Assembly: GCA_003645645.1 (NCBI GenBank)
Contig: QNBH01000008.1
Span: 1-42,388 of the forward strand
Length of the DNA: 42,388 nt
Source: Spirochaetota bacterium
Lineage (GTDB): Bacteria > Spirochaetota > Spirochaetia > SPDA01 > B32-G16
Direction of reading: 5' to 3'
Part shown: in pieces, positions 1 through 42,388 of the stretch
Position numbering within the stretch: the first letter of the stretch is position 1
How the letters are laid out: every line of letters starts with the position of its first letter
Translations under genes and position numbers: made by a program
The notes under the pieces: model-generated
Told to the model about the DNA's origin: nothing
The model's database searches: none
What the model saw: the letters and a program-made list of their open reading frames with translations, nothing else

Positions 1-149
1 ATTGCCAACTGGATAAATCCGTGTTAAAATAAGAAAAAACAAATTTGCATGATTTATTCGTTGAATTCATTAACTCTAAAATCTTTATTATCAATAATTA
101 CAGTGATAATCCCCTCTGGGATACCTGTTAACAAAAAAGGAGGAAAAAA

Positions 150-1412
150 ATGAGTAACCTGATAGAGAGATTGAAGATTCCCTCGGATCGGTTAAACGAT
201 ATAAACGCCGTCCTGCTCGATCCCGGTATGCGAGTGATTAACGATTTCCTGGATGTTGTTTCTGGGTATGGAACACCGGAAGAGATCAATTCAAAAGCTC
301 GCAATGCCAGAAAGTTAGGTGTTTTACTCGATAAGGTCAGAGCCCGCAAACCGGAATATTTAACCGACCTGGAATGGATCAAGAAGAAACGTGATTCCGG
401 GGCTTTTATAAGTATTACCGACTACCGACACAAGGTCCTTGGAGATAGGGTTGAGACCATGCAATTTGCAGAGGATTTCGCCGTAACCTTGGAGATAAGT
501 GCTCTGCAATATTTTCCCTGGATACGTGTGGCAGCGGAGCAGGCCATTGAGAAAGAGATGCTTATGCCTGGCCGTTTTATCCGCGTACGCAAAATGAAGG
601 AGCAGGAGGAAGACGGCGACCTGGCTGCCGTTGCCGCGGCCATGCAGATTATCGGTGCCAGCTATGTGGAGACCCTCGATACAAGGGGCACAGACGGCTC
701 CAATATTCATCTGGGAGGGCCTGAGACTATTGCCGGCTATTTCGGTGGTGTTGGTCAACCAAACGATTATGCACTCAAGTGGGTAGATGAGTTTCTCTAC
801 TATTACACCAACTACGGTGTTTCCCAGGTTCTGAATGTAAATCCCGGTACGGTCTTTCTGGGCTATATGCTTCACCGACTGGGAGTGGATATTGAGTTTA
901 AGATTTCTGTATTTATGGGTAACGATAATCCCTATGCCGGTCTATGGACACTACTGGGTGCCAAATTATTTGCTCGTGATGATGGGACTTCTCCTCTGAT
1001 CGGTTTTAACTGGTCGAACTCGGTTAACAACAAAACGATAGAAATAACCGCACAGTTTCGTAAGTCCTGGGGGTTTGAAGATCTTGTAAGATTTGAACAT
1101 CACATCACAGAGACTTTCAAGAGCGTGGTACGACAACCTTACAACAGACGGGCGGAGTTGATCGAAATTGTCGATCACATACCCAATATCTCGGCCAAGC
1201 ACGAAGGAGGGGAGCCTGAAATCGAAGAAAAGCGCAACCACCCATCGGATGTGCTGGATTACTTTCGCGATAAGAGCGAGATCATCGATGCGGGAGATTG
1301 GGATGCTCTGCAAATAAACTTCCTGGATAAAATGGATTCCCTCAACAGAACTGCCAGGGCATTGACGGAAAATGGACTTTCCTTTGTAGCGGCGCAGAAC
1401 CTGCATAAATAA
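150..1412 (+). CDS. conserved hypothetical protein, 420 aa, family not recognised
   Basis: Long ORF with strong RBS (aaaggagg, ~6 nt upstream of ATG). Confidence 0.75.
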   Translation: MSNLIERLKIPSDRLNDINAVLLDPGMRVINDFLDVVSGYGTPEEINSKARNARKLGVLLDKVRARKPEYLTDLEWIKKKRDSGAFISITDYRHKVLGDRVETMQFAEDFAVTLEISALQYFPWIRVAAEQAIEKEMLMPGRFIRVRKMKEQEEDGDLAAVAAAMQIIGASYVETLDTRGTDGSNIHLGGPETIAGYFGGVGQPNDYALKWVDEFLYYYTNYGVSQVLNVNPGTVFLGYMLHRLGVDIEFKISVFMGNDNPYAGLWTLLGAKLFARDDGTSPLIGFNWSNSVNNKTIEITAQFRKSWGFEDLVRFEHHITETFKSVVRQPYNRRAELIEIVDHIPNISAKHEGGEPEIEEKRNHPSDVLDYFRDKSEIIDAGDWDALQINFLDKMDSLNRTARALTENGLSFVAAQNLHK

Positions 1413-1537
1413 ATCAGATGCTTTCATCTCAAAAAACCCCCGCCGGACTATACTATATAGTGAGTTTTAAGCCAAGAGTTAAATAGATGTTGCGAGATAC
1501 TCTCATCTAATGTAAACTTTTACAAAGGTATTTTTGT

Positions 1538-3664
1538 ATGCTCAAGTGTAAGTCACCTTTAGAGCATTTAGTTTCATGGCGCAATAGACTTCAATCTCTT
1601 ATTTTTCTTTTATCATCTCTTGAGTTTATTCATTTCTTATTTGGCCCCATTGGTTCTAAAAGCTCGGCAAAAGGTCTCTCTGATTTTCTTTTTCTTTTAT
1701 TGATTCTATTTCATGTTTTATGGGGTATTCTACTTCTCTCTAAATCCAGGCGAAAACTTCTTTATGCTGTATTTCAATTTCCACAGTTTCTATTCTCAGT
1801 TTCTCTTATTCTATTCATTTTCTCGTTTGTTTATGCCCTTAATGCCAACATGGACTATGTTCAGCGTTTCCAGGCTACAGGTGGTAACATCAATCTTGCC
1901 CCGGATTCAACCACCGAGAGATTAAACTCTCTTATACGTTACTTACCATTTCTCCTGCTTAATGGTTTTGTCCTGGCATTTCTCAGGGTGGTAAAAAAGA
2001 ATCTGGCTTTAAGAGCTGCTGGAGCTTCTGGTTTTATAGGGGTTTGGGGTCTTCCCCTCTGCCTTATCTCCGCAGGTTTTTACGCTTTTTCCTTCCCTTC
2101 TTTTTTAAGTCTCCAGGGGTTTCCTTATCTTGCCTATTTATCTCTGATACCGCTTTTTATCGTTTTCAATCATTCAACTTTCCGGAATGGGGTTTTCTAT
2201 GGAGTTGTGTTCGGGGTTGTTCAAACAATGTTGATAAATTACTGGCTTGGTACCTTCAACCTTCTATCTCTCCAGTTTATAACCATCTATTATCTTATCA
2301 TTTATACTATATTTATGATAGTTACTCTCTGGCTCCATCGTAATACGGGTAAATTTAACTTCTTGGTATTCCCGGCAGCATGGGTTGTGTTCGATTATGT
2401 GAGAACTTACGGTTTTATGGGATATCCCTGGGGTATGCCCGGGACATCCCAGTATGGTTTCATTCCCCTTATTCAAATAGCCTCTTTAACAGGGGTATGG
2501 GGAATAAGTTTTCTTGTAGTACTCTGTAATTCTGTGCTGTCCGAAGTCGTTAGCGCAATCATTGGTGACGGGCTTAAGGAAGAATCGTGGAATATGAAAT
2601 CGCTCTGGAAGAAAATCCCCCTCCTTCCCCCTGCACTTTTTCTTTTACTGTTTCTCCTATCCCTTATCTTCGGATACACTAAACTAAAGCAGGAAAGCAA
2701 TCCCCAACCAGAGCGAACAGTGAAAATAGCTCTAATCCAGCAAAATACAGACCCAAGGAAGCACAATTACGATCTCAGCCTTACAAAACTAAAAAGGCTT
2801 ACCGACATGGCTCTTAAAGAAAAGCCCGACCTTATAGTCTGGCCGGAAACAGCCTTCGTACCAAACATTCGCAGATGGAGCAAAGAAGATCCTGAAAAAT
2901 ATCAGTTGGCCCGTCTCGTTAAAGAGTTTCTTCTCTATCAAAAGCAGACAGGTACATGGCTCCTTACAGGCAACGACGATTATCTGCTAAAAACAGATGA
3001 AATGGGTGATCAGGTCCGTCTTGATTTTAACGCCTCTGTTCTGTTTTCGCACATGGGACAAAGAATTGAAACATACCATAAGGTTCACCTTGTTCCATTT
3101 ACGGAATACTTTCCCTTTAAAGAGGAGCTACCCTGGTTGTACAGACTTCTTTTAAACTTCGATATAAATCTATGGGAACCGGGGGAAGAACGAACGGTTT
3201 TCCTACATCCTCTGTTTAGCTTCTCAACTCCCATTTGTTTCGAAGACTGCTTTCCCGGAGAGATTCGAGACTTTATACTTGCCGGAGCCAATGTGATTAT
3301 AAATCTCTCCAACGACTACTGGTCTTTAACGAGTGTAGAGGCAAAGCAACACTTTATAAACGCAGTATTCAGGGCAGTGGAAACAGGGAAACCGCTTCTT
3401 CGAGCTACTGTCTCGGGGCTTACCTCTTATGTGGATACAGAGGGCAGGCTTATAGAGAGCACACCTTACTACCAGGAAGCTTACATTACTGTAGATGTGC
3501 CCATAGAGAAGTCGCCTCCAACTTTTTATCTCCGTTTCGGAGACTGGTTTCCTGCGGCAATGATTATTCTCCTCGGTGTTATCCTCGAACTAAGTTATCT
3601 TTTAAATACTAAAGTTTTAAAACGAATCATAAGAGCTGTTTTTCGGAAAAAGCCCTTCGCTTAA
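1538..3664 (+). CDS. lnt: apolipoprotein N-acyltransferase
   Basis: Multi-TM N-terminus followed by a carbon-nitrogen hydrolase domain (LIVWPETAFVPN; TPICFEDCFPGEIRDFILAGANVIINLSNDYW). Confidence 0.9.
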   Translation: MLKCKSPLEHLVSWRNRLQSLIFLLSSLEFIHFLFGPIGSKSSAKGLSDFLFLLLILFHVLWGILLLSKSRRKLLYAVFQFPQFLFSVSLILFIFSFVYALNANMDYVQRFQATGGNINLAPDSTTERLNSLIRYLPFLLLNGFVLAFLRVVKKNLALRAAGASGFIGVWGLPLCLISAGFYAFSFPSFLSLQGFPYLAYLSLIPLFIVFNHSTFRNGVFYGVVFGVVQTMLINYWLGTFNLLSLQFITIYYLIIYTIFMIVTLWLHRNTGKFNFLVFPAAWVVFDYVRTYGFMGYPWGMPGTSQYGFIPLIQIASLTGVWGISFLVVLCNSVLSEVVSAIIGDGLKEESWNMKSLWKKIPLLPPALFLLLFLLSLIFGYTKLKQESNPQPERTVKIALIQQNTDPRKHNYDLSLTKLKRLTDMALKEKPDLIVWPETAFVPNIRRWSKEDPEKYQLARLVKEFLLYQKQTGTWLLTGNDDYLLKTDEMGDQVRLDFNASVLFSHMGQRIETYHKVHLVPFTEYFPFKEELPWLYRLLLNFDINLWEPGEERTVFLHPLFSFSTPICFEDCFPGEIRDFILAGANVIINLSNDYWSLTSVEAKQHFINAVFRAVETGKPLLRATVSGLTSYVDTEGRLIESTPYYQEAYITVDVPIEKSPPTFYLRFGDWFPAAMIILLGVILELSYLLNTKVLKRIIRAVFRKKPFA

Positions 3665-3690
3665 TAAGCTACTCATTATTTTTCACCAAA

Positions 3691-3804
3691 TCATGGAACC
3701 TCAATATCAAAGAAATGACACCTGTTACAAAAAAATACGGATTCACCATGAATCCGATGGCAAAAGTTACAGTTTATCTCTCCCATGTGGGAATCGTGGG
3801 GATT
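3691..3804 (-). pseudogene. 3' remnant of a cytochrome c3-type/flavocytochrome tetraheme domain
   Basis: Frame reads NPHDSHMGEINCNFCHRIHGESVFFCNRCHFFDIEVP*, with two CxxCH motifs resembling the end of fumarate-reductase-type tetraheme domains. No upstream part is present. Confidence 0.5.
3729..3756 (-). terminator. rho-independent terminator-like hairpin downstream of the SGNH gene
   Basis: Minus strand CGGATTC-ATGGT-GAATCCG followed by TATTTTTTT (7-bp perfect stem). Confidence 0.5.
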
Positions 3805-3842
3805 AAGGGGATAGCTCAGAGTATGGGGATAGGGGTAAGGGG
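3798..3842 (+). other. G-quadruplex-forming motif
   Basis: Five GGGG runs: GGGG-N5-GGGG-N14-GGGG-N3-GGGG-N3-GGGG in a convergent intergenic region. Confidence 0.55.
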
Positions 3843-3854
3843 AAATTGCGTTTA

Positions 3855-4802
3855 TTAATCCCGATGATTTATGAGTACTTCTTTCAAATGATTTTCGAGA
3901 AAACACAGCATCCCTTCCCGATTTAAATGATCGGGATTGTAAAAATATTCCTCTTTGTTACAAACAAGGGTAAAATCGTAAAAGGCTACATCATACTTAT
4001 CCAGTACTTCCTTAATTTCATTATTAAACCGCTCTTCGTTTGGTATAAGCTCATAGAACTCTTTACGAAGAGGTGTTTTTATTACCATTACCTCGATTTT
4101 TTCGGACTGCAAATACTCAATCATCTGTATAAACTCTTGAATGTATTTATTAAAGAGATCTTTGTTAACTTCCTCAGGATAGAGGTAGTCTATCCGCTCT
4201 TTATCTACCCGTTCTGTGGGCTCATAGTTTTTCTCGAAGCTCTCTTCATCTTCCGGAATATCTGGTTTAAAGCGATCATGATTATTTATTTTAACGAAAC
4301 CTGATATATAATTTAAGGCAACTTTTATGTTCACTCCTCTCTTTACACTGTATGATAAGAGCAACCTGGCCAAAACCGGATCGAAAGGAGCTCTCCTGTA
4401 AAGGTCTACATCTTCGATTCTCTCGCCCTCATTCCACATTCTGGAATAAAAAATAAATGAATCCAGGACATAAAGAATATTCTTCGTTTTGTGCCTGGTA
4501 AGAAAATATTCAATTATAAGCCGGTTAAGAACAACTCCTGCACCGGGCATAGAGAGGTTTATGATTTTTGTATCGGTTTTTTGCTGGATCTGTTCTTTCA
4601 TGTCTTTAAAGGTAAAAGGCATGGCATGAGAGGAACCTAAAATAACGTAATCATATTCAATAAAATCGGCGTCTTTTACTTTAAAAAATCTATTCTCCTC
4701 TCCGTATTTATAAACCAATGTCTCTGACCACCAGTAAACTCCTGCATAAAGAATGAGCCCTATCACAGTAAAAAGTAAAACTCGTATACCAAAATTCTTC
4801 AT
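3855..4802 (-). CDS. SGNH/DltD-like membrane-anchored protein, partner of the adjacent MBOAT
   Basis: N-terminal TM, ILGSSHAMPF block near the N-terminus, YNPDHLNREG block near the C-terminus, located directly after the MBOAT gene. Confidence 0.7.
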   Translation of the reverse strand: MKNFGIRVLLFTVIGLILYAGVYWWSETLVYKYGEENRFFKVKDADFIEYDYVILGSSHAMPFTFKDMKEQIQQKTDTKIINLSMPGAGVVLNRLIIEYFLTRHKTKNILYVLDSFIFYSRMWNEGERIEDVDLYRRAPFDPVLARLLLSYSVKRGVNIKVALNYISGFVKINNHDRFKPDIPEDEESFEKNYEPTERVDKERIDYLYPEEVNKDLFNKYIQEFIQMIEYLQSEKIEVMVIKTPLRKEFYELIPNEERFNNEIKEVLDKYDVAFYDFTLVCNKEEYFYNPDHLNREGMLCFLENHLKEVLINHRD

Positions 4803-4829
4803 TTCTGTATGGCTCCTTCGTTAAATATT

Positions 4830-6287
4830 TTAAAATTGCATATAGATAAACTGTTGTACTCCCCACTTTCCCAGAATGATCAATGAAAAAATAAGCACAT
4901 AATGAAAAGCCCATCTTACAGCCAGAGGTTTGGTTTTTAACCTTTCCCACACGCTCTTTCGTTCATCGATAATTTCGAAGATGATCAATATACCTATTAA
5001 AGCGAAGGAGATTAAAAGCTCGGGGGTAAAGTTATAAAACTTTAACAGCCTGGGAATCAGTTTTGCCCTTTTGCTAATATTACTCAGCATGTTAAATCCG
5101 TCTTCAATGGAGTTTACCCTGAAAAAGATCCAGGAAAAAAGAATAAGATGGAAAGTAAAGAGTGACCTTATTATGTTTATAACCGGATTGTCTTTTAGAA
5201 AGGGAACTGTATTCCCTATTTTCTTCCATAAAGGAGAACTTCCGACCGAAACCCACTGGTAAAATCCGTTTAAAGCCCCCCATATCATGAAGGTCCAGTT
5301 TACCCCATAGCCCAGTCCCGCATGCCATAGTCCGCTTATCACAAATACAATCATCAAATTAGCGTAATGTCTGGGTACACCCGCACGGCTACCCCCAAGT
5401 GGGATATACAAATAATCGCGGAACCAGCTCGCCAGCGAAATGTGCCATCTCTTAGCCCAGAACTCCGAAGGGGATTTTGAAAGATAGGGACGACGGAAGT
5501 TCTCCATAAGCTCGAACCCCATAAGTTTTGCAGCTCCCCTGGCTATATCTGTATACCCCGAAAAATCACAATATATTTGAAATGCGAAAAAATAAATTCC
5601 AATAATAATATCTATAGGAGGAGCATAGGCTGGTTTGCTGAAAACATTGTCCACAAAGGGAGCAATTCTGTCAGCAATAACCACTTTCTTAAACAATCCC
5701 AACAGGATCAGGTAGAAACCCATACTTGCTTTTTCCTGATCAAAATGAATTTTTTCCCTTAATTGGGGCAGGAAAGTACGAGCTCTTTCTATAGGACCTG
5801 CGAAAATCTTGGGAAAGTAGGATACATAGAGACCGAACCTTCCCAGATGAGGTTCTGCCTCCATGTCTTTTCGATATACATCAACTATGTAGGTTACGGT
5901 CATAAAAATGTAAAACGAAAGCCCGACCGGTAAAAATAAGTCTGGCTGAGGTATAGAGGTATTTAAAGCACTGTTTAACTGTTCTACAGCAAAATCTGCA
6001 AATTTAAAAACAGCTAATAATCCAAGGTTTATTAAACAACCGATACCCAGAAATAATTTTTTTCTTCCCTGATCTTCATCTGCGTGTTTTATTCCCAAAC
6101 CACAAAAGTAAGCGACCAGAGTAGAGATAACCAGAAGTAGCGGCGGAAGAAGCTTCCATGACCATGATATGTAGAAATATAGACTTGCAATTAGAAGCCA
6201 TGTCCACCTGTATTTATGGGGGATTATAAAAAAAAGAACGACAACAACACCCAGAAAAAGCAGGAAGGAAAAAGAATTAAAGAGCAT
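4830..6287 (-). CDS. MBOAT family O-acyltransferase (AlgI/DltB-like)
   Basis: FPKIFAGPIERARTFLPQ, YCDFSGYTDIARGAAKLMGF, NFRRPYLSKSPSEFWAKRWHISLASWFRDYLYIPLGG, SGLWHG-like motif; AAGGAGG RBS before MLFNSF. Confidence 0.93.
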   Translation of the reverse strand: MLFNSFSFLLFLGVVVVLFFIIPHKYRWTWLLIASLYFYISWSWKLLPPLLLVISTLVAYFCGLGIKHADEDQGRKKLFLGIGCLINLGLLAVFKFADFAVEQLNSALNTSIPQPDLFLPVGLSFYIFMTVTYIVDVYRKDMEAEPHLGRFGLYVSYFPKIFAGPIERARTFLPQLREKIHFDQEKASMGFYLILLGLFKKVVIADRIAPFVDNVFSKPAYAPPIDIIIGIYFFAFQIYCDFSGYTDIARGAAKLMGFELMENFRRPYLSKSPSEFWAKRWHISLASWFRDYLYIPLGGSRAGVPRHYANLMIVFVISGLWHAGLGYGVNWTFMIWGALNGFYQWVSVGSSPLWKKIGNTVPFLKDNPVINIIRSLFTFHLILFSWIFFRVNSIEDGFNMLSNISKRAKLIPRLLKFYNFTPELLISFALIGILIIFEIIDERKSVWERLKTKPLAVRWAFHYVLIFSLIILGKWGVQQFIYMQF

Positions 6288-6302
6288 TTTCGCCTCCTTT
6301 TT

Positions 6303-6337
6303 CAAATAAAGCAGGGAAACAGGAAATGTTTCCCTGC
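6303..6337 (-). terminator. rho-independent terminator-like hairpin between cytochrome and MBOAT genes
   Basis: Perfect 11-bp stem GCAGGGAAACA-TTTCC-TGTTTCCCTGC followed by TTTATTTG on the minus strand. Confidence 0.6.
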
Positions 6338-6369
6338 CTGTGTGATGTTAGTTCTGTTCGGCCCAGTCA

Positions 6370-6939
6370 TTAATAAGAAGGAGGAAGCTCTCTTAACTCC
6401 GGTGGCAAACTCTCCTTGGGAATAGGTGCATTCGCAGTAAGATAGTGAGCAAGTGTATCCCACTCCTGCTCTGTATGTTCTATTATATTATGATCTCCGC
6501 TGTGGACCAGCAAGTTGTACCATGCGACATAAGTTCTTCTTTCCAGCATGGCAACATTTATGGGATGGCATAATGTACATCTTTCCTCTGCTATCAATCT
6601 GCCAGATGGAGGAAGAGTATTCACATTATACCTTCTGGGGAGTTTATTTTGAGGAATAGGCATATTTATAGCCAAATAGTTCACCAGGGTTGTTACTTCT
6701 TTATCGGATAAACCCGATAGAGCTCCCTTGTCTGAAAAGTACTTCTTCCACTCATCCTGCGTCCTTTTTGTGGTTACAATATTTTTTATATCATCGCAGT
6801 TCTTGCATTTATCCAGCACCTCAAGGAGGATATCGCTTCCCCCTTTTGGCATAAAGTCGTAACCCTGTGCAAAAAGCACTCCGATTACTGCTAGAACAAT
6901 GATTATAGTAATTATCAATTTTTTCCTGGCGCTTTTCAT
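6370..6939 (-). CDS. exported c-type cytochrome with two related repeats
   Basis: N-terminal signal/TM segment; one CxxCH (CTLCH) and one degenerate CKNCD; repeated C-terminal blocks YLAINMPIPQNKLP / YLTANAPIPKESLP. Confidence 0.7.
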   Translation of the reverse strand: MKSARKKLIITIIIVLAVIGVLFAQGYDFMPKGGSDILLEVLDKCKNCDDIKNIVTTKRTQDEWKKYFSDKGALSGLSDKEVTTLVNYLAINMPIPQNKLPRRYNVNTLPPSGRLIAEERCTLCHPINVAMLERRTYVAWYNLLVHSGDHNIIEHTEQEWDTLAHYLTANAPIPKESLPPELRELPPSY

Positions 6940-6967
6940 CTCTAGTACTCCTTTTTATAATAGTTTT

Positions 6968-7354
6968 CTAAATTTTATCACCACCTGCGTAATATAAATC
7001 TGTATAATCGACTTTTACTTCCTGATTTTCACTCACCTCTGTTTCTTCACCGCTCTCGGCCTCTTCGGCCTGTTCGGAACTCTTCTCTCCATCAACATCT
7101 TCCAGAGAGAAGACTTCCACTTCTATTACTCTTCTGGCTCTTTCCCTTGGAAACTTTGTTTGCCTCAGCCTGTCGATCATGTAACTGGTTTTTTCATCAT
7201 AGAATTGTTCCATACATTTTTTACAGACCCGTGCAGGAATATCTTCTATAAGTACAGGTTTTTCATTAAACCATAAAAACGTTTTCACCGTATCCTCATA
7301 GGTTAATGAACCGCAATAATTGCACCTAAAATCTCTTGTTTCTTCCTCTCCCAT
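6968..7354 (-). CDS. YgiT-type zinc-ribbon protein with acidic tail
   Basis: CNYCGS ... EDIPARVCKKCMEQFYDEKT, typical of MqsA/YgiT N-terminal zinc fingers. Confidence 0.65.
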   Translation of the reverse strand: MGEEETRDFRCNYCGSLTYEDTVKTFLWFNEKPVLIEDIPARVCKKCMEQFYDEKTSYMIDRLRQTKFPRERARRVIEVEVFSLEDVDGEKSSEQAEEAESGEETEVSENQEVKVDYTDLYYAGGDKI

Positions 7355-7457
7355 AAACTTCGTTTCCTCTATTCTTAGATTTTATCTAATTAAACGAACT
7401 GTGGAGAAAGATATAGACAATCCTTCCCCACAGAATTGACCGAAGATAGATTTATTT

Positions 7458-8441
7458 TTACTTTCTAAGTAACGCCTTGGCTGCCTCATATACATGAGTA
7501 CCGTTGGGTTTCATGTAATTGAACATCTCGGGTGCACCGGGAGGTGGGGCGTCCGGAAAAGCAATTCGTTTGAACTTTACCCCATCTGTAAACTCTGCTA
7601 TTCTGGCAATTACTTCGGCCCCCGGACAGAGGGTGTACTTTGACTGGTCAACCGTTAATACCCTACCCGTCTTCTTTGCAGATTTTACCAGCGTTTCTGT
7701 ATCCATGGGATTGAGGCATCTCAGATCAATCGTCTCCACGCTTATACCATCACCCTGGAGTTTTTGAGCACCTTCCATTGCTGCGAGCATACCCTGGCCT
7801 GAGCTTACTATTGTCAGATCTGAGCCCCGTGTTCTAACAGCGGCTTTCCCAATAGGAACCTCGTAGGGAGTATCGGGAATATCGTCTGATAGTGCACGGA
7901 AAGCACTGCCATTTAGGTATACGAAGGGATCCTTGCTTTTTACCGCGGTAATCATTAGCCCTTTGGCATCATAAACTGTAGAAGGAATCACCGTCCTTAC
8001 CCCTGGGACATGGGCGTACCAGCTATCAGCCTCGTAGTCCGAGTGCTGCCCTGCCAGCCCAGGCCCCTGACCAGATATATGTATAACCCACACTGCTGGA
8101 ATCGTTGCCTGACCTCCGGTCATATGATGTAGCTTTGCTGCATGTTGACTTACGATTTCAAAAGGATAGGGATTTGCCATGTACATATCATGCCAGTCAA
8201 TGGCTATAGAGCCCACCAGTGCTGCCCCTAAAGTGGCACCTGCATACCACATTTCATCGAGACCCGAGTATCGCACCCGGTCCTCTCCGTATTTTTTTGT
8301 TAAATCTATCGTAGGAAGGCCTGGGGCAGTTGCTATGGGTGTGGTTGCTTCATACCAAAAAATAAAATCATCTGTCCCCAGTTGTTCTAATGCCTGTACA
8401 ATGCCTTCCATTTGCGCATAAAACCAACCTTTCATCGACAT
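7458..8441 (-). CDS. 2-oxoacid dehydrogenase E1 component, beta subunit
   Basis: Transketolase-like beta fold: HMTGGQATIPAVW, GQGPGLAGQHSDYEADSWYAHVPGVRTVIPSTVYDAKGLM, IDLRCLNPMDTETLVKSAKKTGRVLTVD. Confidence 0.88.
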   Translation of the reverse strand: MSMKGWFYAQMEGIVQALEQLGTDDFIFWYEATTPIATAPGLPTIDLTKKYGEDRVRYSGLDEMWYAGATLGAALVGSIAIDWHDMYMANPYPFEIVSQHAAKLHHMTGGQATIPAVWVIHISGQGPGLAGQHSDYEADSWYAHVPGVRTVIPSTVYDAKGLMITAVKSKDPFVYLNGSAFRALSDDIPDTPYEVPIGKAAVRTRGSDLTIVSSGQGMLAAMEGAQKLQGDGISVETIDLRCLNPMDTETLVKSAKKTGRVLTVDQSKYTLCPGAEVIARIAEFTDGVKFKRIAFPDAPPPGAPEMFNYMKPNGTHVYEAAKALLRK

Positions 8442-8514
8442 TTCTCATACCCTCCTCTAATTTATTAATCTTATCTAAAAAAAATCATAAAACGCACACC
8501 CTGACAGATCCTCA

Positions 8515-9771
8515 TTAAGCGTACGTTTTCCAGGGCGGACAATCTGCCAGCATTCTGGGAAGAACAGATTCCTCTTCAACAAACACATGTCTTAAGCCAT
8601 CCTCCGCCCTTGGCACCGGCTGAGCCTCTGCCCATCTAAAGGCATCCCTTATCTCTGCCTTTACCTCTTCTTCCAGTGCATCTGCCTCTCTTTCGGTTAA
8701 CATGCCCGTCTGAACAAGTGTCTTCCTGTGTTTATCGATTGGATCACGGGCAAGCCACGACAGGAGTTCTCTGTCAGAACGATATCCGAGGCCGAAGGAC
8801 CCGAGTTTTCCCGGTTCGGCTCCCCTTACTCCAAAGTGATCGTAATATCTGTAAGTTTTACACTCAATCAGAGTAGGACCTCTCCCGGCTCTTGCCCGCT
8901 CTACCGCTGCTTTTACGGCATTGTACACATCGAGTACATCCATTCCATCCACAACCACACCAGGAATATTATAAGCAGTCGCCATGATCGCTATGTCATC
9001 GACATTGATGCATTCTGAAATGTGCTGTCCTCGTGCATCCAGATACTGGTTGTTCTCAATTACATAAACCCAGGGGATTTTGTGGGTAGCAGCCTCGTTC
9101 AGTGAAATATGGAAATAGGGAGTTGTAGCGTGAGCATCGCCTCCGAAAGTAAGCGCCACCTGCCCCTTTCCTCTGGCTCTTAAGGCATGGCCTGCTCCAG
9201 CCCCGTAACAACAGCCTGGACCCACAACACCATCCTCACCGAGCATCCCCACATCGGCCTGCATGATGTGCATGGAGCCTCCATAACCGTTGTTGGTTCC
9301 GGATGCTTTAAATATTATCTCTGCCGCCATTTTCCTGATATTTGCACCCTTGGCAATTGCATGGTGATGGCTTCTGTGGTATCCTGCCATCCAGTCGTCT
9401 TTGTTCAAGGCAAAACAGGCGCCGACAGCACATGCCTCATGACCCGGCGAGCCGTGCATATATCCGCGGAAGCCTTTCTCTGTGAGCATCTTATCGGCTA
9501 CCGTGCGGTCATACCATCTGATCTGAAGCATTTTCCTCTGCATTTCGATAAGCTGCTCCCTTGTAAGTCTTTCGGGCCAGTAAATGTCTCTTTCCAGTGG
9601 TATTTTCGATACAGGCTCCTGCTCAGGTGTAGCCAGCAATCTCGTCCCGGTAGTAAATAAGGCAACGCTTGCTCCGGTTACCCCAAGACCCTTCAGGAAG
9701 TTTCTTCGGGAAATAAAGCCCTTTCCCTCTGCTTTAACTTCCTCTACAGTTTTTTCGATAGTGTCAGACAT
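8515..9771 (-). CDS. 2-oxoacid dehydrogenase E1 component, alpha subunit, with TAT signal peptide
   Basis: YRSHHHAIAKGA, YGGSMHIM, FGGDAHATTPYFHISLNEAATHKIPWVYVIENN (ThDP site). N-terminus FISRRNFLKGLGVTGASVALFTTGTRLLATPEQEP fits SRRxFLK TAT motif. Start at second ATG gives 9-nt spacing to GGAGG. Confidence 0.88.
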   Translation of the reverse strand: MSDTIEKTVEEVKAEGKGFISRRNFLKGLGVTGASVALFTTGTRLLATPEQEPVSKIPLERDIYWPERLTREQLIEMQRKMLQIRWYDRTVADKMLTEKGFRGYMHGSPGHEACAVGACFALNKDDWMAGYHRSHHHAIAKGANIRKMAAEIIFKASGTNNGYGGSMHIMQADVGMLGEDGVVGPGCCYGAGAGHALRARGKGQVALTFGGDAHATTPYFHISLNEAATHKIPWVYVIENNQYLDARGQHISECINVDDIAIMATAYNIPGVVVDGMDVLDVYNAVKAAVERARAGRGPTLIECKTYRYYDHFGVRGAEPGKLGSFGLGYRSDRELLSWLARDPIDKHRKTLVQTGMLTEREADALEEEVKAEIRDAFRWAEAQPVPRAEDGLRHVFVEEESVLPRMLADCPPWKTYA

Positions 9772-9908
9772 ATCCATAGACCTCCTCAATAGAGATTTTT
9801 ACCCTCCTCCGGCGTGTAGCATTGATTGGCAAAGGCAAAACCGACCGGTATAAGGGCATTTTTCTAACCAGGATTTAAAAGGAAATTTTAAAGGTGTCCT
9901 CTGCCAGA

Positions 9909-10223
9909 TTAGCTTAATTTGTGTGCTAACTCTTTTAGACTCCCTCTTTCGCTGCCTTCCCTGCTATTTAAAAGAACTGTCTGTGTTGAATTGCTCCATT
10001 TGGGATTTTTTGGAGCTGATAATAAGTGTAATTGGAAATGGTCGTTATACCAGAGTATTGGTAGACTGCCATTCCCGTAAAGGTAATTTGATAGAACTGC
10101 GGGTGTTTCTTTAAGATAGGACTCATACGAAGAAAATAAGATCTTCCCATAATCCCGAGAAATTGAAAACAGCTCGTTCTCTTCTTTTACAACTTTCTTC
10201 TTTACATTAAGAGTTTCAAGCAT
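9909..10223 (-). CDS. hypothetical protein, 104 aa
   Basis: ORF downstream of a consensus sigma70 promoter. Confidence 0.45.
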   Translation of the reverse strand: MLETLNVKKKVVKEENELFSISRDYGKILFSSYESYLKETPAVLSNYLYGNGSLPILWYNDHFQLHLLSAPKNPKWSNSTQTVLLNSREGSERGSLKELAHKLS

Positions 10224-10260
10224 AAGTTACACTTTATCCTTTTAACTCCTTTAAATACAA

Positions 10261-10289
10261 ATTATATACCATAAAATTCACTTTGTCAA
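10261..10289 (-). promoter_or_regulatory. sigma70 promoter
   Basis: Perfect TTGACA - 17 nt - TATAAT on the minus strand. Confidence 0.75.
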
Positions 10290-10357
10290 TGGATTTTCCT
10301 ATGAAAATTTCAGAATGATTAAAAAGAATTTAATAGTTAGACAATAAAGTATGGATT

Positions 10358-11719
10358 TTAGAAAGGACATTTTTCAATCTGTCTCTTAAGCACTTTTACT
10401 GCTTCCCGTAAAACTGTATCGTACTCCAGGTCATAAATTTTTGAGATGTTGTTTTTAATAATTTCTTGATAAGATTTTTGTTCATCCTCTGTAAGTTCAT
10501 ATTCTTTCACGATTTTATGCGGCGTAATACCTACCATATCGATGTTTGCATCCGAAGGAGTAAAATAACGAGCAGTGGTAAGTCTGAATCCTCCCGGGCC
10601 AAGTGGATTGAGCCTTTGAACAGATCCTTTCCCGTATGTTTCCTCTCCTATCAGGTATGCTCTTCCCCTGTCCTTTAAAGCACCTGCCAGTATTTCAGAA
10701 GCAGAAGCCGAACCTTTGTTAATAAGAACTACTATTGGTATATTGTAAGAAACCTTTGTTTCTTCACTTGCCATGAAATCCATATTCTCAGAGGCTATTC
10801 TTGACCGTGTGCTTACGATAATCCCTCCTGAGAGAAACAGATCAGCCGTATCCACTGCAGAGCTAAGAAGGCCGCCGGGATTGTTTCTCACATCGATAAT
10901 AAGGGAAGTGTATCCTCCTCTCTCGAAGTATTTAAGAGCTTCCTCTACCCTATCAGGCGTAAAAAGGGTAAACTCAGTGATTCTCAAATAGCCGATATCG
11001 GGCGGAATTATAGCTTTTTTTACGGTCGGCACTTCTATAATTTCACGGGTTAAGACTACATCAAACTCGATATCTGCACCCCTAAGAATTTTAATTTTTA
11101 CTTCAGTCCCGGGTAAACCTCGCAGTTTATCAATTACTTCATCTGCAGTCATATCAATAGTGGACTCCTCTTCAATTTCTATTATCAGGTCTCCCGGCAA
11201 AATTCCAGACCTGTGAGCAGGAGTCCCTTCTATAGGAGATATCACACGCACATAGGATGATTCTTCCTCCCTGTTTAAGCTAGGATTAAGTCTATCCCCT
11301 TTTATTTGCTTGATAATAGAGATGCCTATACCGCCATACTTACCCAAAGTGATATCTGTAGTTCGCTCCATATCTTTAGCATCCAGATATGTGGAGTACG
11401 GATCGTCCAGGCTATCTAAAAGCCCATGTAAAGCCCCTTCTAGAAGAGTTTTCGGATCCACCTCATCAACATAATTGTTATAAACGTACCAGAAAACCTG
11501 TTCCAATAGATTTAGATAATCATCGGCGGAAAATCTTTCGTAATCGATTGTATAGGCAGGGACATAAAATCCATCACTACCAGCCGGTCCTATGCTCCCT
11601 AAGGAACGCTCTGGTGGCTCTGCCAGAGCTATTGAAGAGAGGGATAGTAGAAAAATTAAGAGGAGCAATACCCTGCTTATCTTACTGATTTTTTTCGGTT
11701 TCTCCCTTGCTCTCTTCAT
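10358..11719 (-). CDS. S41 family carboxyl-terminal processing protease
   Basis: Signal peptide, PDZ (YGGIGISI...GILPGDLIIEIEEEST), IIDVRNNPGGLLSSAVDTADLFL, NKGSASASEILAGALKD, EETYGKGSVQ. Confidence 0.95.
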   Translation of the reverse strand: MKRAREKPKKISKISRVLLLLIFLLSLSSIALAEPPERSLGSIGPAGSDGFYVPAYTIDYERFSADDYLNLLEQVFWYVYNNYVDEVDPKTLLEGALHGLLDSLDDPYSTYLDAKDMERTTDITLGKYGGIGISIIKQIKGDRLNPSLNREEESSYVRVISPIEGTPAHRSGILPGDLIIEIEEESTIDMTADEVIDKLRGLPGTEVKIKILRGADIEFDVVLTREIIEVPTVKKAIIPPDIGYLRITEFTLFTPDRVEEALKYFERGGYTSLIIDVRNNPGGLLSSAVDTADLFLSGGIIVSTRSRIASENMDFMASEETKVSYNIPIVVLINKGSASASEILAGALKDRGRAYLIGEETYGKGSVQRLNPLGPGGFRLTTARYFTPSDANIDMVGITPHKIVKEYELTEDEQKSYQEIIKNNISKIYDLEYDTVLREAVKVLKRQIEKCPF

Positions 11720-11903
11720 CCTTACTTCCTTCTGTTCTCTCTGTTTCCTTCTCTATTTTTGCTTCATCTTCTACTTCTTTAACACCTTTTTCAAACTCCC
11801 TCTTTGCTTTTCCTATAGACTTGGCAAACCTTGGTATTGCTGCTCCTCCGAACAGGAGAACAACAACTCCTGCAATTATGATTATCTCTGTTGTTCCTAA
11901 CAT
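11682..11903 (-). CDS. tatA: Sec-independent translocase protein TatA/E
   Basis: MLGTTEIIIIAGVVVLLFGGAAIPRFAKSIGKAKREFEKGVKE: TM, FGG hinge and amphipathic helix. Confidence 0.9.
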   Translation of the reverse strand: MLGTTEIIIIAGVVVLLFGGAAIPRFAKSIGKAKREFEKGVKEVEDEAKIEKETERTEGSKDEESKGETEKNQ

Positions 11904-11933
11904 AATGTTTTACCTCCAAATTAAGTTTATTGG

Positions 11934-12260
11934 TCAACCGGTTTTGTTAGAATCTGATTCATAAGAAGATGGTGGTTTGTGATCGGATTCTTTAGATTCT
12001 GATTCGTTGGAAGCAGATGGGTTCTTTTCTGTATTACCGGATTCTTTTGATTCCAGATTGCTCCCTACCTTTTCGATCGAGCTTAACTTTATGTTTTTCT
12101 CCATTTCATCTACAATTTTTAACATATCGTTGTAAAAGCCGGTAATTTGTTTGTAAAATCTTCCTATTTTCCTGAAAATACCTGGTAAGTCCCTGGGATT
12201 TATAAATATTATAATAAGAATGAGGATAATTATTATCTCCCAAAATCCAATTCCAAACAT
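11934..12260 (-). CDS. tatB: TatB-like translocase protein
   Basis: MFGIGFWEIIIILILIIIFINPRDLPGIFRKIGRFYKQITGF: TatB-like N-terminus; directly upstream of tatA. Confidence 0.75.
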   Translation of the reverse strand: MFGIGFWEIIIILILIIIFINPRDLPGIFRKIGRFYKQITGFYNDMLKIVDEMEKNIKLSSIEKVGSNLESKESGNTEKNPSASNESESKESDHKPPSSYESDSNKTG

Positions 12261-12323
12261 GACCCTTACAAGAAACGAAACATTTAAACTAGCAAAATGA
12301 GAAAAATCGGGACTATACCAAGT

Positions 12324-12353
12324 AGTATAGTATAGCAAGATACCAGTAGTCAA
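12324..12353 (-). promoter_or_regulatory. sigma70 promoter for tatB-tatA-ctp
   Basis: TTGACT - 18 nt - TATACT on the minus strand (an overlapping TATACT lies at 13 nt). Confidence 0.5.
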
Positions 12354-12442
12354 TTAAATGCTCTAACCTTCTTGTCAATTTCCCTCTATCAGGCTATTAT
12401 CTCAAGTAATCCTTCTTGTGTCTTAAAAAGAGGAACATCAAG

Positions 12443-13564
12443 TTGAGTAAAAAAGTACTTATCCCCTACTTCCTGGCTGGATCGGGTCATTTTGCAATAG
12501 CACAGGCAATCGAGTATTACCTGCGAGAAAGCGGAAAAGATCTTGAAATCAGGTTTCTCGAACCGGGAGAGGAGTTTAAAGACAAGAGACTTAACGACTT
12601 TTTCAAGCAGGCATGGAAACTCATCCTCAAGATGCGCAAGGCACCCAGGGAGATACTTTTTGGTATCGACAAGGCGGTACCTTCCCTATCCTCATTTATA
12701 AACGAGCAATATTTACGTACGGCAATATTCAAGGGTATGGGCTTTCTGGCCGGCTACAGGCCCGATCTGATCATTTCGACTCACTGGGGATGTACCCAAC
12801 TGTTTAACGAGGCAAGAAAAAAGATGGAAATGGATATCCCGCTCTTCTCTGTTTTTACAGAACTTGCGGGCGGTCATAAACTTATAAACTGCGGTGCCGA
12901 CCTCTATTTTGTTATGACCGACGAAGCCTTAGAAGACCTTATGCGATTCGACATTCCGAAAGAGAAAATCAAAAGAGTTAACTTTATAGTACGTCCCCAG
13001 TTCGAGTGCAATAAGTTATCCCGGAAGGAGGCCAGAGACAGGCTCAATCTCCCCGATTCCGCCTTTGTGCTTCTTTTCAGCATGGGCGGAGAGGGGATAG
13101 GTCCTGCGTTTCAGTATATTAACAGGTTCCTGCAAATATTCCCGGAAGGTAAAATGCTTAGCTTAACAGGAAGAAATGAAAAACTCACGAATGAAATTAA
13201 AAAAAAGTATCAGGATGAGGGGATTTCTGTTTTTCCCTATCGCGATGATGTGGAAGTTCTTGTGGCTGCATCGGATGTGCTTGCCGGTAAATGCGGAGGC
13301 AGTTTTTCCACCGAAGCGATAAAAACCAGATCACCTTTTATCATCACCCAGATCGGTGCTCCTAACGAACGGCCGAATATGAAATATATAATAAAACATA
13401 ACTACGGATGGTATACTTCCTCTCCAAGAAAGTTCGCAAGAATACTCGAACAAATCCATTCGGACAGATCCTGTCTGGAATCGGTAAAGCGCAATCTCGA
13501 TAATGTGCCAGAGGAAAACGGTGCTTCAGAAATAGCTTCCTATATTATAAGCATAATCCTATGA
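12443..13564 (+). CDS. MGDG synthase/GT28-like glycosyltransferase
   Basis: YFLAGSGHFAIAQAIEYYL, PDLIISTHWG, LLFSMGGEGIGPA, DVEVLVAASDVLAGKCGGSFSTEAI. TTG start preceded by AGAGGA. Confidence 0.75.
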   Translation: MSKKVLIPYFLAGSGHFAIAQAIEYYLRESGKDLEIRFLEPGEEFKDKRLNDFFKQAWKLILKMRKAPREILFGIDKAVPSLSSFINEQYLRTAIFKGMGFLAGYRPDLIISTHWGCTQLFNEARKKMEMDIPLFSVFTELAGGHKLINCGADLYFVMTDEALEDLMRFDIPKEKIKRVNFIVRPQFECNKLSRKEARDRLNLPDSAFVLLFSMGGEGIGPAFQYINRFLQIFPEGKMLSLTGRNEKLTNEIKKKYQDEGISVFPYRDDVEVLVAASDVLAGKCGGSFSTEAIKTRSPFIITQIGAPNERPNMKYIIKHNYGWYTSSPRKFARILEQIHSDRSCLESVKRNLDNVPEENGASEIASYIISIIL

Positions 13565-14349
13565 AAAAAATAGAAATAGCTCTTTATTTTTCACTGGCAA
13601 CAGCCTGCATGGTGATTTTCGTATATCTTACTCCTCCCATTTTGGAAGGAGAGGCTCTAAAGCACATCTTCTTATTTGAGAACCTGGCAGGCGATCTTGC
13701 CGTTTACCTGTGGCGTTTTATTATCTCTTTCCTCTTCCTCGGGCTTATTCCTTTTTTGGGTGCAATCGTCCTGGGATACAACTTTAAAACACTGGGATTT
13801 ACCCTGCCTTTCTCATTTTTAAAAAGTAAGCTTTTTATTCTGCTTCTTTCTGTCGCTCTCCTGATTGGTATCGGAGGCAGGCTTGATCCCAATCTTCAAG
13901 GATACTATCCATATTCTAAGACGCTGGTTTATCTCATTAAAGATAAGGGCTTCTATTTTTTGCTTCATGCCCTTGCTTACTTCTTTTTATACTATTTACC
14001 ATGGGAGTTTTTCTTTAGAGGATTTTTAATAATCCCCCTGCTGGATTTTATCAATGCCGAGGAGCCTTCTATACGATCTGAGAATCGGGGCTTTCGAGTC
14101 ACCTCCTCTGTCGATAAAAACATATCGGGTTATGCTGTAGAGCCTTGTACACTTGCCGTTGCCTGTGTTCAGGTAATTCCTTCTACACTTCTCCATTTCG
14201 GCCATCCCATAACAGAAACTCTCGGTGCAATCCCCGCAGGTATTCTTTTTGGTTATCTGGTGTTAAAAACCCGGTCCATCCTCCCCGGTCTTATTCTGCA
14301 CGGTCTGGTGGGCATTGCCCTGGACATGAGTATTATCTTTATAAATTAA
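13561..14349 (+). CDS. CPBP family intramembrane metalloprotease-like protein
   Basis: WEFFFRGFLIIPL, STLLHFGHP, GILFGYLVLKTRSILPGLILHGLVG; overlaps upstream gene by ATGA. Confidence 0.8.
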   Translation: MKKIEIALYFSLATACMVIFVYLTPPILEGEALKHIFLFENLAGDLAVYLWRFIISFLFLGLIPFLGAIVLGYNFKTLGFTLPFSFLKSKLFILLLSVALLIGIGGRLDPNLQGYYPYSKTLVYLIKDKGFYFLLHALAYFFLYYLPWEFFFRGFLIIPLLDFINAEEPSIRSENRGFRVTSSVDKNISGYAVEPCTLAVACVQVIPSTLLHFGHPITETLGAIPAGILFGYLVLKTRSILPGLILHGLVGIALDMSIIFIN

Positions 14350-14395
14350 TGTTGACCCAGTAATTGGGCCACTGTTATTGTATTTTTAACTACCA

Positions 14396-14557
14396 TTTCG
14401 TGTTGTAGTTTTACTACGAAAGAAGACCGATACCATAGGTGGTGGCCTTCTTTCGGAGCATACAACAAACTAAGTAATTTCTGCAAAGCGGAAATTACTT
14501 ATCCCTTGCAGGGCTTGCAAAGCCTTAGGCCTTGCCGGTGGTTGTTTACTACGAAAC
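14396..14557. repeat. cluster of intergenic inverted repeats bounded by a 12-bp direct repeat
   Basis: TTTACTACGAAA at 14410-14421 and 14545-14556; hairpins at 14405-14417, 14417-14455 and 14472-14500. Confidence 0.6.
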
Positions 14558-14574
14558 TTCTTAAAGGATGGAAA

Positions 14575-15639
14575 ATGAGCGCTTACAACAGAAGGTTCGT
14601 TCTTGTAACAGGAGCCTCAGGCTTTATCGGAAGACACCTGGCACGGGTCCTTATGGAAAGAGGCTACTCCGTACGAGCGGTATACAGAAGGGAGAACCCT
14701 CCTCTCATGCTCAAAGAATTGGAAACAAAAGGTGCAGAACTTCTCCGCCTGGATCTATCCGTAGGTGAGAATCTGTTGAGGGCGGTTTCGGGTGTTGATC
14801 GGGTAATTCATGCAGCGGCCATAGCATCAGACTGGGGAAAGTACGAAATCTTTCACAAATACAATTATGAGATGGCCATAAGCCTTCTGGAAGCGTCAAA
14901 GGAGAGCGGTTGTTCGGTTTTTGTGTATTTAAGCTCGGTTTCGGTTCACGGTTTCGGTAATCATGTGGAAAGTACCGAGGAAGGACCTTACTATCCACCG
15001 GTAAGTTTTTATCAGGAAACCAAGAAAAAGGCAGAGGACTATGTGCTTGCGCAAAATCAAACAGGATACGATAAAGAGGGAAACAAACTTTCTGGAAGAG
15101 CTCTTAAGACAACTGTCATTCGGCCAGGAAATGTATACGGTCCCGAAGATGGCACAACGTTTTTCCCCATTTTCGAAGCAATGGAGAGGGGGATAATGGG
15201 ATACATCGGAAAGGGGCATACCCTTACCTGCCCTGTTTATGTAGAGGATCTGGCAGAAGCAGTTATCCTTGCCATGGAAAAAGAGGAAAGTGCAGGAAAG
15301 TGTTTTAACATAACCGGCGGAGAGAGGGTTACATGGAGAGAACTGCTTAAGTACTGTTCGAGCTTACTTGGCTGTAAACCTCCTGTGTTGAGTATTCCCG
15401 TACCGGCAGCCTTTTTTCTTGCCCATTTAATGGAGTTTATTTTTAAAATGATAGGAATTAAATCTGCACCCCCCCTTACCCTTTACAGAGTCGCCCAGTT
15501 ATCGCACAACTATCACTTTAATATTTCCAGGGCCGAAAAGTTACTCGGGTTTAAGCCAAAAATCCCATGGAAAGAAGGGTTTAAGAGAACTGTATTAGAC
15601 TACCTTGAGAACTACAAACCGGTAGAGAAATCCCTGTAG
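14575..15639 (+). CDS. NAD-dependent epimerase/dehydratase (3-beta-HSD-like extended SDR)
   Basis: VLVTGASGFIGRHLARVL, SSVSVHGFG, YQETKKKAE, RPGNVYGPED; AAAGGA RBS before ATG 14575. Confidence 0.88.
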   Translation: MSAYNRRFVLVTGASGFIGRHLARVLMERGYSVRAVYRRENPPLMLKELETKGAELLRLDLSVGENLLRAVSGVDRVIHAAAIASDWGKYEIFHKYNYEMAISLLEASKESGCSVFVYLSSVSVHGFGNHVESTEEGPYYPPVSFYQETKKKAEDYVLAQNQTGYDKEGNKLSGRALKTTVIRPGNVYGPEDGTTFFPIFEAMERGIMGYIGKGHTLTCPVYVEDLAEAVILAMEKEESAGKCFNITGGERVTWRELLKYCSSLLGCKPPVLSIPVPAAFFLAHLMEFIFKMIGIKSAPPLTLYRVAQLSHNYHFNISRAEKLLGFKPKIPWKEGFKRTVLDYLENYKPVEKSL

Positions 15640-16316
15640 CATACATGAAGACTCCGTCCCTCTGTGCAAAGGGCTCCAACATAACCGGGAAAGGGATCTA
15701 TATCTCTAGCTATCCACGAGCCGGCTGAATAAATATCTCCCTCGGCACTTATCAAAATAGAAGATAGACTTTCGTCTATATCCGTAACGGCTACTCCCTT
15801 TGCCTTTGCCAGTGCCTCAATACGACTCCATATACGGAAAAAACGGGAAGTCCGGTCGTCAAATATTTCACCCGCTTCGATGCCGGCTCTTTCTTCAACA
15901 GAAAAAAACCGCTCAAGAATTGCATCGGCATGTTTTAAGGGTCTTAGCTTCTCAAGATCAACACCCACCTCTCTATCTACACTAACTGCCACCAGTGCGT
16001 AATCTCCACTGTGGGAAAGATTGAAGTGGATTTGTTGTTTACAGAAGAAAAGGAGAGGTTTCCCCCTCTCTCCTGATACGAACTGTATTTCCCCCGGTTC
16101 TTCTTTTATGTAACTGCTCAGTATCTCTCTTAAACAGCCACGTGCTGCCAAATAATGCTCGCGTTCTCTGTAAGAATAGAATCTCTGCGCTCTTTCAAGC
16201 TCATCTGCAGAGAGAAGTTTTTTAAGTCTTTGAACCTCCCTATCCGGCCGATCCAGAGAGACCCTCCAGAGATGGATCGAGTTGTCTTTACTTCCTTTCG
16301 GTGATTCCATTTTCAT
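15612..16316 (-). CDS. Sfp-type 4'-phosphopantetheinyl transferase
   Basis: FNLSHSGDYALVAVS, EVGVDLEKLRP, FFSVEE, FFRIWSRIEALAKAKG. Confidence 0.9.
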   Translation of the reverse strand: MKMESPKGSKDNSIHLWRVSLDRPDREVQRLKKLLSADELERAQRFYSYREREHYLAARGCLREILSSYIKEEPGEIQFVSGERGKPLLFFCKQQIHFNLSHSGDYALVAVSVDREVGVDLEKLRPLKHADAILERFFSVEERAGIEAGEIFDDRTSRFFRIWSRIEALAKAKGVAVTDIDESLSSILISAEGDIYSAGSWIARDIDPFPGYVGALCTEGRSLHVCYRDFSTGL

Positions 16317-16337
16317 CTTTTATTTTATCGATCTTAA

Positions 16338-16430
16338 GTGATCAGAACAACAGGGGATTTTAACTTTCCCACTTCCTTCGACACACCTGAAAGCTACGTT
16401 CGAAAGATCCGGAAAGACAGAAAGATATGA
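16338..16430 (+). pseudogene. possible short or truncated antitoxin
   Basis: GTG-start 30-codon frame MIRTTGDFNFPTSFDTPESYVRKIRKDRKI*, ending in an ATGA overlap with the vapC start. Confidence 0.35.
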
Positions 16431-16801
16431 TCTTGATTGATTCAGATATTATAATATGGTTGTTGAGAGGTGAAGCGATTTATAAAAACAAATTTTCTAT
16501 TGCAGTAGAACGTTTTAAGGCTCAGGTATTTATTACTCCAATACAATATGTGGAAATTATTGCCGGGGTAAAAGAAAAAATCGATACAGAGATTTTCCTG
16601 GATTCATTACGAATAATAAATATCGATAAGGAGGTAGGAAAATTAGCCGGAGAGTTTATGCGACTCTACCGTAAATCACACAATGTGCATGGTGCAGATT
16701 CAATTGTAGCTGCTGTTGCAAAAATACACAATTGCAAATTGTGGACTAACAATAAAAAGCATTTCCCCATGCTTGCGGAAGAGGAGTTTTATACAGCTTG
16801 A
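16427..16801 (+). CDS. VapC-like PIN domain toxin
   Basis: MILIDSDIIIWLLRG, TPIQYVEIIAGV, HGADSIVAAVAKIHNCKLWTNNKKHFPML: acidic PIN residues retained. Confidence 0.85.
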   Translation: MILIDSDIIIWLLRGEAIYKNKFSIAVERFKAQVFITPIQYVEIIAGVKEKIDTEIFLDSLRIINIDKEVGKLAGEFMRLYRKSHNVHGADSIVAAVAKIHNCKLWTNNKKHFPMLAEEEFYTA

Positions 16802-16885
16802 CTTTCCATTCAAAACGGTAATTACCTGCTCTCCTGCAAAAAATAGTATACAAACATTTATTTTACCATTAAAATACCAAATGTT

Positions 16886-18046
16886 ATGGATATAAAAGAA
16901 CTCGTAAAAAAAGAGAGAGAGCGTATTGTTCAAATCAGGCGCGACCTTCACCGTATTCCCGAACCTGGTTTCAAGGAGAAAAAAACATCCAAATATATTG
17001 TGGATTATATAAACCGGCTGGGTTTTTCTGCAAAATCTGAAATTGCCGGCACGGGGGTTATGGCATTACTCGAAACTTCCAGACCCGGCAAAACGCTCAT
17101 GTTCAGGGCGGATATGGATGCGCTTCCCATAGAAGAACGGACTGGACTGCCCTTTTCTTCCGTCCATCCCGGGTTCATGCACGCCTGTGGTCATGACGGT
17201 CATTCGGCGATGGTACTGGGCGCTTTCACCATTCTATCTCAAATGAGTGATAGACTTAAGGGGAGTGTTAAATTTGTGTTTCAACCTGCAGAGGAGGATC
17301 CCGGAGGTGCAAAGCCGATGATAGAGGCAGGGGTGATGGAGAATCCAGGGGTGGATTATGTTGCAGGTTGTCATCTCTGGCCCTTCATCCCCGAAGGAAA
17401 GGTGGGGGTAAGGGCAGGAGCCGTCATGGCGGCAATGGACAGGTTTGATCTGGAGATCAGGGGAAAGGGAGGTCATGGAGCGATGCCTCATCTGTGTGTG
17501 GATGCCCTGGAAGTGGGAACCCAGGTGGTAAGTGCACTACAGCGTCTTGTAAGCCGCAAAAATAATCCTCTTAAACCTGTGGTACTTACGGTGGGGAGTT
17601 TTCACTCTGGAGAAGCTTTTAATGTAATTTCCGATAAAGCCGTGATGAGCGGTACCACCAGGGCTTTCGACTACGATGTTTGGCATAACTGGCACAAAAA
17701 TATGGAAACCGTTATTAAAGGGATCTGTGAAGCATCGGGGGCACAATACCTGTTCGATTATAAGCGAGGACATCCCCCTGTCGTAAATCATCCCGAGATG
17801 GCGGAGCTGGTAAGAGAATGCGCCGTTGAGGTGGTAGGATCCGATAATGTTATAGAAGCTGACCCGACAATGGGTGGAGAAGATATGGCGTATTTTCTTG
17901 AAAGGGCTAAGGGTTGTTACTTTTTTCTTGGTACAGGTTTTGAGGGATGTTCCCTGCTTCACAGTTCCGGATTTAATTTCAATGAGGAGGTACTGCTTTC
18001 GGGTGTAGAAATATATTTACGTCTTGCCCTTAAACTGCTTTCATAG
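16886..18046 (+). CDS. M20 family amidohydrolase (hippurate hydrolase-like)
   Basis: RRDLHRIPEPGFKE, RADMDALPIEERTGLPFSS, HACGHDGHSAMVLGA, VFQPAEEDPGGAKPMIEAG. Confidence 0.93.
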   Translation: MDIKELVKKERERIVQIRRDLHRIPEPGFKEKKTSKYIVDYINRLGFSAKSEIAGTGVMALLETSRPGKTLMFRADMDALPIEERTGLPFSSVHPGFMHACGHDGHSAMVLGAFTILSQMSDRLKGSVKFVFQPAEEDPGGAKPMIEAGVMENPGVDYVAGCHLWPFIPEGKVGVRAGAVMAAMDRFDLEIRGKGGHGAMPHLCVDALEVGTQVVSALQRLVSRKNNPLKPVVLTVGSFHSGEAFNVISDKAVMSGTTRAFDYDVWHNWHKNMETVIKGICEASGAQYLFDYKRGHPPVVNHPEMAELVRECAVEVVGSDNVIEADPTMGGEDMAYFLERAKGCYFFLGTGFEGCSLLHSSGFNFNEEVLLSGVEIYLRLALKLLS

Positions 18047-18180
18047 AGCAGGAATAGGTAGATTAAGACCTTGACAACAGGAACATTTATCTGTTGAATT
18101 CTCCCGCAAATTGGTATCAATTTACCGGACTAAAGCAATAGTATTTCCGGTATTAGAAATACTTCAAGAAAGGGGTTTCA

Positions 18181-19428
18181 GTGTATAACAATAGAAGGGT
18201 AGTTATTACCGGCCTTGGTACCATAAACCCGATCGGAAACAATATTAAGGAATACTGGGACAATTTACAAAAGGGTAAATCCGGTGTAAGGCTGGCGAAA
18301 AATGTTGATTTAAGCGATTATTACGTCAAAATAGCCGGAGAAATAGATCTTCCCGATGTTTCTCAATACTTCCGATCCAAGAGAGACCTGAAGAGGCTCG
18401 ATCGCTATATTATACTTGGTCATGTAGCAGGATGCCAATCAATAGAGGATTCAGGGGTGGAAATACAAAAAGCACCTGAGCGTTACGGGACGTTGATTGG
18501 CGTGGGAAAGGCAGGGCTTCTTTCCCACTGGGCTAATATACCGAGGATATACAACGATGGCATGCACTCCTGTCCTCCTTATTACATAGTTAGTGGTATT
18601 CCTAATACAGGAACTGCCTTCTTGGCCAAAGAGTGGGGGCTCCGTGGTCCATCATTTACAGTAAGTTCTGCATGCGCAACCAGCAATCATGCCATCGGCT
18701 TAGCAGTAACTCTAATTAAAAGCGGGATGGCCGATGCCATGTTCGTAGGAGGGGCAGAAGCTATTATAACCAGACCCGCTTTTGCAGCATTCGGAAACAT
18801 AATGGCCATTTCCGACCGAAACGATTCACCGGAAACCGCAAGCAGGCCTTTCGATGTTGACCGTAATGGTTTTGTAATAAGTGAAGGAGCGGGTGTTCTG
18901 TGCATTGAAGAACTGGAGCATGCCCTTAAAAGAGATGCCCATATTTATTGTGAGATAACAGGAGTGGGTTTCTCCTGTGATGCATACGACATGGTCGCCC
19001 CCCATCCGGAAGGCAGGGGAGCATCCCAATCGATGGAAATGGCGCTAAACTCTGCACAACTTAATCCGGAAGATATCGGACTAATAAATTGCCACGGTAC
19101 CTCTACTCCCATTGGAGACAAGGTGGAAAGTGATGCAATAATTAAGAGCTTTGGTAATTACGGTACAAAGGTTCCAGCCCACAGTACAAAATCAATGACC
19201 GGTCATATGATAGGTGCAGCAGGTGCAGCAGAGGCAATAGCCGCCATCATGGTCTATGAAAAGGGAGTCGTCCATCCTTCTATTAATATCTTCAATCAGG
19301 ATCCGGAAATAAGGCTGAATGTGGTAAAGGAACCTATGGAGAATAAAAAAATAAATCATATACTATCGAACGGATTCGGATTCGGAGGGCAAAACGCTTC
19401 GATAGTTTTATCTCGATTCAGAGGTTAG
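18181..19428 (+). CDS. beta-ketoacyl-ACP synthase (FabF-like)
   Basis: SSACATSNHAIG (Cys), NCHGTSTPIGD (His), STKSMTGHMIGAAGAAEAI (Lys/His); GTG start. Confidence 0.93.
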   Translation: MYNNRRVVITGLGTINPIGNNIKEYWDNLQKGKSGVRLAKNVDLSDYYVKIAGEIDLPDVSQYFRSKRDLKRLDRYIILGHVAGCQSIEDSGVEIQKAPERYGTLIGVGKAGLLSHWANIPRIYNDGMHSCPPYYIVSGIPNTGTAFLAKEWGLRGPSFTVSSACATSNHAIGLAVTLIKSGMADAMFVGGAEAIITRPAFAAFGNIMAISDRNDSPETASRPFDVDRNGFVISEGAGVLCIEELEHALKRDAHIYCEITGVGFSCDAYDMVAPHPEGRGASQSMEMALNSAQLNPEDIGLINCHGTSTPIGDKVESDAIIKSFGNYGTKVPAHSTKSMTGHMIGAAGAAEAIAAIMVYEKGVVHPSINIFNQDPEIRLNVVKEPMENKKINHILSNGFGFGGQNASIVLSRFRG

Positions 19429-19443
19429 GCATGTAACATGTTG

Positions 19444-20493
19444 CTAAAACCCGACTTCTCTTCCCTCTCTGTGGGATTTATATATCCCCTCGAGTATAAT
19501 TCTTAGAATATTTAACCCGCTTTCAGCAGTGGTGCCTTCATCCTGCTTCTCTTTCCCCCTGATGCATGAAATGAAATGGGCAAGCTCGTTTTTGTAACCC
19601 AGAGAGGCGTGTTCATCCACTGCAGGTTTGGTCCATCCGTGGGTAAAATCTGCCTTTTCCACGGCGTAACCGTACCCTTTCCTGGAGTAGGCCGTTATGG
19701 GGCTGCCGAAGGTAAGATCTATCCTTAAAAGTCCTTCTGAACCGTATATCTCTACAAAGCTGTCCATTCCACCTGTGGTAATGTAGTTTCCTTCCACCGA
19801 TACTTTTACTCCGTTTTTATAGGTAAGGATCCCTATCCCCCAGTCTTCTCCTTCAAAGTTTTTGTGTAAAAGATTATTCTCGCCTCCATCGGAACACCTT
19901 CCCATTATTTTTTCGGGCATTCCCAGAAGAGAGTAAAAAAAGCCGATAGGATGTACTGCCAGGTGTATCATGGCCCCGCCGCCGCAGTATTTTAATTTCT
20001 GCGCATAGATGGAATGGGAGCCACTGTGGCACTCTTTACCCCGATAGTAGAGTGGCTCCCCGATCCCTCCTTCTGCGATTATTTCTTTAGCCCTTACCAG
20101 AGCAGGGGCAAAAATCCAGTCTTCTGCATAGAAGAACATCCTGCCGGTTGTTTTTTGAGTTTCCACGACTCTTTTACCATCTTCTATGGTTACAGCAAAT
20201 GGCTTCTCACATATAACATGCTTCCCTGCCTTCATGGCTTCAACGGCTACTTCGGTATGCATATAATTTGGAAGGCAGATATCCACAACATCGATATCGG
20301 GATCCTCCAGCATGCTCCTGTAGTCGGTATACCCCTTGGGAATTCTGAATCTTTCCTGGAAACTCTCCAGAACCTGCTCGTTTCTGCTGGAAACGGCGAT
20401 AACTTCCGCATCGTCTATCTCTTTAAGACACTCTCCGTGAAACTCTCCTGCAAACTTAGCTCCAATTATGCCAACATTTATTTTTAAAGCCAC
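19444..20493 (-). CDS. Gfo/Idh/MocA family oxidoreductase
   Basis: VGIIGAKFAGEFHGECL, DVVDICLPNYMHTEVAVEAMKAGKHVICEKPFAVTIEDGKRVV. Confidence 0.9.
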   Translation of the reverse strand: MALKINVGIIGAKFAGEFHGECLKEIDDAEVIAVSSRNEQVLESFQERFRIPKGYTDYRSMLEDPDIDVVDICLPNYMHTEVAVEAMKAGKHVICEKPFAVTIEDGKRVVETQKTTGRMFFYAEDWIFAPALVRAKEIIAEGGIGEPLYYRGKECHSGSHSIYAQKLKYCGGGAMIHLAVHPIGFFYSLLGMPEKIMGRCSDGGENNLLHKNFEGEDWGIGILTYKNGVKVSVEGNYITTGGMDSFVEIYGSEGLLRIDLTFGSPITAYSRKGYGYAVEKADFTHGWTKPAVDEHASLGYKNELAHFISCIRGKEKQDEGTTAESGLNILRIILEGIYKSHREGREVGF

Positions 20494-20513
20494 GACTCTC
20501 CTCCTCCAATCAT

Positions 20514-21722
20514 TTACTTCTTAACCATTGTAATAGCACCTCGAACACATAAGTCAATACAGGTAGAGCAGCCGGTGCATTCATCCGGATCAATTACAGT
20601 AGTCGTATCTCCAGGATGGGTTATGGCACTACAGTGGCCGATATTCCAGCACAACCCACAGGCATTGCACCGCTCCTTCTCCACTACCGCGTATCCTTCG
20701 TGGATCCTCAATTCAGCGGCAGAGGCAATATTTTTTAGAAGCAAATCTCTGAAATCTCCTATCTTTCTGTACCCCATCTCCTGCATATATTTTTCTAGCT
20801 CCTCCAATAGTGAAGGCATCCAGTCGAATCCCCTGATTATTGTCTCTGTACAGATCCAGATCGCATCGGCTCCAACCATTATCTGCCGGACAGCACTCTG
20901 CAGATCCGTAACTCCACCGGAGCCGATTACAAAGGGTTCTTTACCCAGATAATAGCGCATCTCGTAAGTATCTCTTAATGCCAGCGGCCTTATCCACGGG
21001 CCAGAAAGACAGCCAAGGGTAATCTGATCCTGCAACCTGTAGATAGATTTCATGGGCTCATATATATCGATATCCGGTATTCCAAGCCTGTTTGCAGTGC
21101 TTCCCACCGCTGCTGCTCCGGCCTGTATGGAAGCGTAGGCCGCCTGTGCTATTTTACCACCCTCGGGAGTTAGCTTGACTATAATGGGGATATTTACCGC
21201 ATCCACAATAAGCTTTACCACCCCGGGTAGCTGTTTGAGGTCGGACCCCAGAGTGGCACCCGTAGCCTTTGTAGAAGGCTCCCCGGTAGTGGTAAGATTA
21301 AAGGACATATTCGGACAGCACATGTTAAGCTCTATGGCCTGGGCACCGGCATCTTCGAACCTCTTCGCAAGCACTGCCCATCCCTCATGCTCCTCTCCGT
21401 CGTAGGTTATGGTGGGGAAAATTACCATCTCTTTGGCTACTTTCCGTGCCTGCTCCAGAAGCTTCAGGGATTGATCGGCCGTAAGTCGGGTTTCTGCGGT
21501 AAAAATGTGAATCTTCTGACGTCTCAGCCATCTGTACCTCGGAGGTAGATTGATGTAAGGAGCAGGATCAATGGCAAGCTTTATGGATGCTCCCCCCCAT
21601 CCATTATCTTCTGCCTTTCGAATCTGTTCCAGGTTCTTCATCGTGGGGCCTGCTCCTACGATGAAAGGATTCCTTAGAGTAAGGTTACCCATTTTAACCG
21701 ATAAATCCACTGCCTGTGTCAT
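20514..21722 (-). CDS. dihydroorotate dehydrogenase/PreA-like flavoprotein with C-terminal 2[4Fe-4S] ferredoxin domain
   Basis: LRNPFIVGAGPTMKN, AIELNMCCPN, VIGSGGVTDLQSAVRQIMVGADAI, CNACGLC...C and CTGCSTCIDLC. Confidence 0.82.
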   Translation of the reverse strand: MTQAVDLSVKMGNLTLRNPFIVGAGPTMKNLEQIRKAEDNGWGGASIKLAIDPAPYINLPPRYRWLRRQKIHIFTAETRLTADQSLKLLEQARKVAKEMVIFPTITYDGEEHEGWAVLAKRFEDAGAQAIELNMCCPNMSFNLTTTGEPSTKATGATLGSDLKQLPGVVKLIVDAVNIPIIVKLTPEGGKIAQAAYASIQAGAAAVGSTANRLGIPDIDIYEPMKSIYRLQDQITLGCLSGPWIRPLALRDTYEMRYYLGKEPFVIGSGGVTDLQSAVRQIMVGADAIWICTETIIRGFDWMPSLLEELEKYMQEMGYRKIGDFRDLLLKNIASAAELRIHEGYAVVEKERCNACGLCWNIGHCSAITHPGDTTTVIDPDECTGCSTCIDLCVRGAITMVKK

Positions 21723-21738
21723 CTATTTTATCCTCCGG

Positions 21739-23130
21739 TTAAGGAATAAGTTCTCTGTATTTATTCTCTATCCGTTTAAGCTCCCTTTTCTGCTCTTCTG
21801 AAAGAATGGGCTCTTTTTCTTCTGCGATAATATTATCTACATAATCGACAGCCCTGTGCTTGAGTGTATCCCTCTCTCCAGCTGATGATCTCTGCTTTCG
21901 TACCAGGAATCGTGGTTCAAAAACGCTTCCCCGAAAATACTTAAATGTTTTCTCCGATTGAAGGTAATCGCCTGTAATTCCAACTTTGCGTATCTCATCC
22001 AGGGAGATGGTTTCATCGTTTACCTCAAAGCCGAGTAGATACTTCCTTGTCATCCCGACTATTTCATTATCTATAACCGCCTGTACGGGAGAGATGGTCT
22101 TCTCCGATTCGAGCTGTCCCACTCCCCATATAACACTGACCTTAGCCTGGGCATGGGCCAACGCCGCCATCGCTTTCTCCAGGGCATTCTGACTGTCAAA
22201 ATGAAGCGAGTCCGTGCACATCCATGATACAGAGGGCAGGTGGTAATACCTGGCCATTTCCGCACCTGCTACAGCCAGCATTATGTTCTCCGGTCCTCCC
22301 GTTACTGCGAAGCCCGAACGCATATCCATCACATGGGCAAACCCCAGATTGAAGAAACATGGCCTTCCCTGCTCCATTACCTGATTTATCACTATGCCGC
22401 TTAAAATCTCTGCCGTTCCTACGGTTACGGTACCCGCCACTGTAACAGGTGCGGTTGCACCTGACATGGGCTCTCCGTTTACCGTACAGGGAACCCCATG
22501 ACCCGCAGTTGCCTTGAAAAGTCCCAGAGCCAGAGAAGTCCATCTCAATGGGCCGTGTGCGGTGAAACCAACACTGAAAACAGGATAATCCCTCAAGTTT
22601 CTCTCCCCTGCAAGTACCTTTCCCATCTCAACCATGGCCTCCCCGCCTTTTGGTGTGAAGGAGAGGGTTCTTAAATGTTTGGAGGTGTTTTCCGCCATAA
22701 TCCTCAAGCCCACAAAATCCCTGTGGGAAGGTTTCACATCCTCCAGGCTGGTTCCTACAACCGCATCGACCTCAGAAAGAGAATCGATGACTTTTGCAAA
22801 ATTCCCTAAATCCTTTGTTTTTATGTGGCGGAATCCCTCTCTGTCCGAGTAAAAGAGCGCTGCTCCCGTCCAGAAAAGGGGTCCACCCTCCGGAGTTACG
22901 GTCCATATATTCCCCCTCCTGTCCGCAATGGGGAAGCTCTCCGGTGCCATTCCCAGGTACTCTTCCACCATTGCTCGGGGGAAACGTACATCCATGGGAC
23001 CTCCTCCCGGTTTTGCCCCGCGTGAAAGGAGGGCGGAAACCAACTGCTCATCCTCTACCCTTACACCGGGGTTTTCCAGCAGGCTTTTCGCGGCATTATC
23101 TATAAGTTCTCTGTCATGATCTGAAAGCAT
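21739..23130 (-). CDS. MttB superfamily (trimethylamine methyltransferase-like) protein, non-pyrrolysine type
   Basis: Full-length ORF without internal amber codon; LLENPGVRVEDEQLVSALLSRGA, AGTVTVGTAEILSGIVINQVMEQGRPCFFNLGFAHVMDMRSGFAVTGGPENIMLAVAGAEMARYYHLPS. Confidence 0.85.
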   Translation of the reverse strand: MLSDHDRELIDNAAKSLLENPGVRVEDEQLVSALLSRGAKPGGGPMDVRFPRAMVEEYLGMAPESFPIADRRGNIWTVTPEGGPLFWTGAALFYSDREGFRHIKTKDLGNFAKVIDSLSEVDAVVGTSLEDVKPSHRDFVGLRIMAENTSKHLRTLSFTPKGGEAMVEMGKVLAGERNLRDYPVFSVGFTAHGPLRWTSLALGLFKATAGHGVPCTVNGEPMSGATAPVTVAGTVTVGTAEILSGIVINQVMEQGRPCFFNLGFAHVMDMRSGFAVTGGPENIMLAVAGAEMARYYHLPSVSWMCTDSLHFDSQNALEKAMAALAHAQAKVSVIWGVGQLESEKTISPVQAVIDNEIVGMTRKYLLGFEVNDETISLDEIRKVGITGDYLQSEKTFKYFRGSVFEPRFLVRKQRSSAGERDTLKHRAVDYVDNIIAEEKEPILSEEQKRELKRIENKYRELIP

Positions 23131-23132
23131 AA

Positions 23133-23840
23133 TTACTCCTCAATTCCGAGATAGGCCTTTTTTACTATGGGATCTTCGGCGATTCTCTTCCCCTCACCCT
23201 CCGCAACTATCCTTCCTGTTTCCAGCACATAAGCATAATCGGAAATGTTGAGGGCTTTCTGAGCATTCTGCTCTACAAGAAGAATCGTTAGACCTCGATT
23301 GTTGAGTTCTTGTATCATATTGAAAATTTCGAGTACGAGTTTGGGAGCCAGACCCAGAGAAGGTTCATCCAGCAGGAGAATCCTGGGATCGGACATGAGA
23401 GCCCTTGCTATGGCAAGCATCTGTTGTTCCCCTCCGGAGAGGGTGCCTCCGTCCTGATTTTTTCTCTCTCCGAGAACCGGGAAAAGTTCGAACATGCGTT
23501 GCATATTTTCTTCGACCTTCTCTCCCCCCTTTAATGTATATGCTCCCAGAATCAGGTTCTCCTGTACCGTTATGGAAGGGAAAATCCTCCTGCCCTCCGG
23601 TACCTGGACTATGCCTTTCTTTACTATTTCTTGTGGGGGAATAAGAAGACTCTCACCATCCAGTTTTACATTGCCTCCGGAAGGGATTACCATACCGCTT
23701 ATGGTGTTTATTGTTGTGGATTTACCCGCACCGTTGGCTCCAACCAGCCCTACAATCTTTCCGTCAGGGATGGTTATGGAAACATTATCCAGGGCGGTGA
23801 TTCCACCGTAGCAGACAGTGAGGTTCTCAACCACAAGCAT
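23133..23840 (-). CDS. livF: branched-chain amino acid-type ABC transporter ATP-binding protein LivF
   Basis: GANGAGKST, LSGGEQQMLAIARALM, LLLDEPSLGLAP. Confidence 0.93.
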   Translation of the reverse strand: MLVVENLTVCYGGITALDNVSITIPDGKIVGLVGANGAGKSTTINTISGMVIPSGGNVKLDGESLLIPPQEIVKKGIVQVPEGRRIFPSITVQENLILGAYTLKGGEKVEENMQRMFELFPVLGERKNQDGGTLSGGEQQMLAIARALMSDPRILLLDEPSLGLAPKLVLEIFNMIQELNNRGLTILLVEQNAQKALNISDYAYVLETGRIVAEGEGKRIAEDPIVKKAYLGIEE

Positions 23841-23845
23841 GGCCG

Positions 23846-24616
23846 CTAAACCTCTTCACCAAGGTATGCCTGAAGTACCTCCGGATTTTTCTTTATCTCT
23901 TCCGGTTTTCCCTCTGCAATTTTCAGCCCGAAATCGAGCACATGAATTTTACTGCAAATATTCATAACCAGTTCCATGTGATGTTCTACAATTATAATCG
24001 AAAGTCTCTTCTCTTCTTTTATTTTATATATCAGTTCTATCAAGTTGTGAATTTCTCTGGGGTTTAGCCCCGCAGCAGGCTCATCGAGAAGAAGAAGGGA
24101 AGGTTCGAGCATGAGTGCTCTTGCCAGCTCAAGCCTCCTCTGAAGCCCATAGGGAAGACTATCGGGGCGTTGCATTGAGTATTTCTCAAGGTGAAAGTAT
24201 GAAAGGTAAGAACGGGCTATCTTTTCTAACCTTTTCTCCTGAGAGACCACCCGTGGCAATCTAAACATCTCCTCCCATGTACTGTACGAGAGCCTGGTGC
24301 CTCCAGCCATCATAAGGTTTTCCAGTACATTTAAATTGTGAAAAAGGCGGATGTTCTGGAAGGTCCTGGCGATGCCAAGCCTCGTTATACAGTGTGAGGG
24401 CAGGCTTGTTATCTCGGTTCCATCAAAGAAAATACGCCCGGAATCGAGTGGTTGCACCCCTGTAATTAAATTGAAGGCCGTGGTTTTACCGGCACCATTC
24501 GGGCCTATTATCCCCGAAATCTCCTCTCTTCCCTGCACCATGGAGAAGTCCTTAACCGCGGCTACTCCTCCGAAGCTCTTGGAAATGGAATCCACTTCAA
24601 GAAGAGCCATCTTCAA
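23846..24616 (-). CDS. livG: branched-chain amino acid-type ABC transporter ATP-binding protein LivG
   Basis: GPNGAGKTTAFNLITGVQPLDSGRI, GLQRRLELARALMLEPSLLLLDEPAAGLNP. Confidence 0.93.
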   Translation of the reverse strand: MKMALLEVDSISKSFGGVAAVKDFSMVQGREEISGIIGPNGAGKTTAFNLITGVQPLDSGRIFFDGTEITSLPSHCITRLGIARTFQNIRLFHNLNVLENLMMAGGTRLSYSTWEEMFRLPRVVSQEKRLEKIARSYLSYFHLEKYSMQRPDSLPYGLQRRLELARALMLEPSLLLLDEPAAGLNPREIHNLIELIYKIKEEKRLSIIIVEHHMELVMNICSKIHVLDFGLKIAEGKPEEIKKNPEVLQAYLGEEV

Positions 24617-25485
24617 TCCTTCCCCTTACGCGGTGCGGTGTGGAAAGATGGCAGGATTCCCAACCATCGTAAGGATAATTCCCAATTTCCGAAAAGACCT
24701 CTGTGTCGGAAAATGACTATTACGATCACAAGAAGGGCAAGTATCACATCTCGCCACACGCTTGCAAACCTGAAAACCTCGCCGAAAGTATAATATAAAA
24801 TAGAAGTTAAAAAAACTCCGGAGAGGCTGTTTAATCCACCTACAAACACGATAACTATAAGCTTTGCAGACTCGAGCCAGTCGAAAAGGTTAGGTTCTAT
24901 AAACATTATATTAAAGGCATAGAGGGCTCCTCCGTATGAGCATATTACAGAGGCAAGAACAAACACCTTCATCTTGTGCCCGTACACGTTTACTCCCATT
25001 GACTGAGCGGCAAGTTCATCATCCCGAATGGCGATACAGTTCCTTCCGAAACGGCCGCCTTTTAAATTGCCGATCAGGAAAACAATGATTACCATGGAAA
25101 CAGCAATCATGGGCAGGCCCACCAGTTTAGGCATACCAGCCACCCCGAGAGCACCACCTGTCAGTTGAGCCGTCCAGAGGAGAAGAGCCCTCACCATTTC
25201 GCTGAACCCAAAGGTAACCAGCAGGAAGTAATCCCGTCTCAATTTGAGAGTAGGCAGCCCTACTATAATACCTCCCACCACTCCCATGAGTACCGCCAGA
25301 AGAGTTGCCAGTGGAAAGGGGAAACCGAAACGGAGGTAGGTAATCGAAGCAGTATATGCGCCAAGCGAGATAAATGCACCCTGACCGAGAGAGAAGAGAC
25401 CGGTTAGCCCGGTCATAAGGTATATTCCCATAACAAAAATTGAGTAAAGCAGGGTTACCTCTGCTACTTTTGCATAAAAAGCCAT
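24613..25485 (-). CDS. livM: branched-chain amino acid-type ABC transporter permease LivM
   Basis: Multi-TM; AIRDDELAAQSMGVNVYGHKMKVFVLASVICSYGGALYA. Confidence 0.92.
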   Translation of the reverse strand: MAFYAKVAEVTLLYSIFVMGIYLMTGLTGLFSLGQGAFISLGAYTASITYLRFGFPFPLATLLAVLMGVVGGIIVGLPTLKLRRDYFLLVTFGFSEMVRALLLWTAQLTGGALGVAGMPKLVGLPMIAVSMVIIVFLIGNLKGGRFGRNCIAIRDDELAAQSMGVNVYGHKMKVFVLASVICSYGGALYAFNIMFIEPNLFDWLESAKLIVIVFVGGLNSLSGVFLTSILYYTFGEVFRFASVWRDVILALLVIVIVIFRHRGLFGNWELSLRWLGILPSFHTAPRKGKD

Positions 25486-25494
25486 GCTAAAACC

Positions 25495-26379
25495 TTATGC
25501 CTTTATAGTGTATAATTTTCCTGCAATACCCTGCGGACGAACGAGAAGGAGAATTATTATACCTGCATAGATAACAATTGGTGTAACGGCAGCTCCGAGC
25601 TCTGCAATAAGCAGAGATTCCACTACCCCGAGCAGTACACCTGCAATGCCACCTCCTGTAAGACTACCCATTCCGCCTACAATGGCTGCAATTATCCCCT
25701 TTAATATAAAACTTCCAATAAAGGGTGTTACCGTATAGGTCATACCGAGAAAATAGCCTGTTATTCCGGCGAGCACTCCTGCAATGAAAAAAGTAATAGA
25801 AATTATAAAATCTGTATTTATTCCCATGAGTGAAGGAGTCCAGATATCCGAAGAAGCCGCTCTGATGGCAATCCCCTGTTTGGTCTTTCTTAAGAAAAGT
25901 GTCAGCCCCAGGAGCACAAGTGCTGAAATAAAAAGCATCATCAGATAGGTCTTTGAAACCACCAGTCTGCCGATATGAAGGGCGGTTTTTTTTATAAACT
26001 CCGGATAGGGGTAATAATCGTATCCCCATAAAGCAGAGAAGAACTGCTGTACGAGCATGGCTACGGTGATTGAGTTAACAAAAAAATAGGTTAGAGGCCT
26101 GCCCTTGATTCTAATAGGTCTGAAAACAAGCTTCTCTACCAGAACACCAACCACGCCACCCAGAAGAGTTGTTGCAAGAAGAGTTATCCAGAGGCTGCCT
26201 GCTACCCTGGTAGCTAAAAAGTAACCGAGGTAGGCACAGATAGCCACCACTCCTCCGTGAGAGAAGTTGGAGAACTTTAAGACGTTAAAAATGATACCGA
26301 AGCCTACTGCCATCAGGGCATAGACTCCCCCAAGAGAGATACCGTTTATCAACTGCTGGAAAAAGATATTTAAATTCAT
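25495..26379 (-). CDS. livH: branched-chain amino acid-type ABC transporter permease LivH
   Basis: QQLINGISLGGVYALMAVGFGIIFNVLKFSNFSHGG; AIVGGMGSLTGGGIAGVLLGVVESL. Confidence 0.93.
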   Translation of the reverse strand: MNLNIFFQQLINGISLGGVYALMAVGFGIIFNVLKFSNFSHGGVVAICAYLGYFLATRVAGSLWITLLATTLLGGVVGVLVEKLVFRPIRIKGRPLTYFFVNSITVAMLVQQFFSALWGYDYYPYPEFIKKTALHIGRLVVSKTYLMMLFISALVLLGLTLFLRKTKQGIAIRAASSDIWTPSLMGINTDFIISITFFIAGVLAGITGYFLGMTYTVTPFIGSFILKGIIAAIVGGMGSLTGGGIAGVLLGVVESLLIAELGAAVTPIVIYAGIIILLLVRPQGIAGKLYTIKA

Positions 26380-26532
26380 GTGCAGTTAAAACAGTATAAA
26401 CGACGTTACCAAAAGTGTCAATCAAGGGTATTCCTTACAGTTCCGATAATCGAAACGCAGTTGTTGTTAATAAAACTTGATTTTAATTCATCCGTGATAT
26501 AAACTTTAAAAAAAATCAATCAGGAGGTTTTT

Positions 26533-27726
26533 ATGAAAAGATTTTTTTACCTGATGCTTTCACTGGCAATTATTCTTCTTTCGGCAGGAATGGTCTTTGC
26601 CGAAGGAACGAAAGAGGAAGCAGGGCCGATAAAAATCGGGATGTATGCAGACCTTAGTGCAGGAACGGCACAATGGGGTACCGATGCAGAGAAGGGAGCA
26701 AAACTTCGAGTAAAAGAAGAGAATGAGAAGGGTGGGATTATGGGTCGAAAGATCGAGCTTGTAGTCTACGATTGTAAAATGAGCCCCACCGAAGCTGTAA
26801 AAGCGTATACACGGCTTGTCCAGGAAGATAAAGTCTGTGCCGTGTACGGCTCACTTATTTCCAATACAGCCCTTGCAGTCTCTCCTGTAGCAGCACAAAT
26901 GAAGGTTCCAGTAGTCTCCAGAGCCATGGATGAGAGAGCAACCACTCCCGGATTCGATCCCGATAATCCCGAGAAGGATATTCCGCCCAACCCCTATTTC
27001 TTTCTCCTGCAACCCTCCGCTTTCCAGCAGGCAGCGGTAATAGCGGGATATGCCATCGATGAGCTTGGCATGAATACTTTTGCCATGCTCTACGACGAGG
27101 GGAATGCGTACGCAGTCTATCTGGCAAAGGGATTCGAATACTATGTTAAGAAGAGAGGAAAACAAATGCTTGGCTCTTTTACCTTTCAGGCTGGAGATAT
27201 GGACTATAAGGCTCAATTAACAAAAATTAAATCCTTAGGGCCTGACGGTCTCTTTATCCCCAACTACGTTACCCAGAACGCCAATGCTGTAAAGCAGGCC
27301 AGGGAGCTCGGTCTCGAGACAACTTTCCTCGGCAATAATTCCTGGTACAAACCCATGGATGAGGTAGCCGGAGCAGCAGCAGACGGTTCCTACTTTCCCA
27401 ACAATATATCCATGGACGATCCTTCTCTTAAATGGTTTTTCGATACATACAAAAAAGAGTGGGGTGAGGAGCCGAGGCTGCACTCCTTTTCCGGGTATGA
27501 CGATGTGGGGTTTATCATCGAAGCTATAAGAAATGCTCAATCGACAGATCCACAGAAAGTACGTGATGCCATGGAGGCGACACGACAGTTCGAAGGCACA
27601 ATAGGAACCATCAATATCGATCCGAAAACCCATCGTCCTGTTAACTTACCGATGTCAATCCTCTATTTCGATGGCGCAACTATAAAAACTGCAGAGCTTA
27701 AGTATCTGCCCAAACCAATTGAGTAG
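26533..27726 (+). CDS. ABC transporter periplasmic substrate-binding protein (LivK type)
   Basis: Signal peptide ...VFAEGTKEEAG; PIKIGMYADLSAGTAQWGTDAEKGAKLRVKEENEKGGIMGRKIELVVYDCK. Confidence 0.93.
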   Translation: MKRFFYLMLSLAIILLSAGMVFAEGTKEEAGPIKIGMYADLSAGTAQWGTDAEKGAKLRVKEENEKGGIMGRKIELVVYDCKMSPTEAVKAYTRLVQEDKVCAVYGSLISNTALAVSPVAAQMKVPVVSRAMDERATTPGFDPDNPEKDIPPNPYFFLLQPSAFQQAAVIAGYAIDELGMNTFAMLYDEGNAYAVYLAKGFEYYVKKRGKQMLGSFTFQAGDMDYKAQLTKIKSLGPDGLFIPNYVTQNANAVKQARELGLETTFLGNNSWYKPMDEVAGAAADGSYFPNNISMDDPSLKWFFDTYKKEWGEEPRLHSFSGYDDVGFIIEAIRNAQSTDPQKVRDAMEATRQFEGTIGTINIDPKTHRPVNLPMSILYFDGATIKTAELKYLPKPIE

Positions 27727-27857
27727 CGTCCGGTGTTCCGGATCCTGCACGGATGGAAGTCTTTTGTAATGGCGAGGGATACCTTGACCAATTTATCATC
27801 AGCGGATATATACATTGAAAAAGCTTTCATTTCCGGTAATAATATCTAAAAAATTAG

Positions 27858-27892
27858 CAGGGCAGGCCTGATTAAAGGCTTGCCCCTGTTTG
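27858..27892 (+). terminator. terminator-like hairpin downstream of the substrate-binding protein
   Basis: CAGGGCAGGCCT-GATTAA-AGGCTTGCCCCTG stem (one bulge, one wobble) followed by TTTG. Confidence 0.4.
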
Positions 27893-27920
27893 CAAAGAGA
27901 ACCTTGAAAACGGAGGCTCG

Positions 27921-28418
27921 ATGACTCTTAAATCCTACATTATGGCGGAGCTCGAAGAGATTAAGAGAGAGTTTCTCGATGCACTAGAGGGGCTGGATGA
28001 TGACACGATAGGCAGGTTTTCTCCGAAGGGACACTGGCCCATCGCATGGATAGTACAGCATTGCTGTGAGAACTACGATAAGTGGCTCTATAAAAGTCTA
28101 ACCGGTAAATACTGCCTTCAACACGATCTGTTCATAACCGCTCGTCCTATCCAGCCTCCCGATCCTGAGGCAAAATATCCGACCATCGATACGCTGAGAA
28201 AGAGAATCGATAAAGTGCTCTCTTCCATCATCGAAGAGATGAAAAAACTTAAAGATGAGGATCTTGATAACAAACTCCACGGCGAGGAAAGCATCGTCCT
28301 TGGATGTTACAGGGTGATAAATCACACAAACTCTCATTTAAGGAACATCTGGTTCATCCTGGGAGAATTGGGAGTGGACAGGTGGTCGGAGCAGAAACTG
28401 GTTTTTCCTTCAGCATAA
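27921..28418 (+). CDS. DinB family protein
   Basis: GHWPIAWIVQHCCENYDKWLY ... RVINHTNSHLRNIWFILGELG: metal-binding DinB-like helices. Confidence 0.7.
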   Translation: MTLKSYIMAELEEIKREFLDALEGLDDDTIGRFSPKGHWPIAWIVQHCCENYDKWLYKSLTGKYCLQHDLFITARPIQPPDPEAKYPTIDTLRKRIDKVLSSIIEEMKKLKDEDLDNKLHGEESIVLGCYRVINHTNSHLRNIWFILGELGVDRWSEQKLVFPSA

Positions 28419-28447
28419 GTAATATCGGAGGGTTTATACACCGATTT

Positions 28448-28987
28448 TTATCGGGAAAAATGGCTGTACCACTCCTCTTCCAGCATACTCATTATGTAAG
28501 GGCTTAAGTATCCCTCCTCAAATCTACGCGCATCCCGGAGAAGACCCTCCATTGTAAATCCTGCCTTTTTGTAACAGGATATGGCCGGGTTATTGTAGTC
28601 AAAAACGAGAAGATCTATCCGATGTAAACCCAGCTCCTCAAAACCCACTTTTAATATTTTCTTTACCATGAGTGTACCCACCCCTTTACCCCTCCACGCA
28701 GGAGGTCCCACAAGTACTCTGGAAAGGGTGGCCGATCGATTGCTCAGGTCTATGTTGTTTAACTCAACATGTCCAAGAACTTCTCCCTGGGGGTAAACAA
28801 CAGCTTTGAAAATCTTTCTCAAGGGAGGGTTTGAGAGAGACCCTTCAAGGTATTTCCCGAGTTGTCCTTCTGTCAACGGAAAGGTGAAAATAGGACCGGC
28901 CCACCTCATAAGCAGTTCGGCCGAATCTATCCACCCGATCAGTCTGGAAAAATCTTCCCGCTTGAAAGGTCTAAGTTCTACCTGCAT
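28448..28987 (-). CDS. GNAT family N-acetyltransferase
   Basis: GPPAWRGKGVGTLMVKKILKVGFEELGLHRIDLLVFDYNNPAISCYKKAGFTMEGLLRD. Confidence 0.92.
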   Translation of the reverse strand: MQVELRPFKREDFSRLIGWIDSAELLMRWAGPIFTFPLTEGQLGKYLEGSLSNPPLRKIFKAVVYPQGEVLGHVELNNIDLSNRSATLSRVLVGPPAWRGKGVGTLMVKKILKVGFEELGLHRIDLLVFDYNNPAISCYKKAGFTMEGLLRDARRFEEGYLSPYIMSMLEEEWYSHFSR

Positions 28988-28993
28988 AAAGGC

Positions 28994-30367
28994 TTACTCT
29001 CCTTTTAACACCTCATCACATGCCTCTTCCAGCACACCCAGGGACTCCTTAAGAGCTTCCTCTGTTATTACAAGCGGCGGAGCTATTTTGATACACTCTC
29101 CGCCAACCCCGACCGGTGCAAACATTAAAACCCCTTTATGGAAGCATCTCTCATTTATCATTAAAGCTGTATCGGGGTCGGGCTCCTTCGTTCCCTTCTT
29201 AACGACCTGAATACCTGCTACCAGTCCCCTGCCCTGTACACAACCGAGGACATGGGGATACTTGTTCCTGATTCTGTGCAGCTCAGGTATGAGAATCTCC
29301 CCCATTTTTCCGGCGTTTTCGGTGAGATTTTTTTCTTTTATGATTTTAAGATTTTCTATAGCAGCTATTACGGGCAGAGGACTTGCTGAGTGGGTGGAGG
29401 TCATGGAACCGGGGGGATATAGATCCATTATCTCCTTCCGCCCTATTACCGCAGAGATAGGCAGGGATGATGATATACCCTTACCGCAGACTATTAAATC
29501 CGGTTTAACATCGTAGTGTTCAAAACAGAACATTTTCCCCGTTCTGCCGAATCCTGCCTGTATCTCGTCAAATATTGTTAGAATATCGTTTTCTCTGCAA
29601 AACCTCTCCAGTTTTTTTGCATAATCAAAGGGAAGAAAATCGGGACCTACACCCTGGTATGATTCCGTTATAACACAGGCTATCTCACCGGGTTTAACCT
29701 TTTTCTCTTTAAGGCTCCTCTCAAAAAGCTCGAAGGAGGTATCTTCATTCTTAAAACCGTCCGGGAAAGGCACCTGAACGAAGTTTCTCCCCTCATCCAC
29801 CAGCCACTTTTTAAGACTCTCAATACCGCCCGCCAGTTGAGACCCCATGGTACGACCGTGAAAGGCATTTTGAAAGGATACAACATACTTCCTCTTCGGC
29901 CCGTATTTCTCCAGGGCGTATGTTCTGGCCAGTTTCAGACTGTTCTCTATGGCTTCACTTCCGGTTGTAAGCAGAAAAACCCTGTAATTACCGGGTTCGG
30001 GTGCAAGCTGCTTGAGAGCCAGAGTAAGCTCTCTCCTCTTTTCATGGGCAAACACATACGTGGAAAGAAGAGGTTTTCTAATGGCCTGCTTGATAGCATC
30101 TACTATCTCCTTTCTCCCGTGACCGGCGTTGGCTATCAACACCCCCGACGACCAGTCTATCCAGCGGTTTCCCCATTTATCCCATACACAGAATCCCTCC
30201 GCCTTGTCCCATATAACGGGAGGTTGTCCCATCATTGACCTGGGTTCGGATTTCTCCAGATCCCTGAATATCGGTAGTGATTCCGGTACGGGAAGTTTTG
30301 TTTTTATTATACGGTATTTTGTTTTTACATGTGCTACTTCCACCGGTTCGAGATTGTACTTAGCCAT
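28994..30367 (-). CDS. class III pyridoxal-phosphate aminotransferase
   Basis: TTGSEAIENSLKLAR, SFQNAFHGRTMGSQ, LTIFDEIQAGFGRTGKMF, DLIVCGKGISS; GGAGGAAAATAGA-ATG start. Confidence 0.93.
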   Translation of the reverse strand: MAKYNLEPVEVAHVKTKYRIIKTKLPVPESLPIFRDLEKSEPRSMMGQPPVIWDKAEGFCVWDKWGNRWIDWSSGVLIANAGHGRKEIVDAIKQAIRKPLLSTYVFAHEKRRELTLALKQLAPEPGNYRVFLLTTGSEAIENSLKLARTYALEKYGPKRKYVVSFQNAFHGRTMGSQLAGGIESLKKWLVDEGRNFVQVPFPDGFKNEDTSFELFERSLKEKKVKPGEIACVITESYQGVGPDFLPFDYAKKLERFCRENDILTIFDEIQAGFGRTGKMFCFEHYDVKPDLIVCGKGISSSLPISAVIGRKEIMDLYPPGSMTSTHSASPLPVIAAIENLKIIKEKNLTENAGKMGEILIPELHRIRNKYPHVLGCVQGRGLVAGIQVVKKGTKEPDPDTALMINERCFHKGVLMFAPVGVGGECIKIAPPLVITEEALKESLGVLEEACDEVLKGE

Positions 30368-30368
30368 T

Positions 30369-31637
30369 CTATTTTCCTCCTTCCAATTCAACATGTGGTG
30401 TATCTCCATAAACGATTCCGACCGGACGGCCATCCTTTTCTATGGATATACGTGCTGCTTCTACCACCAGCTCGTTAATGTAGCTGTTGGCAGGAGTGGC
30501 GATAATACCTTTATTATCGATTTTAGCGATAATCTCCTGTCGCCTTTTAAGCGAGCTCTCATCATCAAGCCCGGAAACCTCCTGCTCCATTCTGTACATG
30601 GAGCCGATATTTGCCTCGATAGAGTCAAATCCGTATCCTATGGGTTTAAATCCGTCCCCCTCCCATGGGACCAACCTGAAAAAATCCGGATTTATATAGT
30701 TGAAGTGAGACCCTGCAGTTCCTATCCCTTCCAGATAACTGTGGGTTACCCCCCGGAATTGATCGTTGTGTTTGATCATTCCGCTCTTACCCTCTCCTTC
30801 ACAGAAGAGCGTAAGACACTGCTCGTTGCTACCCGCACCCTCATCGGGATACCCAAGCCCATCCGTTACGGTAAGGAGTGCACCGTTTTCGTATCGTATT
30901 CGTCCATTTGCCCACATGTATCCCTCTTTGCCGTTGGGGAACTTTCCTTTTACGCCTGCAACAGAGACTTCCACCGGTTTAACACCGGTTATAAAGTAGA
31001 CCAGATCTACATAATGGCATCCCACGTAAACGAACGGGTCTGTCTGGTCACAGGTAAACCAGTTCTGAAAATTGGAGAAACGGTAGTAGTAGGGCTCTAT
31101 CATTTTGGCCTCTCCCATCTTAAACTCTCCAAAATCTCCTTCTAAATAGTGTTTTCTGGCCAGGAGAGACCTTCTGTCGAATCTCTTATGATACTCCACA
31201 CCCACAAAGAGCCCGCGGTCGAACGCCTTTTTCTTAATCTCTTCTGAATGGGAATATTTTAATACCAGGGGTTTTACACATAATACATGTTGATCAGCCT
31301 CCAGTGCATCCACCACCATTCCGTAGTGAAGCGGATCGGGTACAGCAACTATCACACACTGGCGAGGTTTCATCTCTGCAAGCACATCTTTGTACAGCTC
31401 CGGAAAGTTTCTCGATGACGGTTCGTTAACAGAGGGATGTGGAAGAAAATCCTGTCCGGGGAATGCCATACTGATCTCTCTGTTATCTTTAAGCTCTTTG
31501 AGGGGAGCGCTGTTCAGGGCACAAACCCGAATGTCTCCTACAATGCCCATTCTCTGAAGATGATAAACAGAAGGAAGAATGAGGTCTGCCGTTATCATCC
31601 CCCCGCCAATAATTGTAATATCGATTCTGTTTCCCAT
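30369..31637 (-). CDS. Gfo/Idh/MocA family oxidoreductase
   Basis: ITIIGGGMITADLILPS, CVIVAVPDPLHYGMVVDALEADQHVLCVKPLVLKY, GVEYHKRFDRR. Confidence 0.85.
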   Translation of the reverse strand: MGNRIDITIIGGGMITADLILPSVYHLQRMGIVGDIRVCALNSAPLKELKDNREISMAFPGQDFLPHPSVNEPSSRNFPELYKDVLAEMKPRQCVIVAVPDPLHYGMVVDALEADQHVLCVKPLVLKYSHSEEIKKKAFDRGLFVGVEYHKRFDRRSLLARKHYLEGDFGEFKMGEAKMIEPYYYRFSNFQNWFTCDQTDPFVYVGCHYVDLVYFITGVKPVEVSVAGVKGKFPNGKEGYMWANGRIRYENGALLTVTDGLGYPDEGAGSNEQCLTLFCEGEGKSGMIKHNDQFRGVTHSYLEGIGTAGSHFNYINPDFFRLVPWEGDGFKPIGYGFDSIEANIGSMYRMEQEVSGLDDESSLKRRQEIIAKIDNKGIIATPANSYINELVVEAARISIEKDGRPVGIVYGDTPHVELEGGK

Positions 31638-31688
31638 ATTTGCCTCCGGGTTCAGTTGACTTTACACCACCAACAGGTCTAAAATATT

Positions 31689-31709
31689 TAATAACACCTT
31701 ATGTTATTA
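31689..31709. promoter_or_regulatory. candidate operator for the ROK regulator
   Basis: Perfect inverted repeat TAATAACA-CCTTA-TGTTATTA in the divergent intergenic region. Confidence 0.5.
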
Positions 31710-31737
31710 TATTTTTGCCGAAAGGTCAATACAGAAC

Positions 31738-32967
31738 ATGCTTTCAGATATTGCAAATATACACGAAGGGAACCGTCACCGGATCAAGGACAGAGAGAAG
31801 GCTCTCATATTTCATTCGGTATTTTCCGGCACAGCCTCTACACGCAAGAGCCTGGCCGAGAAACTTACAATAAGACCCACCACCATATCCAGGGTTGTGT
31901 ATGAGCTCCTCGAGGATCGTATTCTCATTGAGGGAGAAAGGAAAAACGTCGGAAGAAAGGGAAGGCCGGAAAATATTCTTCTACCAAACCTGAACAGGTT
32001 TGTCGCCATTGCAATTTATGTAGTTTCAAGGGAAATGAAAGGAGTGATGATAAATCTGGGAGAAGAGATTCTCTCCGAGAGAGCTTTCTATCTGGATGAA
32101 CACAGTGATAATGATAAAATTTTTCAAAGCATCAAAACCATTACCGATTATTTAGCTCCCTGCAAACCAGAAGGTTCCGAGCTTCTCGGTGCAGGAGTCT
32201 CTCTGCCCGGAACCGTAAATACACGAGAGATGAGATGGATATCAGCTGCCCGATGGCCTTCACTCTCCAATCTCTCCCTTGCAAAGCTTCCCCTCTTTAC
32301 AGGAACAGAAGTTTCTCTGCACCGCGGACTTGATGCGGAGCTGGAGTATCTCCTTCTTAAAAGGGGGGGATATCGACAAGGGGGAATTCTGCTGTTTCAC
32401 TGGGGATTCGGTATCGGTTCTGCCTATGCCCATAACGGTACCGTTCTTAAGTCGAATATCGGCAGATTCGGAGAAATCGGGCACTGCAGGGTTAATTATG
32501 CCGAAAATCCCGCCTTGCAGCTTAAAAAATGCAGTTGTGGCTCTTACGGATGTCTGGAAACAGAAGCCGCACTGTGGGCAATTCTGCCCCAGATACGCAG
32601 TTTTTATCCGGATGCACCGGAAGAGGAGGTGGAGTTTGCAAGGTACATAAACAGTGCACAATCAATCAAAAGGTCGATAGAGACCATTCCTCTGTTACAC
32701 CGGGCATTGAGTTTCGTTATTCTGGGTCTCGCCAATATTAACCAGATATTTTTCCCGGATAAAATTATCCTCTACGGGCCTTTTTTCCAAAACAAGGGGC
32801 TTTTCGATTTTTTTCTAAGGTCATTTCTAAAGGCAGTCCCCTCCTATAGCAGGAATACACTGGAAGTGGAACTCTTAAACGAACCCATTCACGGGGAGAT
32901 TTTCGGGAGTACGCACGCCTTTTTCAAGAAAGCCCTTAAAGAACTACTCATAGCCAGATGGGAATGA
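31738..32967 (+). CDS. ROK family transcriptional regulator
   Basis: N-terminal winged HTH (RKSLAEKLTIRPTTISRVVYELLEDRILIEG) plus ROK domain (HWGFGIGSAYAHNG..GRFGEIGHCRVN..CSCGSYGCLET). Confidence 0.9.
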   Translation: MLSDIANIHEGNRHRIKDREKALIFHSVFSGTASTRKSLAEKLTIRPTTISRVVYELLEDRILIEGERKNVGRKGRPENILLPNLNRFVAIAIYVVSREMKGVMINLGEEILSERAFYLDEHSDNDKIFQSIKTITDYLAPCKPEGSELLGAGVSLPGTVNTREMRWISAARWPSLSNLSLAKLPLFTGTEVSLHRGLDAELEYLLLKRGGYRQGGILLFHWGFGIGSAYAHNGTVLKSNIGRFGEIGHCRVNYAENPALQLKKCSCGSYGCLETEAALWAILPQIRSFYPDAPEEEVEFARYINSAQSIKRSIETIPLLHRALSFVILGLANINQIFFPDKIILYGPFFQNKGLFDFFLRSFLKAVPSYSRNTLEVELLNEPIHGEIFGSTHAFFKKALKELLIARWE

Positions 32968-33057
32968 TACTTATCTCAAGTAAGTCTGTTCACAGTCACT
33001 TTTTTCTGCCTAGACTAATCCTCTTAAAAGTCCTCCGATCTGCCGGAGATTGAATAG

Positions 33058-33079
33058 AATTATATCCCGGAATATAATT
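33058..33079 (+). repeat. inverted repeat immediately upstream of the EIIA-DAC start codon
   Basis: AATTATAT-CCCGGA-ATATAATT, perfect 8-bp arms, ending 5 nt before ATG 33085. Confidence 0.5.
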
Positions 33080-33084
33080 ACTCG

Positions 33085-34431
33085 ATGGACATTGTAGAAT
33101 ATATATCTCCCGATCGTATCTTTTTTCTTAAAAACACAAAGAAATTACCGGCAATACGGGAATTGATCCAATCTGCCTGTAAGACTATTCCCAATGTGGA
33201 TCCCGAAGAAGTCTTTCAAATCGTGTGGGAGAGGGAGAAGCAGGTAAGTTCTTGGATAGCAACGGGAATTGCCATTCCCCATGGACGTATTCCCGATTTG
33301 GGAGGATTTTATGTTGCCATTGGAAGAAGCAAGGAAGGGGTGGAATACGAATCTACCGATCAAAATCCTGTCAATCTTATGATTCTGATCCTGGGTGATT
33401 CGGGTGAACCAGACCATCATATCATGTTACTGGCTGAGGTAGCCCGGACCATAAAGATGGAACAGATAAAGGAGATGATTCTCTCCGCGGGTACAGAAAA
33501 TGAAATCTATGAAATAATACTTAACCGTAATCGCCTGATTCGTGAATCCCAGAGAGGGCTGTTAATCGATATATCCGGCAGGCTTCTGTCCCACGCCGTG
33601 AAACTTGCCTCAGAGCTGGATGCAAACGCAATTATACTCTATGTCGACGCCATGGCAGATATAAAACAGATCGCAGAACTTAGATCCCCGATTCCTTTAA
33701 TTCTTATTGCCCAGAGAGAATATCCGGAGTTACGTGAAATTAACACTGCACACAGTTTCTTGAGGATACCTTTCCCTGCCCTGAACCGAACAAACCAGGT
33801 AAGTATGATAATTTTGTTCGCCCTTTCCCAGGGTCTAATCCGTCGTAATGACCGGGTGGTCTGCCTTTTCGGTACTCCCGACCCGGCCGTAATGGATAAC
33901 CTGATGGTTATAGATGTCTCCCGGGAGATCCCCATCTTTCTCCCCGCTCATCCCACAAGCCTTCTGGGTGATGTGAAACCACCGGTACTGGAGAAGGTTC
34001 TTCACCTTGCCACTGCCATTTCTCTGGAAGGAAGAGAAGGCAAGCCAACAGGAGCTTTTTTTGTTCTTGGAGATTATGAAAATGTACGACAGATGAGCCA
34101 TCAGCTAATAATAAACCCTTTTAAAGGATACAAGGATGACGAGAAAAGCATACTCGATCCAAGCCTCGAGGAGACGGTGAAGGAGTTTTCCACACTCGAC
34201 GGTGCCTTTCTCGTAAGGGGGGATGGAGTCATCGAAGCTGCGGGTGCTTACCTGAGGTTTCCGAAGGCAATAGCGGAACTGCCTTCAGGTCTGGGAGCCC
34301 GCCACGCAGCAGCAGCAAATATAACCGCCTATACCAGGGCTCTCTCCGTTGCGGTTTCACAGTCAACAGGCAGAGTAAGCCTTTTTAAATCCGGAAGGTT
34401 GATAGTAAACCTGGATAAGCCCAGGGCTTAA
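33085..34431 (+). CDS. PTS EIIA-2 domain / PK_C-like domain / diadenylate cyclase (DAC) domain fusion
   Basis: EIIA: TGIAIPHGRIPDL phosphorylatable His. Middle: RLLSHAVKLASELDANAIILYVD. DAC: LDGAFLVRGDGVIEAAGAYL...LGARHAAAANITAYTRALSVAVSQSTGRVSLFKSGRLI. Confidence 0.75.
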   Translation: MDIVEYISPDRIFFLKNTKKLPAIRELIQSACKTIPNVDPEEVFQIVWEREKQVSSWIATGIAIPHGRIPDLGGFYVAIGRSKEGVEYESTDQNPVNLMILILGDSGEPDHHIMLLAEVARTIKMEQIKEMILSAGTENEIYEIILNRNRLIRESQRGLLIDISGRLLSHAVKLASELDANAIILYVDAMADIKQIAELRSPIPLILIAQREYPELREINTAHSFLRIPFPALNRTNQVSMIILFALSQGLIRRNDRVVCLFGTPDPAVMDNLMVIDVSREIPIFLPAHPTSLLGDVKPPVLEKVLHLATAISLEGREGKPTGAFFVLGDYENVRQMSHQLIINPFKGYKDDEKSILDPSLEETVKEFSTLDGAFLVRGDGVIEAAGAYLRFPKAIAELPSGLGARHAAAANITAYTRALSVAVSQSTGRVSLFKSGRLIVNLDKPRA

Positions 34432-34964
34432 GCGGATAGGTCGGGGAAATAAACCTCCCCTATGGTAACACATGTAATCTTCCCATCTACGATTGCCTGG
34501 CCTATCATTCTGGCAAAAAAACCATCCCGGTCCAGGCTCTTTGCAATCAGAAGCACCTCTTTATCAGGAAGTAGTGGTTCCATAAAGACAGCCCCTATAA
34601 CCCTGGTAGCCCTGACCGCTACAGGCCTGGCATCATCTTCAAGTACTTCGGTATTTTTGGTGATAAAATATGTGAGACACAACCCCAACTGGCCGATCAT
34701 CTCTATCTGAAATGAACCAGGATATACGGGGTAATCGGGGAAATGCCCTTTAAAAACGGGGTCTTCCTTCCGCATATAGCGCATACCGGTTATCAGCTCT
34801 TCCTCCAGAGAAATACCGGTTATTCTGTCCAGAAAAAGGAGTGGTTCTCTGTGAGGTATTAGCCTCTTTATATCTTCGTTCCGGAGGTCGAGGTTCCGGG
34901 GGAAATTTTCCAGGGGAAGAATTGGTTTCTTTCTGTGTTTTTTAAGAAGTGATTCGTATTCCAT
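34428..34964 (-). CDS. FabZ-like 3-hydroxyacyl-ACP dehydratase (hotdog fold)
   Basis: IPHREPLLFLDRITG ... VFKGHFPDYPVYPGSFQIEMIGQLG: catalytic His and Glu retained. Confidence 0.85.
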   Translation of the reverse strand: MEYESLLKKHRKKPILPLENFPRNLDLRNEDIKRLIPHREPLLFLDRITGISLEEELITGMRYMRKEDPVFKGHFPDYPVYPGSFQIEMIGQLGLCLTYFITKNTEVLEDDARPVAVRATRVIGAVFMEPLLPDKEVLLIAKSLDRDGFFARMIGQAIVDGKITCVTIGEVYFPDLSA

Positions 34965-35127
34965 ATTATTACAATAGTGTCACCCATATCGCGATCTTCG
35001 ATCGCAACTGAAAGGCCGAAAAGCGATGTGCTATGGGTTTCGGTAGTTTTTGTTTTTTCGCGTTTAAAAATTTAAGTAAAAAAACAAAATCTCGACTGTA
35101 CATAGCATAAAGAAGTTTGGTATCATG

Positions 35128-36399
35128 TCAAATTTCAAGAGCCTCGCCTTTTAATCCCCTGGCTATCACATCCTCGATAATGTTTAAGGACCTATCCATC
35201 TCCTCCCTGGTCAACTGGGCCGACACGGAAATCCTGAATCTTCTGGCATTTGCAGGTACTGCAGGAAAGTCTACAGGCTGGAGAAAAAGCCCGCGCTTCT
35301 GAATCTCCGCTGCAAAGTGCATGAGCTTCTCTCCGGAAGAGCCGATTATAATGGGAATTATCTGCGACTCGGTCTCCCCGATGTCCAGATTCATGGCCTG
35401 GATTCCCTTTTTTAGATATGCAGTGTTCTCCCAGAGCCTGTCTCTTAAAGTGGAGTCCCTCGTTGCCACCTCTAAAGCCTTTATCAGCCCACCTACAACC
35501 GGTGGAGAAGGGGCACAGGAGAAATTCCAGGGGGATGAGTATCCTTTAAGATAGCGAATAATCTCTGCATTCGCACATACGAACCCCCCAACCCCTCCAA
35601 AGGACTTGCTGAAAGTACCGAAAGATACTCCTATCTTGCCCTCCAGCCCAAAGTGCTCCGCCACACCTCTTCCGTTTTCGCCGAACATGAGAGTAGAATG
35701 AGCCTCATCTATATAGATAGGAGCCCTGTACTGCTCGCAAACCTCTGCTATTTCGGGTAGCTTTACCAGATCGCCGTCCATGGAGTAAACCCCCTCAATG
35801 GCCACCATGGTTCTGGCTCCCTTACTCTTCTCAAGCATCGAAGCCAGTGATTCCGGTTTGTTGTGCTCGAAGAATCGCATCTTTACCTGAGCCAGAGTAC
35901 CCCCGTCCACAAGACTCTTGTGGCATTTCTCATCCAGAATGAGCACATCACCCTTACGCATAATCCCCTGTATGGCACCCAGGTTTCCGCCAAAACCGGA
36001 GGAGTAGATAAGACAGTCCTCCTTTTGTTTAAACTCCGCCATCATCCTGGTGAGCTTTACATGTAGGTCGTAAGTACCGGATAGCAGCGGGGCACCGGAG
36101 GCGCCAAGCCCGTATTTATCCAGTGCTTCTTTTGCAGCTTGAATGACCTCCGGATGAGAAGATAGCCCCAGGTAGTTGTAGGATGTGAGATTGATGATCT
36201 TCCGCTTTTTGTTATCTATGTTGCTTAAGATTTCGGTTGAGATGCGTGGGGCGGCTAGCAACTGCTGTTCGAAGAAGGTAAAACTGTGCTTTACCCTTGG
36301 ATGATTTATCCACTGCATAAAATCATCGGGAGGTGAGAGTATATCGGGATTATCGTTGTAGAAAAAATCCGCCAGACTGTAGTTTAAAATATCAGACAT
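35128..36399 (-). CDS. alpha-oxoamine synthase family PLP enzyme (KBL/AONS/SPT-like)
   Basis: NLTSYNYLGLSSHPEVIQAAKEALDKYGLGASGAPLLSGTYDLH, IYIDEAHSTLMFGENGRG, GTFSKSFGGVGGF (PLP Lys). Confidence 0.92.
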   Translation of the reverse strand: MSDILNYSLADFFYNDNPDILSPPDDFMQWINHPRVKHSFTFFEQQLLAAPRISTEILSNIDNKKRKIINLTSYNYLGLSSHPEVIQAAKEALDKYGLGASGAPLLSGTYDLHVKLTRMMAEFKQKEDCLIYSSGFGGNLGAIQGIMRKGDVLILDEKCHKSLVDGGTLAQVKMRFFEHNKPESLASMLEKSKGARTMVAIEGVYSMDGDLVKLPEIAEVCEQYRAPIYIDEAHSTLMFGENGRGVAEHFGLEGKIGVSFGTFSKSFGGVGGFVCANAEIIRYLKGYSSPWNFSCAPSPPVVGGLIKALEVATRDSTLRDRLWENTAYLKKGIQAMNLDIGETESQIIPIIIGSSGEKLMHFAAEIQKRGLFLQPVDFPAVPANARRFRISVSAQLTREEMDRSLNIIEDVIARGLKGEALEI

Positions 36400-36631
36400 A
36401 TTCCATAAACTTATCGGCGAGCTCGTCTATATTGTTGATATCCGAAAGCTCCGAACGGGGGACTTTGATGTTCATCTCTCGCATGGAACTGGAAACAACT
36501 TCTATCATATCCAGACTGTTTGCCCCGTAGTCTCTCATTGATTTTTTCGGATCGATTTCTTCTTCGCTTATATCATCGAGATTTTCTACAATGTTTTTCT
36601 TGATTATCTGGATGACTTCCTCTTTTGTCAT
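36392..36631 (-). CDS. acyl carrier protein
   Basis: 79 aa, acidic, DYGANSLDMIEVV phosphopantetheine Ser; overlaps the AOS gene start. Confidence 0.92.
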   Translation of the reverse strand: MTKEEVIQIIKKNIVENLDDISEEEIDPKKSMRDYGANSLDMIEVVSSSMREMNIKVPRSELSDINNIDELADKFMEYV

Positions 36632-36693
36632 TTTTCACTCCTTGCTACTAAAGTTTTATTTTATAATAGCCGGATCACCAATCCGGTATCGGA

Positions 36694-37500
36694 TTATTTC
36701 TTCTTGAATTGTAGATACCTTATCATAGAATTATCCATAAAAGGTAGCCCATAATCAACATTTATTATCTGTCCGTTTACAGCATCCATGAGACCACTGC
36801 AGAGAGCAAGCACCGCCCTTCCACAATCTTCCGGTGAAAGAATCATCTTCTCGGTTACACCCTGATCTTTTAAAAAGTCGAAAAACTCACTGCCAAAAAT
36901 TGCCTCGAAAGATTCGGTTCTTACCATTCCGAACCGAAGCACATTTACCCTGGAGCCTTCCTCAAACAAGTGCACGGAAAGGTATCTGGAAAAAAACTCC
37001 AGAAGAGCCTTTGAGGCAGCCACAAAATCGTAACCCCTGTAAAAATGATCCGGCCCGTTGCTGGATATCCCCACAATATATTTCGGATACTTTCCGAACC
37101 TCTCTTTTATCTTTCTGCTATATTCAACTATGGGCCAGGTACTGTATTCAAGGGTTTTAAAGAGGGATCTCTTTTTATAATCCTCGATTGTTTCGGTTCT
37201 TAATGCAAAACCCACATTGTTTATATAAACGTCAATACTATTCTCGAGCTTACCGATCTCCTCCATAAGAGTATCTGTATCTTCCGATACGGAAGCATCG
37301 GCCTGTATAAGCACCGGCTTCTCCGCTCCTGCCTCCCGGAAAGCGTCGAATAGCTCTTCTGTATCTGCAGAACCCCACTTGTAGGTGATATAAAGCCTGG
37401 CGCCCGCCCGGCCAAACTCCAACGCTGTAGCCAGGCCTATCCCCTTTGTGCCGCCTGTTACAAGAACAACCCTATCCCTGTAATCTATACTAATCGGCAT
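36694..37500 (-). CDS. FabL/FabI-like SDR, candidate enoyl-ACP reductase
   Basis: VLVTGGTKGIGLATALEF; YxxxK replaced by Y-DFVAAS-K (YX6K), the spacing of FabI/FabL-type enoyl reductases. Confidence 0.7.
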   Translation of the reverse strand: MPISIDYRDRVVLVTGGTKGIGLATALEFGRAGARLYITYKWGSADTEELFDAFREAGAEKPVLIQADASVSEDTDTLMEEIGKLENSIDVYINNVGFALRTETIEDYKKRSLFKTLEYSTWPIVEYSRKIKERFGKYPKYIVGISSNGPDHFYRGYDFVAASKALLEFFSRYLSVHLFEEGSRVNVLRFGMVRTESFEAIFGSEFFDFLKDQGVTEKMILSPEDCGRAVLALCSGLMDAVNGQIINVDYGLPFMDNSMIRYLQFKKK

Positions 37501-38239
37501 AAAACTCCTCTATAGTATTTTTTGTCTCCGGAAATCCGAAACTTATTCTGTGCATCATATCTTCCTGAACCCTGGCATCTATTAAAAGCTTTTTCTTCTC
37601 AGCACTCAATACATACTTAAGAAGATAGAGCGATTTTACATTCTTCTCACTAATCTGTAAAGCTATATCCCTGGCTTTCGGAATAACTTCTTTCCTGGGT
37701 AATATATAATTGATATTCGTACCCTTCTCCTCCAGTTCACTCCCCCTGAAACGCTTTCCTGTAAACATCATTTCATTGGCTATAAAGGGACCCATTATAT
37801 ATGGGAGCAGGGTTGTGCATCCCATTCCCGGAGTAAAGCCCATGTTCATAAAAACCGCGCCGTACCTGCTCTCCCTGGCAATAATCACGATGTCGCAACA
37901 CAATGCAAGTACCAGACCACCGCCCACTGCATGTCCCTCGATGGCGGCAATTACCGGGAAGTTGGTGTTAAGAACTCGCTCGGAAAGAAGCAGATCTTTA
38001 ACCACTACCTTCCCATCACATAGATCGAGAAGGCCCTTTTTTTCGGCCCCGCCGCAGAAAACATCTTCCAGCCCTTGAAGTATCATTACTTTGGGTTTGT
38101 GCTTGTTTTCGATTTCATCCATTGCCCGTATAAAATCCTGAATAAAATCGTCGGTAAAAATGTTTCTCCCCTCTCGATCGATCATTTTAAGACAGGCAAT
38201 CCCCGAATGTTCCACCTCTATAGCTATTCTTTTACCCAT
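37490..38239 (-). CDS. enoyl-CoA hydratase family, ECH2/PksI-like (methylglutaconyl-ACP decarboxylase type)
   Basis: AAIEGHAVGGGLVLALCCDIVIIARESRYGAVFMNMGFTPGMGCTTLLP. Confidence 0.8.
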   Translation of the reverse strand: MGKRIAIEVEHSGIACLKMIDREGRNIFTDDFIQDFIRAMDEIENKHKPKVMILQGLEDVFCGGAEKKGLLDLCDGKVVVKDLLLSERVLNTNFPVIAAIEGHAVGGGLVLALCCDIVIIARESRYGAVFMNMGFTPGMGCTTLLPYIMGPFIANEMMFTGKRFRGSELEEKGTNINYILPRKEVIPKARDIALQISEKNVKSLYLLKYVLSAEKKKLLIDARVQEDMMHRISFGFPETKNTIEEFYAD

Positions 38240-38258
38240 ACCATCAACCCAAATTACT

Positions 38259-39068
38259 TTAAACCCCTGTTAAAGGCCTCATCGGCCTGTATTTACCGAA
38301 CCAGGGAGGGAGCTCGCCCCGGTTGAAAGCCGATATGGCTTCTATAATCTCTCTTTTCTTGATGAGATTCAAGAGTTTCTCTATGGCAAGTCTTCTTGCC
38401 TCTCCTACTCCTTTGTTTAAAATTCTTAAGGTAAAATCTTTAGTTTCTGCAAGCGCATGAGGAGAAGAACGAAGAAGAGCCTTTATGATCTGTTTAACCC
38501 CCCTTTCAAAGTTCTCAGTAGAAAACACCTCATCGGCAAGACCTATACGACAGGCCTCCTCCGCAGTTATTTTTTTTGCAGTGAGAACAAGATAACGAGC
38601 CTTCTGAAGGGGTATCCTTATCGAAAGAAGAAAAGGTAGAACATTTGCAGGAATAATACCAAAGAGAACCTCACTGAGCTCGAAGGTTGCTTCCGAAGAG
38701 CAGATTACGATATCACAGGCACTAACAATACCCACCCCTCCTGCCTGTACATCTCCAGCAACAAGAACCATGACCGGCTTTGAGGAGGTTAAAATAGAGA
38801 AGAGAAGATCGCTATAAAGGGTAATCGCCCTCCTTAATCTCTCCGAAGACTCTGCCTCTTCCTGCAGAAGGTTTAAATCCATCCCCCTGCAAAAGATTTT
38901 CCCATTGGAACGAAGAACTATAACTCGTACCTCGGGGTCTTTCATGGACTTCTCCATAGCCAGAGAGAGTTTTTCCAGAAGAGCAGTGTTTAGACGATTG
39001 CCCCTTTCGCTATCCGCCAGCGTGATAACTGCAACCTGGGAATCTATAAATTGTTGGATCAACGGCAA
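38259..39068 (-). CDS. enoyl-CoA hydratase family, ECH1/PksH-like (HMG-ACP dehydratase type)
   Basis: FCRGMDLNLL, VAGDVQAGGVGIVSACDIVICSSEATFELSEVLFGIIPANVLPFL. Confidence 0.8.
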   Translation of the reverse strand: MPLIQQFIDSQVAVITLADSERGNRLNTALLEKLSLAMEKSMKDPEVRVIVLRSNGKIFCRGMDLNLLQEEAESSERLRRAITLYSDLLFSILTSSKPVMVLVAGDVQAGGVGIVSACDIVICSSEATFELSEVLFGIIPANVLPFLLSIRIPLQKARYLVLTAKKITAEEACRIGLADEVFSTENFERGVKQIIKALLRSSPHALAETKDFTLRILNKGVGEARRLAIEKLLNLIKKREIIEAISAFNRGELPPWFGKYRPMRPLTGV

Positions 39069-39071
39069 ACC

Positions 39072-40301
39072 CTAACTCCATTCATAAATGCGGTAAAAGT
39101 TTTTTATTTCTTTCAATACCAGTAATCCCTTTCCTTGATAAAACTCTTTATACCAGTTATTCAGAATCGAAAAATCCGGTTTCACATCCGGCTTCTCTAT
39201 ATAGCTTTCTCTTATATTTTCTATCATCTCATACTCATCTACTGTGACTTCTCTCCTTCTCTGCAAAGCATCGTCAATATGCATGGCCTCTACAGTCTCT
39301 TTTGCCTCGTCGCAGATAACGCCACTGTAATATTCACCGATAGCACCAGAACCGTAAGCGAAAAAGCCAACTCTGTCTCCTGCTTTAACATCATCATTTT
39401 CAACCAGCAAACTGCATAACCCTGCAAAGTTGCTTGCTCCGTAAGTGCTACCAACCTTGCGGGAATAACGAAGGGTGGGGTAGACTTTCCGATTAAAGCT
39501 TTCCTTTATTTCCTGTTTGCTTCTCCTTCTCCACAGGTTGCACAGTGTACGATGAGCCTGAAAGGCCATACCCGCAAATGGGGTGTGATAGATGTTGTAT
39601 TTAAAGTAATTGTCAAAATCTATCTCTTCTCCGGTATTCCGAACATAGTGCGTATATGAGCCTTCAAGCGCATCCAGATAGCTGTACAGACTTACCTCGT
39701 TGTTTCCCACCTCGTGGATAGCGCTTGGTCGAAATGTATCATACACATTGGTAGTCCAGGTACCCTTTTTTTCGATTTCATACTCGACGACTTTCGGTTT
39801 CTCGCTTACCAGCAGAGCTGCAGCAGCTCCTCCCAGCACAAACTCCTCTTTTAAGTTTAAGTGTTTTCTGCTGAAATCACTGGAGATAACCAGAGCCTTT
39901 CTCCCTTTATTTAAACCGGATGCAATCCAGTTTACCGCGGTATCAAGAGCAGCCACTCCGCAGTAACAGGCGTGTTTAACCTCATAATTCCTAACGTTCG
40001 GATTAAGCCCGAGTGCACCATGGATATTTGTGCTTATTGGTTTACCGAAATCAGGAGAACCCTCCGTGCCGACTATCAGCATCCCTATGGCATCCTTATC
40101 TTCATCCTCAAGAATGGGTTTGGCTGCATTGGCGCCCATGGTGATTGTATCTTCATAGGGTGGATTTAGCGAACGAGATTCTATCAAGAAATCATTTACA
40201 ACCATATCGGGGTCTTTACCCCTTGCAACGGCAAGCTTTCTCTGATCAAGAAAAAGGGAGGTGCCGTAAAAATTTATCTTCTCTATACCGACTCTTCTCA
40301 A
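39072..40301 (-). CDS. hydroxymethylglutaryl-CoA/ACP synthase (PksG-like)
   Basis: VGTEGSPDFGKPISTNIHGALGL, YEVKHACYCGVAALDTAV (Cys), YNIYHTPFAGMAFQAHR (His), YGSGAIGEYYSG. Confidence 0.9.
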   Translation of the reverse strand: MRRVGIEKINFYGTSLFLDQRKLAVARGKDPDMVVNDFLIESRSLNPPYEDTITMGANAAKPILEDEDKDAIGMLIVGTEGSPDFGKPISTNIHGALGLNPNVRNYEVKHACYCGVAALDTAVNWIASGLNKGRKALVISSDFSRKHLNLKEEFVLGGAAAALLVSEKPKVVEYEIEKKGTWTTNVYDTFRPSAIHEVGNNEVSLYSYLDALEGSYTHYVRNTGEEIDFDNYFKYNIYHTPFAGMAFQAHRTLCNLWRRRSKQEIKESFNRKVYPTLRYSRKVGSTYGASNFAGLCSLLVENDDVKAGDRVGFFAYGSGAIGEYYSGVICDEAKETVEAMHIDDALQRRREVTVDEYEMIENIRESYIEKPDVKPDFSILNNWYKEFYQGKGLLVLKEIKNFYRIYEWS

Positions 40302-40316
40302 AACAACCTCCTCAAT

Positions 40317-41057
40317 CTATGGTATATAGGTAAGTCCGCCGGATACATGTATGACCTCACCGTTTATGAAACTTGCATCCTCGGTAGTAAGATAGTAAAC
40401 CATAGCCGCTATCTCCTCAGCCTTTCCTATTCTTTTCATGGGGCAGTATTCTACCCAAATTTTTTTCAGCTTGTCAGAGAGGTAATTCGCTGTCATATCG
40501 GTTTCTACATACCCCACGACTACAACGTTGCAGGTAATCCCCTTTGCCCCATACTCCCGTGCAAGGGTCTTTGTCAAACCCAGAAGACCCGCCTTGCTTG
40601 CTGCATAGTTGGCCTGCCCGCTTGCTCCCCCTTGTGCCAAAGAAGATATATTGATAATTCTCCCCATTTTATTGGAGAGAAAATGGAGGAGGAAACTGCG
40701 ACAAACGAAAAAAGGACCCGATAGATTGGTATCTATCACATCCTTCCATTCTTCATTGCTCATCAGGGCAGCAGCATTGTTTCTCACAACTGCCGCATTG
40801 TTAACTACAACATGAATATTTTCGAACGCCTCTATTGCCCCTTCTGCAACACTTTCTATTTCGGCTACATTCTTCAGATCCATTCGGTATGCCTTGACAT
40901 TGGCTTTAGAGTCTATCTTCTTACAAAGGTTCAAGGTCTCATCTGCTGCTTCTTTCTTGCTCGAATATGTAAAGGCACACCCATATCCTTCCTCCACCAT
41001 TTTGAGTACAATTGCACGTCCAATCCCCCTGGAGCCTCCCGTAACAAATACATTCAT
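40317..41057 (-). CDS. FabG-like 3-oxoacyl-ACP reductase
   Basis: NVFVTGGSRGIGRAIVLKM, VVNNAAVVRNN, IINISSLAQGGASGQANYAASKAGL. Confidence 0.92.
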   Translation of the reverse strand: MNVFVTGGSRGIGRAIVLKMVEEGYGCAFTYSSKKEAADETLNLCKKIDSKANVKAYRMDLKNVAEIESVAEGAIEAFENIHVVVNNAAVVRNNAAALMSNEEWKDVIDTNLSGPFFVCRSFLLHFLSNKMGRIINISSLAQGGASGQANYAASKAGLLGLTKTLAREYGAKGITCNVVVVGYVETDMTANYLSDKLKKIWVEYCPMKRIGKAEEIAAMVYYLTTEDASFINGEVIHVSGGLTYIP

Positions 41058-41060
41058 TGG

Positions 41061-42344
41061 TTATCCCTCATACCGCCTTATGAGACTACAACAGTTTATC
41101 CCTCCGAAACCGAAGGAGTTTTTAAGCATCAAGTTTATCCCGTGTTCGGTGACCCTATTCGGACAAATATCAAGATCCACTTCCGGATCGAGATTATCTA
41201 TATTGGTAGTTGGGTGAAGTTTGCCGTACTTCATCTGGAGCAACCCCCCTATGGTTTCGACTATAGGAGATGCCCAGCATGTATGCCCCAACATGGACTT
41301 GGGAGCATTGAGCTTTATTTTGTAGGCATGATCTCCAAAAGTCTCTTTTATAGCCCTGATCTCCTGTATGTCGCCCACCTTTGTCCCGGTGGCGTGGCAG
41401 TTTACATAATCCACATCTTCGGGCTTAAGACCTGTTACCCTAAATAATTCCCTCATAACCTTTGCCTGCTTGGCCGCTCCCGGCTGGGGCAGATGGCAGG
41501 CATTGGAGTTTGCACTGACTCCGAGAACTTCACCGTAGATCCGTGCATTTCTCTTTAATGCAGAATCCAGTTCTTCTAAAATTAATGTTCCTGTTCCGTG
41601 GGAGTAGACAAACCCACATCGGGCTTGATCGAAAGGCCGTGATGCCTTTTCGGGTTCACTCTGATATTCTGGTTTGGCCACTACTGCATTTATGATCACC
41701 GATGCCTGAATATCTGCAGCAGAGACATCAAAGAGAGCACCTGTTATAATCGACCTTTCACACTCTCCCCACTGTATATCCCGCATACCTTCCCGGAGAG
41801 CCAGGTTCCCGCTTGCACAGGCTCCGCCGATTGTAAAAGTAGGACCTTCCAGCTTAAGAACCTCGGTAATAAGGGCAGGCACATTTGGATCAATAGCCTC
41901 TACCCCGCATAAAGGGTCTATAAACTCAGGCTCTTCCATAAATTGCTTTCCATTGCGAAATATATAGTTGGAGTTAAGGTTATGCCCTGCAACAATAACA
42001 CTGGTTCTATCGGGATCTACATCCTTTCCCAGTAAGCCCGCATCCCTGTACGCATCCATGGTACACAAAATTGATAACCTGGCGGAAAATGTGGTGGTAC
42101 GGAAAAGTTTTTTTATCTTCTTAAATTGCCCATCGGTAAAATAACTTTTAAAGTTCTCCAGTTTTCCGTTCCAGTCGTAATCTCCAAGATCGCCTCCGAT
42201 CTTGCACTCTATATTTGTAAGATCCAGAGATTCCCACACCTTTATCCCCGATTTTCCATCCATGAGATTTTTATAATATGTATCCAGATCGTCGCCCAGA
42301 GGATTAATGGTACCCATTCCGGTAATAACTACTCTTCTTTTCAT
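41061..42344 (-). CDS. beta-ketoacyl-ACP synthase
   Basis: FTIGGACASGNLALREG (Cys), VNCHATGTKVGD (His), NAPKSMLGHTCWASPIVETIGG (Lys/His); ATG 42344 preferred over TTG 42380. Confidence 0.92.
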   Translation of the reverse strand: MKRRVVITGMGTINPLGDDLDTYYKNLMDGKSGIKVWESLDLTNIECKIGGDLGDYDWNGKLENFKSYFTDGQFKKIKKLFRTTTFSARLSILCTMDAYRDAGLLGKDVDPDRTSVIVAGHNLNSNYIFRNGKQFMEEPEFIDPLCGVEAIDPNVPALITEVLKLEGPTFTIGGACASGNLALREGMRDIQWGECERSIITGALFDVSAADIQASVIINAVVAKPEYQSEPEKASRPFDQARCGFVYSHGTGTLILEELDSALKRNARIYGEVLGVSANSNACHLPQPGAAKQAKVMRELFRVTGLKPEDVDYVNCHATGTKVGDIQEIRAIKETFGDHAYKIKLNAPKSMLGHTCWASPIVETIGGLLQMKYGKLHPTTNIDNLDPEVDLDICPNRVTEHGINLMLKNSFGFGGINCCSLIRRYEG

Positions 42345-42388
42345 GAGGCATAACTTACCTTTTTTAAAGAAGCTTATCAAGTATAGGC

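Follow-up and report, generated by a model that had tools for sequence, protein, structure and literature searches.

We describe a six-gene cassette in a Spirochaetota bacterium in which the alpha subunit of a ThDP-dependent 2-oxoacid dehydrogenase E1 carries a twin-arginine (Tat) leader and is constantly accompanied by c-type cytochrome, MBOAT and SGNH genes. The cassette lies in a stretch of DNA of 42,388 nucleotides, analysed as a whole and called here the window. E1 enzymes of this kind are textbook cytoplasmic or mitochondrial proteins that pass their acyl group to a lipoyl-E2. A conserved export tag together with constant haem-protein and acyl-shuttle partners points to an oxidation system that would lie outside the cytoplasm and has no earlier description, and we see about an even chance that the six genes form an operon whose products act as an extracytoplasmic 2-oxoacid oxidase/acyl-transfer system. 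If true, an exported E1 clade linked to cytochromes and to an acyl shuttle across the membrane, in an E2-less genome, would couple ThDP chemistry in a new way to both respiration and the transfer of acyl groups.

A preliminary description of this DNA had assigned the gene at 8515-9771 to an E1-alpha with a Tat leader. Both parts of that assignment, and its coordinates, held: the product matched Pfam E1_dh with 210.7 bits (E 3e-62), Pfam TAT_signal matched residues 20–38 with a score of 26.3 bits (E 6e-6; cut-off 22.7), and the score against NCBIfam TIGR01409 likewise exceeded its cut-off. The leader reads ISRRNFLKGLGVTGASVALFTTGTRLLATP. Residues R22, R23, F25 and L26 are invariant among 15 aligned cassette E1-alphas, down to 41% identity, and an AxA-like end is often present; the RRxF motif occurred in none of 34 E1-alphas from outside the cassette. 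The E1_dh domain and transketolase-type beta subunit, together with the ThDP motif, catalytic Glu and active-site His, place the pair in the 2-oxoacid dehydrogenase E1 superfamily, with the alpha subunit about 40% identical to ordinary E1-alphas. Both subunits scored below the PDH E1 equivalog cut-offs (alpha, 249.6 against 393.85; beta, 173.3 against 321). No POX-type ThDP/FAD domains were found in E1-alpha or E1-beta, which have the E1 and transketolase architecture only (a TPP_enzyme_C match was weak and below its cut-off).

Relatives of this E1-alpha, with 41–49% identity, are present in 14 Rhodobacteraceae-type genomes, and all retain the RRxFL leader; a first scan of bacterial species genomes had returned eight Rhodobacteraceae loci with E1-alphas 44–48% identical, several of them aligning from residue 1. 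When the Rhodobacteraceae-type group was sampled, matches were found in 10 of 298 genomes of the family and 2 of 387 of the class, and the single match among 399 genomes at the phylum level was the query centre itself. The window's own phylum gave one other match in 395 genomes, with 43% identity and neither the leader nor the cassette, and a tblastn search of plasmids returned ordinary E1s only (<42% identity) and no further cassette members. The cassette E1-alphas form one clade (support 100/99), which persisted when the leader was cut off before tree building (SH-aLRT 99). Given the invariant RRxFL, its absence from all 34 outsiders and the single clade, the leader is an old trait that this clade has retained, and not a chance feature. 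The most divergent cassette, L059, is 41% identical in E1-alpha, and the whole gene set is present in the cultured Rhodobacteraceae strain Sediminimonas qiaohouensis DSM 21189. The window E1-alpha sits on a long branch, and the cassette region has a GC content of about 38–48% (in a 44% window) compared with 63–71% for the homologous loci; for these reasons we judged a recent transfer from Rhodobacteraceae unlikely.

Alignment of the cassette proteins indicated that residues central to E1 catalysis are kept. The E1-alphas retain the GD...ENN ThDP motif and His312, the equivalent of H271-alpha in the G. stearothermophilus PDH E1, and in E1-beta the invariant Glu63 and His133 align with the ThDP-activating (catalytic) Glu and with H128-beta of the same enzyme. 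The loops that face the lipoyl group are remodelled. In the cassette profile (ENNLYHQY) a Gln stands where the Thermus loop (ENNFYAIS) has its gate Ile, and about 15 extra residues follow His312 in the lipoyl-engaging loop; L059 retains the gate Ile, so the substitution is not universal in the cassette. Roles have been assigned to both the gate loop and the lipoyl-engaging loop of E1, and in a normal E1 the gate mutant I206A-alpha showed a 13-fold increase in electron transfer to DCPIP while PDH-complex activity fell to a third (PMC2663715). In light of that behavior, the cassette loops would suit an electron acceptor other than lipoyl, though they do not prove one.

The host assembly (G000; 3.98 Mb, 380 contigs, 97% complete) contained no 2-oxoacid dehydrogenase E2 (PF00198), in a search that gave matches in 10 of the 14 genomes used as controls. 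Neither an E2 nor an E3 gene adjoins the E1 genes, as the preliminary description had remarked, and no E3 was seen in the window. The E1 therefore cannot act through a lipoyl-E2 unless one is encoded in the missing 3% of the genome. The assembly encodes one TatC (contig C139, E 1.5e-49), two cytochrome c assembly proteins and an acetate-type ligase whose score is below the equivalog cut-off; it contained no haem-copper oxidase. Two further E1-like genes lie on contigs C75 and C231 (L002 and L003), one of them a 668-aa frame that is possibly a fused alpha-beta.

The gene order Tat-E1-alpha, E1-beta, YgiT-type zinc finger, cytochrome c, MBOAT, SGNH was found by tblastn synteny in the window and in the 14 Rhodobacteraceae-type genomes, where reading frames in the GC-rich loci were assigned by a GC3-weighted call (coordinates for the window are given in the table below). 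The window has one gene for a mono-haem cytochrome c and the other cassettes have two in tandem. At individual loci a frame change splits the SGNH gene (L063), or the MBOAT gene is in pieces and the contig ends within the SGNH gene (L066/L037). The preliminary description had reported a c-type cytochrome gene downstream on the same strand, and had read the locus as a ThDP enzyme passing electrons to that cytochrome. The gene is there, and its conservation in every homologous locus makes the link stronger than a single neighbour would imply, electron transfer to the cytochrome being a proposal; the picture was incomplete in that it missed the YgiT zinc finger and the MBOAT and SGNH genes that immediately follow the cytochrome gene. 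No signal sequence was found in E1-beta (7458-8441) or in the YgiT protein (6968-7354), and the earlier suggestion that E1-beta is a hitchhiker on the alpha leader appears likely. The four Cys of the two CxxC pairs of the YgiT protein are invariant in 15 loci, and our guess is that it serves as a Tat-proofreading chaperone or a subunit of the complex.

Table. Features of the cassette region (window positions).
Feature	Position	Strand	Details
Sigma-70-like promoter, TTGACA-N17-TATAAT	10261..10289	-	12/12 consensus match only; upstream of 104-aa ORF and E1-alpha
104-aa ORF, between promoter and E1-alpha	9909..10223	-	No Pfam match; no homologue in related cassettes
E1-alpha with Tat leader	8515..9771	-	ATG at 9771, 418 aa; RR = residues 22-23; ThDP motif GD(A/G)..ENN; invariant His312
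E1-beta, no signal sequence	7458..8441	-	Transketolase_C 90.7 bits; Transket_pyr 41.7 bits
14-pair hairpin, E1-beta/YgiT gap	7399..7433	-	Consensus scan only
YgiT-type zinc-finger protein	6968..7354	-	TIGR03831 32.6 bits against cut-off 20.2
Mono-haem c-type cytochrome, hydrophobic N-terminal helix	6370..6939	-	CxxCH at 121-125
MBOAT acyltransferase, DltB/PatA-like	4830..6305	-	C-terminal FIYMQF = FXYXXF acyl-shuttle motif
Membrane-anchored SGNH protein, DltD fold	3855..4802	-	Invariant G-x-S58-H and D291/H292
Terminator-like hairpin and T run, directly 3' of SGNH gene	3738..3756	-	Consensus match only

The promoter match (10289-10261) and the terminator-like hairpin (3756-3738) bracket the 104-aa ORF and the six cassette genes. 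Promoter-like sites in the region numbered 22, against 18.9 expected in shuffles, and this one is the sole 12/12 match. We are unsure whether the 104-aa ORF is part of the unit; the hairpin between E1-beta and YgiT is a possible processing or attenuation site. A TatB/TatA-like gene lies upstream of the operon (11934-12353, minus strand), an adjacency not seen in the other cassette loci.

The cassette cytochromes belong to a divergent family. Their conserved N-terminal half contains F-x-P-x-GGR; their best PDB sequence match is weak (E 0.007) and confined to the surroundings of CxxCH, the region of likeness to the diheme cytochrome c DHC, QHNDH alpha and SorB, from which the cassette proteins differ in being mono-haem, in that N-terminal half and in conserving a His rather than a Met. 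A Foldseek search with a model of the cytochrome gave no significant fold match. One of 29 alignment rows lacks the first Cys of CxxCH. With this motif and a hydrophobic N-terminal helix, taken as its export signal, the window protein qualifies as a c-type cytochrome. About 25 residues past this motif His150 is nearly invariant (at least 90%), being missing in both L059 copies, which are short and have CxxCH. The alignment contains no conserved Met and, with the conserved His, this suggests His/His ligation of the haem, an arrangement that often gives a low potential.

The MBOAT protein, which more probably starts at a downstream ATG (6287), matched DltB structures with E 3e-19 and scored below the DltB equivalog cut-off (138.9 against 375). 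Every intact cassette homologue ends in F[VI]YM[QA]F, and the His of an SGxWH motif is conserved. For a model of the SGNH protein (pLDDT 91), DltD is the closest structure (E 2.7e-5). By motif and modelled fold, the two are a bona fide acyl-transfer pair. In PatA the acyl group is carried by the tyrosine of FXYXXF, a motif shared by DltX (PMC12148441).

Beside the cassette in 5 of the 14 Rhodobacteraceae loci (L036, L038, L041, L042, L061) are genes for an AMP-forming ligase and an acyl carrier protein (ACP); the window has no acetate-CoA ligase and ACP in that position. The L042 ligase scored above the acetate-CoA ligase cut-off (861 against 729 bits), and its gene overlaps that of the ACP in the manner of DltA-DltC. 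With no DltB equivalog, and with this ligase an equivalog for acetate rather than D-alanine, the cassette does not belong to the Dlt D-alanylation systems. Crp/Fnr-type regulators are found near the Rhodobacteraceae cassettes, and the L059 cassette adjoins GlcD-like and LldD-like 2-hydroxyacid dehydrogenases. Genes resembling those of an alternative F1F0 ATPase (TIGR03305-like) occur near the cassette at L042 (1-3766) and also at L063 and L066, with Crp/Fnr and CBS-domain genes. We take the regulators, the ATPase and the dehydrogenases beside L059 as context that favours an oxidative role without proving it.

In the mechanism we propose, E1-alpha and E1-beta would assemble with ThDP in the cytoplasm, and the Tat system would export the folded complex by way of the alpha leader, with beta hitchhiking. 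Tat is known to carry folded, cofactor-loaded complexes along with unsignalled partner subunits, as for PaoABC (PMC4273604), and the leader and its conservation make export of the E1 complex very probable. In the periplasm the E1 would decarboxylate a 2-oxoacid, pyruvate being our default guess, and the enamine-ThDP would pass two electrons singly to the mono-haem cytochrome(s) c of the cassette, in place of lipoyl-E2 and E3; we put the chance of this step slightly above even. In the DCPIP assay isolated E1 does oxidise pyruvate, yielding acetate plus CO2 in the absence of E2, with an artificial acceptor taking the electrons (PMC2663715). An exported E1 that oxidises a 2-oxoacid and reduces the co-encoded cytochrome(s) is in our view the most economical interpretation. 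The acyl group might then be freed as an acid or be handed to the MBOAT-SGNH pair by way of the serine of SGNH and the tyrosine of FXYXXF; as an E2 replacement the pair could deliver it to CoA or ACP at the cytoplasmic face, or take it from them. That no cassette is without the pair implies that the acyl group matters; a link between the pair and E1, like the direction in which acyl groups would flow, is speculative, and we hold both to be doubtful. Taken furthest, the cassette might be a vectorial 2-oxoacid dehydrogenase split across the membrane, in which exported E1 oxidises outside, cytochromes c replace E3, and the SGNH Ser and MBOAT Tyr replace lipoyl-E2 and bring the acyl group to CoA or ACP inside the cell, its energy perhaps being conserved there by an acetate-type ligase; this version seems to us unlikely. 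We thus regard export as well supported, electron transfer as moderately supported, and acyl coupling and its direction as speculative. Delivery of a lipoyl swinging arm by the MBOAT protein was considered and found no support, and reductive use of the E1 (2-oxoacid synthesis) was set aside, a c-type cytochrome being an unlikely donor.

Several observations count against the oxidase/acyl-transfer reading: a haem-copper oxidase is missing from the host, the cytochromes are a divergent family with a suggested haem ligation that is often of low potential, and an MBOAT-SGNH pair acting as an E2 substitute is, to our knowledge, without precedent. Ligase and ACP genes, moreover, accompany the cassette at only some Rhodobacteraceae loci, and the window has neither. 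Characterised MBOAT-SGNH pairs move acyl groups outward onto envelope polymers. In the main rival the ligase and ACP, or acyl-CoA, feed an MBOAT-SGNH pair that works like Dlt or PatAB and exports an acyl group to modify a glycan, lipid or protein of the cell surface; outside, the acyl donor or acceptor would be made or trimmed by the E1 and the cytochromes (for example an acyl group or acyloin from a 2-oxoacid). It draws on the FXYXXF motif, the DltD-fold SGNH protein and the adjoining ligase and ACP genes, with their Dlt-like overlap at L042. We nevertheless think it rather improbable: no recurrent polymer synthase, glycosyltransferase or polymer export gene was found across the cassette loci, and envelope acylation alone leaves the invariant cytochromes and E1 unexplained. 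The cassette does share with PatAB, AlgI-AlgJ/X and DltB-DltD (with DltX) a DltB-like MBOAT, a C-terminal FXYXXF, a DltD-fold SGNH protein with Ser/Asp/His and adjacent genes, and with Dlt the ligase and ACP at some loci; it differs from these pairs in lacking a polymer gene, in sharing an operon with an exported E1 and cytochromes, and in the acetate type of the L042 ligase.

A leaner alternative is a periplasmic 2-oxoacid:cytochrome c oxidoreductase whose product leaves as the free acid, with the neighbouring acetate-CoA ligase re-activating acetate and the MBOAT-SGNH pair unconnected to the reaction (acylating a component of the complex, for instance). The overall reaction, like the oxidation proposed above, would resemble that of PoxB, pyruvate:quinone oxidoreductase, in which a 2-oxoacid is oxidised without CoA or NAD and electrons enter the respiratory chain; PoxB, however, is a single-chain, cytoplasm-facing flavoprotein of the POX/acetolactate synthase family, whereas the cassette E1 is an alpha/beta enzyme without flavin and is predicted to be exported. 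The DCPIP chemistry of isolated E1, the acetate-type ligase at five loci, the 2-hydroxyacid dehydrogenases beside L059, and the Crp/Fnr regulators and occasional alternative ATPase at Rhodobacteraceae loci all fit, but the strict co-conservation of MBOAT and SGNH is left unexplained and we consider this alternative quite unlikely. A leader that plays no part in export, with the E1 cytoplasmic or anchored facing inward, is very improbable; leaders can anchor proteins, but this one has an invariant, clade-specific RRxFL, often with an AxA-like end, and the cytochrome and SGNH partners must work outside. Least probable of all is an ordinary PDH, BCKDH or acetoin dehydrogenase E1 served by E2 and E3 encoded elsewhere, to which the E1 fold and identity to ordinary E1-alphas might point. 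The equivalog scores are far too low, the lipoyl-facing loops are remodelled and export is predicted; with PF00198 absent from the assembly, we rejected an ordinary PDH with an unlinked E2 for this host.

Returning to the exported oxidase/acyl-transfer reading, the component families are all known, and in the literature searched (most subscription papers and preprints lying outside its scope) we found neither their combination nor a description of a periplasmic PDH or a Tat-exported ThDP E1. The nearest relatives of the enzyme itself are the alpha2beta2 E1s of PDH and branched-chain 2-oxoacid dehydrogenases (Thermus 1umd, G. stearothermophilus 1w85/3duf, human 1ni4), with which it shares the fold, ThDP motif, beta catalytic Glu and equivalents of His271-alpha and His128-beta, and from which it is set apart by the Tat leader, the changed gate loop, the lipoyl-loop insertion, the lack of a genomic E2 and the fixed cytochrome c and MBOAT-SGNH partners. 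Its predicted route of export resembles that of the Tat hitchhikers PaoABC and Hyd-2, in which one subunit bears the RR leader, the others are unsignalled, and cofactor is loaded before export.

Elsewhere in the window, the sequence alone indicated a dihydropyrimidine-dehydrogenase-type gene with ferredoxin motifs, a trimethylamine-methyltransferase-type gene and a branched-chain-amino-acid-type ABC transporter (20514-27726), possibly a set for the utilisation of methylated amines. A phosphopantetheinyl-transferase-like gene lies at 15612-16316, and a cluster of ketosynthase-, ketoreductase-, dehydratase- and enoyl-CoA-hydratase-like genes at 34428-42380 may encode a fatty-acid or polyketide pathway.

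Follow-up and report, generated by a model that had tools for sequence, protein, structure and literature searches.

Fusion of a PTS EIIA domain to a DacZ-type diadenylate cyclase module in Spirochaetota and other bacterial phyla

The window analysed here, a stretch of 42,388 nucleotides from a Spirochaetota bacterium, contains a gene for a 448-residue protein, here termed EIIA-DacZ, in which a PTS EIIA domain, a pyruvate-kinase-C-like (PK_C-like) domain and a diadenylate cyclase (DAC) domain follow one another. The gene is preceded by a perfect inverted repeat and, further upstream, by a gene for a ROK-family transcriptional regulator (Table 1).

Table 1. Features of the EIIA-DacZ locus in window coordinates; row counts refer to a conservation alignment of 110 rows, a few of which are one locus fetched twice.
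Feature	Position	Strand	Evidence and remarks
ROK-family transcriptional regulator	31738..32967	+	PF00480, E 5.3e-14; Mlc/NagC-like; ends 117 bp before the EIIA-DacZ gene
Perfect inverted repeat AATTATAT-N6-ATATAATT	33058..33079	.	8-bp arms, 22 bp; 5 bp before the ATG; sole exact match in the window
EIIA-DacZ gene	33085..34431	+	448 aa; ATG to TAA; ORF call and full-length homologues
PTS EIIA (fructose/Ntr type) domain, residues 6-147	33100..33525	+	PF00359 PTS_EIIA_2, E 1.8e-25, 90.1 bits
R50-E51, EIIA active site	33232..33237	+	Invariant in 110/110 rows
H66, predicted phospho-accepting histidine	33280..33282	+	Aligned with the EIIA-Ntr PHG motif; H in 103/110 rows
H112, second EIIA active-site histidine	33418..33420	+	Aligned to the 1a6j H; H in 56/110 rows
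PK_C-like DacZ_P domain, residues 167-281	33583..33927	+	PF21755, E 1.7e-15, 57.2 bits
DAC domain, residues 313-438	34021..34398	+	PF02457, E 6.4e-21, 75 bits
DGA motif, residues 372-374	34198..34206	+	D372 and G373 invariant; A in 108/110 rows
GARH motif, residues 404-407	34294..34305	+	G404, R406 and H407 invariant in 110/110 rows
S425-Q426-S427-T428, equivalent of the CdaA SEET motif	34357..34368	+	Position 426: E 56, S 33, Q 18, other 3 of 110

The three-part fusion had been proposed in a first-pass annotation from the bare sequence, and the domain scan and structural modelling it suggested as checks both bear it out. Within the single uninterrupted reading frame, each domain scores above its curated Pfam cut-off (27 bits for PTS_EIIA_2, 27.4 for DacZ_P and 27 for DAC, the last against an observed 75). 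The EIIA domain thus combines a PF00359 score above the gathering threshold with a predicted phospho-accepting histidine, H66, in the signature GIAIPHG, and does not reach the NCBIfam subfamily cut-offs of TIGR00848 and TIGR01419. The pyruvate-kinase-C-like fold anticipated for the central segment is recovered as DacZ_P, although the Pfam PK_C model itself, with 24 bits, falls short of its cut-off (28). This segment lies directly N-terminal to a DAC domain with DGA and GxRH motifs, the arrangement seen in DacZ/CdaZ, and the anticipated DAC hallmarks are all present (DGA; GARHAAA, residues 404-410; VSQSTGRVSLF, residues 424-434). The NCBIfam model for haloarchaeal DacZ, NF041371, matches residues 179-444 (E 1.3e-35) at 123.1 bits, short of its equivalog cut-off of 430. 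In an AlphaFold model (mean pLDDT 84), residues 1-149 align with EIIA-Ntr 1a6j (Z 23.4, rmsd 1.6 over 148), residues 161-284 with residues 348-472 of the pyruvate kinase C-domain 5wrp_A (Z 15.5), and residues from about 297 to 446 with CdaA DAC structures (2fb5, 8c4n; Z about 14-15). The placement of the modelled domains relative to one another is unsure, since the pTM is 0.53.

A survey of the architecture across genomes, likewise suggested at first pass, recovered the same three-domain order in about 100 homologues. Full-length, colinear homologues with up to 52% identity occur in many families of the same class, as found in a search of 394 genomes, and an alignment scan of GTDB genomes returned at least 425 relatives. 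Among the best 80 of these, which were retained, colinear homologues belong to Spirochaetota, Verrucomicrobiota (Opitutales), Kiritimatiellota and Fibrobacterota (Chitinispirillia/Chitinivibrionales), with relatives also carried by single bins of Myxococcota, Planctomycetota and Hydrogenedentota. Identity to the 448-residue query spans 30-52%; scans with a single sequence, of genome as well as viral contigs, gave no matches, the relatives being detected by the alignment scan alone. About 100 distinct colinear homologues rule out a chimera or frameshift artefact, and the three-domain architecture is real and far above chance. A FastTree phylogeny of 97 EIIA-DacZ proteins and one haloarchaeal DacZ, computed with a long-branch warning, groups the window protein with two proteins of the same class (52% identity) and one from a myxobacterial bin (49%). 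No conserved operon recurs across phyla; neighbours recur within lineages only, and some clustered ORFs beside homologues look like antisense artefacts.

In the account that we consider fairly probable, EIIA-DacZ is a soluble diadenylate cyclase of the DacZ type, and the fused EIIA domain would set its output through phosphotransfer from HPr. The residues on which such gating would depend are under evident constraint: R50 and E51 are invariant and H66 is nearly so, the other rows of its column having Gln (6) or Tyr (1). H112 is less widely kept, being replaced by Tyr in the Opitutales clade. The counterparts of H66 and H112 in the EIIA-Ntr/EIIA-Mtl family are the phosphorylated histidine and its active-site partner. 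Phosphorylation of H66 by HPr is predicted from these active-site residues together with the presence of HPr and EI, and the constrained site supports gating of the putative cyclase by phosphotransfer.

The exceptions in the H66 column bear on a different possibility, that EIIA is a non-phosphorylated docking or dimerisation scaffold and that the cyclase answers a binding partner or a ligand of the PK_C-like domain instead of phosphotransfer. Six Fibrobacterota proteins of one clade (L053, L056, L057, L061, L068 and L049) have Gln at this position and one Verrucomicrobiota protein has Tyr, all of them keeping the DAC motifs, and one of the H66Q proteins, L061, is apparently the sole DAC of its genome (G606). 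With Gln or Tyr in seven homologues, phosphorylation is dispensable in some lineages. The loss of the histidine is nevertheless confined to a few tips, with four changes on the tree, and the fact that members of the same clade keep it suggests that the H66Q cases are local losses. A scaffold, moreover, would not need an active site in which H66 is retained in the great majority of rows and R50 and E51 in all, and we judge the scaffold explanation unlikely. The L053 genome also holds a second fusion copy (L076), which retains the histidine.

The cyclase module raises a comparable question at the motif equivalent to the SEET of CdaA, which is said to coordinate a cation (PMC12974146). S425 is Ser in all 109 rows that have the position, and the adjoining Q426 aligns with the first Glu of SEET. 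This Gln, shared by the clade of the window protein in place of the usual Glu of SEET/SEST, is, as judged from the alignment, an unusual residue for the predicted catalytic site, most homologues having Glu or Ser, and is a better flag than the residue to which attention had first been drawn. That residue is an Ala replacing the second Arg of the RHR motif; the substitution is there as described, although it does not amount to a defect, since members of the family have A, T, V, E, R or S there and a haloarchaeal (Haladaptatus) DacZ has His. A reading of RHA as inactive is thereby ruled out.

Q426 would fit a very unlikely alternative in which the DAC domain of the window clade has lost or altered its cyclase activity and serves as a nucleotide sensor controlling EIIA, c-di-AMP being made by CdaA; consistent with it, the second DAC of the window genome is a canonical CdaA, encoded 5' of a CdaR-like gene. 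The same Gln is found, however, in a stand-alone DacZ of the same phylum (L004), and D372, G373, R406, H407 and S425 are all kept in the window protein. Opitutales proteins with Ser426 are, in addition, the only DACs found in their genomes, so that Glu at this position is probably not essential.

The DAC complement of other genomes also argues for cyclase activity. Within the class, 21 of the 22 genomes with the fusion have a second, stronger DAC match, and one (G473) has the fusion alone. Outside it, 12 of 15 homologue-bearing genomes have DAC frames of fusion size only (one frame in ten genomes, two in the remaining two), the other three having a CdaA-type protein in addition. Proteins of fusion size are the sole DACs in most of the Opitutales and Chitinispirillia genomes tested, an absence of other DACs that is provisional, the genomes being largely drafts. 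Because a lone retained DAC is likely to work, the fusion proteins likely work as cyclases, and the lone-DAC genomes thus make c-di-AMP synthesis by EIIA-DacZ likely. A 488-aa protein of a myxobacterial bin (L188:779-2245) looks like a CdaA fused to its YbbR/CdaR partner; the same bin also has CdaA and EIIA-DacZ.

A phosphorelay is available in the genomes that carry the fusion. Of the 22 fusion-bearing genomes of the class, all have EI and HPr kinase and 21 have HPr, with PTS_EIIC above the cut-off in 5 and PTS_IIB in 6. The window genome (G000) has EI and an hpf-hprK-HPr cluster, the HPr showing the sites GIHARPA and KSIMGI; searched for the PTS_IIB and PTS_EIIC families, it gave no PTS_IIB and a sub-threshold match to PTS_EIIC. 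Co-occurrence with HPr was rejected as proof of a PTS link, since 113 of 118 genomes of the class have HPr; at this base rate it is permissive, showing that a relay is available and not that the relay is tied to the fusion. The PTS of the window genome looks regulatory, permease parts being undetected in the families searched, and such a role has been put forward for the PTS of Brucella, which has no permease (PMC2937029). No sugar flux is implied, since the window genome and most relatives are without detected permease parts in the families searched, and the link to "sugar/nitrogen" signalling put forward at first pass proved too specific: what is present is EI, HPr and HPr kinase. The other EIIA found in the window genome is likewise regulatory, an HTH_17-EIIA fusion (L193:1676-2443, G000:C12) that adjoins a cation antiporter with a CBS-like C-terminus, and relatives have Na+/H+ exchangers with a C-terminal EIIA (L191:1388-3556, by Pfam; L192:91-2022, by reading of the sequence). 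A second HPr-like gene (L195:1350-1637, G000:C119) lies directly 5' of fabD- and fabG-like genes, a possible link between the PTS and fatty-acid synthesis.

Transcriptional control may be added at this locus by the ROK gene and the inverted repeat. The repeat, a candidate operator by its pattern, overlaps the -10 of a promoter-like site at 33050-33078, and a leaderless mRNA is conceivable because this -10 lies so near the start codon. A weak second match to the repeat, with three mismatches and not above chance, occurs at 13382-13403. The ROK regulator is a possible partner of the EIIA-DacZ gene, and a sugar-specific circuit, in which the two genes form one carbohydrate-responsive unit with its operator at 33058-33079, would be compatible with phosphotransfer. 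Such a circuit would account for the placement of the ROK gene, upstream on the same strand, and for the perfect repeat over the promoter-like -10. No ROK-like gene was recognised, however, beside the few close relatives whose neighbourhoods were read by eye, and the operator is a pattern in the sequence; we hold the circuit to be decidedly unlikely. On its other side the EIIA-DacZ gene adjoins a minus-strand cluster (35128-42380, with 34428-34964) encoding a KS (PRK07103-like), an HMG-CoA-synthase-like protein, two ECH proteins, SDRs, a BioF/Kbl-type PLP acyltransferase and a FabZ-like protein. One of the ECH proteins scores above the PRK07110 'polyketide synthase' cut-off, and the cluster resembles a polyketide beta-branching cassette.

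Starting from the observed architecture, the conservation of both active sites and the presence of the relay, we infer phosphorylation of H66, cyclase activity and their coupling in the following form. EI would autophosphorylate from PEP and hand the phosphate to HPr, from which it would pass to H66 in EIIA. Depending on its charge, H66 would make EIIA pack differently on the PK_C-like/DAC part, or stand at a different distance from it, and this would affect how two DAC domains meet face to face, as they must for two ATP molecules to be condensed into c-di-AMP. A small metabolite is probably a further ligand of the PK_C-like domain. EIIA would report on the PEP/energy state, because the phosphate would arrive without a known sugar, EI, HPr and HPr kinase being present and EIIB and EIIC undetected in the families searched. 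Of the two forms, we slightly favour the dephospho one as the one that acts, by analogy with PtsN, whose unphosphorylated form is reported to act on K+ transport (PMC11808508).

Each part of EIIA-DacZ has known counterparts. Euryarchaeal DacZ/CdaZ (DacY) likewise has a PK_C-like domain followed by a DAC with DGA and GxRH; DacZ, to which the c-di-AMP of Haloferax volcanii is attributed, is described without an EIIA domain, unlike the protein analysed here (PMC6741144). The EIIA of the PTS-Ntr (PtsN) and fructose EIIA have in common with EIIA-DacZ the fold, the phospho-His PHG motif and the active-site R, E and H, and differ in that EIIA-DacZ has this domain fused to a cyclase and scoring below their subfamily cut-offs. 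EIIA-Na+/H+ exchangers and HTH-EIIA proteins, which occur in these organisms or in relatives of theirs, also place an EIIA module on a regulated output; for them it is ion transport or, it is presumed, binding to DNA, and for EIIA-DacZ a second messenger. CdaA and DisA have the DAC fold and the DGA and RH motifs; CdaA, however, has N-terminal membrane helices and HDGA where EIIA-DacZ has an N-terminal EIIA and LDGA (L371), and DisA continues after the DAC with a linker and DNA-binding domains, whereas EIIA-DacZ ends 10 residues past it. DacZ_P is already a Pfam domain. We found no description of an EIIA-DAC fusion in the literature searched, although it may have been listed earlier in the Galperin 2023 survey of DAC architectures.

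A regulatory role of the PK_C-like domain of DacZ has been suggested (PMC6741144), and the EIIA-DacZ family offers a directly testable input to that activity. Cephaloticoccus capnophilus, in which EIIA-DacZ is seemingly the sole DAC, is a natural test case for the family. PTS-Ntr/PtsN has been tied to potassium homeostasis (PMC11808508, PMC9239096, PMC3665714), as is c-di-AMP by a separate route (PMC7900238), and a cyclase carrying a PTS acceptor domain would unite these two links in one molecule. On the broader proposition our confidence is evenly balanced: the transport-free relay (EI, HPr and HPr kinase) of spirochaetes, Opitutales and chitinispirilla would count c-di-AMP synthesis among its outputs, a single protein reading the PEP/energy state into a K+/osmotic messenger. 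In cells bearing EIIA-DacZ, energy or nutrient status may thus feed directly into a signal for ion balance.
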